NCBI RefSeq assembly: GCF_947623445.1 | Contig: NC_135248.1 | Span: 4,898,977-4,962,976, forward strand | DNA from: Clavelina lepadiformis | Lineage: Eukaryota > Chordata > Ascidiacea > Aplousobranchia > Clavelinidae | Direction: 5' to 3' | DNA: 64,000 nt | Notes under the pieces: model-generated | Told to the model about the DNA's origin: nothing | Databases searched by the model: none | Seen by the model: only the letters and a program-made list of their open reading frames with translations | In this document: piece by piece, positions 1 to 64,000 of the stretch | Layout of the letters: the number at the start of each line of letters is the position of its first letter | Position numbering within the stretch: the stretch's first letter is position 1 | Position numbers and translations under genes: made by a program

Positions 1-186
1 ACACTGAAAGAACAAATCCTGCCTTTAAACCACTATTATAGTTTATCCTATATTATATTTGAACTCAAAATCTGATCGTATATATGTGGCGTTGACTCAG
101 GATTAAAAACATCATGAAATTCTATATAGCCTACAAACGCAACTTATTAAAATTTTAATTAATTCTTTCTGGTATGGTGGCTTTAA
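1..186. repeat. Inverted repeat segment 'a' (left copy)
   Basis: This segment reappears inverted at 11,658-11,836 with scattered substitutions and small indels. Both copies contain the reverse or forward form of a stretch running from 'acactgaaag' to 'ggtggcttta'. Together with segments b and c it shows that the DNA around gene A was duplicated in inverted orientation. The segment meets the window edge, so it may extend further left. No coding content was seen. Confidence 0.85.
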
Positions 187-317
187 AGAGATGTTAAAGG
201 TCTTGCAAAAGCCGTCTTTATGATCTTCTCCAATTCCAATGCGTATAAGATGGAAGCTTTCCGACTTTAAACATCCATAATGAAATACCGATGGAAGGAC
301 GAGACCAACATAGACTA

Positions 318-556
318 CTACGCTTTTTCGTCAGCCTTGAGAGCTTTCGCATGTGCGCTGAATGCGGTCAAGAATACGTCAAAATTTTCCCCGGTCAAAT
401 ATCGAAGTAGATTCAGGACTGTACACTGAAAGCCGTAATACAGCGTTGTTGCTCCTGGCGCGCTCGCCAATTTGGTAACGGATAAGTCTGTAGTACACTG
501 CCAGGTTTTTATTGAGGTAACGGCTGCCGCAACAACCGAGTTTCCTTCAATCACTA
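318..556 (-). CDS. Candidate 3'-terminal exon, unknown protein
   Basis: On the minus strand an open frame of about 78 codons runs from a plausible acceptor (TTCTTGCAG, exon beginning near 556) to a TAG stop at 318. The translation is balanced rather than low-complexity and ends LKADEKA; it includes GENFDVFLTAFSAHAKAL. I do not recognise the family. It could be the last exon of a gene lying between here and gene A, or a chance open frame. No matching upstream exon was found between 560 and 1,400. It lies outside the duplicated segments a and b. Confidence 0.25.
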
Positions 557-1415
557 CTGCAAGAACTCACAAGGTCACTCCCACCATTTAACAAAACGGG
601 AACAAGGAATGGAACGTTAACTATTGGCTATCCACTAAAATACTTGTTCAGGAGATACAACTGACAAAACGTCAGTACCCCAGCCGGTCACATCTGGCAA
701 TCCATCATATCAACGTCGGTAACCCTTCCCATTCTAGCATGTAGCACGCGGATCTAATCAACCGAGGGGTCAACGAAATCAGAGTGACGGCCTTAGGCCC
801 AAGCAAATAACACTTGCGTGCGAGCAAAGACACAGAAACACAAGGGAAATCAACTCACAAAAGTAAAAAATATATAGGCGAGAAATAAAATAATACGAAG
901 GAAGCAAAACGGTATAGGGTCTAACCTTATTTTCAAAACAACGAAAAGCGCAGTAAACTGATACTGTGAAACTCACAGTTACATAAGTAACTAGTCAGAC
1001 AGTAAACGCAAATTGAAATAAGAAAAATATATCGTTACAGTGGTCATGAAAAGTAAAACGTTTTTAACATTACTGAAAGTATAGTAAATAAAATTAACCA
1101 CAGCCATTACACTTTGCGAACAAGTTTGCATCGTCGATGCTCATATCATTATGTAACAGCATATATGCCTTGTTGACAACAGTGAGAAATTAATGCCATT
1201 ACAACAACAATAACGCATTAAATTGACCAATTTCAAGACTTGCAGCAATACGAAGCAAAGGCAAAAGCTAGAGCAAAAAGGTGAATATTATTTCCAAATC
1301 GTTGCGAGTTTGCTCTGCAATGCATGTTGTTGATTGCATTGGCTTTCCAACTTCCAGCGCAGTTAGTTAAAATGTTTGTGCGTCCGATTACGACATTTTT
1401 ATAACGGTGAAGTGC
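557..1415. other. No recognisable gene
   Basis: AT-rich sequence with frequent stops in all frames. I see no splice-supported exon, RNA gene or transposon end here. Confidence 0.5.
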
Positions 1416-1419
1416 TGTA

Positions 1420-1817
1420 GAATAATGTTAACGTAAATATAGATTTACTGCTTTGTGCATACAAACGAAGGCTTCGGAAAAACTTTGCCAAGCATTCCAA
1501 AGCTGAATACTTATGATCATAAGCATTTAAGAAAAAATAAACTTGGAACGAAGATTCTGCCTCTTATATCTTGCTGATCTTTCCAAACTTTCTCTAGGGC
1601 TGGTGTTTATTCTGCGATAAATCTCGAACGTATTCCAAGACCCGCCCAACCAATTCAATATTGGGCCAAGATAAAATTCCCGCCAAACTTTTACACACAA
1701 TTCTATTTTTATCACTTTTTTTATCTGTAAGTGATTTCAAACTGCATTAAAATCTGTAGACCTATAATCGTCGTGGTCTTATGCATCGTTTGTACTTCGA
1801 AGTATAAAGGTTATACG

Positions 1818-1854
<37 letters not shown>

Positions 1855-1860
1855 TACTTG
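1420..1860. repeat. Inverted repeat segment 'b' (left copy)
   Basis: The segment is repeated inverted at about 9,032-9,455. Both copies carry the same (ACT/AGT)n microsatellite followed by a unique stretch with the words 'ttggttgggcgggtcttg' and 'accagccctagagaaag' in the right copy. Divergence is low, with single-base changes and a shorter microsatellite in the right copy. The open frame on the minus strand at 1,527-1,715 is not convincing as a gene. Confidence 0.85.
1817..1854 (+). repeat. (ACT)n microsatellite
   Basis: About a dozen ACT trinucleotides in a row. The inverted copy at 9,034-9,058 has roughly seven, so the tract changed length after the duplication. Confidence 0.95.
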
Positions 1861-3065
1861 AGTCGTTGCAGAAAATTCTAATAATCCTAGTTGTTCAAAC
1901 GTTTAATCCAAAAATGTTTCAATAAACCAAACACACAGAAGTAAATATTTCAAATCAGTCACTGCTCCATAGAGCTGTATAGGAATCACGTGCCAATTAA
2001 CTGACAAAGGCAACCGAGTGGGTGAAAAACATTAAAACACAAACTAATCAAACCCGTCGCAAAGAATATAGGCCTAAAGTCTACAGAGGCCGAACAATGC
2101 GAGGTTCTATAAAGGAAAATAGACTACTACATAATTAGATAATTAGGTTTCATAAGCGGGATTGGTTGGAGTACGGCTAATATTCTATGCCTTCCACCGC
2201 CAAATTAACAAAACAAAATAATTTCGTATAAGCAATAGCCAACAAAATTATAATTCATATTGCAGAACTTTATGGATTTTTTGACAAACCAAAAGTACCG
2301 TACACCACAAACACAAAAAAACATCGTCTGCAACACTGAAACATACTGTATATATAGACTGCAGCATATTTATACGTATATATTCAGGAACATGCTTATA
2401 ATGTCGTATTGGTTTTGGAATTGACTTTGAGCTTTTATTGAAATTTGTGTCGTTACACATCGACGTTTCTTCACTTTGGTGTGGCATAAAACCATATAAT
2501 ATTTTGACGGCCAACAGGATCAATATTTGTATGTTGACGGCGGCTGCTTTAGCGAAATCTTAGGATTTTACTGTTAATATTTGCACTTTAACTATATATG
2601 CGACGATGACTTCATATGTACTTTAAATTGTAGATCTAATTCCACTTACAAATGATTTAAAATAAAATAAACTTTTATTTCGAATTAGCAAGTCGGCGTT
2701 CCATATTAAACACACAGTGGAATTATTCAAACTACAGTTTAAAAAAGATATATTGTAGTATTGCGATTGGACGTATAGAAACGGGTTATGTAGTTTCCTG
2801 AATTAATTATTATATGCCTCCCGAGCTAATACATCGGATTCTGAATATTGTTAATGTGGTTTGGTAAATATTTTATTTTTAAAGAGTTGGACCATTAAAC
2901 AACTCTTGTAAAGTTGTGTTGTACATTTCCATGCAGTTCTTCGATGTTGGGTGGATAAACAAAAGAAAGTTTTCTACAAACACAGCCAAGACAGTGATCA
3001 GTGAAAGTGCACAAAATCAATCATATTGCTTTTCTTCTGTTCTTTTACTTATACCGGTCTTTAAT
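1861..3065. other. No recognisable gene
   Basis: AT-rich intergenic DNA. Open frames on both strands are short and lack coding character. The end nearest 3,066 leads into duplicated segment c. Confidence 0.5.
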
Positions 3066-4985
3066 AAAGAAACTTTGCAAAATATCTATCTTTTTTGTTG
3101 CTCTGCTTCTTCATTTCATGTCGTTGACAATTCCTCTGACAACACCACCTTACTTTTTAATTGGTTGATCAAACGTATTTTACTTTCAAATAAGTGAACA
3201 ATTTGGCAAAACCAAAATAAGCCTCGAATTTTAAATCGCAATTAAAACATTTGAAATCGCAAATAAGCGGCCAAAGCAAAGTTAACAGATTAGTTATCGG
3301 TATAAACGTTTACTCTAGTTTGGTAATTCAAAGTTATTTTTAGGCTTTTTCTTCGGGTTTTACACTTTACGTCATCCAGCGTTGCCTTTGACCTTGCCAA
3401 GTCTCATCCGGACTTTCCCCCGTCTTCAGTTTTTGGATAAGGTAACCAAAATCTTCATCGTCACTAGTCACCTGAAAAACATGCTTTTGTGTAGTCGTAT
3501 TTACTTTAATAAGGGAACACATTTCACCTTTAACATGAACGCCATGCAAATTATAACACTTTAAATACTTTGTTATTGGTATGTAAGTATCTTGTAATGG
3601 TTTACCTTATTAAAAGGATAAGGATCGTTCTTTTTACATTGGCCGGGATATGCAGTTCCAGATGCGGTCTCGGCTTCGGTATCTTCACCTAAAATGATAA
3701 CTTTTAAGTCGACCATGGTTCACAATTTTCCGGTAAATGTTATTTCTGTATATATCGGATGGATATTACAACAAAAATGTTGTTATTTTATTGTTGGACT
3801 AGGTCCCGTTCACTTCAAAGTCAATAATCCAACGGATTTATTCCAACTTAACTCGTTCATTTATAGGCCGGTACCTTGAAAAAACATTATAACCACTATA
3901 CTTAAGTAAACTAGCTCTAAGTGAAAGTGATCTATATTTGAATAATTGCATAATATCAGATATTCGGTCATAAGATTTGGTGTGTGAGGCGTAACCGAAA
4001 AAGCGTTGTTAAATCCGGTGATTGTTCCACTATGGTTAAGCACTAGTTGGTTATTCATCAACAACTAAGTCTACAAATAAACTGATGATTTATAAAATTA
4101 TACTGTACAATACCTTCTGGCACTATCTGTGCCACCATCATCATGCCTTCATCCTCGTGATTGAGAAGATGACAGTGAATGACAACAACGCCGACGTACT
4201 TGTGCGCCATAAAACGAATCTAATTAAAAAAAGAAACGATTAGACATAGAAATTACACAAATTTGTTGACCTATTACGGAAAACTCACCGTAATATTACT
4301 CATGGGTGGGATAAGCAAAACATCATGAAAAGTACCGGCGTCGCTGTAACCTAATGTACCTTTTCCTCCAGCTTTCCAGCGTTGATCATGCCCGAGGTAT
4401 TTCAATGGGTCATCTGATTTCTTAATTCCATCTGTGCCTATAGTATACAAAATGTATTACAAACCATGTAAAATCTTTAAATGTGATCATAAACTATACA
4501 GAAAGCTTTATTAAGGTTTCAAATCGACAGTAATGAGAAAGGCTTTAAACATTTTGGCCCTGTTAAACATAAAGATTAATAAAAAAGTTTATTTCTAAAA
4601 GTTTGAATTGGATCTCATTGATACTGTCTGCGTCTCAGTTCCAAAGCTACGCCATTTAGCATTAAATTACCTGTATACAATTCGTGTTGATGGAAGCACA
4701 CTGAACCATCTTGGGCGTAAAGCGCCATTGGATTCGGGCTGCTTGCTGATGTTTCCGTATATGGACCCGTATAAGGATTGTAGCTTATCACCTATCGTAG
4801 ATGAAAATTAAGCTAGTTACCTTCACTGTGTATTGCCGTATAGACGTTCATTGTTTTACTAGCTTTATTAAAACTGCATAACGCAAGCCGTTTCCTGATC
4901 GATTAAATTTTAATAACGCATTGTTTTAATCATTAAAACAATGCGTTACAAAATTACCTGGAAATGATTGACGTGAATATGAATT
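3066..4985. repeat. Inverted repeat segment 'c' (left copy, 3' part of gene A)
   Basis: The 3' flank and last six exons of gene A are present again, inverted, at about 9,497-10,795. The right copy is shorter, mainly because a block corresponding to the end of exon 12, intron 12, exon 13 and most of intron 13 is missing. Identity is high in both exons and introns, which points to a recent duplication. Confidence 0.85.
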
Positions 4986-7900
4986 GGGTGACTGGTCACA
5001 TGATCGGTATTGACAAAATACCATTCCTGTACAGTGCCAAGATGAGCTTTAAATCTAGTTGAAAAAACCAAAGTACTGCTTAAAGTTTTTTTACAGACAA
5101 AACGCATTAATTCTTTTAAATACACAAAATGTGATGTTTTCATTACTTTTCAAATGTGCAGAATTGTACAGTAGCCTACCTATAGTAAGTCGGAGATTTG
5201 AAGATTTCTCTGTTCAGTCTCGTCCATGGATTGAGTTCAATCACAAATCTTCCCGTAACCTGTATAAATACTAAGGTCTATAAAATCATAAAACTACAAG
5301 AAAACAGTTACAAAGCATATGCCTAAGTTTTAAATCTAATTTCTTTTCAGAAATACCTTTAAAAACTTAAAGCAAACAAAATTATTTTACCTCTTCTTGG
5401 GATAGTTGTCGAAAGTCGCCAATAAAATGCTGCCTTGCTGGTAACTTTGTGCGTATAAAAGTCTTCTTTGCAGTTCCCGTAACGACAAGTTTCAAAAGCG
5501 TTCCGTTCCAACGTTGAACAGGTCCCATAGACATGTTGTCTTCGTACAACGCAACAGATTGTAGCTGTAACAATTGCTACTGTTGTCATGTTGTCATTAA
5601 CTTTGTCTAAGCTAACGAGCTAACTTGTAAAAAAGTCCTATAAAAGTGATTAGTGACTGGATTACTATAAGCTTGCATCTAAAATCAACAGGCTCACTCC
5701 TTCAGTTTAAAAATAATTTGCAAAGCTTATGTGGCACGGACAAACCTGATGAAATGATCAGTTTATTGCCAAAGTTGTCAAAGGGTTGGATAGAAACGGT
5801 CCAAGCCAACTTAGGATCTTTTGCGATCTAAGTCAACCAGTACAATGTACATGAAGGATGCAATCCAACTACCTTGTATGTTCCAGGAGTGTTGCACACG
5901 ACCAGCCAATCAGCACGAGCAGATGGAACGAGCAGTGTTCTTTTGTGTTTCTGAAACCTTGCTTTGTCAAGGTATATTCCGTCTTGAGCAATTTCCCTGA
6001 CTTGGCATCCTTTTGCTTTAGCACCGGAAGTGTCCGTAATTGTTAGCTCGAGTGACGCACTTCCGCCGGCATTGACCAGCCTTGAAGAAAGTAATAAATA
6101 TTTTGGGTCCGTTTATTGAGATATTGTTTTGATTATCTGGGTAAATAGTCACGGTAAAATGTGTAAGTAGTTATATTCATTATGCTGGACAATATAAGAC
6201 GAAACACGCAGTACCTGAATCGTTTTATTTGACCGCTCGCAAGAGTGTAAGTAGGCCACAGTTTTCCATTGGTCGTAAAGTATTCGATGCCGGCGTTTTT
6301 GTCAGATAGCCAGTCCTCTAATGTTCTGCTTTCGCCAAATAAACGAAATTGTCGATGCCTGCACAAGTAATTTCAGTATAACTCAACGAAATGCAGTATT
6401 TCGAACTTAAAGGGTTGTATGGTGACAGAAAAGAAGTTGAGTCAAGGTACCTGAATCCATCGTAGTCTTCCATCTCTTCTTGCTGATGTACAAAACCGCG
6501 GAAACCGTTGTTTACGAACATCATTGTTGGTTGAAACACAAGTCTCACTTCGTGATGACAATTGTTTGGGCACGAGACATCCAGGAGATGCTGAGGAGTT
6601 ATGGAGGGGTCAGGATCATCTTCCACGATGATCATGCCCGCCATCCCGCTATGTACCTATCACAAAAAAATATTCCCGAAATTTATTTGGTTATCATGTT
6701 CAGTGTTATAGTTTCCTAATTATTTCCGCCAAAGAAAATTATTACCTTTTGTTTGTTTGTCTGTTAACAGCATCGCTCGAGTATGTTGTTATAGGTGCAG
6801 TGGCCGTGCTAGTTGTTACCAGCGATTATTACGCTGATTATGTTTGAGCATGTTTTAAGCCCACACACCTTGTACTGTTCATTGGCGCGTGCTAGTAGCA
6901 ACTGGCTTTGAATTTTCGTCCCCACCGCGCTTTTAACGAAAAATAAAATGATTGAATGATTTAGTATCGCTTTTACCTGCTATCGTATTTTAATCAAGTT
7001 TTCAAGGTGTATTGTCTATTCTATATGATACAAGTAAAAAATGATTAAATTTTGGGAAATAAGTTTAAATTAAAAAAACCGTTACTGAAACTAATCTCAG
7101 GTCATGCTTACCCTTGCTGTGAGAGAAAAAACATACGTGTCGCGTGTATAGTAGATTTTTGTGCAACATGTGATTAGTAAACTCAATACAAATTTGGTCG
7201 GCTACAAATATTAAAAGTTTTTAAGATATATAAAAACGTCAACTTTCTACCTGTCCATCATTCGGTTTTGTTGGTGTTAGCGTAACATACCGCATTGCTG
7301 CAATTATGAACCAGCACGCTTCTTAATAGGTCATACGAAAGAGTCATCTCAAACGATCCTAGGCCGCTTTTGAATGCAAATTGCAGCAGCCAGCAAGTAA
7401 CTATTGAACGTTAATATTTAAAAGCGACTCTATCTTTATATCATCAAATTTACTCTAAATACCTCATCATGAGAGAATGGAGGTATGTTTGCAAAACACT
7501 GTGGTTAATTTACATTCGAAACTTTATTCCAATTACCTGTTAAACGTTGACATAACGAAGGAAAGTATAAACGAATTGCCGTGAAAAACATGCTGTATTA
7601 TGACAAATACAACATAAAAGCATTTTATTTCTTTGGCGGAGGCACACACTTTCTGAGTGCTTTTCAAATTATGTTTTACATTTTAGCGATAATAACAAAT
7701 TAAAAGAACCTGAAACAAAGTGCTGCCGTGTAGGTGAGGATGATACCAGTAGGTCCCGGCCGGGTGATCCTCGTCTATTTGGTAGTAGTAGTTGTAGTTC
7801 TTTCCAGGTCCCACATGAACGAAGACATTATCTTGAGGTTCCTGTGGTAAGCATCAAATGCATTACAACGTATACTCCTGTATGTACAACTTAATATACG

Positions 7901-8752
7901 TTTCAAATAACTTACCCAAAATATGCGAGCCTAAAAGTAAATTATATACACACAAACTGTATTCATAGGTTTGTTTAAGTTGTGATAATGTCACCCCATG
8001 AGGGCATCCCTCAAATTTACCTCTCCGCTGATGTGAAGACCGTGTGTGTGAAGGTTAGTGCTGTTAGGAAACCTAAACCCGTTAAAGGGAAGCACTTTCT
8101 GTGTGAGCTCCAAGTTATTAACCTACAAATGATAGAGAATAAAAGTTTTCTTAAACAAGCACAAGCAACAAAATATAGGCTACGTTAAACAGTAAAACTT
8201 TTACTGTTAGAAATTTGGGTCCTTTTTATGTCACTGGCCTGTGGTTTACTGCATGTTTGCATTCAGCTGCCAGGTGATGCTATAAGAAGTCAAGACTTAC
8301 ATATCATCATTGACTCACCAATTTTAAATTTACGCGGTCACCTTTCCTTATTTTCCAAGTGGGTGCCGGTATTTCTCCATTATACGTTCTTCGTACCATT
8401 GTTAGCCATTCCACTTTAAAGTCTTTCATTTGTACTTGCAATTCCAGATTCAGAGCTCCATTGACGGCGTCATATTCTCTTGGTTCCGAAAAGACTTCTC
8501 CGCCTGAGAAATTATTCACGTCAAAGTTATTACAAATTAACAAGCGTGAAATTGAAGATATTGTTATCCGAGCTAAATTGGTTTTAATGAGGTTCCGTTT
8601 TCAAACTAAAACTTCCCAGAATGAATTAGAGCAAAATATTGCAAAAAAATCTACCACTCACCAATAAACTTGCACGGTTTATTATGTGAACACTCATTTG
8701 AGGACACACATGCAACGACAAAACAAATACTTGCAATAGCAATGATTTTCAT
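3367..8752 (-). CDS. Multicopper oxidase (laccase-like), gene A, 15 exons
   Basis: Complete gene, 660 codons plus stop. Exons (minus, 5' to 3'): 8752-8662, 8503-8319, 8122-8021, 7841-7710, 6656-6451, 6358-6215, 6080-5873, 5564-5391, 5259-5180, 5054-4958, 4791-4671, 4437-4289, 4219-4114, 3688-3606, 3471-3367. Every junction has GT-AG and all phases join. The start is chosen because it gives a signal peptide (MKIIAIASICFVVACVSS). Copper ligands are all present: HTHGLH (about residues 117-122), YHPHLHG (H160, H162, H164), HPIHIH (H463, H466, H468) and HCHLLNHEDEGM (H578, C579, H580, H584, axial M589). This is the three-cupredoxin plan of laccases and ferroxidases: four one-electron oxidations coupled to reduction of O2 to water. 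The C-terminus is hydrophilic (ends QRWMT), so a soluble secreted enzyme is inferred. The substrate is not evident. Confidence 0.93.
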
Positions 8753-9031
8753 CACTGTTTTGTAATAACCGTTCTATACTACTTTGAACTAAAATTGCAA
8801 AAGCAAGTAATGCCTTAAAGGAAGATGGGCAAAAGTACGCAACATTTTTAACTTTTTTCAACGCTCAGCTGTTTCAAATTTTGCTCACACCAGCATCAGC
8901 TCACTATTTAAATGTAAGCGTTTAACCAGTTTATGAAAGAAATTTGCCTAAAATCGTGTTTTCCATCAGTGCGCGAGAAGGACGCATCTCCACTATCCTG
9001 GCAAGCAGTAATATAGCAGTACAGCAGTAGT

Positions 9032-9455
9032 AATATTAGTAGTAGTAGTAGTAGTAGTATAACCTTTATACTTCAAAGTACAAACGATGCGTAAGACCAC
9101 GGCGCTTATAGGTCTACAGATTTTAAAGCAGTTTGAAATCACTTACAGATAAAAAAAAAGTGATAAAAATATAATTGTGTGTTAAATTTTGGCGGGAATT
9201 TTATCTTGGCCCAATATTGGATTGGTTGGGCGGGTCTTGAAATACGTTCGAGATTTATCGCAGAATAAACACCAGCCCTAGAGAAAGTTTGGAAAGATCA
9301 GCAAGATATAAGAGGCAGAATTTTCATTCGAAGTTTATTTTTTCTTAAATACTTATGGTCATAAGTATTCAGCTTTGGAATGCGTGGGAAAGTTTTCTGA
9401 AGCCTTCGTTTGTATGCACAACGCAGTAAACCTATATTTATGTTGACATTAACGT
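9032..9455. repeat. Inverted repeat segment 'b' (right copy)
   Basis: Reverse complement of 1,420-1,860 with substitutions and a shorter AGT tract. It sits directly before segment c on this side, whereas on the left side about 1.2 kb separates b from c. Confidence 0.85.
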
Positions 9456-9496
9456 TTAAAATTAATGTTGACATTAAAGACATTGACATTTACGTG

Positions 9497-10795
9497 ATAT
9501 TCACGTCAATCATTTCCAGGTAATTTTGTAACAGATTGTTTTAACCGATCCGGAAACGGCTTGGGTTATGCAGTTTTAACAAAACTAGTAAAACAATGAA
9601 CGTCTATACGGCAATACACAGTGAAGGTAGCTAGCTTTATTTTCATCTACAATAGGTGATAAGCTACAATCCTTATACGGGTCCATATACAGAAACATCA
9701 GCTAGCAGCCTGAATCCAATGGCGCTTTACGCCCAAGATGGTTCAGTGTGCTTCCATCAACACGAATTGTATACAGGTAATTTAATGCTAAATGGCGTAG
9801 CTTTGGAATTGAGACGCAGACAGTATCAATGAGATCAAATTCGAACTTTTACAAATAAACTTTTTTATTAATCTATATGTTAAATAGAGCCAAAATGCTT
9901 AACCTTTCTCATTACTGTCGATTTGAAGCCTTAATAAAGCTTTCTGTATAGTTTATGAGCATATTTAAAGATTTTACATGTTTTGTAATGCATTTTGTAT
10001 ACCATAGGCACTGATGGAATTAAGAGATCAGATGACCCCTTGAAATACCTCGGGCATGATCAACGCTGGAAAGCTGGAGGAAAAGGTACATTAGGTTACA
10101 GCGACGCGGGCACTTTTCATGATGTTTGAACCATGGTCGACTTAAAAGTTATAATTTTAGATGAAGATACCGAAGCCGAGACCGCATCTGGAACTGCATA
10201 TCCCGGCCAATGTAAAAAGAACGATCCTTATCGTTTTAATAAGGTAAACCATTACAAGATACTTACATACCAATAACAAAGTATTTAAAGTGTTATAATT
10301 TGCATGGCTTTCATGTTAAAGGTTAAATGCGTTCCCTTATTAAAGTAAATACAACTACACAAAAGCATGTTTTTCAGGTGACTAGTGGCGATGAAGATTT
10401 TGGTTACCTTATCCAAAAAACTGAAGACGGGGGAAAGTCCGGATGAAACTTGGCAAGGTCAAAGGCAACGCTGGATGACGTAAAGTGCAAAACCCGAAGA
10501 AAAAGCCTAAAAATAACTTTGAAATGCTTAACTATAGAAAAAGTTTATACCGATAGCTAGTCTGTTAATTTTGTTTTGACCGCTTATTTGCAAATTTCAA
10601 ATGTTTTAATTCCGATTTAAAATTCGAGGCTTATTTTGGTTTTGCCAAATTGTTCACTTATTTCAAAGTAAAATACGTTTGATCAACCAATTAATAAGTA
10701 AGGTGGTGTTGTCAGAGGAATTGTCAACGACATGAAATGAAGAAGCAGAGCAACAAAAAAGATAGATATTTTGCAAAGTTTCTTTCTGAAAGACT
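9497..10795. repeat. Inverted repeat segment 'c' (right copy)
   Basis: Reverse complement of the 3' part and 3' flank of gene A (3,066-4,985) with one large internal deletion. It begins inside the exon-10 motif (near 'tattcacgtc') and runs past the gene's stop into the shared 3' flank. Confidence 0.85.
9505..10483 (+). pseudogene. Truncated inverted copy of gene A exons 10(end)-15
   Basis: The plus strand carries the end of exon 10 (HVNHFQ, donor kept), an intact exon 11 (9,656-9,776, 121 nt as in gene A), most of exon 12 (10,008-10,126), exon 14 (10,161-10,243) and exon 15 (10,378-10,483). Exon 12 breaks off after FHDV and is fused to intron-13 sequence, giving an immediate TGA. Exon 13 with its HCH-type copper motif is absent. 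Exon 15 is one base longer than in gene A, shifting its frame. There is no 5' half and no promoter of its own. This is a dead fragment of a recent inverted duplication. Confidence 0.85.
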
Positions 10796-11560
10796 TGTGT
10801 AAGTAAAAGAAAAGAAGAAAACAAGTAGAAACAAAGCTAACCATTTCCAATCTTCTTCTAACAAAAACTTAACGCAATGGTTTTTTGATCAGTGCAGTCC
10901 ATGAACGCGAATGAAGAAGAAGAAAGCCATATTCAAAATAGGCTGCACCACAGTATGCGAAAAATAAATTGCTTCGCTTCTTATCATGTGCTCATACACT
11001 TCGGCCGGGTTTTGCACTTTCTTGGTTAAATTGTGTATATGTATTGTGTAATTGCTATAACGGTTGGGCGGTGAGGTGTGAAGCATACTTGCTTGGGCTC
11101 AGTTATAGGCCAGACATCATGTGATGTTGTCCGGAATGTTATGTGAGAGTTTCACAACCAGTTCGTCTCTTTTGTTTTATCCTTTTCGAAACTATCCGTT
11201 TTCAATTCTTTTGAATTTTGGTCATTTATCTTAACATTCCAAACAACATCACAACATCAGCTTCAGTTGTTGTCTATGCCCCATTCGGCGGTTGCTTTTC
11301 GATAATCTTGATTAGCATTGTTAGTTGCGTAAACAGCTCTTTTCTTGTAAAACATTATACGGTCAGTTCTTAACACTAACAACTGCTGCATGCAGACTTT
11401 TAACAGTTAGTCTTAAGTGAAAGACAATTAGTAATTTTTAAGAATTTTTTATTGATTTTATGCTGCCAAGCAATGTACAGTGTTTGTAGAATATAATATA
11501 AATAGACTTATTTATTAGACTTACTTATTTATACCTTTCATACATTAATTTTGCCTTATT
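10796..11560. other. No recognisable gene
   Basis: AT-rich DNA between duplicated segments c and a. Short open frames only, and no splice-supported exon or transposon end was seen. Confidence 0.5.
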
Positions 11561-11655
11561 TTTAGTTGTACTTGTGTACATACTGCAAGGGGGTCGTCAG
11601 GTCATCTTGAGTTGCTAAGAGTGACGCCGTACGAAAAAGGTTGAAAACCACGGTA
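11560..11655 (-). mobile_element. hAT-type DNA transposon end (fragment)
   Basis: Read on the minus strand it starts CCGTGGTTTTCAACC followed by TTTTTCG and a GACCCCC-containing stretch. This is the usual look of hAT (Charlie-like) termini of the CAGTGGTTCTCAACC type. The other end was not found, so this is a scrap. It abuts duplicated segment a, so it may mark the breakpoint. Confidence 0.55.
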
Positions 11656-11657
11656 TT

Positions 11658-11836
11658 AAAGCCACCATACCTGAAAGAATTAATTAAAATTTTTGTAAGT
11701 TACATTTGTGTATAGAATTTCATGATGTGTTTAATCCTGAGTCAACGCCACATATAAACGATCAGATTTTGAGTTCAAATATAATATAGGACAAACTATA
11801 ATAGTGCTTTAAAGGCAGCATTTGTTCTTTCAGTGT
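11658..11836. repeat. Inverted repeat segment 'a' (right copy)
   Basis: Reverse complement of 1-186. The order on this side is b, c, a, whereas a simple inversion of the left side would give c, b, a. Confidence 0.85.
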
Positions 11837-12786
11837 GGAAAAGTTTGTTGGAATTTAAACATTGAAGCTACTGCATCAATATAGGCTATCGACGTATTCA
11901 CTTAACGAGGTAAAAGTATATGCACAAGTGTCGCATCTTTTTTTATTTGTCGTCACAGTTTGTTATGTATATATAGGAAATAATTAAAATCTTTCATGCA
12001 AATGAAGAAATAAATCTGGAAGTAGAAACAACTCGTTTCGTAAATTTGCTTATAAGACTTTGCCGGAAATCATCTTCAATCATCTTATCTCAAAGTACGC
12101 GGTGTTTCATTTCGTTATGGGATACTGTCTTATACAACTATGTAGAATATACACTCGGTCATAATTATACAACGTCGTACAGCAAGGCTATGATACTCGT
12201 TGTAAATCCAAGTATCAGTTTTTTCCGAGAGCTTGGTCAACACAAAAATTATTTGCAAGCTTAACGTTTACTAATAGTTCGTTCGATTGAGCTTAAATAA
12301 AAGTGAAATCTTCTCGCGAAAATGTCTGTTTGAACACAACTATTAAGAGATCCTAAAAGTAAACACAATGTTATGTATCTTGCAACCATAAGGTGAAAAA
12401 TAAAATGCAAATCAAAGTACCAAGTATAAGCAAAACATTATCTGCAGAACCATTATCAATAATGTTTATTAAATCATCTTGTTTTAAACAAACTGTACTA
12501 GATCAGAGTAAGTAAGAAATCAATGAAGTTCAACAAAAATACACTACACGTAACTGTATATAGTATTCTCAAACCCACACAATTGCAAATAATGGCATTG
12601 GACACAATGTTTATACACACTCCCCTTAATGCGACTGATTCCAGCAGAATTCCCCAGTTGCAAATCCCACTGGTTTCCGTCATTTACTGCGATATAATTT
12701 ATTGTTCATGTGTTCGTGCTCGGTTTCGGGCTCGCACAAGCTTTAAATTCGAAAGCTCGGGTTTGCACGAGAACAAGTTTTTCACA
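11837..12786. other. No recognisable gene
   Basis: AT-rich DNA between the gene A repeat cluster and the left arm of the large inverted repeat. Open frames near 12,046 and 12,523 are short and lack coding character. Confidence 0.5.
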
Positions 12787-13492
12787 TTTTTTTACATTTT
12801 TCTACAACTCCAGTATTGGTTCATTTAAGTTATCATAAGTAACAAAAGAGCGTTATTTTTCTGCATTGGCCGTTAAGATATTGTTTTAGTTTTAATAAAC
12901 TTAATTTATTACAATTCGAAAACAATTCTTTCGTGTTGTTAGTTTAAACCGGTTCCTACCGCACAGCACATCATTATAGCAATTGATTGCATAGCTAGTC
13001 CACAAATAGGTAACTATTTTTAATCTTTTTGCATATTGTGAGCGTGTTTGAGGCAGCATAATAAAATAAGCCTTGTAAATTGAATAATATTAGAGAAAAT
13101 CCTGTAAAGAGACAAATAAGCCCGGAGAGAATTGCATTTATGCTCTTTTACAAAACGCATCGCAGCGAACGAACCGAACGTGCAGCATTTCCCGAAACAT
13201 ATTTTCCGAAACAAAATAGAAGCACTTTGTTCTTTACGTTCAAAATTGATGTCATTATAGTGCTTTTAATGTTATTTTTCGTACTAAAATCGCATCGTTA
13301 TGACGAGTCTGTTATATTGTTATAAAGTTGTATTCACAACAATACAAAGCACCTTCATGTAAGGTTCAAGTTGTATTTTACATGTTTTGCTCCACTGGCA
13401 TCGTTTGTAGATGTTTGATACAGCAGCGACATTATCAAATTTTTGTGCAGTTGGTAAGGAGGACATACCTTCATTTTCTAATTTGAACGATT

Positions 13493-16400
13493 ATGAGGGG
13501 CGTGGTCGTCATTTTCCTACTCTTAGCAATATGTCAGTGCAATGTTCGAGTCACATCGGAAGAGTGTTCTGAGAGCGAACCTTGCTCATTTGTGGGTAAG
13601 TATTATAAACATATAAAATAGAACATATTTCTTCTTACAGTACAGTACAGTACAGTACACAATTGTTAAAGTATTGTTGCGTTAATTAATGTTATTTAAG
13701 TTTTGCAGACGAAATATTATCTTTTTGATATATTTTGTAATTGAAAAATTTCTTTCATGAACCACATAGGGGGAGATCTGTTCAACTTATCTCTTTCGGG
13801 ACCAATGTCGGATCTTGTGTCGTCTGATAGGTTTTTGGAAGTGGACTTGAATGTAGCAGTAAACCCAGTAGTTGTAGAGTGGTTGACTTTGTTCAGAAGA
13901 ACATACAATGGAGGCTTCCCAGGTCCAGTATGGCGTTTTAAACCTGGTGACACAGTGATGGTAAATCTGGTAAGTGAGATATCTGCAATCCCTATTGAGC
14001 AAAATTTTAATGCAAATATATTTTCAAGTTTTGTCTTTAAAAATAAAACCAAAAATTATCTTTTTTAAGATTATAAAAAATAATATTTTCTTTTAAAAAA
14101 AAAATCAATTTAGATAAATACATTGGAATATCCTGACAGCAATAACAGTTTTAATGAGCTAAGGTTGGCCAACACCACAAACTTGCATACGCATGGACTG
14201 CATATCAGTAGCGAGGTATGTACAGTGGTTGAGAGCTCGTTTTTTTTTCTGTTACGTTATTGATATTGTTTGACTTCTTTTATATTTACTACTTGTAGGA
14301 ACCCCAGGATGACGTTTTCGTCCATGTAAATCCAGGGGATGCTTTCACTTATGAATACGAAATAGATTCACAACAACCAGCTGGTACCTATTGGTACCAT
14401 CCTCATGTTCACGGAAGCACCTTGTTTCACGTAAATACCGCAACAAAACAGCAGGAAAATCAAAATATCAGATTTTAGAGATATTTTTTTTACTTGTCAT
14501 GCTTATGTTGCATCGGTGCATGATAAACAGCGCTTGTATATAAACTTTATTAGGTACACAGCGGGATGGCGGGCATGATCATCGTGGAAGATGATCCTGA
14601 TCCCTCCATAACTCCTCAGCATCTCCTGGATGTCTCGTGCCCAGACAATTGTCATCATGAAGTGAGACTCCTGTTCCAACCAACTTTACTCTACGCCGAT
14701 AATTACTTCCCAAGCTTTCCGTTTATCCAAGAGGATATTCACGACAACGTTTTATTTCAGTAAAGTTTTAGCTTTTTAAACTTGTATCGAATTGAACTTG
14801 ATTGTATTAGTTATCAGCAACTAAAAAAAAGGATTGTTTTAATCTTTTAGTTTTAATTGTCAAATTTAATTGTTTTAATTTAATTTTAATTTAATTGTTT
14901 TAATTTAATTATCAATAGAGTGTTCAACAAAGTTTACACATACAAGGTTTTAAGTAAAATATGATCTGTATAGGATGAGCGACACATTAAAAGACTGGCT
15001 AAAAAACAATGAGGTTGATTATTTTACCACCAACGGACAACTTTGGCCCGAAATAACTTTTCAAGCTGGTCAAGTGAAAAGATTCAGGTAGAAAACGTAT
15101 GAGTAGCTGGTGTGCAGTAAATAAAATGATTAAGATTAATTAAACTAAGATTAAAAAAAGATTAAACAAGAGTTGAAAATGTTAAATGTTACTTACGCTT
15201 TTCTAATTCAATGTAGCTTTACCGATTAAGAAATAAAAATGAAACAGATTGTTGAAGTTCCAACAGACAGTAATATGACTTATGGTCAAACAGTCAAGTT
15301 TCTTTTTGTATAGGATGGTTAACGCTGGTGGCAATGCAGCGCTTATTCTTCAAATTACGGACACTAACGGCGCTATTGCTGAAGGGTGTACTGTTTACCA
15401 AATTGCATTGGATGGAATTTATTTTGATTCGGCAACACCTCCACGACTCGGTAAAACAATGCTTGTTCCATCGGCAAAAGCTGACTGGCTGGTAGTCTGC
15501 AACATACCTAGAACCTACGAAGTTCGTAATTGTTGATTATAATGTTGTCCTACCTGACACAAGTGTAGGATGAATACAGTGAAAAATTTCAAAATTTTTT
15601 TGGTAAAGTTAGGGATGTTATTTTAGTTATGTTAGTAGAAAAGGGGAAGTCACCCATGATGAACCTAAAAAGAGACAACGGAATGAATTTTTTGAATCAC
15701 AAAGTTAACTTTTGTTTTTAATCAGTTATTACCAGTATAAAGAAGAGAACTTTTGTGTTTTCTGATCGAAGTATTGGGTCCAATTTTTTCATTCTACGTT
15801 GCATTTATTCATTATCATAATACACGATGAGTTATGAAATAACTTTAAAATTATCATTTGAAATCATCAGCTGAGATCAGTAAAATCACCTGATGACGAT
15901 GTATCAATGGGAGGTATGCAGCAATACCAAGGCAAGCTCCTGACTATAAAAATCAATGGAACACAAACCTCAACTGTCATACCGACATCGCTTCCCGCAA
16001 AACAATCTTTTGTGTCTGATTTTCGAAACCTGACGGAAGACGAAGTGAGACTATAACGAATATTTCTTTATAAGATGTACTTTTATTCAAGCATTTTTGA
16101 AAAATCATTCATCAATCAATCATCATCAATTTAAAAAAAAACAACAAAGTTAAAAATCACCTCTAAAAAATCATTTCAAAAAGTTTGTTCTTCTTTAGGT
16201 AACTGGACGATTTGTTATCGAAGTTGGTCCAGATGTGACGTTGAACAGGGAAAGATTTCAATCGAAAACAAATTTTAGGTATAGTAAACTTTTATAATAA
16301 TCTATGTTAGTTGTTTATATCCTGAACGTTTGTCTTTGCAACAACTTCTGAAATAAGCTTTTAAATGTAATTTACTATTTAATTTTCACCTCTTTATATG

Positions 16401-19400
16401 AACATTTGCTCTTACCAAAAAGAAGGTATGTGGCCGAAACCAGTCAGCTTTAAAAAGGTTATGTGTTTATCTACATACAGTTGTATTGCTTTTAGTAAAC
16501 TTTTGGTACTCGAAAACCATTTGAACATCACCCTATACTCTATAAAATCACACAAGTGCATAAATGCACAAATCACCGGCAGCAGAGTGACCTATGGCAA
16601 TTGTCAAACTTCTTTTGATTTTTTAATTGTTATAGATTTGTGGCGAGCTTAAACACTGTTCAGGAATGGTACATCATCAATACTGCTTCGTTTCCCCATC
16701 CAATTCATATTCACGTGAATAATTTTCAGGTAGTCTATAAAGATTTTTTATAGTACAGTCGAATCCGCTTAATTCGGACACCGGATAACCCGGACAACCG
16801 CTTTATTCGGCCAAAATGCTCGGGAACGGAACAAAAGTAAAAATTGAACGTAAAAAACTCCCGTTAATTCGGACAATTCACCGCTTAATTCGGACACAGG
16901 TTCGCAATTCCTATCGTTACATCGTTAGGTTATGAAACAATAAACAGTACTGTATACTTGGTTGGTTTTAACACAAGATGCAGTTGCATTATGAGTGATT
17001 ATGGTGAAACAATGACGATTCATGCGGTAACAATCGACAATGAATTCATATAACGCCGTGCCAGCTTCATAGTCGCTTTTACTTCGGTACCATTGCGACC
17101 ATCTTGTAGAACAGATTGGTACAGAAAAGTTTAGAAGAAAAAGCGAAATTGCTCACTAAAGTAAACGAAGAAAAAAATGACGACGCTTCATTGACAGTTC
17201 GGCAGTTAGTTGCGTTGGTGGGGATATCAAAACGTACTTTGCAAGATTGGCAGAAAAATGATGCAAATCTGCGTGAACAACGTGAAGAGACTATGCTTCG
17301 TGGACGAGGTTTAAAGACAGAGAGGAATCGGCTCAGAATGTGCGTTTTATGCGTACTCATTTACTCGTACTCTTGTGCGTTTTATGCGATCAGTGCCAAT
17401 TACTGCAGTATAGCGCAGGTGCAATTCATTTATTACGCAACACTACAGTATTTTAAATGCGTTGTTTGCCTTTACGCATGACCATGAAATGAACAATCGA
17501 TTTTCCGCTTAATTCGGACAAAGCCGTTTCTCCGCTTAATTCGGCCAAAAGTGAGCGGAACCAAAGTGTCCGAATTAAGCGGAGTCGACTGTATAATGTT
17601 TTTTTTTAATTGTAATTTTGCTTTATAGTCAATTTCAAAAAGTTGCAATTATGTCTTACATGATTTCGTGATCGTTCAATTAACGATCTAAACAACGAGT
17701 ATTGACATATGTGCACATGTATACACATATGCAGAAAAATAACAACGTTGTGTAAATAAAGCAAGTTTCGCTTAAGGCTCAGGACAATTTACCAGATGTT
17801 TCCTTGCTTCTTTAATGACATCTCGGGCTTTTTTGTGGGTTTTCAAAAAATTTCTTGTAATAAAAAAAATTTCAGTTCATCAGTTACAATTACTACACTG
17901 GACCAATTGGAGCCACCGTGATGGGCAACAAAGTATTTTTTAATCAGAATAAACAACAATGTGATCGCCAGTACGAAAACTTCAACAAAAGTAAAAACAT
18001 AGAAGCACGTTTTTATACGTTTTCTATCAAAGTGGTAATTTCAGAAGTCGGTCTATAGAAAAATCAAAGGATTTTGCAAAATATCTGTCCATTCCACAAT
18101 CTATATTGTAGCTCATAAATATAATTGCGTGTAAATTTGTTTTAGGCGAACAGGCTATGTTACCTGATTATGATTATAACCAATGGTTGAAGTATCGAGG
18201 CCATGCGCAGCGCTGGAGAGATATGGAAAGTCATCCTAATGGAACTTTGGGCTATTCACCAAGTGGAATTTTCCAGGACGTAATTCTTGTCCCACCGTTT
18301 AGTAATATTACGGTAAGAATATTTCGCATACAGTCGAATCCGCTTAATTCGGACACCGGATAACCCGGACAACCGCTTTATTCGGCCAAAATGCTCGGGA
18401 ACGGAACAAAAGTAAAAATTGAACGTAAAAAACTCCTGTTAATTCGGACAATTCTCCGCTTAATTCGGACACAGGTTCGCAATTCCATCGTTAGGTTATG
18501 ACACAATAAACAGTACTTCGTTCGTTTTAAGACAAGATGCAATTGCATTATGAGTGGTTATGGTGAAACAATGACGATCCATGCATTAACAATCGACAAT
18601 GAACTCATATAAGGCCGTGCCAGCTTCATAGTCGCTTTTACTTCGGTACAATTGCGTCCATCTTGTAGGACAAAATTGTACAGAAAAGTTTAGCACAAAA
18701 AGTGAAATTGCTCACTAAAGTAAACGAAGACGTTTTATGCGATCAGTGCCAGTTACTGCAGTATAGCGCAGCTGCAATTCATTTATTACGCAACAGTACA
18801 GTATTTTAAATGCGTTTTCTGCCTTTATGCATGACCATGAAACGAACAATTGATTTTCCGCTTAATTCGGACAAAGCTGTTTCTCCGCTTAATTAATTCG
18901 GCCAAAAGTGAGCGGAACCAAAGTGTCCGAATTAAGCGGAGTCGACTGTATTATTTGCCGACTTGCTTCCATCTATAAAACTCTGTATTTTCATGTTATT
19001 ATAATCGCGTTTTATAAAATTATCCTCCTAATTACTTATTTTGATACTATTAATATTTTGCATATTTCGCATTGAAGATTCGATTCCAAACGGATCGTTT
19101 TATTGGTACCGTGGTCATTCACTGTCATATTCTATATCACGAAGATCACGGTATGATGATGGTTACAAAGATCGTACCAGACGGTAAGATATTTTATTGA
19201 AAAAATTATCATAGCAGATCATACCTAATTAATGTTACGTGTTTTGTGCTCGTTTGACGTGCCTTGTGTTTCTGCCTTCGGCCGGGGGCGCTGATGGTTG
19301 TAATTGCGCCTTGCTAGTTGGCTAACATGTCACTCTATCGATGCCTGAACTGTGTGCAGACGTGCCATGTTTTTACCATTCTTATCAAATACAATTTTAT

Positions 19401-19944
19401 AGTTTAACTGCAGGTCTCTTCGAACCAGCATAGAAAAAGGCCGGTAACATTAACAGAAGTTGTTTTGGGTGTTGTTGCTTCTAATTTTCGAAATCAAATT
19501 TAGAATTATATAATCACCAAATTATATTCAAAATACCTGCATGGCTTGAATAATTTTATCGAAGCAATAAGGTATCAAAACTATGTTGTAAACATATAGC
19601 AAAATACGATATTGATTTTATTCCATCCCTTGATTTTCGTGTTGCAATAGTTGTAGTTTTGTTTTTATGTTAACTTCATTCGTTTGATCGACTTAATATG
19701 GTTTCTACCACGCTCCTTTCTACCGCATTTGTAACGATCTGATTAAAATTTTCAAGGGGCCAATACTACTGGCGCACACATTAAGTCCGGCGATGCTTAT
19801 CCAGGGCAGTGCAGCAAATGTGACCCGTTTCCATTTAACCAGGTTGTCGGAGAATGTTCAGGATCAAGGAGGAAACATTTCAACTTCATCATCTTGGTGA
19901 CAGGTATCCTGGCCACCTTTAGTCTTTTCATTGTCACTGAATAA
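13493..19944 (+). CDS. Multicopper oxidase (laccase-like) with C-terminal hydrophobic tail, gene B, 14 exons
   Basis: Complete gene, 662 codons plus stop. Exons: 13493-13595, 13770-13969, 14114-14215, 14299-14430, 14554-14759, 14974-15087, 15314-15521, 15871-16044, 16199-16278, 16636-16729, 17876-17990, 18146-18312, 19078-19183, 19757-19944. Phases all join. Exon lengths 102, 132, 206, 208, 174, 80 and 106 equal those of gene A. The start gives a signal peptide (MRGVVVIFLLLAICQC). Copper ligands are complete: HTHG (H126, H128), YHPHVHG (H169, H171, H173), HPIHIH (H461, H464, H466) and HCHILYHEDHGM (H580, C581, H582, H586, M591). Unlike gene A, the last exon reads on into a hydrophobic end (FNFIILVTGILATFSLFIV) with almost nothing after it, suggesting a GPI signal or membrane anchor. 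Intron 7 has a weak donor (GTTCGT). Introns 10, 12 and 13 hold recent transposons. Confidence 0.92.
13636..13659 (+). repeat. (TACAG)n pentanucleotide repeat in gene B intron 1
   Basis: Nearly five copies of TACAG. The matching place in the other arm (near 63,255-63,270) has only two to three, so the tract expanded or contracted after duplication. Confidence 0.9.
14845..14925 (+). repeat. AT-rich TTTAATTG-type simple repeat in gene B intron 5
   Basis: Run of degenerate TTTAATTG and TTTTAATT words. The counterpart lies at about 61,998-62,075 in the right arm, so the tract predates the arm duplication. Confidence 0.75.
16756..17591 (+). mobile_element. Tigger/pogo-type DNA transposon, 836 bp, in gene B intron 10
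   Basis: Terminal inverted repeats begin CAGTCGAATCCGCTTAATTC and end GAATTAAGCGGAGTCGACTG, flanked by TA on both sides (16,754-16,755 and 17,592-17,593). The internal words 'ttcggaca' recur near both ends, as in pogo/Tigger termini. The right arm of the large inverted repeat lacks it (near 60,440), so it arrived after the arms formed. It still contains a piece of transposase coding sequence. Confidence 0.93.
17116..17340 (+). pseudogene. Tigger transposase N-terminal fragment (CENP-B/HTH-like)
   Basis: Open frame inside the 836-bp element. It reads SLEEKAKLLTKVNEEK, then LTVRQLVALVGISKRTLQDW and a basic stretch, matching the N-terminal helix-turn-helix of pogo/Tigger transposases and CENP-B. 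There is no DDE catalytic region: the frame runs into unrelated Cys/Tyr-rich sequence and ends at 17,481. The best-looking start is a TTG, so translation is doubtful. This is an internally deleted, non-autonomous element that retains part of its gene. Confidence 0.7.
18331..18948 (+). mobile_element. Tigger/pogo-type MITE, 618 bp, in gene B intron 12
   Basis: Same termini as the 836-bp element, TA on both sides (18,329-18,330 and 18,949-18,950), inserted only 18 bp after the exon-12 donor. It shares the outer parts with the larger element but has lost most of the transposase piece. It is absent from the corresponding place in the right arm (near 59,745). Confidence 0.93.
19233..19449 (+). mobile_element. 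TTAA-target short element (piggyBac-like MITE?) in gene B intron 13
   Basis: A 217-bp block starting TGTTAC and ending GTAACA, bounded by TTAA on both sides (19,229-19,232 and 19,450-19,453). The right arm has a single uninterrupted TTAA at 59,459-59,462, exactly the empty site. TTAA duplication is typical of piggyBac-like insertion. The terminal repeats are short, so the family assignment is tentative while the insertion itself is clear. Confidence 0.75.
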
Positions 19945-21516
19945 CGTTAAATATATACAGTGATGTGCATTCTTGTGCTTATGTACATTTGTTTGTGAGC
20001 GCTCTGAATTGTTCGATTCATAATCGCTTGTAAGCACTTTATAGTAATTACCTTTTTCTGCGGTTTTCTTATATCCTTGGAAACATTATTGTAAATAACA
20101 AAAAATATCACTTCTTTGTAGTCGTTGTATTTACGTTAATTAATAATGCTGGTATATACAGCGATGTATATAGCTGAAAACAATATAGAAAAAGAGAGTT
20201 TGAAAAAGGTTTTCAGATTGCTACATTAATAAATAAAATATCTTAATCATTTTGTTATTAAGTTTATGTTTGTTGCAAGGACAGAAAGCTGTCTGCATGA
20301 TATTCTGGGGAGGAATAGTTTTAAGTAGAATTTATTAATATTTACTATAGCTATATTTATTAAGTCTTCCATCAAGTATTCACGGCCGAGAATCGTAGGT
20401 TTAAATTTTGTTTCGGATATCTTTATAAATTATTGGCAGATTATCGAAAAAGTATGTTGGGGGAAAATTTTCTAAATGCGTTTCTACCGAAAATAAAATT
20501 CTCTGCGCGCCACCCTTATTAGTATATAGGATATTGTAAAACAAGGGATATATGAACAAAATTAAGTGAAACAATTAATTTACTAAGCAGTTTTTACCAA
20601 AAGTGACGCATTTTGACACAGTGACACACACATTCCACCAAGTTCGGCCATCATTGAGATCTAAAGAAACGCGGGCGAAAAATTTTAACAAGATTTTGTC
20701 CCAGAAAAAACATAAGAAACCTCACTAATATTTTCCAAAGGCGTATAAGTTTTCCGCGATTTTTTCGTTTTTGCTATAAACTTGCTTGCATGTATGCATG
20801 GTTATTATTTTTACTGACTTTTGATGAAACCTGGGTTGCCAATTGCTATGATGTAGCCAATGGATTGACAAAAGAAAGCACAATTCATCTTGTAACCGTG
20901 CTTAAGCGTGAACAATGAAAGGAGTTTGGAAAAAACGCGTGTACAAACAAAGGAAAGTTGGTTGGGATCGTTCGGCGAACCGGGAAATTAATTTAGAAAG
21001 ATGAAACTGCCTTTTTATCAAAATATGTTGAATAAATTTTTGCAGCCCAACAAATCAATGCATTCCTAATATAATTTGTTGAGAGCTGTAATTGACATTC
21101 TTGTAATGCAGTCACCAGTCCACCGCGGTTTCAAATGCAAGCGAAACGTTGAGTTTGAGTCTTCATTATACGCTAAACATCTGGCATATTATGGCCAGTA
21201 CACGCAGGCCTGAGTGCACGAACCGTAATTTTACTCGAATTGCTTTTCACAGGCTTCCGAAAACTTCCTTAAAAGACGCTGTTTAAGGTTCTTTGTTTTA
21301 TTTGGATAGTATTCTTTACTGCAGCCAACCAGTGATTTTATTTTTGAGGAAAGGATAATCCCAGAATTTGCCAGAAAGAACAAAGACAGTTATTAGGCAC
21401 TTAGAAATGTTTCGTTAACACCACTGGAAAGGCTAAACTAATTGCTAAACAGTTGGTAAAAAAATTAAGATTACATATGCTGTAACTTTCTAGAATAACA
21501 GATCAAAGTATAAGGT

Positions 21517-21738
21517 ATGATGACTAAGGAAAAGGTTTTGTTTTTTGCAACATTTTTCAGCGGCTTTTTGTGTTTGCTTTATCCCTTTTTCTTTAGTGCT
21601 CTTACAAAAACAAAAAATCATCATGCCATCCCAACATGCGCATGAAGAAACGAAAGGAATGGAGCCCGTAACATCTTGCTTGGTTCGGAAACTATGCCGG
21701 ATGAAAATAAAGACTGTTTGCGAGAGCATACGGAGTGA
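21517..21738 (+). pseudogene. N-terminally anchored protein fragment, left-arm copy (interrupted)
   Basis: ATG at 21,517 opens MMTKEKVLFFATFFSGFLC and a long hydrophobic stretch, stopping at TGA 21,643-21,645. The same frame continues after the stop as RNERNGARNILLGSETM to a second TGA at 21,736-21,738. The right-arm copy (56,273-56,440, minus) has the frame open through the first stop, with an Arg codon there. The layout, short basic start plus one membrane helix plus hydrophilic stem, resembles the anchor exon of a type II membrane protein such as a Golgi enzyme. That is inference only; no catalytic part was seen. Confidence 0.45.
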
Positions 21739-22274
21739 CTAAAACATTTTAACGAACCGTGAACCTGCAAACCCAGCAAACATGTACGTTATTAGAAACA
21801 TATAAGATATAAAAATTTATACTGCATACGTTATCCCGTGAGTTGAATGCAAAATATAAACACTTACGTCATAATGTTGAAGATCGGAACAAAACTGATG
21901 ACGGTACGACATGTTTTCTTTTGTCAACTATCTGGTAGTTACAAATGGAACCAATCGTCCACACTTGTTTTTCTACCACATGAGCTGCAGCGTTTTTTCG
22001 GTCTACTGTGATTACATCATTAAATGTGTAACAATGCCAGAGGATATCGAATATTTACAAAACTACCTTAATAATTCACAACAACATAGAAGAGTATTAT
22101 TGCAGTGCCTTGTCCTGACAACCCTTTGATGGACGTGGCGGTGCCGGCGATGAAACTTCGAAACAAGGGTGTCCTGGTAAAGTTCTAAATAAGCATGCAA
22201 ACCACGACCTGAATTTATTGTGCACTTACGCATACATTGACGCAACGCGTAGTGTTGCGTCATAGGCTTCCATA
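21739..22274. other. No recognisable gene
   Basis: Just inside the left-arm boundary. Open frames on either strand (for example 21,911-22,129) lack coding character and splice support. Confidence 0.4.
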
Positions 22275-22661
22275 TTATACAGGCTGAGTTTTGTAACCTA
22301 TAAACATTTTTACCAGTAAATTTCTCACGTGGTAACAGAACTCTCTACATATACAATTTTCAGATATTTGCGCTTGGATCGAGTTCAGTCCTCGCGTGGT
22401 AAACTTGACGTCGACCAGCTTGAAAGCATAGTCGGCGTGAAGAATCATCTCTTTGTATTCCGCGAAGGTTTTGCCAGTTCGACCGAGGACTTTGCAATGG
22501 AACTTTCTGATGCTGTTTGTCATGACCCCTTCTATGATGAACCCGAGCACCGATACTGGAGAAATTTTGAGCACATTGGTCTTATCTGGCGGTTTTCCAA
22601 ATGTCAATTTCTTGTTTTTCTGTCTGACTCGCATATAATCAGTAACTTGAATGTAAATTAA
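22275..22661 (-). CDS. Candidate exon of unknown protein
   Basis: The longest open frame in the window runs on the minus strand up to a TAA at 22,275. A good acceptor (GAATTTGCAG) places an exon start near 22,661. The translation is varied and soluble-looking, with RKFHCKVLGRTGKTF and YAFKLVDVKFTTRGL. A short 57-bp intron (22,298-22,354) with GT-AG is possible near the end but not required. No convincing upstream exon was found. An overlapping plus-strand frame (22,329-22,661) is probably its shadow. Family not recognised. Confidence 0.3.
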   Translation of the reverse strand, partial: LIYIQVTDYMRVRQKNKKLTFGKPPDKTNVLKISPVSVLGFIIEGVMTNSIRKFHCKVLGRTGKTFAEYKEMILHADYAFKLVDVKFTTRGLNSIQAQISENCICREFCYHVRNLLVKMFIGYKTQPV

Positions 22662-23396
22662 CTGCAAATTCGTCAACACCTTCCTTTCGTTAATATTTAA
22701 CAAGCAGTAACATTTCGCGATGGTAGCATTTAAAATCTTTCCAATAATTGAAAATGTACAACTTTCGAGTTCCGCGTAAAAACTCCTTTGCAGTGGTAAG
22801 TCGCGAACTTTCTTGATGTGTCGTCACTTTTCCCATGAGCGCGTTGCAATATTTTTCACATATTACGGCAAAGCAATCATGAACTTCACGCTGGCGTGTA
22901 TTTGCTTGCGACAAGTGCATGAAGAACAAGGTGTGCAAATAGAAGAGTGGTTGCAAATAGTAGCGGAGCCGGAGTGTTCGTTCAAATACATAAACGTTTG
23001 CTTTTATCCGTATGCTCTGCTCGCCGCTAGAGTAAGTAAGACGTCACGACGAAGAATGACGAAGAAAATGACCTCACTACAAGTACAATAGAAAAAATGT
23101 AATGAAAAGAACAAACAAAGAACATTTTAATGGATTTAATTTAATTTCTTAACTGAATGTGCCTTTAACTCGAATCCTCAACAAACGATGTAGGCTATAA
23201 TAAGTATAAACAGTCGTGCAAGTAGAAAAAATTGAAATCAATTTGTTTAAATGTGGAAGTTTGTGATTAGCAGCTTTGGAAAATTTGTTGATTAATGGAA
23301 CATTCGCATATTACGCTGAAGCTTTATTGCTTAGCGTGAGTTTATCTCCGGTGTAAACAGTTTCGGGAATGTAACGTTAAAATTAACCAGGTTAAA

Positions 23397-23552
23397 ATGA
23401 AAGAGATTTCAAAAGTACTATTTTGTTTTGTTGTATTTTCCACCTTCGATGTTCATATCAAAAACGTCCATTCACAATCATCCTTTTTGCGCTTAGTTGG
23501 GAAGCGATGGAAACCAACGGAAACGCGTAAAAGCAATAACACCAAAATATAA
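23397..23552 (+). CDS. Candidate short secreted peptide precursor (51 aa)
   Basis: ATG-started frame of 51 codons. Residues 1-16 (MKEISKVLFCFVVFST) look like a signal peptide. After a possible cleavage near residue 26 comes QSSFLRLVGKRW: an N-terminal Gln, then Gly-Lys-Arg, the usual amidation plus dibasic cleavage signal of neuropeptide precursors. The predicted product would be an eight-residue amidated peptide. It is short and unsupported by other copies or splice evidence, so chance is a real alternative. Confidence 0.25.
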   Translation: MKEISKVLFCFVVFSTFDVHIKNVHSQSSFLRLVGKRWKPTETRKSNNTKI

Positions 23553-26326
23553 AACTCCTTTCTGCAAGAGATACCGGTCCGAGAATTTTGTTGTTAAGAA
23601 TCTTACATGTATATGGATTATTCTGGCATTGTGCGTTGCCATTGCGGATCCGAATGAAAATGGAATTTGACTTTAAACTTCACGGAGAAGTTGATTGCTC
23701 TTCATACAAAGCATTCTACTTATCTCTTCAGAAATTTTGAATTAAATTGTCGAAAAGAGTTTAGAAGCAAAACCGATTTACGGATGGAACAAAATCAGAT
23801 CATCTATCATCTGGATCAGTCGTCATCAGAGACAACTTCACAGTCGTTAAGAGTAATCTGAGCTATTTCCAACAAAGGTCACGTGATTTGTAAGCATCAG
23901 TTGTTGATGACATTTGTAAACATTGCCTGGTCGTTAATGACGTAACACCTATCATTATGAAGCAGCAGCCAAAGACAGAGCATCAGGTTTGACTTTGGCG
24001 AAAGCTAAAATATTTCAAAAAATTTTAAAGGTTAACTGCTAATTTTAATCTAATAAACTGGAACTTTTACTCCGTCATTCTTTTATCTCATTTATAAATC
24101 AGCGCCATTTGTGCAGCTCCGCTTCATCGTCTAGCGGACATTTTCCTTAGCAAATACGGTGTATATAGGCACTGTCATTCTGATGCTCGAATAATTCGTC
24201 GTAATTGGTTTTCATTTAATGTTAGCAAGAGTATTTCAATACTTTGGAAACTCGGAAACCATTTCGTTGTTCCGCTCAAAACAGTTTCAAACGTTTCAGT
24301 TGAATCGTAATTCACAACAATATACTATATTATTGTGTAGGGCTGTGGCATTGTTAAGCAATAGGCGAGATTGTGGCAAATTTTCTAGCAAGAAGCTGGC
24401 ACCTTTTTGCTTCGAGTCAACCTTGGAGCAAGTTTCGCGCTTATTTCATCAGCTGAGGAATTTGCGCGAGATTTCTTGAATTTTCACTGCGCGTGTTCGT
24501 TCCACATTTCATTCTTTTACCTCGTGCAGTTGAGGTGGTTGGTTGGTGGTTATGAGTAGTTTAGAATGTACAATACAATGGATGCGATACAATGGATTTA
24601 CAATAAAGCGGAGTACAGTTTGGTGTGACTGGTTTGAAGTAACAGCTTGTCTATGCTGATTTGAAACGTCACTGCTTGGCTTAAGGCCCATATTTGTTGG
24701 CCGATTTGTCTGACTTGTTTAATAACGATAAATTTTTGGTCAGGACTGCAAGTTGTATTTTGTTTGATGCTGAAACACAGCTCGCGCTTGTTGTTGAGTT
24801 TGGTATTTGTTTGACCTTTGTTGTACACTTCGATGTTCTTGTTGTTAACCTTTGTTCCTGCTTTGTTGCAACTGCTCTCTGCGCGCGCATTAGCGTCTTG
24901 GTCTCGTTGTTGCGTTTTTGCGCTTTGGCGTTTGTACAGTTTGTGTTAAAGAGTATTTTTGGAGCCTGTAAATTGGTGATTTTTTTGGATTTTGTATTGA
25001 GTTTTTTTTGTTGGAGTTTATTTATTTATTTTGTCCTGGCCATGCAGTGACCTTCAGTTTAAATATGTTCAGTTTATCTGGATTCTGTTCAAAATTTGAG
25101 CTCGAGATATCTGGCATCGGTGTTTCAGGAGAATTTGTACCCCCAAAGCTGATCTGAAATCTGCAAATCTGAACATTTCTTGCTGTGAACTGAACATGTC
25201 AAGATTTGTACCAGAACTACAGTATACGTAGGCAGCATAGAAACTTAGAAATCTGCTTTGGCTTTGTTCAGTTCAGTAAGATTGTGTTGGGGGTGTATTT
25301 TAAGCTTTATTGAACATTACGGTCACGTTGCCAAAAGTTCCCCTTTTTCAGATGACGCAAGTGGTGACGTGTAAACATGACGTCTATTCTACGACGGCAT
25401 TAATATTTGCAAGGTATGTTGTAAATATTTCTAGGAATTTTTCTATTTCATAAAAGTTCCAGGGCCTTAATAATTGCCAACAATACAATTATGATGTCAT
25501 TGGAGGCCAAGTTTGATAATGATTGTGTCCTCCCCATCGCCCCTTTGTGGGTCGTCACCATCCTACGATAATTTATAGTTCAGGTGAGTTCGTTTTATTG
25601 CTGAAAATAAAACTTAAATTTTTTCATACTCGTTTCCCAAGATATTTCTTCCATCAGCTGAAGATTCTACTTTGAAGTTCCAAGTCTTCTAGTCACTTTC
25701 ATCTACTTCCGTGCAACCAGTAACTAATAGTGGTTACGCCCATAGTAAGTGGTAATGTAATGTCTTTCTTGGGCCCGTATCTAATTCTCACCATGTTAAA
25801 TATCGCTTTTCGCGAGAATCGGTGTTGATATTTGTTTATTTTCATTCCTGGTTTTAATTTCTTGCAGGTCATTTCCCTGATAGTTTCTCGTATAAACCAA
25901 ACATTTTCACGTTTCACGTTTCCCAACCATTGTGACATCTTACACAAGCTTCAAGACGTACATATACAAGACGTACAAGACTTCAAAACAGTAATGAAAT
26001 TATTAGACACATAGCTACGATTAAAAGCTACTTCAAAGTTTTAGCAAGTGTATTCGATCGTCAACTAATAATAACAATATTGTTTCAGACTCTTTGCCAA
26101 CATTCAATTCCACTTCAATAACTTCGATAGCGTTTGTTCAATATCAAGAAGCTGGCGGTGCGGCCTCAACCCAGCTATAGCTCGCCATCGGTAGGTCTCG
26201 TTTGAGCAACTATTTTCCTGAATTAAACTAATGAATTGCTGGTGTCAAGCTATTAATCATGGGTGATGACTTGGCTGTGTAAGCATGGGTTGACCCTTCT
26301 GTTACTTTTAAGGTCTCATGGAAGTC
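23553..26326. other. Gene-poor spacer with a GT-rich stretch
   Basis: No supported gene. From about 24,690 to 25,060 the plus strand is unusually rich in T and G, which produces a 118-codon hydrophobic open frame that begins with TTG and looks compositional. The remainder is AT-rich with short frames. Confidence 0.45.
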
Positions 26327-26356
26327 CAACCACCAATCAACCAACCAACCAACCAA
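26327..26356 (+). repeat. (AACC)n-type simple repeat
   Basis: Consecutive CCAA/AACC words with one interruption ('ccaatcaa'). Confidence 0.85.
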
Positions 26357-26570
26357 AGCAATATTTAGTGGCAGGGCTTTATAATGTTAGGAGCGCGCTG
26401 GTAACCAACGAGGGACGATGAGAAGAAGTAGCGATGAGACAAACACGGAAGAGAGAGAAAGCTTCCGACTACAAGTTGCCGGCGCGCCAGTGCATCGTAG
26501 GTTACGGTTCAGGCGGCATTACCATCGCACATTGCGCCCCTGGTGTAGAAATGTTAAACCATGTAGTGCA

Positions 26571-26830
26571 GCAAAAAGGGACATTATGTTATCAGACTAA
26601 TATAACTTCTATAAGAATTCATTAAATTCACCTCTATGAAAGACAGGGACATTTCGTATTTTTGTATTTTTGTGTGTTTCTACTTCCTTCCTTCCTTCTC
26701 TTTTTCTATTATTTTTGTCGTCGGTAGAGGGCGTCAATGCAAATACGATGGTAATTTTTTTTCAGTTAGGGTATATCCCAAATGTACCTGAAGTAGTAAA
26801 GTTTGGAAGATCCGAGGTAAATTTTCAAAT
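26571..26830 (+). repeat. Dispersed repeat, copy 1
   Basis: Shares an ordered series of words with 36,329-36,540: 'gggacatt', 'cttctataa', 'tttttgtgtgttt', 'gtcgtcggtagagg', 'cgatggtaa', 'ttggaagatccgagg'. The copies are well diverged. No termini or coding capacity were seen, so the type is unknown. Confidence 0.7.
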
Positions 26831-28904
26831 ATCTTGTTTTCTTAGGCCTTTTATATGTTGCATAGTTTACAATGATATTATTTTTGTTACAATTATTTTG
26901 CTAATAATTGTGGGTGTTAACATAATAGCAATAATAATATGGAGCAGATTAACTATTGCTTATTTTGATACCCGTTACATTTACATTTTACCATAAATGC
27001 AAAGATAATTTTAAACATTTTTTCAATAAAACTGTTTTGCGATTTAACCAAAGGACAGATATCTAAAACCAGTAACAAATTTACTGGGATTACCTTATAT
27101 AGGCCTACAATAAGATAGTGGAGGTGCTGGAGTCGATGGCATAATGACTTTCTCTATCTCTTAAAATTGATGGGATTGTTGTTGTGTATTGTTTTATCGC
27201 TTGTCTTATTCTCTCATGGTCTGAATCAGTGAGTTCTTCTGTCTTATATTGTTGTGTGTTGACTGTTTTATCGTCGGGAGGGTGCAGGACCCGATGCAGC
27301 ACTGGATTCGCGAAGCCCAAAGCGATCCAGTGTCCCCGGCCCAAATTAAGAACATTTTGCCCTCGCGCCCCTATACTACCCTGCATTCTCATAACCCTAT
27401 CCTAGGGGGACAAAGTGCCGTGTAGAATAGGGTAGGGACCTCCGACATTTCGCGCCTCCCCTAGATGGTGGCACTCAATATAACAAGTAGGTCCGACGGG
27501 GCATTAAGCCACAGACACAAACAATTCGACGTTTATGGAGTTTGTTGTGGGTCCTCAGATAAAATAGTGCTCCTAGGGTGTAGCTCGCTTAGGTTATCCA
27601 GCACTATTTTATTTCAATCTTACGAATAAACTTTTAGGGTTTTTGTTTTTGGAACCACACAATTCTATTTAGTTATTCCCATTGTGTCCATCGACTCCAG
27701 TGCAGTTATATTTCTATTTTTTATGGTGCCTTCGCGCGCAACACAAACTAAAACAAACACAATCTTTAAGATGATTCACATACTGTATGGCCGTTTTGAG
27801 TTACCGGTGTTGGTTTCAACTATTTTTTTTTTCAGGTTATCAGGTAAAGTATTACTAAGTAAAACAATCCTAGATTGACCGTACTTCGGTCTTGTTGACT
27901 GAATTTTCAGTCAAATAAAATTGAAACAACAACAATAGGCCACAACATCTAACGCGACCATATGCCTTCTCTTAATGCCTTGTATAAAATTCCCACACTA
28001 CACCACACCGCGCGATACCGGCTAGGTCCCTCCGACATTTCTTAGATGAGGTAGGGTCATGACTTGTTTTGTTTTTGCCTTTTCCTCCATAGAAAAGTTT
28101 TAAAAAATTTCTTCTTGGGTCCCCAAATGCTTGTTTGCCCAACCTCGTTGTTTCATTTTGCGCGATTGCGGCGGTTATTTACAGGTTACAGGTAATTATA
28201 TGAAATGAAACAACAATCAACGGTTGGGCGGATTCCCCTTGGCTTTAAGAGAAGGAGGTCGCGTCGTAACGTACCAAATTATATACTAAAAAAGTATAAA
28301 GTATAAAACATATAATATATACAAAAGTAGAATTCGGTATTTGTTTTTTTACAACGGTCATTATCCTGCTTCTCTACACCCATCGGTAGCGAAGTGGGGG
28401 ATTCTCCCCGTTCCTAAAGAACCGTTCCGACGACTGCCTACTTTCTGGCAACATCGCCAAACGCATTCAATTTTAAGCTTTTACCAGCATTAATCGTTTA
28501 GATGTTTTACGAATTTTTAACGTTGGCGTTATAGCAGGCTTACATCAGCTTTAATTCTATGGCTTCGTACTTTTAATCAAGATTTTGTTCTATATTTTTT
28601 TCAGCCAAAAAAAGTCGTCGTTTGATCCTGTGCCTAAGACGTACGCTCAAGCTTCTCTGATGGAACGACGACAACATGACTTTCTATAACAGTGTTCAAT
28701 ATTATCTATGCAATGTTTATACCATTGCTGTGTTTTTAGTTCTCACATCATGTCACTGCATTGCACGTCACACTGCATATTACGTCACAAATCCTTGGCA
28801 TGTTCCATTCTAAATGGTCTTAATTTCTGACTGATGGTCCTTGGCTCTTAATGGTTACAGGTACTGGCTAATCTTGTAGACTACCCTCGTTACCATCGGT
28901 TAAA
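26831..28904. other. Spacer with paired short motif and an unrecognised frame
   Basis: The words 'tagggacctccgacattt' (27,432) and 'taggtccctccgacattt' (28,024) recur about 590 bp apart and may bound an unknown element. A minus-strand ATG frame of 95 codons lies at 27,105-27,392 (contains RGHWIALGFANPVLHRVL); it has no family resemblance I can name and no splice support. Nothing else stands out. Confidence 0.3.
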
Positions 28905-29345
28905 AGATCACAGTAACTTAATTCTTACAATAAAATACACAAAATATACAAAATTCTAGAAATAATGAACTGTACAACTGCATGATACATAATAAAATTG
29001 AAATCGTCAACAAACCGCAATCGTATTCGCAACACGGCTGATTAGTGACTGGAAACAGGTTAAAGGTCATTTCCAAATATTTCCGCACAAAACAATATAA
29101 ACAATATAAATAATTAATTGGTTGGAATTAAATCACTGGAAAACATTATTGGTTATTAACATTATTATTACAAAGCCTCACGGTAACCTAATTCTTTTAA
29201 TAAAATATATAAAATACACAATGCTAATGCAATATAAATGAAACAAACAACATGATACCAACGAACAACCAATTGATGATTGATGATTGGAAACAGATTG
29301 AAGGTCATTTCCAATTCTTTCCTGTGTTCTGGAGTCCCAATGACG
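28905..29345 (+). repeat. Degenerate tandem repeat, period about 268 bp
   Basis: Two diverged copies begin near 28,910 ('cagtaacttaattctta') and 29,178 ('cggtaacctaattctttt') and share 'aaaggtcatttccaa'-type words further on. A weaker third echo may follow. Noncoding. Confidence 0.5.
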
Positions 29346-30130
29346 GGCACTGTAATATGATAAAATAATATATTAGCTCGTAAAAAATACTCGTACGGTT
29401 TAAGTGATTCCGAACTTGTGGCCGCAAAACAGTATCATTGGTTCAATATAATAAAATATAATGTAGTAAAATTCTAATATAGAATTGTGTAACAATATAA
29501 ATATAACAAATCGATCAACAAAGTTCGTAGCAAATCATTCGATTTTCGACCATGATTATTTGCTGGTATGCTGATGAAACCATGACTTGTAATTTGGCAT
29601 TTTTGCTGAAACAAACATCTCGTCAACTTAACTTGCCCGCTATCGTCCGCAAAATAATACCATTATTCGTGTACGTTTTAAACCTAGTAAATAAACAATA
29701 AATTTGTAGTAACCGCCTGATGATTGGCTGATAACGAGCTTTCATCAGTGACACTGCGCGTCACTTTGTGAGTAATGGTGGGATTGGAAAACATATCTAT
29801 CGAAAACATATAAACAATATTTAGCAATTTGGGAGTATAACAGCTTAGTGATGGAAGCTTTATTAATAAAACATTGGAACCCTCGTCTTTATAAATGGCA
29901 CGGCTTATTAATAAGTTACAATTAAGTTTGTCATACTGTTTTCTGTTGTCATCATATTTATTTTGCATCTATTGCGCTAATTTCTGTTTCATTGTATTCA
30001 GTTTTACATTTACTGTGTAGATTTTGTATGTTTTGTGTGTGGGTTATATTAATTGATAATGTTATGGTTTAACTTGTGTATTTCGCTCTAAAATGGTGAA
30101 CATATGAGTGTTGATTAAGGACGCTCGTTA

Positions 30131-31560
30131 GACGATTTGTAGCTCGCGATAGGAATCGCAGGATTCGGTGCGAAGGATCCTGGGTTCAGATCCCCCTGCA
30201 GTGGAATGGTTGTATCTTAATTTTTTCGAACTGATGCATGTACATTGGTCACATTTGTTACATCACATCGTTTACATGAGTTAATTCGTAGCTCATGTGA
30301 CTTGACACTGCACTCGGTGCTGGAGGTTCCAGGTTCGATTCCCGGCGTTAAGCTCTTAAGCCACTCATGCGTGAATAAAACATAAGCAGCCTGGTCCACG
30401 GTCACAAGTGTAACGTAATTCCGACTGATAATAACCTTCGAAACTGGAACTGAGTCAGCAAAGTGAAAATATGTATTTAACATGATCGACGATCGTATAA
30501 ACTTAGCTTTCTGACATCACGACATAATGTGTGTAATGATTACATGTATACCTTTGCATCATATATCTTGGTACAATGTTTGTCAACATGATGACTACGT
30601 GGCTGAACAGTAGCGCGTCCGACTCCAGATGATAAGATTTCGTGTTCAAATCACGTCCGAGTCACTTATCCTTTTCTATGATATTGATGAACGGTTTCAG
30701 GTGAATTCGATTTCTGTACAGTCGAGGAAGATACTTCTAGAACAATTAAACTCAGGATGACCCAACCAACATCTGTGGATTGAAACCTTGGACTCAATTA
30801 TCCTTGGTTTCATCTTACGTTGGTTGAGTTCCAGAGTTGAATCGACCGTGAGTTGAAATGAATGTTATCCTGACGAACAAAGGGTTAAACGAAGAGCAGG
30901 AGCAAGGCATGCATACTTCACAGAACTGATCGCGCCTTCCGTCATTGACATCGGTGCAAAGGTTCTTGCTTTGATTCCTCACAAACTTCAACTTATTTTT
31001 TTTAACTGATGTGATGGTATCTTTGCTAACAAATGTCGATTAGGCCAGACGCGTTGTAGCTTGCGACGTTTATCACAGAAATCGGAGAAAAAGTTACCGA
31101 GTTCAGGTCTCTGTGGAGCCATATGACCTGTGTCTTTCCCTTTTCAAAATTTAACAACTGATGCATCGTTGTTGGTTATATTTGTTACACCACATCCTAT
31201 ACGTGTGCAACTTGATAGCTCGTGTGCTTGGACACTGCACTCGGTGCTAGAGGTTCCAGGTTCGATCCCCAGCTATGGTAGAAAAGAATGCAATACAGGG
31301 AGGTGAAAAACCACTCAACAGGATGTAGAACCGAAGGTCCTGCAAGAATGGGAAGGGACGAGGGGATTCGATTCCGTGAGTGTACATTGCTTTTTTATTT
31401 TTTTTAGTGTTTTCGAAAAATATATATTTGAAATTCTAAGCAAAATAAATTCCTGTGTATAGCTCTTTTGGATAAAATTTGCCTGCTAGCATGGAGGTAG
31501 CGGGTTCGATACCCAGCTAGTGCAGCAGATGCAGTAAAATTATTTATGACGCCTTTCAGT
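30131..31560 (+). repeat. Cluster of degenerate tRNA-like sequences in two diverged blocks
   Basis: Several segments have a tRNA-style A box (TAGCTCG..) and B box (GGTTCGATTCC). The clearest pair, at 30,283-30,350 and 31,207-31,275, share 'cactgcactcggtgct' and 'gaggttccaggttcgat' and the preceding 'aactgatgcat'. Each is preceded by a second tRNA-like segment (30,131-30,205; about 31,045-31,125). None folds into a clean cloverleaf. They could be tRNA-derived SINE copies or an old decayed tRNA cluster. Confidence 0.5.
30593..30664 (+). pseudogene. tRNA-Trp(CCA)-like sequence
   Basis: 72 nt resembling nuclear tRNA-Trp: 'gtggctgaacagtagcgcgt' for the D arm, 'gactccagat' with anticodon CCA, and T loop TTCAAAT in 'cgtgttcaaatcacg'. 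The inner acceptor pairs and the anticodon stem are mismatched, so it is probably a tRNA pseudogene or a tRNA-derived repeat. Confidence 0.55.
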
Positions 31561-32110
31561 CATAAAAATGTTTAGGTGTCCACTAGATGGCCACCATACG
31601 AAAGATATCCCGTCCAGCCGACCTTAATCTAAAAGGTGCCTACTCGCTAGCTGATTGGCTTGGGTTAACAGGGCCTTTCGTAAACTAGACAACGATCCTG
31701 CGGATCCACCGATCACCGTTTCTACTGATGACGCTACGACCTTAATTGAATACGTCGGCTAAAATTATCACGCCTGTAGGCTACATGTTTCTGAACCTAT
31801 CTTAGATGCCAGCACTGCCTTTTCCCCTCAACCTAATATGTGTCCATGTACAAGCCCGATAAAAAAAGGACTAGTTGTCGACTGCCTAGCCCTAAAGTCT
31901 CAAACTAACTGGACCAGAGAAAACTTAAACGCGCTACATCGATCGCAACACCACTGTGCATTAACATCTCTTAACAGTGGAGTAGGTGGAGGAGAATCGA
32001 GAAACAGACCAATGTCTGAGCACGACAAGAAGAAATCCGAAAAAGGTGTGACGTTGTTTTGCAAATAATTTTGAAATAACTACTGTGATGAAACGGAACA
32101 GTGGCAATTA
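31561..32110. other. No recognisable gene
   Basis: Mixed-composition DNA leading into the LINE relic. A 76-codon plus-strand frame at 31,838-32,068 is unremarkable and may be 5' LINE debris. Confidence 0.4.
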
Positions 32111-32470
32111 ATGAGCAAACAAAAACATGACGGAAGCAAAACACAAAGTTTTCCACCGATGCACGAGCTTAAACAATTGACAACTCTCGAGGAGCTGAAA
32201 AGTGCCGTGGCAACAACAGTTACTAGAAAAGCTTGTAACAACCGTAGAGATATCTCTTTGGTGAGCGTTGTTGGCGAAGTTATTGCCAGAGTACAATTTA
32301 AACTTTTATAAATCTTAGCAAACAGTTTTTATCCCGAATCATAAGGCGACTTTAAAGAAACAGGTCATCAATTGACTTTATTTTCTCTATCCGACTAACC
32401 CAGAAAAGTATCGAGAACAAGGACGTCCCATCGTGCTCATTAGAGTTTAGACCCTTAACTGACGGCACGA
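32111..32470 (+). mobile_element. LINE (non-LTR retrotransposon) reverse transcriptase relic
   Basis: The frame at 32,111-32,311 ends with NNRRDISLVSVVGEVIARV, the well-known 'N.RGISL..V.GK..ARV' block at the start of LINE reverse transcriptases. In another frame, near 32,405-32,446, EKYREQGRPIVLI matches the next conserved block (QEK.REQ.RPLY). Stops and frame changes separate the two. The catalytic YADD region is not seen, so this is a dead fragment. Confidence 0.75.
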
Positions 32471-33079
32471 AAGTTTGTGTACAACTAAAGGATACATTTT
32501 AGAGAACTTTGCCTAAGTGTACAAGCGGCCTTACACTCATGAATGATTTTGCAAACAAATGCGGGAGGTTCTCAATGGTCATCAGCACCAACACTGATGC
32601 GCAGCATCTGCCACAAAACCGTAACGAAATCAAACAACCTAGTAAATGAGAAGTCTTACATATACGTAACAGAAGAGAAAGTTGAACGCTTTAAGGTCAA
32701 ACACCAAAAAATGCCATAAAATCTTTGTTTGTTTTATTAAACAGTGAATTTACTAAAAGTCTGTTTACTCGAAACATTGTGGGGATCATGTAGAAATTGC
32801 AATTAGTTATATAAATTGGCATTGTATGAGTTTTTGTATTTTTTCTCCAGTTTAGATAATGTAATGTTTGCAAAAGCTTCGTATTCATGCTAAGCTCTTA
32901 TTCAAACAAAGAAATTCTAACCGACATATTGACGCAGATTGAAGTATTTCAAATAGCATTGTTTTCACGGCGTAAAGTTTGAAGTGTACTTGATGAAACG
33001 TTTGGATGACGTAGATTCGTAGAATAATAGATATTACACACATACACGTAGCAACGATAAATTAACATGGCGTTAGCTG

Positions 33080-33104
33080 ATTGGCTGACGAGTATGATAT
33101 AAAA
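33080..33104 (+). promoter_or_regulatory. Promoter-like ATTGG (inverted CCAAT) plus TATAAAA
   Basis: An inverted CCAAT box at 33,080-33,084 lies 13 bp before TATAAAA at 33,098-33,104. No gene follows within reach that I can recognise, so this may be the promoter of an old element or chance. Confidence 0.2.
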
Positions 33105-33109
33105 GGTTA

Positions 33110-35019
33110 AGCTTGGTTCAAATGGTCCTGGATGCTCTGGCTGGCGAGTCTCTGCAAGGGCTTGTCCCTTCAGGACTTGCTAGTACTTCTCTCGGTTTTT
33201 AGTTTTGGATCTGTTTTACGTTTTGGCTTATTCAGTATTGAATTCAAGTGATAGTTTTATTCAAAAATGGGAATGGTGTAAACGTCTCTATTTCGATACA
33301 ACTTATTCGGACAATATAACAATTTGAACTTACGAAATTGGTGTTGATTTAAGAAGCAATATAGAGACAGTAAACGCAAAGGAGTCAAAGACAATCATAG
33401 GAGTCAGACAATAAAACTGAAAGACTGGGTTTGGCTTAGGCCATCCCTAGACCATTACACCACCCATCCCCATAACATCCTCCACGGGGCTCACTGAAAT
33501 TTTGCATGTCAATTTAGTATTCTTTGAACTGCCATTCCATAAAACGCCATTAAAAAAACAAAATAACAGAGGCCCAAAATAAACACTAGAAGTTTTGGTC
33601 TAAAAAACCCAATTTTAGCTACTTTCATGCTAAGTTTTAGCCAAATTCTGTACGCGAGCTGAGATATTGAAGCACGCCAACTGCTAGGGTAATTCCCAGG
33701 CTAGAAAACAACACCAACCATGCTGCCTTCTGATTGGTCTAAACATTTTTTTAAAGCCCTACGTTGGACGTCCAACAAACTCATAGAGATCTTAGATTTA
33801 GGTGTTTGACACCTTAATAGGCGCTGTCTGCGACGCAGTTAATGAGTCACTTGGGCGCACCAAGATCAGGAACAGCAGTGTGACCGAGCGCACTGGCTGC
33901 AGCTCTCTACCCTATCACATCAAAGCACGCTAGCTCGAAAAGCTAAGGCAAGGTCGCGGACGTCCCTATGTCGGAATTTCAAAGGACATCTCTCACAGTG
34001 AAATCATCTCTAGATCCAGACCCATTGGTCGACTTCTCCTGCGTTTCAACCACAAGGTCAAGCAGGATACGAAGCAGCTCCACCAAACCAATATGTACGA
34101 CATCCAGGTCAGCAAACGACAAGCTTGAAAAAAAAATTGAACAGCGTTTTGTAGCGTGGCTAAACCTCATAAACATGGAAAATTTCTTGAAAACTCCAAA
34201 ACACTATTAGTATTGAGTGATTCGGTGTCCATTAGAGGCCCACCATATATTTCACACGGATTAAACGTGTCTTTAATTTTGTTAAATGGACCGCAAAAAA
34301 ATAACTGACTATTTCACTCTCAGCCGTACTCGAAATAGGTCACGCAGCCAGTCTTCGAAGCTGCTTTAATTTTACTGGGTGTTTGATTTAGTCTAAAAAA
34401 CATATATAGTTAGGTTTAGTTATCAACAGTATATGATAAAACATTGAAGTTTAATTAACGTGAGGTATGGAAAGGTAATTATGAATGTACGATGTTTTCG
34501 TTGAAATAGCGACAGCTCAAAAATTAACACCAAAAGTAGTTGAAATTTCATGAATACATTATCATCGGAGAACTTCACTAAGCACATGAACAAAGCTGAT
34601 CCACTACAAAAAACAAAGTTTAATTATGTGAACTGTAATAAACAATTCTACAGTTTGCTACAGCCCCTTAATTCTGAGAATTAGCTGCATAAGAATGAAA
34701 ACTTTGTTCCGCTGGAAGACAGAACCTTTGTAGAAAGTGTACGTCATTGGCGGCTTGTTGATCCGAGAATCACCGCTTGAACCTACAAACATAATGGCTC
34801 GATTGAAGATATCGTTTACGCTATTTTGCATCTAAAGTTTCCAAGTTAAAAACGTATTATATTTTACAACAAAAACTTAAGCCTATAATTGTAGATTACA
34901 AAATTTGATCAAAAATGTTGTCATATTGTTTACAAAAATATAACAAGCCAAAACCAGTTTGAAAGCTAACTTGTACTTATATAACCTAGCAAGCTATAAA
35001 CCAGTTTAAATAACGGTGT
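33110..35019. other. No recognisable gene
   Basis: Gene-poor sequence. Open frames at 33,968-34,210 (both strands) are not recognisable; a decayed element is possible. No terminal repeats were found. Confidence 0.4.
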
Positions 35020-35330
35020 ACCGACACTTAATCACGCGACGCTTAATCACCGACACATAATCACTAGGAGACTTAATCACGCGACACATAACCTGCGGCC
35101 CGCCTGAGATTTTTGTGCGGCGCGTTAGTCATTTTCACTCCAAAAGTATGTACTTTATGTACCCATTTTTCTTAAAATTTAATAGGTTCTGCGGCCCATT
35201 GAATTATTTCAAGTGACAATGCGGCCCACTTTAATAAAAGGTTGGACATCCCTGCACTAGGACATTTAATCACGCGACACATAATCACTAGGACATTTAA
35301 TCACGCGACTTGGATACTTAATCACCAATA
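35020..35330 (+). repeat. Short satellite 'ttaatcacgcgacacataatcactagga'
   Basis: Degenerate tandem words 'ttaatcacgcgac', 'acataatcac' and 'taggacat' recur on both sides of a hAT fragment, giving a period of roughly 30 bp. It appears interrupted by the insertion at 35,092-35,254. Confidence 0.75.
35092..35254 (-). mobile_element. hAT-type element fragment within the satellite
   Basis: Read on the minus strand it starts CAGGGATGTCCAACC and contains several GGGCCGCA words, the standard look of a hAT (Charlie-like) end. The opposite terminal repeat is missing, so only one end remains. Confidence 0.65.
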
Positions 35331-36328
35331 CTTAAAACTGACAGTCTCATAAACTTCAGCCATTTAGTCATAGCACAATAGAGAACATGCTCTCGCACAA
35401 TTAACGAAAAGGAAAAAGTGGTAAAACTCGAACTTTTACAAACATGCAAGATGACAACAATACAATTGTGCTACATAATATTAAGTTAGGATCAAGCTAA
35501 CAAGTTTGGACAAAATATACCACTATCATAAGCATGTTTATCGCTATCAACAAAATACTGAATGTTCAACTTGTCACGAGAATTATTTTTATATCCGTCA
35601 CGTTTTATTCGTTTTTATTCGCATTATCACCATCACGTTTTATACACCGTTTTATTTGCATCGTATTGTCTCTTCGTGCATGTTCACGTTCTGCTATATT
35701 TTACATGTTTATGTGTACACGTATTTTTTCACTAGTGACGTCTCGTCTCGCTACCCCGAGCGCTTAATTAGTATTCAGCGTCCCACGTTGATTCTTTGAT
35801 TACGTGGAATTTGTGTTTTGTGAGGTGTCGCGCTCGGCTGGGCGAGTGAAGGCAGTCTACGTTTGGTTTTAATAAAGGAAGACGTTTGTTTTTATCTAAG
35901 GAAGACTCGTAGAAATAAGACAGTCTGGCTAATTGACTAGCCGTTAAGCGGGGAGCTTACCTGGTAAACAAAGTTTGGTTACACAACTCACCAAACGTAC
36001 CAGAACAAGCTTTCACTCAACTCTGGAAATGTTGAACTGACCAAGCCAACGCACAAGTTCTTACAGCTGCGACCTTCTCTGCCACCGTCAAAATAAAATG
36101 ACCACGAGTTTCTGTATTTGTTTGTGACGTCACCTGGCATTCGGCGCGGGGCGCGTTGATTAAAGTTTGGCTTCCTTCCAAAATTATCCGCGTAAAAAGC
36201 TGAGAAGTAATTTTGAGCTTAAACCCGCAATCTATGATGTCTGTGGAAATGAAATGAAAATCAACCAAGTTGACGCAATAAACTTCAAAATACAAACATG
36301 GACGTAATTATTTTGTCGTACCGAAGGG
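35331..36328. other. No recognisable gene
   Basis: Open frames at 35,506-35,799 and 36,017-36,295 lack features of a known family. No RNA gene or transposon end was identified. Confidence 0.4.
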
Positions 36329-36540
36329 ACATTCTACTATCGGACTAAATAGCTTCTATAAACGTAAGTTTTGTATTTTTGTGTGTTTTTCTACTTCTTT
36401 TTTCTTTTCTTTTATATTGTTTGTCGTCGGTAGAGGCCGTCAAAGCAAATGCGATGGTAAATTTGTTTCAGGCACCCCGGGTATACATCAGTTGTACCTG
36501 AGGTGACATTTGGAAGATCCGAGGCGAATTATCGAATAGT
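36329..36540 (+). repeat. Dispersed repeat, copy 2
   Basis: Same orientation and word order as 26,571-26,830 but shorter and diverged. Between the two lie about 9.5 kb. Confidence 0.7.
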
Positions 36541-37027
36541 TTGAACAGGCTTGGCCCCTCTAACAGGTACTATGACACTTTATCGAAAGACACTTTATCG
36601 AACCACATTTTATCTTCTTCGAGGTAACGGAACCACAATCTCGTCTCACACTTTAAAACTTACTCACCTACGAATTTTTGTTCTTCTTTTTGAAGGCCGA
36701 AAGTAGACATCTATCATATATGTTGCTCAGGAAAATAAAACATAAACCATCTTGAAAGCAAAAAGGAGGTGGTGGCATCCACCATCAGTGCGTACTGAGT
36801 TGACCACCACCAGTTACTTCGTGCAAACACAACCGCTTGGTTAAAATGTGCCAAATGCGACACTCCAGGTCAATGTTTACTTGTTCTGCAACAACAGCAA
36901 CTGCTTTCTTTTTAAAGTAGACACTAACACCTATCTTTTTCAGAATAATTTTGTGAAATATTACTAAAACATGAAGTTTTAAGCAATACTTTGTATGTAG
37001 TTTCGAAACGTAAAGGAATTTTGCGCA

Positions 37028-37075
37028 ATAATAACTTTTGCGAAAGATCTATTATTTAGAATTATTAAAATATTT
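37028..37075. other. Truncated left end of the tRNA array
   Basis: The words 'aataataacttttgcgaaag' are array spacer normally found just before tRNA-Lys, but here they are followed after about 20 bp by 'aatatttcttagccgc', which normally follows the Lys segment. The Lys gene and its flank have been lost from this first, incomplete unit. Confidence 0.7.
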
Positions 37076-37136
37076 CTTAGCCGCCATTCAGCGTGATGGG
37101 ATGAAGAAATATTGACAACACGCACCGTAATTACAC

Positions 37137-37218
37137 TGGCAGTGGTAGGATTCGAACCCACGCCATCGAAATGACTGTTGCCTAAAACCAGCGCCTTAGA
37201 CCGCTCGGTCACGCTACC
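37137..37218 (-). tRNA. tRNA-Leu(UAG), chimeric first copy
   Basis: Loop TTTAGGC gives anticodon UAG. The 3' half is UAG-type, but the 5' acceptor (GGTAGCG) and flank ('ctatgttgctaagtaagc') are AAG-type, so it is a recombinant. One acceptor, one anticodon-stem and one T-stem mismatch suggest a pseudogene. Confidence 0.8.
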
Positions 37219-37578
37219 TATGTTGCTAAGTAAGCGATCGGAGTCTCGTTTTAACCTCCCTTCACCAGATCGGTCTTCGAGGGAACAAGTTTGATACAAA
37301 CAGAGTTTACGTGTAATTGTTGTTCCAAACCACTTTCAAATATCTTACACCATAATGGTTGTAACACAACATTTATAAAAGTTTCACAAGTTTGCGTTTC
37401 TACTGTCTCGCGTCATGTTTAACTTGCACGATTTGGGGTGTTTCCTAAATGTTCCAATTTAGTGTTTAGACTGACTCTCAGCAAGACCAATCAAGATTGA
37501 TTAACGCTCTGGAGATGAAATAATAACTTTTGCGAAAGATCTGGCTTACAGTTTTCTGTCAGAATACTGTAAAAGTCG

Positions 37579-37651
37579 CGCCCGATAAAGGATTTGAACC
37601 CTTGACCGTTGGATTAAAAGTCCAACGCTCTACCGACTGAGCTAACCGGGC
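37579..37651 (-). tRNA. tRNA-Lys(UUU), unit 1
   Basis: 73 nt with acceptor GCCCGGT pairing to ATCGGGC, anticodon loop CTTTTAA (UUU), T loop TTCAAAT, discriminator G. A TTTT pol III stop begins five bases past the end (37,574-37,571). One T-stem change gives a G-U pair. No intron. Confidence 0.95.
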
Positions 37652-38081
37652 TCCTCTTTTGTCAGATTACATCGGAAATGGGTGCTATCAAATTTGAATT
37701 TAAATATTAAGCTTGGAGGCTGATGCAACAAAATTCAAATTTAACAGGCACATTTGTGATAAGGCTGAATTAGGAAACAATTTCAAGTGTGAGGAGGTTG
37801 ATATTGTGTTACATAGTGTTGGTTGGTTTCATGTATTGTTTGATGAGAGGCGTCTACATTATATCCAACCGTTCAAGCCAGCGAAAGTGAAAACTTGATG
37901 TTGATTTACTCCAAATGATAGCTTGAAAATTTGTGTCAGTTTTACAACTTTAACTTTCTTCTCCAATACCATGCGAAAGCGATAGGTAAAGAAAGCCATC
38001 TTGGTGTGTAAAGAATATTTCTTAGCCGCTATTCAGCGCGATGGGATGAAGAAATAATGACAAGACGCACCGTAATTACAC

Positions 38082-38163
38082 TGGCAGTGGTGGGATTCGA
38101 ACCCACGCCATCGAAATGACTGTTGCCTAAAACCAGCGCCTTAGACCACTCGGCCACACTACC
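38082..38163 (-). tRNA. tRNA-Leu(UAG), unit 1
   Basis: 82 nt with long variable arm, acceptor GGTAGTG/CACTGCC, discriminator A, anticodon UAG. One mismatch in the anticodon stem (CTGGT with AACAG). Confidence 0.92.
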
Positions 38164-38316
38164 GCGTTTACAAGCGATTTGAAATCTTAATTGTATTTTC
38201 AGTACATCTTCAAACGTACGAAACACTAACAAGCGGCCATCTCATTGTCTTATTAAAGTAATGAAGACCACTCCATGATTGCGGAGTGAAGTTAAGCATA
38301 AAATTTGTAAATCCAA

Positions 38317-38398
38317 TGGCAGCGTTGGGATTCGAACCCACGCCATCGAAAAGACTGGTGCCTTAAACCAGCGCCTTAGACCGCTCGGCAACGCTACC
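38317..38398 (-). tRNA. tRNA-Leu(AAG), unit 1
   Basis: 82 nt, acceptor GGTAGCG/CGCTGCC, loop TTAAGGC giving anticodon AAG, long variable arm. The last T-stem pair is G-A in this copy. A TTTT run follows within about 20 bases. Confidence 0.93.
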
Positions 38399-38758
38399 TA
38401 TGTTGCTAAGTAAGCGATCGGAGTCTCGTTTTAACCTGCCTGCACCAGATCGGTCTTCGAGGGAACAAGTTTGATACAAAAAGAGTTTACGTGTAATTGT
38501 TGTTCCAAACCACTTTCAAATATCTTACACCATAATGTTTGTAACACAACATTTATAAAAGGTTCACAAGTTTGCGTTTCTACTGTCTCGCGTCATGTTT
38601 AACTTGCACGAATTAGTGTGTCTCCTAAATGTTCCAATTTAGTGTTTAGACTGACTCTCAACAAGACCAATCGAGATTGATTAACGCTCTGGAGATGAAA
38701 TAATAACTTTTGCGAAAGATCTGGCTTACAGTTTTCTGTCATAATACTGTAAAAGCCG

Positions 38759-38831
38759 CGCCCGATAAGGGATTTGAACCCTTGACCGTTGGATTAAAAG
38801 TCCAACGCTCTACCGACTGAGCTAACCGGGC
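38759..38831 (-). tRNA. tRNA-Lys(UUU), unit 2
   Basis: Matches the consensus Lys copy of the array exactly; nine of the thirteen copies share this sequence. Confidence 0.97.
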
Positions 38832-39261
38832 TCCTCTTTTGTTAGATTACAACGGAAATAGGTGCTATCAAATTTGAATTTAAATATTAAGCTTGGAGGC
38901 TGATGCAACAAAATTCAAATTTAACAGGCACATTTGTGATAAGGCTGAATTAGGAAACAATTTCAAGTGTGAAGAGGTTGATATTGTGTTACATAGTGTT
39001 GGTTGGTTTCATGTATTGTTTGATGAGAGTCGTCTACATTTTATCCAACCGTTCAAGCCAGCGAAAGTGAAAACTTGATGTTGATTTACTCCAAATGATA
39101 GCTTGAAAATTTGTGTCACTTTTACAACTTTAACTTTCTTCTACAATACCATGCGAAAGCGATAGGTAAAGAAAGCCATCTTGGTGTGTAAAGAATATTT
39201 CTTAGCCGCTATTCAGCGTGATGGGATGAAGAAATAATGACAAGACGCACCGTAATTACAC

Positions 39262-39343
39262 TGGAAGTGGTGGGATTCGAACCCACGTCATCGAAATGAC
39301 TGGTGCCTAAAACCAGCGCCTTAGACCACTCGACCACACTACC
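39262..39343 (-). tRNA. tRNA-Leu(UAG), unit 2
   Basis: Anticodon UAG. One acceptor mismatch on the 3' side (CACTTCC) and a D-stem G-U pair. Identical to the copy at 40,677. Confidence 0.9.
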
Positions 39344-39496
39344 GCGTTTACAAGCGATTTGAAATCTTAATTGTATTTTCAGTACATCTTCAAACGTACG
39401 AAAAACTAACAAGCGGCCATCTCATTGACTTATTAAAGTAATGAAGACCACTCCATGATTGCGGAGTGAAGTTAAGCATAAAATTTGTAAATCCAA

Positions 39497-39578
39497 TGGC
39501 AGCGTTGGGATTCGGACCCACGCCATCGAAATGACTGGTGCCTTAAAGCAGCGCCTTAGACCACTCGGCCACACTACC
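39497..39578 (-). tRNA. tRNA-Leu(AAG)/UAG-type chimera, extra copy
   Basis: Anticodon AAG and AAG-type 3' half, but the 5' acceptor (GGTAGTG) and upstream flank ('cgcgttaacaagcg') are of UAG type. This is the recombinant expected from exchange between the two Leu genes 235 bp apart. The anticodon stem has one mismatch and the T loop one change. Confidence 0.88.
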
Positions 39579-39731
39579 GCGTTAACAAGCGATTTGAAAT
39601 CTTAATTGTATTTTCAGTACATCTTCAAACGTACGAAACACTAACAAGCGGCCATCTCATTGACTTATTAAAGTAATGAAGACCACTCCATGATTGCGGA
39701 GTGAAGTTAAGCATAAAATTTGTAAATCCAA

Positions 39732-39813
39732 TGGCAGCGTTGGGATTCGAACCCACGCCATCGAAAAGACTGGTGCCTTAAACCAGCGCCTTAGACCGCT
39801 CGGCAACGCTACC
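39732..39813 (-). tRNA. tRNA-Leu(AAG), unit 2
   Basis: Same sequence as the unit 1 AAG copy, including the base-9 change in the D-arm junction. Confidence 0.93.
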
Positions 39814-40173
39814 TATGTTGCTAAGTAAGCGATCGGAGTCTCGTTTTAACCTGCCTGCACCAGATCGGTCTTCGAGGGAACAAGTTTGATACAAAAAGAG
39901 TTTACGTGTAATTGTTGTTCCAAACCACTTTCAAATATCTTACACCATAATGTTTGTAACACAACATTTATAAAAGGTTCACAAGTTTGCGTTTCTACTG
40001 TCTCGCGTCATGTTTAACTTGCACGAATTAGTGTGTCTCCTAAATGTTCCAATTTAGTGTTTAGACTGACTCTCAACAAGACCAATCGAGATTGATTAAC
40101 GCTCTGGAGATGAAATAATAACTTTTGCGAAAGATCTGGCTTACAGTTTTCTGTCATAATACTGTAAAAGCCG

Positions 40174-40246
40174 CGCCCGATAAGGGATTTGAACCCTTGA
40201 CCGTTGGATTAAAAGTCCAACGCTCTACCGACTGAGCTAACCGGGC
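40174..40246 (-). tRNA. tRNA-Lys(UUU), unit 3
   Basis: Consensus sequence. First gene of the second 1,415-bp unit, which duplicates the previous one. Confidence 0.97.
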
Positions 40247-40676
40247 TCCTCTTTTGTTAGATTACAACGGAAATAGGTGCTATCAAATTTGAATTTAAAT
40301 ATTAAGCTTGGAGGCTGATGCAACAAAATTCAAATTTAACAGGCACATTTGTGATAAGGCTGAATTAGGAAACAATTTCAAGTGTGAAGAGGTTGATATT
40401 GTGTTACATAGTGTTGGTTGGTTTCATGTATTGTTTGATGAGAGTCGTCTACATTTTATCCAACCGTTCAAGCCAGCGAAAGTGAAAACTTGATGTTGAT
40501 TTACTCCAAATGATAGCTTGAAAATTTGTGTCACTTTTACAACTTTAACTTTCTTCTACAATACCATGCGAAAGCGATAGGTAAAGAAAGCCATCTTGGT
40601 GTGTAAAGAATATTTCTTAGCCGCTATTCAGCGTGATGGGATGAAGAAATAATGACAAGACGCACCGTAATTACAC

Positions 40677-40758
40677 TGGAAGTGGTGGGATTCGAACCCA
40701 CGTCATCGAAATGACTGGTGCCTAAAACCAGCGCCTTAGACCACTCGACCACACTACC
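40677..40758 (-). tRNA. tRNA-Leu(UAG), unit 3
   Basis: Identical to 39,262-39,343, including the acceptor mismatch, as expected for a recent tandem duplication of the whole unit. Confidence 0.9.
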
Positions 40759-40911
40759 GCGTTTACAAGCGATTTGAAATCTTAATTGTATTTTCAGTAC
40801 ATCTTCAAACGTACGAAAAACTAACAAGCGGCCATCTCATTGACTTATTAAAGTAATGAAGACCACTCCATGATTGCGGAGTGAAGTTAAGCATAAAATT
40901 TGTAAATCCAA

Positions 40912-40993
40912 TGGCAGCGTTGGGATTCGGACCCACGCCATCGAAATGACTGGTGCCTTAAAGCAGCGCCTTAGACCACTCGGCCACACTACC
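40912..40993 (-). tRNA. tRNA-Leu(AAG)/UAG-type chimera, second copy
   Basis: Identical to the chimera at 39,497-39,578. Confidence 0.88.
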
Positions 40994-41146
40994 GCGTTAA
41001 CAAGCGATTTGAAATCTTAATTGTATTTTCAGTACATCTTCAAACGTACGAAACACTAACAAGCGGCCATCTCATTGACTTATTAAAGTAATGAAGACCA
41101 CTCCATGATTGCGGAGTGAAGTTAAGCATAAAATTTGTAAATCCAA

Positions 41147-41228
41147 TGGCAGCGTTGGGATTCGAACCCACGCCATCGAAATGACTGGTGCCTTAAACCA
41201 GCGCCTTAGACCGATCGGCCAAGCTACC
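41147..41228 (-). tRNA. tRNA-Leu(AAG), unit 3
   Basis: Anticodon AAG. Acceptor base 7 is T instead of G (GGTAGCT), leaving a mismatch. Same variant as 46,317. Confidence 0.88.
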
Positions 41229-41588
41229 TATGTTGCTAAGTAAGCGATCGGAGTCTCGTTTTAACCTCCCTGCACCAGATCGGTCTTCGAGGGAACAAGT
41301 TTGATACAAAAAGAGTTTACTTGTAATTGTTGTTCCAAACCACTTTCAAATATCTTACACCATAATGTTTGTAACACAACATTTATAAAAGTTTCACAAG
41401 TTTGCGTTTCTACTGTCTCGCGTCATGTTTAACTTGCACGAATTGGGGTGTCTCCTAAATGTTCCAATTTAGTGTTTAGACTGACTCTCAACAAGACCAA
41501 TCGAGATTGATTAACGCTCTGGAGTTGAAATAATAACTTTTGCAAAAGATCTGGCTTACAGTTTTCTGTCAGAATACTGTAAACGCCG

Positions 41589-41661
41589 CGCCCGATAAGG
41601 GATTTGAACCCTTGACCGTTGGATTAAAAGTCCAACGCTCTACCGACTGAGCTAACCGGGC
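41589..41661 (-). tRNA. tRNA-Lys(UUU), unit 4
   Basis: Consensus tRNA, but the downstream T run is cut to TTT by a substitution ('gtaaacg'), so termination may be weaker than in the other units. Confidence 0.95.
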
Positions 41662-42091
41662 TCCTCTTTTGTTAGATTACATCGGAAATGGGTGCTATCA
41701 AATTTGAATTTAAATATTAAGCTTGGAGGCTGATGCAACAAAAGTCAATTTTAACAGGCACATTTGTGATAAGGCTGAATTAGGAAACAATTTCAAGTGT
41801 GAAGAGGTTGATATTGTGTTACATAGTGTTGGTTGGTTTCATGTATTGTTTCATGAGAGGCGTCTACATTTTATCCAACCGTTCAAGCCAGCGAAAGTGA
41901 AAACTTGATGTTGATTTACTCCAAATGATAGCTTGAAAATTTGTGTCAGTTTTACAACTTTAACTTTCTTCTCCAATACCATGCGAAAGCGATAGGTAAA
42001 GTAAGCCATCTTGGTGTGTAAAGAATATTTCTTAGCCGCTATTCAGCGCGATGGGATGAAGAAATATTGACAAGACGCACCGTAATTACAC

Positions 42092-42173
42092 TGGCAGTGG
42101 TGGGACTTGAACCCACGCCATCGAAATGACTGGTGCCTAAAACCAGTGCCTTATACCACTCGGCCACACTACC
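42092..42173 (-). tRNA. tRNA-Leu(UAG), unit 4
   Basis: Anticodon UAG. Changes in the T loop (TTCAAGT) and D loop. Stems otherwise pair. Confidence 0.9.
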
Positions 42174-42326
42174 GCGTTTACAAGCGATTTGAAATCTTAA
42201 TTACATTTTCAGTACATCTTCAAACGTACGAAACACTAACAAGCGGCCATCTCATTGACTTATTAAAGTAATGAAGACCACTCCATGATTGCGGAGTGAA
42301 GTTAAGCATAAAATTTGTAAATCCAA

Positions 42327-42408
42327 TGGCAGCGGTGGGATACGAACCCACGTCATTGAAAAGACTGGTGCCTTAAACCAGCGCCTTAGACCGCTCGGCC
42401 ACGCTACC
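42327..42408 (-). tRNA. tRNA-Leu(AAG), unit 4
   Basis: Anticodon AAG. All T-stem pairs are kept, the T loop is altered (TTCGTAT), and the variable arm has one change. Confidence 0.91.
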
Positions 42409-42768
42409 TATGTTGCTAAGTAAGCGATCGGAGTCTCGTTTTAACCTCCCTGCACCAGATCGGTCTTCGAGGGAACAAGTTTGATACAAACAGAGTTTAC
42501 GTGTAATTGTTGTTCCAAACCACTTTCAAATATCTTACACCATAATGGTTGTAACACAACATTTATAAAAGTTTCACAACGTTGCGTTTCTACTCTCTCG
42601 CGTCATGTTTAACTTGCACGATTTGGGGTGTCTCCTAAATGTTCCAATTTAGTGTTTAGACTGACTCTCAACAAGACCAATCGAGATTGATTAACGCTCT
42701 GGAGATGAAATAATAACTTTTGCGAAAGATCTGGCTTACAGTTTTCTGTCAGAATACTGTAAAAGCCG

Positions 42769-42841
42769 CGCCCGATAAGGGATTTGAACCCTTGACCGTT
42801 GGATTAAAAGTCCAACGCTCTACCGACTGAGCTAACCGGGC
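42769..42841 (-). tRNA. tRNA-Lys(UUU), unit 5
   Basis: Consensus sequence with TTTT terminator. Confidence 0.97.
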
Positions 42842-43272
42842 TCCTATTTTGTTAGATTACATCGGAAATGGATGCTATCAAATTTGAATTTAAATATTAA
42901 GCTTGGAGGCTGATGCAACAAAATTCAAATTTAACAGGCACATTTGTGATAAGCCTGAATTAGGAAACAATTTCAAGTGTGAAGAGGTTGATATTGTGTT
43001 ACATAGTGTTGGCTGGTTTCATGCATTGTTTGATGAGAGGCGTCTACATTTTATCCAACCGTTCAAGCCAGCGAAAGTGAAAACTTGATGTTGATTTACT
43101 CCAAATGATAGCTTGAAAATTTGTGTCACTTTTACAACTTTAACTTTCTTCTCCAATACCATGCGAAAGCGATAGGTAAAGAAAGCCATCTTTGGCGTGT
43201 AAAGAATAATTCTTAGCCGCTATTCAGCGCGATGGGATGAAGAAATTTTGACAAGACGCACCGTAATTACAC

Positions 43273-43354
43273 TGGCAGTGGTGGGATTCGAACCCACGCC
43301 ATCGAAATGACTGGTGCATAAAACCAGCGCCTTAGACCACTCGGCCACACTACC
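43273..43354 (-). tRNA. tRNA-Leu body with UAU anticodon, unit 5
   Basis: Stem sequences, variable arm and discriminator A are those of tRNA-Leu(UAG), but the anticodon loop reads TTTATGC instead of TTTAGGC. The third anticodon base is changed, giving UAU, which pairs with the Ile codon AUA. All stems still pair. If expressed and charged by leucyl-tRNA synthetase it would put Leu at AUA codons. It may equally be an inert array copy. Confidence 0.85.
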
Positions 43355-43507
43355 GCGTTTACAAGCGATTTGAAATCTTAATTCCATTTTCAGTACATCT
43401 TCAAACGTACGAAACACTAACAAGCGGCCATCTCATTGATTTATTAAAGTAATGAAGACCACTCCATGATTGCAGAGTGAAGTTAAGCATAAAATTTGTA
43501 AATCCAA

Positions 43508-43589
43508 TGGCAGCGGTGGGATTCGAACCAACGCCATCGAAATGACTGGTGCCTTAAACCAGCGCCTTAGAACGATCAGCCACGCTACC
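43508..43589 (-). tRNA. tRNA-Leu(AAG), unit 5
   Basis: Anticodon AAG. One T-stem mismatch and three D-arm changes, so functionality is uncertain. Confidence 0.8.
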
Positions 43590-43948
43590 TATGTCGCTCA
43601 GTAAGCGATCGGAGTCTCGTTTTAACCTCCCTGCACCAGATCGGTCTTCGAGGGAACAAGTTTGATAAAAAAGAGTTTACGTGTAATTGTTGTTCCAAAC
43701 CACTTTCAAATATCTTACACCATAATGGTTGTAACACAACATTTATAAAAGTTTCACAAGTTTGCGTTTCTACTCTCTCGCGTCATGTTTAACTTGCACG
43801 ATTTGGGGTGTCTCCTAAATGTTCCAATTTAGTGTTTAGACTGACTCTGAACAAGACCAATCGAGATTGATTAACGCTCTGGAGATGAAATAATAACTTT
43901 TGCGAAAGATCTGGCTTACAGTTTTCTGTCAGAATACTGTAAAAGCCG

Positions 43949-44021
43949 CGCCCGATAAGGGATTTAAACCCTTGACCGTTGGATTAAAAGTTCAACGCTC
44001 TACCGACTGAGCTAACCGGGC
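43949..44021 (-). tRNA. tRNA-Lys(UUU), unit 6, variant
   Basis: Anticodon UUU. One anticodon-stem mismatch and a T-loop change (TTTAAAT, which also alters the B box). Probably impaired. Confidence 0.82.
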
Positions 44022-44452
44022 TCCTCTTTTGTTAGATTACATCGGAAATGGGTGCTATCAAATTTGAATTTAAATATTAAGCTTGGAAGCTGATGCAACA
44101 AAATTCAAATTTAACAGGCACATTTGTGATAAGCCTGAATTAGGAAACAATTTCAAGTGTGAAGAGGTTGATATTGTGTTACATAGTGTTGGTTGGTTTC
44201 ATGCATTGTTTGATGAGAGGCGTCTACATTTTATCCAACCGTTCAAGCCAGCGAAAGTGAAAACTTGATGTTGATTTACTCCAAATGATAGCTTGAAAAT
44301 TTGTGTCACTTTTACAACTTTAACTTTCTTCTCCAATACCATGCGAAAGCGTTAGGTAAAGAAAGCCATCTTTGGTGTGTAAAGAATAATTCTTAGCCGC
44401 TATTCAGCGCGATGGGATGAAGAAATTTTGACAAGACGCACCGTAATTACAC

Positions 44453-44534
44453 TGGCAGTGTTAGGATTCGAACCCACGCCATCGAAATGACTGGTGCCTA
44501 AAACCAGCGCCTTAGACCACTCGGCCACACTACC
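44453..44534 (-). tRNA. tRNA-Leu(UAG), unit 6
   Basis: Anticodon UAG. Two T-stem positions are altered (GTGGG with CCTAA). The acceptor stem is intact. Confidence 0.86.
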
Positions 44535-44687
44535 GCGTTTACAAGCGATTTGAAATCTTAATTACATTTCCAGTACATCTTCAAACGTACGAAACAATAA
44601 CAAGCTGCCATCTCATTGACTTATTAAAGTAATGAAGACCACTCCATGATTGCGGAGTGAAGTTAAGCATAAAATTTGTAAATCGAA

Positions 44688-44769
44688 TGGCAGCGTTGGG
44701 ATTCGAACCCACGCCATCGAAATGACTGGTGCCTTAAACCAGCGCCTTACACCGCTCGGCCACGCTACC
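44688..44769 (-). tRNA. tRNA-Leu(AAG), unit 6
   Basis: Anticodon AAG with one D-loop change. The last T-stem pair is G-A. Confidence 0.92.
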
Positions 44770-45127
44770 TATGTTGCTAAGTAAGCGATCGGAGTCTCGT
44801 TTTAACCTCCCTTCACCAGATCGGTCTTCGAGGGAACAAGTTTGATAAAAAAGAGTTTACGTGTAATTGTTGTTCCAAACCACTTTCAAATATCTTACAC
44901 CATAATGGTTGTAACACAACATTTATAAAGTTTCACAAGTTTGCGTTTCTACTGTCTCGCGTCATGTTTAACTTGCACGATTTGGGGTGTCTCCTAAATG
45001 TTCCAATTTAGTGTTTAGACTGACTCTCAACAAGACCAATCGAGATTGATTAACGCTCTGGAGATGAAATAATAACTTTTGCGAAAGATCTGGCTTACAG
45101 TTTTCTGTCAGTATACTGTAAAAGCCG

Positions 45128-45200
45128 CGCCCGATAAGGGATTTGAACCCTTGACCGTTGGATTAAAAGTCCAACGCTCTACCGACTGAGCTAACCGGGT
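45128..45200 (-). tRNA. tRNA-Lys(UUU), unit 7
   Basis: Consensus except that the first base is A rather than G, breaking the first acceptor pair. Confidence 0.9.
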
Positions 45201-45630
45201 TCCTCTTTTGTTAGATTACATCGGAAATGGGTGCTATCAAATTTGAATTTAAATATTAAGCTTGGAGGCTGATGCAACAAAATTCAAATTTAACAGGCAC
45301 ATTTGTGATAAGGCTGAATTAGGAAACAATTTCAAGTGTGAAGAGGTTGATATTGTGTTACATAGTGTTGGTTGGTTTCATGTATTGTTTGATGAGAGGC
45401 GTCTACGTTTTATCCAACCGTTCAAGCCAGCGAAAGTGAAAACTTGATGTTGATTTACTCCAAATGATAGCTTGAAAATTTGTGTCAATTTTACAACTTT
45501 AACTTTCTACTCCAACACCATGCGAAAGCGATAGGTAAAGAAAGCCATCTTGGTGTGTAAAGAATATTTCTTAGCCGCTATTCAGCGCGATGGGATGAAG
45601 AAATATTGACAAGACGCACCGTAAATACAC

Positions 45631-46163
45631 TGGCAGTGGTGGGATTCGAACCCACGTCATCCAAATGACTGGTGTCTAAAACCATCGCCTTAGACCAGGG
45701 CTTCCCAAACTTTTTTGCTCGCGACCCCTTTCAAACTTCTTAAGTTTTCCGCGACCCTTCACGTTTAAATTGATTAGCAGTGCGAAATATACCTTTGTCA
45801 TTAGTGACATTTATTGATATGCAAAGACTGAATTCAAGCAACCAGTACTCAAAGCCTACTTACTACTTTACACATATGTAGGCCACTGGAAACAAAAAAA
45901 GCACACACATTTATTCAGTGTGATTGGTGCGACTGCTTTCTGCTACAAAGCAAGTCCAGCCGTGGCTCAACATCTGCTAATGCTGGTCTCAAGGCGGTTT
46001 TAATGTTGATTAGGCGGGAATGATATTTTGTTTTGATTGTATTTTGTACTTCGTGTAAAATTGGTATACGCTCTGCGACCCCTGACTTTCGTTACGCGAC
46101 CCCTTGCGGGGTCGCGACCCCCAGTTTGGGAAGCCCTGCCTTAGACCACTCGGCCACACTACC
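45631..46163 (-). pseudogene. tRNA-Leu(UAG), unit 7, split by a hAT-type element
   Basis: The tRNA's 3' part lies at 45,631-45,695 and its 5' part at 46,139-46,163. Between them sits a 443-bp element, with the eight bases CCTTAGAC (D-loop region) duplicated on both sides. The anticodon stem also carries a mismatch. The gene cannot make a normal tRNA. Confidence 0.96.
45696..46138 (+). mobile_element. hAT-type non-autonomous transposon, 443 bp, inside a tRNA-Leu gene
   Basis: Terminal inverted repeats CAGGGCTTCCCAAAC and GTTTGGGAAGCCCTG with repeated GCGACCCC words inside each end, typical of hAT (Charlie-like) elements. Perfect 8-bp target duplication CCTTAGAC at 45,688-45,695 and 46,139-46,146. 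There is no transposase frame. Since the flanking duplication is still perfect and no other unit carries it, the insertion is recent and came after the array formed. Confidence 0.97.
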
Positions 46164-46316
46164 GCGTTTACAAGCGATTTGAAATCTTAATTCCATTTTC
46201 AGTACATCTTCAAACGTACGAAACACTAACAAGCGGCCATCTCATTGACTTATTAAAGTAATGAAGACCACTCCATGATTGCGGAGTGAAGTTAAGCATA
46301 AAATTTGTAAATCCAA

Positions 46317-46398
46317 TGGCAGCGTTGGGATTCGAACCCACGCCATCGAAATGACTGGTGCCTTAAACCAGCGCCTTAGACCGATCGGCCAAGCTACC
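46317..46398 (-). tRNA. tRNA-Leu(AAG), unit 7
   Basis: Anticodon AAG. Same acceptor base-7 mismatch variant as 41,147. Confidence 0.88.
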
Positions 46399-46758
46399 TA
46401 TGTTGCTAAGTAAGCGATCGGAGTCTCGTTTTAACCTCCCTGCACCAGATCGGTTTTCGAGGGAACAAGTTTGATACAAAAAGAGTTTACTTGTAATTGT
46501 TGTTCCAAACCACTTTCAAATATCTTACACCATAATGTTTGTAACACAACATTTATAAAAGTTTCACAAGTTTGCGTTTCTACTGTCTCGCGTCATGTTT
46601 AACTTGCACGATTTGGGGTGTCTCCTAAATGTTCTAATTTAGTGTTTAGACTGACTCTCAACAAGACTAATCGAGATTGATTAACGCTCTGGAGATGAAA
46701 TAATAACTTTTGCGAAAGATCTGGCTTACAGTTTTCTGTCAGAATACTGTAAAAGCCG

Positions 46759-46831
46759 CTCCCGATATAGGATTTGAACCCTTGACCGTTGGATTAAAAG
46801 TCCAATGCTCTACCGACTGAGCTAATCGGGC
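46759..46831 (-). tRNA. tRNA-Lys(UUU), unit 8, degenerate
   Basis: Anticodon UUU kept. Changes at several acceptor, anticodon-stem and T-stem positions (3' end TCGGGAG) make it the most altered Lys copy and a likely pseudogene. Confidence 0.75.
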
Positions 46832-47261
46832 TCCTCTTTTGTTAGATTACATCGGAAATGGGTGCTATCAAATTTGAATTTAAATATTAAGCTTGGAGGC
46901 TGATGCAACAAAATTCAAATTTAACAGGCACATTTGTGATAAGGCTGAATTAGGAAACAATTTCAAGTGTGAAGAGGTTGACATTGTGTTACATAGTGTT
47001 GGTTGGTTTCATGTATTGTTTGATGAGAGGCGTCTACATTTTATCCAACCGTTCAAGCCAGCAAAAGTGAAAACTTGATGTTGATTTACTCCAAATGATA
47101 GCTTGAAAATTTGTGTCACTTTTACAACTTTAACTTTCTTCTCCAATACCATGGGAAAGCGATAGGTAAAGAAAGCCATCTTGGTGTGTAAAGAATATTT
47201 CTTAGCCGCTATACAGCGCGATGGGATGAAAAAATATTGACAAGACGCACCGTAATTACAC

Positions 47262-47343
47262 TGGCAGTGGTGGGATTCGAACCCACGTCATCGAAATTAC
47301 TGGTGCCTAAAACCAGCGCCTTAGACCACTCGGCCACACTACC
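47262..47343 (-). tRNA. tRNA-Leu(UAG) with AAG-type upstream flank, unit 8
   Basis: UAG-type tRNA with all stems paired, followed on its 5' side by the flank that normally belongs to the AAG gene ('tatgtcgctcagtaagcg'). The separate AAG gene is missing from this 944-bp unit. This is the reciprocal deletion product of the exchange that made the 1,415-bp units. Confidence 0.92.
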
Positions 47344-47702
47344 TATGTCGCTCAGTAAGCGATCGGAGTTTCGTTTTAACTTCCCTGCACCAGATCGGTC
47401 TTCGAGGGAACAAGTTCGATAAAAAAGAGTTTACGTGTAATTGTTGTTCCAAACCACTTTCAAATATCTTACACCATAATGGTTGTAACACAACATTTAT
47501 AAAAGTTTCACAACGTTGCGTTTCTACTCTCTCGCGTCATGTTTAACTTGCACGATTTGGGGTGTCTCCTAAATGTTCCAATTTAGTGTTTAGACTGACT
47601 CTCAACAAGACCAATCGAGATTGATTAACGCTCTGGAGATGAAATAATAACTTTTGCGAAAGATCTGGCTTACAGTTTTCTGTCAGAATACTGTAAAAGC
47701 CG

Positions 47703-47775
47703 CGCCCGATAAGGGATTTGAACCCTTGACCGTTGGATTAAAAGTCCAACGCTCTACCGACTGAGCTAACCGGGC
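47703..47775 (-). tRNA. tRNA-Lys(UUU), unit 9
   Basis: Consensus sequence with TTTT terminator. Confidence 0.97.
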
Positions 47776-48205
47776 TCCTCTTTTGTTAGATTACATCGGA
47801 AATGGGTGCTATCAAATTTGAATTTAAATATTAAGCTTGGAAGCTGATGCAAAAAAATTCAAATTTAACAGGCACATTTGTGATAAGCCTGAATTAGGAA
47901 ACAATTTCAAGTGTGAAGAGGTTGATATTGTGTTACATAGTGTTGGTTGGTTTCATGTATTGTTTGATGAGAGGCGTCTACATTTTATCCAACCGTTCAA
48001 GCCAGCGAAAGTGAAAACTTGATGTTGATTTACTCCAAATGATAGCTTGAAAATTTGTGTCACTTTTACAACTTTAACTTTCTTCTCCAATACCATGCGA
48101 AAGCGATAGGTAACGAAAGCCATCTTGGTGTGTAAAGAATATTTCTTAGCCGCTATTCAGCGCGATGGGATGAAGAAATTATGACAAGACGCACCGTAAT
48201 TACAC

Positions 48206-48287
48206 TGGCAGTGGTGGGATTCGAACCCACGTCATCGAAATGACTGGTGCCTAAAACCAGCGCCTTCGACCACTCGGCCACACTACC
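48206..48287 (-). tRNA. tRNA-Leu(UAG), unit 9
   Basis: Anticodon UAG with a D-loop substitution and one variable-arm change. All stems pair. Confidence 0.92.
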
Positions 48288-48440
48288 GCGTTTACAAGCG
48301 ATTTGAAATCTTAATTCCATTTTCAGTACATCTTCAAACGTACGAAACACTAACAAGCGGCCATCTCATTGATTTATTAAAGTAATGAAGACCACTCCAT
48401 GATTGCGGAGTGAAGTTAAGCATAAAATTTGTAAATCCAA

Positions 48441-48522
48441 TGGCAGCGGTGGGATTCGAACCAACGCCATCGAAATGACTGGTGCCTTAAACCAGCGCCT
48501 TAGACCGCTCGGCCACGCTACC
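48441..48522 (-). tRNA. tRNA-Leu(AAG), unit 9
   Basis: Anticodon AAG with one T-stem mismatch (GTTGG with CCCAC). Confidence 0.88.
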
Positions 48523-48881
48523 TATGTTGCTAAGTAAGCGATCGGAGTCTCGTTTTAACCTCCATGCACCAGATCGGTCTTCGAGGGAACAAGTTTGATA
48601 AAAAAGAGTTTACGTGTAATTGTTGTTCCAAACCACATTCAAATATCTTACACCATAATGGTTGTAACACAACATTTATAAAAGTTTCACAACTTTGCGT
48701 TTCTACTCTCTCGCGTCATGTATAACTTGCACGATTTGGGGTGTCTCCTAAATGTTCCAATTTAGTGTTTAGACTGACTCTCAACAAGACCAATCGAGAT
48801 TGATTAACGCTCTGGAGATGAAATAATAACTTTTGCGAATAATCTGGCTTACAGTTTTCTGTCAGAATACTGTAAAAGCCG

Positions 48882-48954
48882 CGCCCGATAAGGGATTTGA
48901 ACCCTTGACCGTTGGATTAAAAGTCCAACGCTCTACCGACTGAGCTAACCGGGC
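48882..48954 (-). tRNA. tRNA-Lys(UUU), unit 10
   Basis: Consensus sequence. First gene of a two-unit block repeated at 51,239. Confidence 0.97.
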
Positions 48955-49384
48955 TCCTCTTTTATTAGATTACATCGGAAATGGGTGCTATCAAATTTGA
49001 ATTTAAATATTAAGCTTGGAGGCTGATGCAACAAAATTCAAATTTAACAGGCACATTTGTGATAAGGCTGAATTAGGAAACAATTTCAAGTGTGAAGAAG
49101 TTGATATTGTGTTACATAGTGTTGGTTGGTTTCATGTATTGTTTCGTGAGAGGCGTCTACATTTTATCCAACCGTTCAAGCCAGCGAAAGTGAAAACTTG
49201 ATGTTGATTTACTCCAAATGATAGCTTGAAAATTTGTGTCAGTTTTACAACTTTAACTTTCTTCTCCAATACCATGCGAAAGCGATAGGTAACGAAAGCC
49301 ATCTTGGTGTGTAAAGAATATTTCTTAGCCGCTATTCAGCGCGATGGGATGAAGAAATATTGACAAGACGCACCGTAATTACAC

Positions 49385-49466
49385 AGGCAGTGGTGGGATT
49401 CGAACCCACGCCATCGAAATAACTGGTGCCTAAAACCAGCGCCTTAGACCACTCGGCCACACTACC
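49385..49466 (-). tRNA. tRNA-Leu(UAG) with altered discriminator, unit 10
   Basis: Anticodon UAG and stems intact, but base 73 is T instead of A. A73 is a main leucyl-tRNA synthetase identity base in eukaryotes, so charging is expected to be poor. Confidence 0.88.
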
Positions 49467-49619
49467 GCGTTTACAAGCGATTTGAAATCTTAATTACATT
49501 TTCAGTACATCTTCAAACGTACGAAACACTAACAAGCGGCCATCTCATTGATTTATTAAAGTAATGAAGACCACTCCATGATTGCGGAGTGAAGTTAAGC
49601 ATAAAATTTGTAAAACCAA

Positions 49620-49701
49620 TGGCAGCGGTGGGATTCGAACCCACGCCATCGAAATGACTGGTGCCTTAAACCAGCGCCTTACACCGCTCGGCCACGCTAC
49701 C
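49620..49701 (-). tRNA. tRNA-Leu(AAG), unit 10
   Basis: Anticodon AAG with every stem paired. One D-loop change shared with 51,977. Confidence 0.94.
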
Positions 49702-50059
49702 TATGTTGCTAAGTAAGCGATCGGAGTCTCGTTTTAACCTCCATGCACCAGATCGGTCTTCGAGGGAACAAGTTTGATAAAAAATAGTTTACGTGTAATT
49801 GTTGTTCCAAACCACTTTCAAATATCTTACACCATAATGGTTGTAACACAACATTTATAAAGTTTCACAAGTTTGCGTTTCTACTGTCTCGCGTCATGTT
49901 TAACTTGCACGATTTGGGGTGTCTCCTAAATGTTCCAATTTAGTGTTTAGACTGACTCTGAACAAGACCAATCGAGATTGATTAACGCTCTGGAGATGAA
50001 ATAATAACTTTTGCGAAAGATCTGGCTTACAGTTTTCTGTCAGAATACTGTAAAAGCCG

Positions 50060-50132
50060 CGCCCGATAAGGGATTTGAACCCTTGACCGTTGGATTAAAA
50101 GTCCAACGCTCTACCGACTGAGCTAACCGGGC
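50060..50132 (-). tRNA. tRNA-Lys(UUU), unit 11
   Basis: Consensus sequence with TTTT terminator. Confidence 0.97.
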
Positions 50133-50562
50133 TCCTCTTTTGTTAGATTACATCGGAAATGGGTGCTATCAAATTTGAATTTAAATATTAAGCTTGGAGG
50201 TTGATGCAACAAAATTCAAATTTAACAGGCACATTTGTGATAAGGCTGAATTAGGAAACAATTTCAAGTGTGAAGAGGTTGATATTGTGTTACATAGTGT
50301 TGGTTGGTTTCATGTATTGTTTGATGAGAGGCGTCTACATTTTATCCAACCATTCAAGCCAGCGAAAGTGAAAACTTGATGTTGATTTACTCCAAATGAT
50401 AGCTTGAAAATTTGTGTCACTTTTACAAATTTAACTTTCTTCTCCAATACAATGCGAAAGCGATAGGTAACGAAAGCCATCTTGGTGTGTAAAGAATATT
50501 TCTTAGCCGCTATTCAGCGCGATGGGATGAAGAAATATTGACAAGACGCACCGTAATTACAC

Positions 50563-50644
50563 TGGCAGTGGTGGGATTCGAACCCCCGTCATCGAAATGA
50601 CTGGTGCCTAAAACCAGCGCCTTAGACCACTCGGCCACACTACC
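50563..50644 (-). tRNA. tRNA-Leu(UAG), unit 11
   Basis: Anticodon UAG with one T-stem mismatch (GGGGG with CCCAC). Same as 52,920. Confidence 0.88.
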
Positions 50645-50797
50645 GCGTTTACAAGCGATTTGAAATCTTAATTCCATTTTCAGTACATCTTCAAACGTAC
50701 GAAACACTAACAAGCGGCCATCTCATTGATTTATTAAAGTAATGAAGACCACTCCATGATTGCGGAGTGAAGTTAAGCATAAAATTTGTAAATCCAA

Positions 50798-50879
50798 TCG
50801 CAGCGGTGGGATTCGAACCAACGCCATCGAAATGACTGGTGCCTTAAACCAGCGCCTTAGACCGATCGGCCAAGCTACC
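50798..50879 (-). tRNA. tRNA-Leu(AAG), unit 11, degenerate
   Basis: Anticodon AAG. Mismatches at the first and last acceptor pairs and in the T stem; a likely pseudogene. Confidence 0.78.
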
Positions 50880-51238
50880 TATTTTGCTAAGTAAGCGATC
50901 GGAGTCTCGTTTTAACCTCCATGCACCAGATCGGTCTTCGAGGGAACAAGTTTGATAAAAAAGAGTTTACGTGTAATTGTTGTTCCAAACCACTTTCAAA
51001 TATCTTACACCATAATGGTTGTAACACAACATTTATAAAAGTTTCACAAGTTTGCGTTTCTACTCTCTCGCGTCATGTATAACTTGCACGATTTGGGGTG
51101 TCTCCTAAATGTTCCAATTTAGTGTTTAGACTGACTCTCAACAAGACCAATCGAGATTGATTAACGCTCTGGAGATGAAATAATAACTTTTGCGAAAGAT
51201 CTGGCTTACAGTTTTCTGTCAGAATACTGTAAAAGCCG

Positions 51239-51311
51239 CGCCCGATAAGGGATTTGAACCCTTGACCGTTGGATTAAAAGTCCAACGCTCTACCGACTGA
51301 GCTAACCGGGC
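51239..51311 (-). tRNA. tRNA-Lys(UUU), unit 12
   Basis: Consensus sequence. Start of the second copy of the two-unit block. Confidence 0.97.
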
Positions 51312-51741
51312 TCCTCTTTTATTAGATTACATCGGAAATGGGTGCTATCAAATTTGAATTTAAATATTAAGCTTGGAGGCTGATGCAACAAAATTCAAAT
51401 TTAACAGGCACATTTGTGATAAGGCTGAATTAGGAAACAATTTCAAGTGTGAAGAAGTTGATATTGTGTTACATAGTGTTGGTTGGTTTCATGTATTGTT
51501 TCGTGAGAGGCGTCTACATTTTATCCAACCGTTCAAGCCAGCGAAAGTGAAAACTTGATGTTGATTTACTCCAAATGATAGCTTGAAAATTTGTGTCACT
51601 TTTACAACTTTAACTTTCTTCTCCAATACCATGCGAAAGCGATAGGTAACGAAAGCCATCTTGGTGTGTAAAGAATATTTCTTAGCCGCTATTCAGCGCG
51701 ATGGGATGAAGAAATATTGACAAGACGCACCGTAATTACAC

Positions 51742-51823
51742 AGGCAGTGATGGGATTCGAACCCACGCCATCGAAATAACTGGTGCCTAAAACCAGCGCC
51801 TTAGACCACTCGGCCACACTACC
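51742..51823 (-). tRNA. tRNA-Leu(UAG) with altered discriminator, unit 12
   Basis: Carries the same base-73 change as 49,385 plus a G-U pair at the end of the T stem. Confidence 0.87.
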
Positions 51824-51976
51824 GCGTTTACAAGCGATTTGAAATCTTAATTACATTTTCAGTACATCTTCAAACGTACGAAACACTAACAAGCGGCCAT
51901 CTCATTGATTTATTAAAGTAATGAAGACCACTCCATGATTGCGGAGTGAAGTTAAGCATAAAATTTGTAAAACCAA

Positions 51977-52058
51977 TGGCAGCGGTGGGATTCGAACCCA
52001 CGCCATCGAAATGACTGGTGCCTTAAACCAGCGCCTTACACCGCTCGGCCACGCTACC
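51977..52058 (-). tRNA. tRNA-Leu(AAG), unit 12
   Basis: Same sequence as 49,620, all stems paired. Confidence 0.94.
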
Positions 52059-52416
52059 TATGTTGCTAAGTAAGCGATCGGAGTCTCGTTTTAACCTCCA
52101 TGCACCAGATCGGTCTTCGAGGGAACAAGTTTGATAAAAAATAGTTTACGTGTAATTGTTGTTCCAAACCACTTTCAAATATCTTACACCATAATGGTTG
52201 TAACACAACATTTATAAAGTTTCACAAGTTTGCGTTTCTACTGTCTCGCGTCATGTTTAACTTGCACGATTTGGGGTGTCTCCTAAATGTTCCAATTTAG
52301 TGTTTAGACTGACTCTGAACAAGACCAATCGAGATTGATTAACGCTCTGGAGATGAAATAATAACTTTTGCGAAAGATCTGGCTTACAGTTTTCTGTCAG
52401 AATACTGTAAAAGCCG

Positions 52417-52489
52417 CGCCCGATAAGGGATTTGAACCCTTGACCGTTGGATTAAAAGTCCAACGCTCTACCGACTGAGCTAACCGGGC
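52417..52489 (-). tRNA. tRNA-Lys(UUU), unit 13
   Basis: Consensus sequence and the last Lys gene of the array. Confidence 0.97.
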
Positions 52490-52919
52490 TCCTCTTTTGT
52501 TAGATTACATCGGAAATGGGTGCTATCAAATTTGAATTTAAATATTAAGCTTGGAGGCTGATGCAACAAAATTCAAATTTAACAGGCACATTTGTGATAA
52601 GGCTGAATTAGGAAACAATTTCAAGTGTGAAGAGGTTGATATTGTGTTACATAGTGTTGGTTGGTTTCATGTATTGTTTGATGAGAGGCGTCTACATTTT
52701 ATCCAACCATTCAAGCCAGCGAAAGTGAAAACTTGATGTTGATTTACTCCAAATGATAGCTTGAAAATTTGTGTCACTTTTACAACTTTAACTTTCTTCT
52801 CCAATACAATGCGAAAGCGATAGGTAAAGAAAGCCATCTTGGTGTGTAAAGAATATTTCTTAGCCGCTATTCAGCGCGATGGGATGAAGAAATATTGACA
52901 AGACGCACCGTAATTACAC

Positions 52920-53001
52920 TGGCAGTGGTGGGATTCGAACCCCCGTCATCGAAATGACTGGTGCCTAAAACCAGCGCCTTAGACCACTCGGCCACACTAC
53001 C
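52920..53001 (-). tRNA. tRNA-Leu(UAG), unit 13
   Basis: Same sequence as 50,563, including the T-stem mismatch. Confidence 0.88.
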
Positions 53002-53154
53002 GCGTTTACAAGCGATTTGAAATCTTAATTCCATTTTCAGTACATCTTCAAACGTACGAAACACTAACAAGCGGCCATCTCATTGATTTATTAAAGTAAT
53101 GAAGACCACTCCATGATTGCGGAGTGAAGTTAAGCATAAAATTTGTAAATCCAA

Positions 53155-53236
53155 TCGCAGCGGTGGGATTCGAACCCACGCCATCGAAATGACTGGTGCC
53201 TTAAACCAGCGCCTTACACCGCTCGGCCACGCTACC
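53155..53236 (-). tRNA. tRNA-Leu(AAG), last copy
   Basis: Anticodon AAG. The first acceptor pair is broken (3' end GCTGCGA). About 290 bp further the array sequence stops at 53,528. Confidence 0.86.
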
Positions 53237-53528
53237 TATGTTGCTAAGTTAGCGATCGGAGTCTCGTTTTAACCTCCCTGCACCAGATCGGTCTTCGAGG
53301 GAACAAGTTTGATAAAAAAGAGTTTACGTGTAATTGTTGTTCCAAACCACTTTCAAATATCTTACACCATAATGGTTGTAACACAACATTTATAAAAGTT
53401 TCACAAGTTTGCGTTTCTACTGTCTCGCGTCATGTTTAACTTGCACGATTTAGGGTGTCTCCTAAATGTTCCAATTTAGTGTTTAGACTGACTCTGAACA
53501 AGACCAATCGAGATTGATTAACGCTCTG

Positions 53529-54705
53529 CAAACTTGATCCAAGGCATTGCAGCAAAACTCAGTGTTGGCGACTTTAACAAAATCAATAGCCTAAAAAAGG
53601 TGACCCAGTGAAAATTTTGCACATTTTGCGCAATACTTGATAAAAGTTGCAATATAAAATTCCTACAAACAGCTTAAAACATCACACTACATAAATTCTG
53701 ACTATTTAGGAAGCTGCCGGAAGCTGTAAAAAAAAGTTGCAAAAACTTGCCTTAGTCATAATGTTCAAATTGGTTGTCGAGGTGTAAGCTAGGCTAGTAT
53801 TGAATAAATTGATATAGTTTAAAAAGCAAAATTACACATGTCTTCTGCTTCGAAAAAAAGAAAAATCACAGACGAAAGGAGAGTTTTTCAAGATAAGTGG
53901 TAGGAGTTATTTTTATCACCGCGGTCAGAGATACTAGTCATTGCCTTATTTGCCAGCAAAAGATAGCTGTTATGAAGAAGTATTACATGCGTCGGCAGTC
54001 GGCACTTCGAAACAATGCACCGCGATAAATATGATGGTTACCAGGGCAAAGTAAGAGAAGAAAAAATTAAACAACTAAAATCAACATTTTGCAAACAAAG
54101 AAGTTTCTTTACCAATATTAATCAGTCCAACGAAGATTCTGCAAAAACGAGTTTTGTTATCAGTGAAATGATAGCAAAGTCATCACGGCCCTTTACCGAG
54201 GGTTTGTTCATAAAAGAATGCCTTGTAAAAGCAAGTGACATTTTATGTCCAGGTAAAAAAAAACTGTTGAAGGCATAAGCTTATCACCAAATACAGTTGC
54301 AAGTAGGGTCACAGATTTAGTTGCAACGGTAAAAGACTTCGAAGCAATTTCGATTGCCCTGATGAGAGCACAGATTTTTCCGACACCGCACAATGTGCTG
54401 TGTTTATCAGGGGTGTAGCCTGCATTCAAAATCTGACGGAAGGTCACGTATCACTGATGAACATCTGCAAGCAACTCTGACATTGGTTTCTGCTGACAAG
54501 TTGAAGCCCAATATCGATGTCCTTGTCCATGAAAAACGCTGCCAGTTAAGCAGCCAGAACAAAAAATAACTAGTTTAAATCATCAGCCCATTTGCTTTAT
54601 CTCTTATTGTGTTCTTGTTGGTTGACATTTCATTGTGACTTGTGGCCCTTGGGCATTTTACACGTCCTCATTTGGCCCCCAGAGCAATTTGAGTTTGAGA
54701 CCCTT
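53529..54705 (+). mobile_element. hAT (Charlie-like) transposon remnant with transposase pieces
   Basis: The right end reads, on the minus strand, CAAGGGTCTCAAACTCAAAT, a Charlie-type terminus. Inside are transposase pieces similar to the family that gave rise to vertebrate GTF2IRD2: KRKITDERRVFQ near 53,850, then EDSAKTSFVISEMIAKSSRP and FIKECLVKASDILCPGKKK at 54,130-54,265, then ITDEHLQATLTLVSADKLKP near 54,445-54,505. Stops and frame changes separate the pieces, and most of the middle and the left terminus are missing. It begins exactly where the tRNA array ends. Confidence 0.75.
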
Positions 54706-54901
54706 GCTCTAAAGCTTAATAACACCATCACTGAATCACTTTAAACGATTTGAGAATTGACATACGAAAAGTGGACTTCGAAAACTTTGATAGTAACCTA
54801 CGATTAACTACCGTATTACCATTACATAGCCAAAGGTGAAAAAGTTAAACAAAATTCTAAAATTGTCCGTTTCGGACAAGACTGGAAAATCATGTTAGCG
54901 G

Positions 54902-55129
54902 CAATGTTCCCTCTAAGCTGCGCAAATGCGCACTGCTGACACGGTCTCCGCGCACAGATAATTTAATCTGTGCTGCGCACAAGAAAAAAATCCAGCCTGA
55001 GTTGAAAATAAAATAAAGGCATAATAATGGCCTCAGTGCGCACGTCTGATGTTGCTCACAGTGGTCCAAGGGACCGCTCAGGGAGTTAGTGTGTTTGCTC
55101 AGACTCGTGAAAGATTAGAGGGAACATTG
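54902..55129 (+). mobile_element. hAT-type MITE, 228 bp
   Basis: Terminal repeats CAATGTTCCCTCTAA and TTAGAGGGAACATTG with a perfect 8-bp target duplication GTTAGCGG (54,894-54,901 and 55,130-55,137). The inside is rich in GCGCAC words and codes for nothing. Confidence 0.95.
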
Positions 55130-55137
55130 GTTAGCGG

Positions 55138-55730
55138 TACATCGCAAAACTAGCCTATTGTTTGCTTGGGAATACCACAACGTGTAGTGAATAAGTGACA
55201 CTAGCGGTATAGCCTAAATATAAGCTTATACTGTATACAGTTACGTAGAACGTTCAACAAAACAATGGAAATGGCAAAATTTAAGCATACACGGCTCCTT
55301 AAAACTTTAAGTTAACAAAGTGCTGGTCATAGCAAGTTATTTTAATAAAAGTCAAGTTGAGTATCCAGTAGACTTTACTAAACTCGTGAGAGGCCTACAT
55401 GTCACCGTTGCTAAAATAAAGCTTATAACAGGCCAACCTGTCAAATAACTTATAAAACATTGCCATAATAGTTTTCTAAAATTTCTACTAAGAAGTACCA
55501 ACTTCTTTCTTTTAGAAATGCATTATACGTACAGCAACTGTCGTTTATATACGTGCAACATAGACGTAATTCGAAAAATAAAAAATTCAGTCAAATTAAA
55601 GGATAACATGTTATGGAAGCCTTATAAATAGTTGTGAGGCATAATATACAATAAAGCGAAGGAATAAAGAAAGCGCCAAACAGCTAGGTCTTGGAGAATG
55701 AAAGTAAAAATGCTGAGATTCCTGTGAAAA
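55138..55730. other. No recognisable gene
   Basis: AT-rich sequence with no exon, RNA gene or element end that I can support. Confidence 0.4.
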
Positions 55731-55734
55731 ATTT

Positions 55735-56066
55735 GGAAGATCACCTTTTCTTACAAACTTTGCCAGTGCCACCATACCGATGTCCTCATGATTAAGAAGG
55801 TGGCAGCGAATATTAACATCGCCGATATATTAATGGGCGAGGATCGACTTTTTTAGTTCACAAAAAATACTTTGAAACTTCGAAAAAACCATAGCAGCAG
55901 CGTATCAGCATTATTCAAACGTTTGCACAAACCATAAATTTAGCTCAAAAAGTAGAAATATTCTTATTGTTACGTTGCTCAAGGCTATATTAGAATGATA
56001 TAATGGAATATTTCAGCCTCACTATAACCTAATTTTCCGACAATGAATCTCTAGGTCTTCATAAGC
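55735..56066 (-). pseudogene. Decayed multicopper oxidase exons 12 and 13
   Basis: On the minus strand, 55,765-55,850 translates as YIGDVNIRCHLLNHEDIGMV, clearly the exon-13 copper motif of the family but with the first His of HCH changed to Arg. About 55,972-56,066 gives GKLGYSEAEIFH with in-frame stops, matching the exon-12 segment GTLGYSDAGTFH of gene A. No other exons were found beside them. This is an older relic than the copy at 9,505-10,483. Confidence 0.72.
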
Positions 56067-56182
56067 CTATTTTCAGCAACGAGTTTTAAGTAAGTTTCAA
56101 GTGACTGTTATGATTTTAGTTCTCTATCTTGCTTCTGCTCATACGTAATTGTATTTTCATATTTTGTGTTTGGCAAGTGGCA

Positions 56183-56272
56183 AGTCTCATTGATTTATTA
56201 AAGTAGAGAAGACCACTCTACGATTGAGAAGTGAAGTTAAGCATAAAATTTGTAAATCGATTGGCAGCGGGC
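56183..56272 (-). repeat. Diverged scrap of tRNA-array spacer and tRNA-Leu 3' end
   Basis: The words 'ctcattgatttattaaagta', 'gaagaccactc' and 'gtgaagttaagcataaaatt' match the spacer between the two Leu genes, followed by 'ttggcagcgg', the last bases of tRNA-Leu(AAG). Homology then stops where the right arm of the large inverted repeat begins. Substitutions exceed those among array units, so it is an older outlier. Confidence 0.85.
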
Positions 56273-56440
56273 TTAGGCTAAGACGTTACTGGCTCCATTC
56301 CTTTCGTTTCTTCTTGCCCATGCTGAGATGGCATGATGCTTTTTTATTTTTGTAAGAGCAGAAATGAAAAAGAGATAAAGCAAACACAAAAAGGCACTTA
56401 AAAGTGTTGCAATAAGCAAAATCTTTTTCTTGGTCATCAT
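56273..56440 (-). CDS. N-terminally anchored protein fragment, right-arm copy (55 aa)
   Basis: ATG at 56,440 opens MMTKKKILLIATLLSAFLC, then a hydrophobic run, then KIKKHHAISAWARRNERNG and a TAA. It is homologous to 21,517-21,738 in the left arm, where the frame has a stop inside the Arg-rich part. The last codons here come from beyond the end of the repeat arm, so this C-terminus is probably not original. One membrane helix after a short basic start suggests a type II anchor. Function unknown. Confidence 0.4.
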   Translation of the reverse strand: MMTKKKILLIATLLSAFLCLLYLFFISALTKIKKHHAISAWARRNERNGASNVLA

Positions 56441-56992
56441 ACTATGTTTTGATTTGTTATTCTGTAAAATTACACATGAATTAGCCTACATATTACAAAC
56501 TAAATATGTAATCTTGTTTAGCAATTAGTTTAGCCTTTCGAGTAGTGGTAACGAAAAATTTCTAAGTGCCTAATAACTGTCTTTGTTCTTTCTGGCAAAT
56601 TCTGGGATTATCCTTTCCTCAAAAATAGAATCACTGGTTGACTGCAGTAAAGAATACAATCTAAATAAAACAAAGAGCCTTATACAGCATCTTTTAAAGA
56701 AGTTTGCGGAAGCCTGTGAAAAGCAATTGGAGTGGAACTACGGTTCGTGCACTCAGGCTTGCTTGTACTGGCCGTAATATGTCAGATGTTTAGCGTATAA
56801 TGAAGACTCAAACTCAACGTTTCGCTTGCATTTGAAACCGCAGTGGACTGGTGACTGCATTACAAGAATGACAATTACAGCTCTCAATAAATTATATTAG
56901 GAATGCATTGATTTGTTGGGCTGCACAAATTTATTCAGCAGATTAGGATAAAAAGGCAGTTTCATCTTTCTAAATTAATTTCCCGGTTCGCC

Positions 56993-57342
56993 TATTACTG
57001 AATATTTAAGATATAAATACCTTTACTAACTTAATTTGCTTGAAAAACTTTTCAGAACGGCGGTTATTGTTTTTGCTGCACTTAACTTGAACCAATAAGT
57101 TTGCAATTTGACGAATATACCGCACTGAAGGTGATTATCCAGTCAAAGAGAACGGAAACATCATGTAGCTTAATTGGAATGAAAATTTCGGCGTGAACGC
57201 TGATAAATCTCGTGCGTACAGGTGATTAACTTTCCGCTTTGGATTATATGTCGGACTATAGTTACTGTTCAACCTAGCCTTTAGCCTAAACCCAATCAAT
57301 AATTGCAAGTATATGCTGCAGGTGCCAGCCAACACAGACTAG
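56993..57342. other. Right-arm-only segment of about 350 bp
   Basis: The left arm is continuous across this point ('gggatcgttcggcgaaccggg' there, at about 20,967), while the right arm has roughly 350 bp between 'cggttcgcc' and 'cgatccc'. No terminal repeats or target duplication were recognised, so it may be an insertion here or a deletion in the left arm. Confidence 0.65.
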
Positions 57343-58260
57343 AACCGATCCCAACCCACATTCCTTCGTTTTTTTCACGAGTTTTTTCTAAACTCTTTTC
57401 ATTGTTCACGTGTAAACGCGGACACAAGATGTAATGTGTTTCCTTTTGTCAATCGCTTTGCTGTACATCATAGCAATTTGCAACCCAGGTTTCATCAAAA
57501 GTCAGTAAAAATAATAACCATGCATACACGCAAGCAAGTTTATAGCAAAAACGAAAAAATTGCGGAAAGCTTATAAGCCTTTGGAAAATATTAGTGAGGT
57601 TTCTTATGTTTTTCTGGGACAAAATCACGTTAAATTTTTTGCCGGCGTTTCTTTAGATCTCAATGATGGCCGAACTTGGTGGAATTCAATGTGTCACTTT
57701 TGGTAAAAACTGCTTAGTAAATTAATTGTTTCACTTAATTTTGTTCATATATCCCTTGTTTTACAATATCCTATATACTAATAATGGTGGCGCGCAAAGA
57801 ATTTTTATTTTCGGTAGAAACGCATTTAGACAATTTTCCCTTAACATAATTTTTCGATAATCTGCCAATAATTTATGAAGATATCTAAAACAAATTATAA
57901 ACCTACGTTTTTCGGCCGTGAATACTTAATGGAAGACTTAATAAATATAGCTATAAGTTAGTGAATATTAATAAATGCTATTTAAAACTATTCCTCCCCA
58001 GAATATCAAGCAGTCAGCTTTCTGTCCTTGCAACAAACATAAACTTAATAACAAAATGATTAAGATATTTTATTTATTAATGTAGCAATCTGAAAACATT
58101 TTTCAAATTCTCTTTTTCTATATTATTTTCAGCTATATACATCGCTGTATATACCAGCATTATTAATTAACGTAAATACAAAGACTACAAAGAAGTGATA
58201 TTTTTTGTTATTTACAATAATGTTTCCAAGGATATAAGAAAACAGCAGAAAAAGTAATTA

Positions 58261-58881
58261 CAGTCGAATCCGCTTAATTCGGACACCGGATAACCCGGAC
58301 AACCGCTTTATTCGGCCAAAATGCTCGGGAACGGAACAAAAGTAAAAATTGAACGTAAAAAACTTCTGTTAATTCGGACAATTCTCCGCTTAATTCGGAC
58401 ACAGGTTCGCAATTCCATCGTTAGGTTATTAGTTATTACACAATAAACAGTACTTCCTTCGTTTTAACACAAGATGCAATTGCATTATGAGTGATTATGG
58501 TGAAACAATGACGATTCATGCAGTAACAATCAACAATGAACTCATATAACGCCGTGCCAGCTTCAAAGTCGCTTTTACTTCGGTACAATTGCGTCCATCT
58601 TGTAGGACAAAATTGTACAGAAAAGTTTAGCAGAAAAAGTGAAATTGCTTACTAAAGTAAACGAAGACGTTTTATGCGATCAGTGCCAGTTACTGCAGTA
58701 TAGCGCAGCTGCAATTCATTTATTACGCAACAGTACAGTATTTTAAATGCGTTTTTTGCCTTTATGCATGACCATGAAACGAACAATTGATTTTCCGCTT
58801 AATTCGGACAAAGCTATTTCTCCGCTTAATTCGGCCAAAAGTGAGCGGAACCAAAGTGTCCGAATTAAGCGGAGTCGACTG
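58261..58881 (+). mobile_element. Tigger/pogo-type MITE, 621 bp, right arm only
   Basis: Same family as 18,331-18,948 with the same ends, flanked by TA (58,259-58,260 and 58,882-58,883). The left arm has the uninterrupted sequence near 20,045-20,050, giving a clean empty site. Confidence 0.93.
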
Positions 58882-58983
58882 TACTATAAAGTGCTTACAA
58901 GCGATTTTGAATCGAACAATTCAGAGCGCTCACAAACAAATGTGCATAAGCACAAGAATGCAGATCACTGTATACATTTAATG

Positions 58984-61900
58984 TTATTCAGTGACAATGA
59001 AAAGAATAAAGGTAGCCAGGACACCTGTCACCAAGATGATGATGTTGAAATGTTTCCTCCTTGATCCTGAACATTCTCCGACAACCTGGTTGAATGGAAA
59101 CGGGTCGCATTTGCTGCACTGCCCTGGATAAGCATCGCCGGACTTAATGTGTGCGCCAGTAGTATTGGCTCCTTGAAAATTTTAATCAATTCGTTACAAA
59201 TGCGGTAGAAAGGAGCGTGGTAGAAAACCCATATTAAGTCGATCAACCGAATGAAGTTAACATGAAAACAACATTAAAGCTATTGCAACACTAAATTAAG
59301 GGATGGAATAAAATAGCTAAATGTGTACAAAAAAGTTTTGATACCTTATTGCTTTGATAGAATTATTCAAGCCAGGTATTATGTATTTAATTTGGTGATA
59401 ATATTATTCTAATTTTGATTTCAAAAATAAAAAGAAACAACACCCTAAACAATTTCTGTTAATTAGGCCTGATCTGCTGTGATAGTTTTTTCAATAAAGT
59501 ATCTTACCGGCTGGTACGATCTTTGTAACCATCATCATACCCTGATCTTCGTGATATAGAATGTGACAGTGAATGACCACGGTACCAATAAAACGATCCG
59601 TTCGGAATCGAATCTTCAATGCGAAATATGCAAAATATTAATAGTATCAAAATAAGTAATTAGGAGGATAATTTTATAAAACGCGATTATAATAACATGA
59701 AAATACAGAGTTTTATAGATGGAAGCAAGTCGGCAAATATAACGCGAAATATTCTTACCGTAATATTACTAAACGGTGGGACAAGAATTACGTCATGGAA
59801 AATTCCACTTGGTGAATAGCCCAAAGTTCCATTAGGATGACTTTCCATATCTCTCCAGCGCTGCGCATGGCCTCGATACTTCAACCATTTGTTATAATCA
59901 TTATCAGGTAACATAGCCTGTATGCCTAAAAAAAATTTACACGCAATTATATTTATGAGCTACAATGTAGATTGTGGAATGAACAGATATTTGCAAAATC
60001 GTTTGATTTTTCTCGATCGACTTCTAAAAATACCACTTTGATAGAAAACGTATAAAAACGTGCTTCTATGTGTTTACTTTTGTTGAAGTTTTCGTACTGG
60101 CGATCACATTGTTGTTTATTCTGATCAAAAAAGACTTTGTTTTCCATCACCTTGGCTCCAATTGGTCCAGTGTAGTTGTTGTAACTGATGACCTGAAATG
60201 TTTTTTATTACAAGAAATTTTACAAAACATTTTTGAAAACCCAGAAAAAAGCCTTAAGCGAAACTTGCTTTATTTACACAACATTGTTATTTTTCCGTAT
60301 AGGTGTATACATATGCACGTGTGTCTATAGTCGTTGTCTACATCGTTAACTGAACGATAACGAAATCATGTTAGAGATAATTTCAACATTTTGAAATTGA
60401 AAATAAAACTAAATTATAACTAAAAAAACACTATACCATAAAAAATCTTTATAGACTACCTGAAAATTATTCACGTGAATGTGAATTGGATGGGCTGACG
60501 TAGCAGTATTGATGATGTACCATTCCTGAACAGTGTCTAAGTTCGCTACAAATCTATAACAATTAAAAAATCAAAAGAAGTTTGACAATTGGTATAGGTC
60601 ACTCTGCTGCCAGTGATTTGTGCATTTATGCACTTGTGTAATTTTATAGAGTATAGGGTGATGTTCAAATGGTTTTCGAGTACCAAGAGTTTACTAAAAG
60701 CAATACAACTGCATGTAGATAAACACATAACCTTTTTAAAGCTGACTGGTTTCGGTCACATACCTTCTTTTTGGTAAGAGCAAATGTTCATATAAAGAGG
60801 TAAAAATTAAATAGTAAACTACATTTAAAAGCTTATTTCAGAAGTTGTTGCAAAGACAAACGTTCAGGATAAAAACAATTAACATAGACCATTGTAATAG
60901 AGTACTATACCTAAAATTTGTTTTCGATTGAAATCTTTCCCTGTTCAACGTCAAATCTGGTCCAACTTCGATAACAAATCGTCCAGTTACCTAAAGAAGA
61001 ACAACTTTTTTGAAATGACTTTGTAGAGGTGATTTTTAACTTTGTTGTTTTTTAATTTTGATGAATAAATTTTCAAAAATGCTTGAATAAAAGTACATCT
61101 TATAAAGAAATATTCGTTATAGTCTCACTTCGTCTTCCGTCAAATTTCGAAAATCAGACACAAAAGATTGTTTTGCGGGAAGCGATGTCGGTATGACAGT
61201 TGAGGTTTGTGTTCCGTTGATTTTTATAGTCAGGAGCTTGCCTTGGTATTGCTGCATACCTCCCATTGATACATCGTCATCAGGTGATTTTACTGATCTC
61301 AGCTGAAATGGGAATAACCATCCGTATAATTATTGCGAAATTGTTTTGCCATGGTATATACATAAGAATCTATAGAAACCAAGCTGACACTTGTATGGAA
61401 AAAATTAAGTGTTAAATTTCATAGAAGTAGGCAGGACGGTCTTTGGCATTTTCATCAAGGTTTCTCAAACAGTCAAATTTTGAACCTTCGATATTATGCG
61501 CACTTTAAAACAATCAATCTTTTGTTTCATAGCAGGAAGTCATTCACGAAAGGATATAGGCCTACTCATGGGTAAACCGCTCACTGAAACTCATGTTGTG
61601 ATAATTCATGCTGGGCAAATATGTTTAAAACCTTATATTTATGCTTGTCTTTTACTTTTTTATCTTTCATACCAGTATAGGGTCCTTTTACAAAGGTTTG
61701 AAACCACTTTTTTTCTGCCACAAGCTTATTCTTGTTAACGTTAAAAATATAGTTAATATCTAAAATTTTCAGTTTTTCTTAATTATATAATTTGCTTCTA
61801 AGTTGGCAAAACAAATGAAAGCATCTTGCTTTTACTTCATCTGACCAGCTTGAAAAGTTATTTCGGGCCAAAGTTGTCCGTTGGTGGTAAAATAATCAAC

Positions 61901-63413
61901 CTCATTGTTTTTTAGCCAGTCTTTTAATGTGTCGCTCATCCTATACAGATCATATTTTACTTAAAACCTTGTATGTGTAAACTTTGTTGAACACTCTATT
62001 GATAATTAAATTAAAACAATTAAATTAAAATTAAATTAAAACAATTAAATTTGACAATTAAAACTAAAAGATTAAAACAATAATTTTTTCAGTTGCTGAT
62101 AATTAATACAATCAAGTTCAATTCGATACAAATTTAAAAAGCTAAAACTTTACTGAAATGAATCGTTGACGTTCATCCTATTTTCGATAAACGGAAAGCT
62201 TGGGAAGTAATTATCGGCGTAGAGTAAAGTCGGTTGAAACAGGAGTCTCACTTCGTGATGACAATTTTCGGGGCACGAGACATCCAGGAGATGCTGAGGA
62301 GTTATGGAAGGATTAGGATTATCCTCCACGATGATCATGCCCGCCATCCCGCTGTGTACCTAATAAAGTTTATATACAAGCGCTGTTTATCATGCACCGA
62401 TGCAACATAAGCATGACAAGTAAAAAATTATCTTTAAAATCTGATATTTTGATTTTCCTGCTTTTTTGTTGCGGTATTTACGTGAAACAAGGTGCTTCCG
62501 TGCAAATGAGGATGGTACCAATAGGTTCCAGCTGGGTGTTGTGAATCGATTTGGTATTCATAAGTGAAAGTTTCCTCTGGGTTTACGTGGATAAAAACGT
62601 CATCCTGAGGTTCCTACAAGTAGTAAATATAAAAGAAGTCAAACAATATCAATAACGTAACAGAAAACAAACGAGCTCTCAGCTACTGTACATACCTCGC
62701 TACTGATATGCAGTCCATGCGTATGCAAGTTTGTGGTGTTAGGGAACCTTAGCTCATTAAAACTGTTACTGCTGTCACGATATTCCAATGTATTTATCTA
62801 AATTAGATTTTTCTTTTACAAAAAGAAAATAATATTTTGTCCAATCTTAAAAGCGATAAATTTTGGTTTTTATTTTTAAAGACAAAACTGGAAAAAATAA
62901 TTGAATTAACCTTTTGCTTATTAGGGATTGCAGATATCTCACTTACCAAATTTACCATCACTGTGTCACCAGGCTTAAAACGCCATACTGGACCTGGGAA
63001 ACCTCCATTGTATGTTCTTCTGAACAAAGTCAACCACTCTATAACTACCGGGTTTACTGCTACAGTCAAGTCCACTTCCAAAAACCCATCAGACGACACA
63101 AGATCCGACATTGGTCCCGAAAGAGATAAGTTGAACAGATCTCCCCCTATGTGGTTCATGAAAGAAATTTTTCAATTACAAAATATATCACAAAGATAGT
63201 ATTTGGTCTACAAAACTTAAATAACATTAATTAACGCAACAGTACTTTAACAAGTGTGTACTGTACTGTGAGAAGATTCATGTTCTATTTTATATGTTTA
63301 TAATACTTACCCACAAATGGGCAAGGTTGGCTCTCAGAACACTCTTGCGATGTGACTCGAACATTGCACTGACATATTGCTAAGAGTAGGAAAATGACGA
63401 CCACGCCCCTCAT
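58984..63413 (-). pseudogene. Multicopper oxidase paralogue gene C, exon 7 lost
   Basis: Exons equivalent to gene B: 63413-63311, 63146-62947, 62797-62696, 62613-62482, 62359-62154, 61940-61836, (7 missing), 61302-61129, 60990-60911, 60553-60460, 60192-60078, 59925-59759, 59613-59508, 59171-58984. All thirteen are open with GT-AG borders and all four copper motifs remain (HTHG, YHPHLHG, HPIHIH, HCH..H..GM), as do the signal peptide and hydrophobic tail. Exon 7 (208 nt in genes A and B) is replaced by unrelated DNA, and exon 6 ends nine bases early at a new donor. Joining exon 6 to exon 8 changes the reading frame. Probably a recent pseudogene, unless an unseen substitute exon or an assembly error explains it. 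Confidence 0.75.
61303..61835. other. Non-homologous patch replacing exon 7 of gene C
   Basis: Between the shortened exon 6 and exon 8 the sequence has no resemblance to introns 6-7 or exon 7 of gene B, although both sides match closely. No transposon ends were recognised and no minus-strand frame of useful size is present. The plus-strand frame at 61,496-61,738 has no family resemblance. Confidence 0.75.
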
Positions 63414-64000
63414 AATCGTTCAAATTAGAAAATAAAGGTATGTCCTCCTTACCAACTGCACAAAAATTTGATAATGTCGTTGGTGTATCAAAAATCTGCC
63501 AACGATGACAGTGTAGCAAAACATGCAAAACACAACTTGAGCCTTATATGGAGGTGCTGTGTATTGTTGTTAATACAACATTATAACAATATAATAGTCT
63601 CGTCATAACGATGCGATTTTAGTAGATTTAGTTTTGTAAAAGAGCATAAATGCAAATCTCTCCGGGCTTGTTTGTCTCTATACAAGAATTTCTTTATTAT
63701 TATTCAATTTACAAGTCTTGTTTTATTATGCTGCCTCAAACACGCTCACAATATGCTAAAAGATTAAAAATAGTTATCTATTTGTGGACTAGCAATGCAA
63801 TCAGTTGCTATAATGATGTGCTGTGCGGTAAGAACTGGTTTAAACTAACAAGACGAAAGAATTGTTTTCAAATTGTAGTAAATTAAGTTTATTAAAACTA
63901 AGACAATATCTTGACGGCCAATGCAGAAAAATAACGCTCTTTTGTTATTTATGATAACTTAAATGAACCAATACTGGGGTTGTAGAAAAATGTAAAAAAA

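Follow-up and report, generated by a model that had tools for sequence, protein, structure and literature searches.

A tandem array of a Leu-AAG/Leu-UAG/Lys-UUU tRNA gene cassette on chromosome 9 of the tunicate Clavelina lepadiformis

The window analyzed here, a 64-kb stretch of DNA at chr9:4.90–4.96 Mb of the tunicate Clavelina lepadiformis, contains a block of repeated tRNA genes that is probably the low-coordinate edge of an rDNA-like nuclear tRNA array, a redundant supply kept by unequal exchange. On this reading, one ancestral Leu-AAG/Leu-UAG/Lys-UUU cassette would have grown to over a hundred units through unequal exchange and segmental duplication, and the same exchange would keep the units locally similar, as the observed divergence pattern suggests. 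Judging from their canonical sequence, every gene would be transcribed independently by Pol III from A and B boxes within it, and the copies would jointly provide Leu and Lys tRNA in redundant supply. With so many copies present, single ones could decay almost freely while turnover re-spreads intact cassettes; decayed copies at the edge, among them the Leu genes in the window's block, may escape that turnover.

Aligning a single unit to the region with BLAST, we found three blocks within 261 kb (C9:4,936,045–5,197,093), the first of which lies in the window and represents about a tenth of the whole array. Past the window end, the array resumes after a 101-kb gap and reaches C9:5,197,093. The 261-kb region contains 369 complete gene copies of the cassette, nearly all on the same strand, and 113 unit matches exceed 1000 bp, 103 of them also exceeding 1100 bp. 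In transcription order, Leu-AAG is followed after 153 nt by Leu-UAG, which is followed after 430 nt by Lys-UUU, with 359 nt to the next unit; these modal spacings correspond to a unit of 1180 bp, in agreement with the estimate made from the letters alone (hereafter, the sequence-only reading). Some units are shortened (Lys-UUU and Leu-UAG, with Leu-AAG missing) and others extended (Leu-UAG followed by two Leu-AAG). The window holds about a dozen kilobase units, mostly 96–97% identical to the consensus, which rules out chance as their origin; regular head-to-tail units comprising tRNA genes and similar spacers identify a tandem tRNA gene array. Blocks 1 and 2 have a common edge through segmental duplication, as indicated by the nearly identical flank that precedes each (Table 1). 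The only LINE in the array lies between blocks 2 and 3, in a Leu-AAG/Leu-UAG spacer, with a duplication of ~12 bp and a poly-A tail. We rejected a site-specific LINE, a single case being uninformative on targeting.

ARAGORN identified 40 tRNA genes in the window between 37137 and 53236, every one of them on the minus strand; they comprise 13 Lys-TTT, 14 Leu-AAG, 12 Leu-TAG and one anticodon-changed Leu-TAG called as Ile-TAT. Rfam placed 39 of these 40 over its gathering score, the copy at 50798 being absent from its list. A 41st gene, a Leu-TAG, is split by a MITE of ~440 bp, which we take to be hAT-like. The sequence-only reading, which had proposed a tandem three-tRNA cassette with 41 genes or pseudogenes on one strand between 37076 and 53528, is thus borne out, its limits being right within 7 bases (unit similarity extends over 37069–45697 and 46138–53528). 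In the defect counts below, gene type is assigned by unit position, so that one window Leu-TAG is counted as Leu-AAG. Among 10 ORFs of the window, Pfam analysis gave Cu-oxidase_3 below the cut-off in three, a weak helix-turn-helix in one and no match in six; one of the 10 had no PDB match.

Table 1. Features of the tRNA gene block and its flank, in window coordinates.
Feature	Position	Strand	Basis
Left flank beside array edge; 97.2% identical repeat directly before block 2 (153531–154574, window numbering continued)	35984..37026		self-BLAST
Block 1 of tandem cassette array (unit ~1180 bp), MITE-interrupted	37069..53528	-	BLAST of one unit, ARAGORN, Rfam
tRNA-Leu (TAG), in Leu-AAG position of its unit	37137..37218	-	ARAGORN
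tRNA-Lys (TTT)	37578..37651	-	ARAGORN
tRNA-Leu (TAG)	38082..38163	-	ARAGORN
tRNA-Leu (AAG)	38317..38398	-	ARAGORN
tRNA-Lys (TTT), 75.9 bits	38758..38831	-	ARAGORN, Rfam
tRNA-Leu (TAG)	39262..39343	-	ARAGORN
tRNA-Leu (AAG), Leu-TAG/Leu-AAG hybrid copy, 33.2 bits	39497..39578	-	ARAGORN, Rfam
tRNA-Leu (AAG)	39732..39813	-	ARAGORN
tRNA-Lys (TTT)	40173..40246	-	ARAGORN
tRNA-Leu (TAG)	40677..40758	-	ARAGORN
tRNA-Leu (AAG), hybrid copy, 33.2 bits	40912..40993	-	ARAGORN, Rfam
tRNA-Leu (AAG)	41147..41228	-	ARAGORN
tRNA-Lys (TTT)	41588..41661	-	ARAGORN
tRNA-Leu (TAG)	42092..42173	-	ARAGORN
tRNA-Leu (AAG)	42327..42408	-	ARAGORN
tRNA-Lys (TTT)	42768..42841	-	ARAGORN
Leu-TAG copy, altered anticodon loop (Ile-TAT per ARAGORN)	43273..43354	-	ARAGORN
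tRNA-Leu (AAG)	43508..43589	-	ARAGORN
tRNA-Lys (TTT)	43948..44021	-	ARAGORN
tRNA-Leu (TAG)	44453..44534	-	ARAGORN
tRNA-Leu (AAG)	44688..44769	-	ARAGORN
tRNA-Lys (TTT)	45127..45200	-	ARAGORN
MITE in Leu-TAG gene (broken 41st gene; approximate limits); terminal inverted repeats begin CAGGGCTTCCCAAAC; 8-bp target duplication CCTTAGAC	45697..46138		sequence and junctions by eye
tRNA-Leu (AAG)	46317..46398	-	ARAGORN
tRNA-Lys (TTT)	46758..46831	-	ARAGORN
tRNA-Leu (TAG)	47262..47343	-	ARAGORN
tRNA-Lys (TTT)	47702..47775	-	ARAGORN
tRNA-Leu (TAG)	48206..48287	-	ARAGORN
tRNA-Leu (AAG)	48441..48522	-	ARAGORN
tRNA-Lys (TTT)	48881..48954	-	ARAGORN
tRNA-Leu (TAG)	49385..49466	-	ARAGORN
tRNA-Leu (AAG)	49620..49701	-	ARAGORN
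tRNA-Lys (TTT)	50059..50132	-	ARAGORN
tRNA-Leu (TAG)	50563..50644	-	ARAGORN
tRNA-Leu (AAG), no Rfam match over gathering score	50798..50879	-	ARAGORN
tRNA-Lys (TTT)	51238..51311	-	ARAGORN
tRNA-Leu (TAG)	51742..51823	-	ARAGORN
tRNA-Leu (AAG)	51977..52058	-	ARAGORN
tRNA-Lys (TTT)	52416..52489	-	ARAGORN
tRNA-Leu (TAG)	52920..53001	-	ARAGORN
tRNA-Leu (AAG)	53155..53236	-	ARAGORN

Divergence between units is 2–4% and grows with distance. Block 3 has 77 full units, between which divergence climbs from 0.018 for adjacent units (lag 1) to 0.032 at lag 40, dipping at lag 8; 11 pairs show no difference at all. Neighbors are closer than distant units, as in concerted evolution, supporting the rDNA-like amplification and homogenization suggested by the sequence-only reading. 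Variants are as frequent in gene columns as in spacers, or more so (129 observed versus 115 expected). They exceed expectation slightly in the two Leu genes (53 versus 40.6 and 46 versus 39.4), for which we considered elevated mutation by transcription, and number 30 versus 35.3 in Lys. With some overlapping alignments counted twice, 106 of 238 gene sites and 333 of 942 spacer sites are variable (p = 0.01), and the share of gene variants that are harmful equals chance in all three genes (28/50, 27/51 and 18/30). Variants as numerous as in spacers, with a harmful share at chance, do not point to any protection of individual copies.

Variant frequencies differ between the two compartments: a frequency of 10% is exceeded by 4 of 129 gene variants and by 53 of 401 spacer variants (Fisher p = 5e-4). 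When the gene annotation was shifted circularly along the unit, 2 of 1179 placements gave as low a mean frequency and 19 of 1179 as low a share above 10%; a rank test of gene versus spacer frequencies gave p = 0.04. Copies are not independent in these comparisons. For block 3 alone, before double-counted overlaps were removed, the signal is weaker, with 7/72 and 49/269 variants above 10% (Fisher p = 0.11). Copies identical to the consensus make up 38–45% for genes versus a spacer mean of 30%, but 18–35% of spacer windows equal or exceed the gene values, some overlaps again being counted twice.

The consensus genes of the array are canonical as predicted from their sequence, with cloverleaf, conserved bases and A and B boxes; in each of the three, pairing is intact throughout the four stems that were checked, and the T-loop, GG and anticodon bases are kept. 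Scoring as a defect any stem, key-base or anticodon change, we found 237 of the 369 copies (64%) defect-free and 132 defective. In the window block, 17 of the 40 complete copies are defect-free and 23 carry such a change; by unit position, the intact ones are 10/13 Lys, 5/12 Leu-UAG and 2/15 Leu-AAG, and the array consensus is matched exactly by none of the Leu genes (0/15 and 0/12). The sequence-only reading would have been overturned if most copies were pseudogenes: by our defect criteria, this describes the Leu copies of the window, which are mostly damaged, but not the array as a whole.

Exact pattern matches within the array number 87 of 97 for Lys-UUU, 84 of 87 for Leu-AAG and 88 of 90 for Leu-UAG, leaving three Leu-AAG and two Leu-UAG outside, where more diverged genes could escape the patterns. 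Over 82 nt, the Leu-AAG consensus of the array shows no difference from the three Leu-AAG genes detected elsewhere (two on C6, one on C4). The Lys genes of the array and those outside are, on sequence grounds, distinct classes, base 59 being A in the array but G in each of the 12 distinct Lys-type genes read elsewhere. This difference makes array transcripts distinguishable from others by ordinary tRNA sequencing. A genome search with the full unit yielded matches to two Leu-AAG genes on C6 but missed the array itself, so further cassette copies are possible; one diverged cassette piece lies near C9:4,817,688. We rejected a tRNA-derived SINE, as the units lie head-to-tail in one region and the outside genes read share the gene and not the spacer, that piece excepted.

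The Leu/Leu/Lys array belongs to a broader pattern: every other tRNA searched has a tandem array, giving 8 of 8 anticodon patterns in the genome. For Gly-GCC, only 7 of 16 pattern matches fall within its array. Perhaps, although we hold this tentatively, most nuclear tRNA genes have moved into rDNA-like cassette arrays, the big arrays forming a class apart from the few dispersed genes in Lys base 59 and in their oligo-T terminators, weak or missing in the arrays versus mostly strong elsewhere. If so, the split between arrayed and dispersed genes would resemble a two-set system like that of Xenopus, in which the arrayed genes serve the egg or bud and the dispersed ones meet everyday needs.

The array could instead be a mostly silent satellite, its tRNA genes carried along in a drift-driven repeat expansion while the dispersed genes do the work. 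We consider this unlikely, although several observations fit it: new variants strike function-critical bases at the chance rate, defective copies are many, the Lys genes fall into two classes, and the terminators of the array are short or distant. In 111 of 119 Lys copies a T4 run begins 3 nt downstream of the gene, and in 108 of 119 Leu-AAG copies it begins 13 nt downstream; 115 of 125 Leu-UAG copies have none in the first 60 nt (the first in the consensus is at +152), whereas the outside genes read mostly have T5 to T8 runs close by, the exceptions being L033 and L040, with T4. Against a silent satellite, the consensus and most copies are still canonical at the observed divergence, variants reach lower frequencies in genes than in spacers, and few exact Leu matches exist outside, diverged ones being possibly missed.

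A role in chromatin structure, in which many TFIIIC-bound B boxes would act as a boundary or replication-pausing element with tRNA output secondary, appears very unlikely. It would suit the dense, single-strand tRNA genes and has a precedent proposed for the human 1q23.3 tRNA repeat with CTCF (PMC4041453); however, special protection is not evident in any spacer segment, the variable-site share lying between 0.17 and 0.57 in every 30-nt window (some overlaps counted twice), and CpG observed/expected, at 1.08 in the unit and 1.03 in the flank, does not show the CpG richness of the human repeat. An over-expanded or chimeric assembly is less credible still, and we rejected it. Regularly spaced Val-AAC genes on the unplaced contigs C17 and C60 indicate that this assembly struggles with arrays; against an artefact stand HiFi coverage of 117x and a QV of 67.4 (PMC10884593), and an array in which many units can be told apart individually, with insertions of MITE, LINE and LTR elements. 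The true unit number could exceed the assembled one.

We therefore favor a redundant tRNA supply, under which the array shows how a gene family could remain functional overall while single copies decay like spacer DNA. A compact-genome chordate with arrays for each of eight tested tRNA species also offers a tractable place for asking why arrays arise. Tandem tRNA arrays are described as unusual outside Entamoeba (PMC11067881). Animal cases include Hydractinia, Nematostella, Xenopus and one human locus. We found no tunicate tRNA array among the literature matches listed or in the available part of PMC5006418, most subscription papers being beyond reach. Hydractinia, with genome-wide ncRNA tandem arrays (PMC11067881), is a cnidarian whereas Clavelina is a chordate, and our comparison covers eight anticodons rather than all 20 amino acids. 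Entamoeba resembles Clavelina in its tandem cassettes of one to several tRNA genes, a few dispersed genes and the concerted evolution invoked for them; according to PMC2652664, the 25 array units of E. histolytica take up over 10% of its genome and in some cases include 5S genes, and short tandem repeats separate the genes in both E. histolytica and E. dispar, whereas Tandem Repeats Finder detected only the 235-bp Leu duplications in the window array. The human 1q23.3 tRNA VNTR is likewise a multi-tRNA tandem unit of variable number with ~98% identical units, but its unit is 7.3 kb, CpG-rich and CTCF-binding, with five genes on both strands and 9–43 units (PMC4041453), compared with 1.18 kb, three genes, one strand and no CpG excess in Clavelina. 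Xenopus is, like Clavelina, a chordate with tandem tRNA gene arrays. A cassette described there earlier comprises eight genes in 3.18 kb, and the gene content differs from that of Clavelina. Xenopus arrays are reported as oocyte-specific and switched on at zygotic genome activation; in Clavelina, what is seen is the A59/G59 sequence distinction between Lys genes inside and outside the array.

The window corresponds to C9:4898977-4962976. ARAGORN detected 40 tRNA genes in it, spanning 37137-53236 and every one on the minus strand, of which 39 exceeded the Rfam gathering score (13 Lys, 59.5-75.9 bits; 26 Leu, 33.2-61.7 bits). The 41st gene, Leu-TAG, is interrupted by an insertion of ~440 bp; its terminal inverted repeats and 8-bp target duplication were recognised by eye. 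In transcriptional orientation, the genes of a unit are ordered Leu-AAG, Leu-UAG and Lys-UUU and are followed by 153, 430 and 359 nt of spacer, respectively. The sequence-only reading had described a tandem three-tRNA cassette array here, which was borne out and enlarged, as the array runs past the window end. Specifically, the window and the adjoining 240 kb, from which we judged its extent (table, window numbering), contain 369 genes according to ARAGORN, and alignment with overlaps removed yielded 369 complete copies plus seven partial pieces.

The flanks preceding blocks 1 and 2 are alike (35984-37026 vs 153531-154574, 97.2% identical), so the array edge itself has been duplicated. A reading frame 3 kb past the array end matches animal gamma-tubulin. 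Window positions 1-15337 recur at 66073-81334 (95%), and 13282-15078 and 61836-63624, which include a weak multicopper-oxidase-like exon, match each other in inverted orientation (93%); the array surroundings are rich in segmental duplication.

Mean divergence within blocks 1, 2 and 3 is 0.025, 0.025 and 0.028, compared to 0.035-0.043 between blocks. In block 3, which has 77 full units, divergence is 0.018 at lag 1 and reaches 0.032 by lag 40, dipping to 0.019 at lag 8, and the nearest relative of a unit lies eight units off in 14/77 and one unit off in 13/77. Such a pattern is expected if both single units and stretches of eight units are exchanged unequally. The proposal of rDNA-like amplification and homogenisation is thus supported, since divergence climbs with unit distance and is lower within than between blocks. 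Dosage for a tissue with high demand, also suggested from the sequence alone, is a possible role.

In the consensus of each of the three genes, every pair of the four stems checked (variable arm excluded) is intact, and the key bases and the anticodon are preserved. We scored a copy as passing if it had no broken stem pair, eight key bases unhit, an unchanged anticodon and no indel. By this criterion, which is our own and stricter than a tRNA finder, so that a gene with a mismatch is not necessarily dead, 237/369 copies pass; the worst Leu genes of the array are those in the window.

Array features and other tRNA arrays (positions in window numbering unless a contig is given; gene types in passing counts assigned by position in the unit)
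Feature	Position	Details
Block 1	37069-45697, 46138-53528	passing: Leu-AAG 2/15, Leu-UAG 5/12, Lys 10/13
Lone unit fragment	at 56174	97 bp
Open frame, gap between blocks 1 and 2	128749-129750 (C9:5,027,725-5,028,726)	which we take to resemble intelectin
Block 2	154575-176452	passing: Leu-AAG 15/19, Leu-UAG 10/18, Lys 9/18
LINE inside the array, between blocks 2 and 3	176453-191036 (C9:5,075,429-5,090,012)	endonuclease and reverse transcriptase frames; LTR retrotransposon nested; by eye
Block 3	191037-297484	passing: Leu-AAG 60/95, Leu-UAG 54/89, Lys 72/90
Inverted piece closing the array	297730-298117	
Initiator Met array	C9:3.80-3.96 Mb	35/36 matches; ~684-bp units; His-GTG gene 7 nt downstream
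Gly-GCC array	C7:10.28-10.29 Mb	7/16 matches, other 9 elsewhere; ~1408-bp units with Glu-TTC and Ile-AAT
Lys-CTT array	C4:20.67-20.79 Mb	62/70 matches; ~1710-bp spacing
Asp-GTC array	C9 from 10.89 Mb on (10.89-11.05 Mb and beyond)	both strands, in blocks; 230 exact matches in genome; 99/100 among matches listed; often ~171 bp apart
Val-AAC arrays	C1, C6, two unplaced contigs	101 matches; among 100 matches listed: 39, 51 and 10

Across all units, gene columns hold 129 distinct variants, where spacer rates by base and CpG context predict 115. Before overlap removal, variable sites were more frequent in genes (106/238) than in spacers (333/942; p = 0.01 without the correction for base and CpG context, p values of the variant tests being guides because copies share ancestry), and function-critical bases were hit at chance level (28/50, 27/51 and 18/30 vs expected shares of 0.50, 0.51 and 0.56). 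Likewise before overlap removal, 38-45% of gene copies were identical to consensus vs a spacer mean of 30% in 82-nt windows, 18-35% of which equal or exceed the genes. With overlaps removed, mean variant frequency is lower in genes (0.025) than in spacers (0.049). Variants above 10% frequency number 4/129 in genes vs 53/401 in spacers (Fisher p = 5e-4; rank test p = 0.04), and when the gene map is shifted circularly along the unit, 2/1179 shifts (mean) and 19/1179 (share) match the low gene frequency. For block 3 alone, before overlap removal, the rank test gave p = 0.006 and the share above 10% p = 0.11. The picture is of a redundant family in which single copies are unprotected and spreading variants are somewhat filtered.

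Our genome-wide searches covered 209.06 Mb in 95 contigs; the published description of the kaClaLepa1.1 assembly gives 210.1 Mb in 102 scaffolds, with chromosome 9 at 15.73 Mb (PMC10884593). The searched set, which is slightly smaller and yielded no COX1 match, is probably a trimmed copy. Outside the array, exact patterns matched ten Lys-UUU (seven on C2, two on C4, one on C9), three Leu-AAG and two Leu-UAG genes, all three Leu-AAG genes matching the array consensus at each of 82 nt. On C2, the Lys-UUU genes that we read are themselves arranged in tandem, in units of ~1.9 kb that carry genes on both strands. Base 59 is G in 12/12 distinct Lys-type genes read outside (one with a changed anticodon; the set includes seven of the ten exact matches, four of them on C2), vs A, in register, in 119/121 array Lys-type genes, the remaining two, shifted by one base, reading alike. 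This mark is the most useful outcome, as it lets sequencing tell whether the array is expressed. Runs of T5-T8 lie near most outside genes read; at two outside loci, L033 and L040, the run is no longer than T4. T4 follows most array Lys and Leu-AAG genes and is absent within 60 nt after Leu-UAG in 115/125 array copies. L040, ~118 kb before the array, holds a diverged cassette piece, spacer included (73% over 343 bp), possibly a remnant of the founder. A genome search with the full unit did not recover the array itself, so further cassette copies may exist elsewhere.

All eight anticodon patterns tried (the three cassette genes and five others, our choice rather than the full tRNA set) have a regular array. 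At C9:3944000-3948500 (locus L044), we read seven initiator-Met/His-GTG pairs in tandem with no terminator between the two genes; judging from this layout, they are likely transcribed as a dicistronic tRNA. At C7:10277600-10280900 (locus L045, partly masked), the Glu-TTC and Gly-GCC genes of the tandem unit lie 6 nt apart. Val-AAC matches occur 3619 bp apart on unplaced contigs C17 and C60; the assembly has not placed all tRNA arrays.

Our literature search found no paper evidently on tunicate tRNA arrays. Didemnum vexillum is a tunicate of the same order as Clavelina lepadiformis. Its genome paper reports 1464 tRNAs, 3849 pseudogenes and raised Lys-TTT, and the sections available to us make no mention of tRNA arrays (PMC5006418). 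Large tRNA clusters arose independently in many eukaryotes, with 89% of tRNA loci clustered in Nematostella and 87% in stickleback, according to Bermudez-Santana et al. (PMC2888827). Tandem tRNA arrays are unusual outside Entamoeba according to the Hydractinia genome paper, which describes them for all 20 amino acids in Hydractinia (PMC11067881). Given these Hydractinia and Entamoeba reports, and none evident for tunicates in the sources as available, the Clavelina array appears to be new, but of a kind already known.
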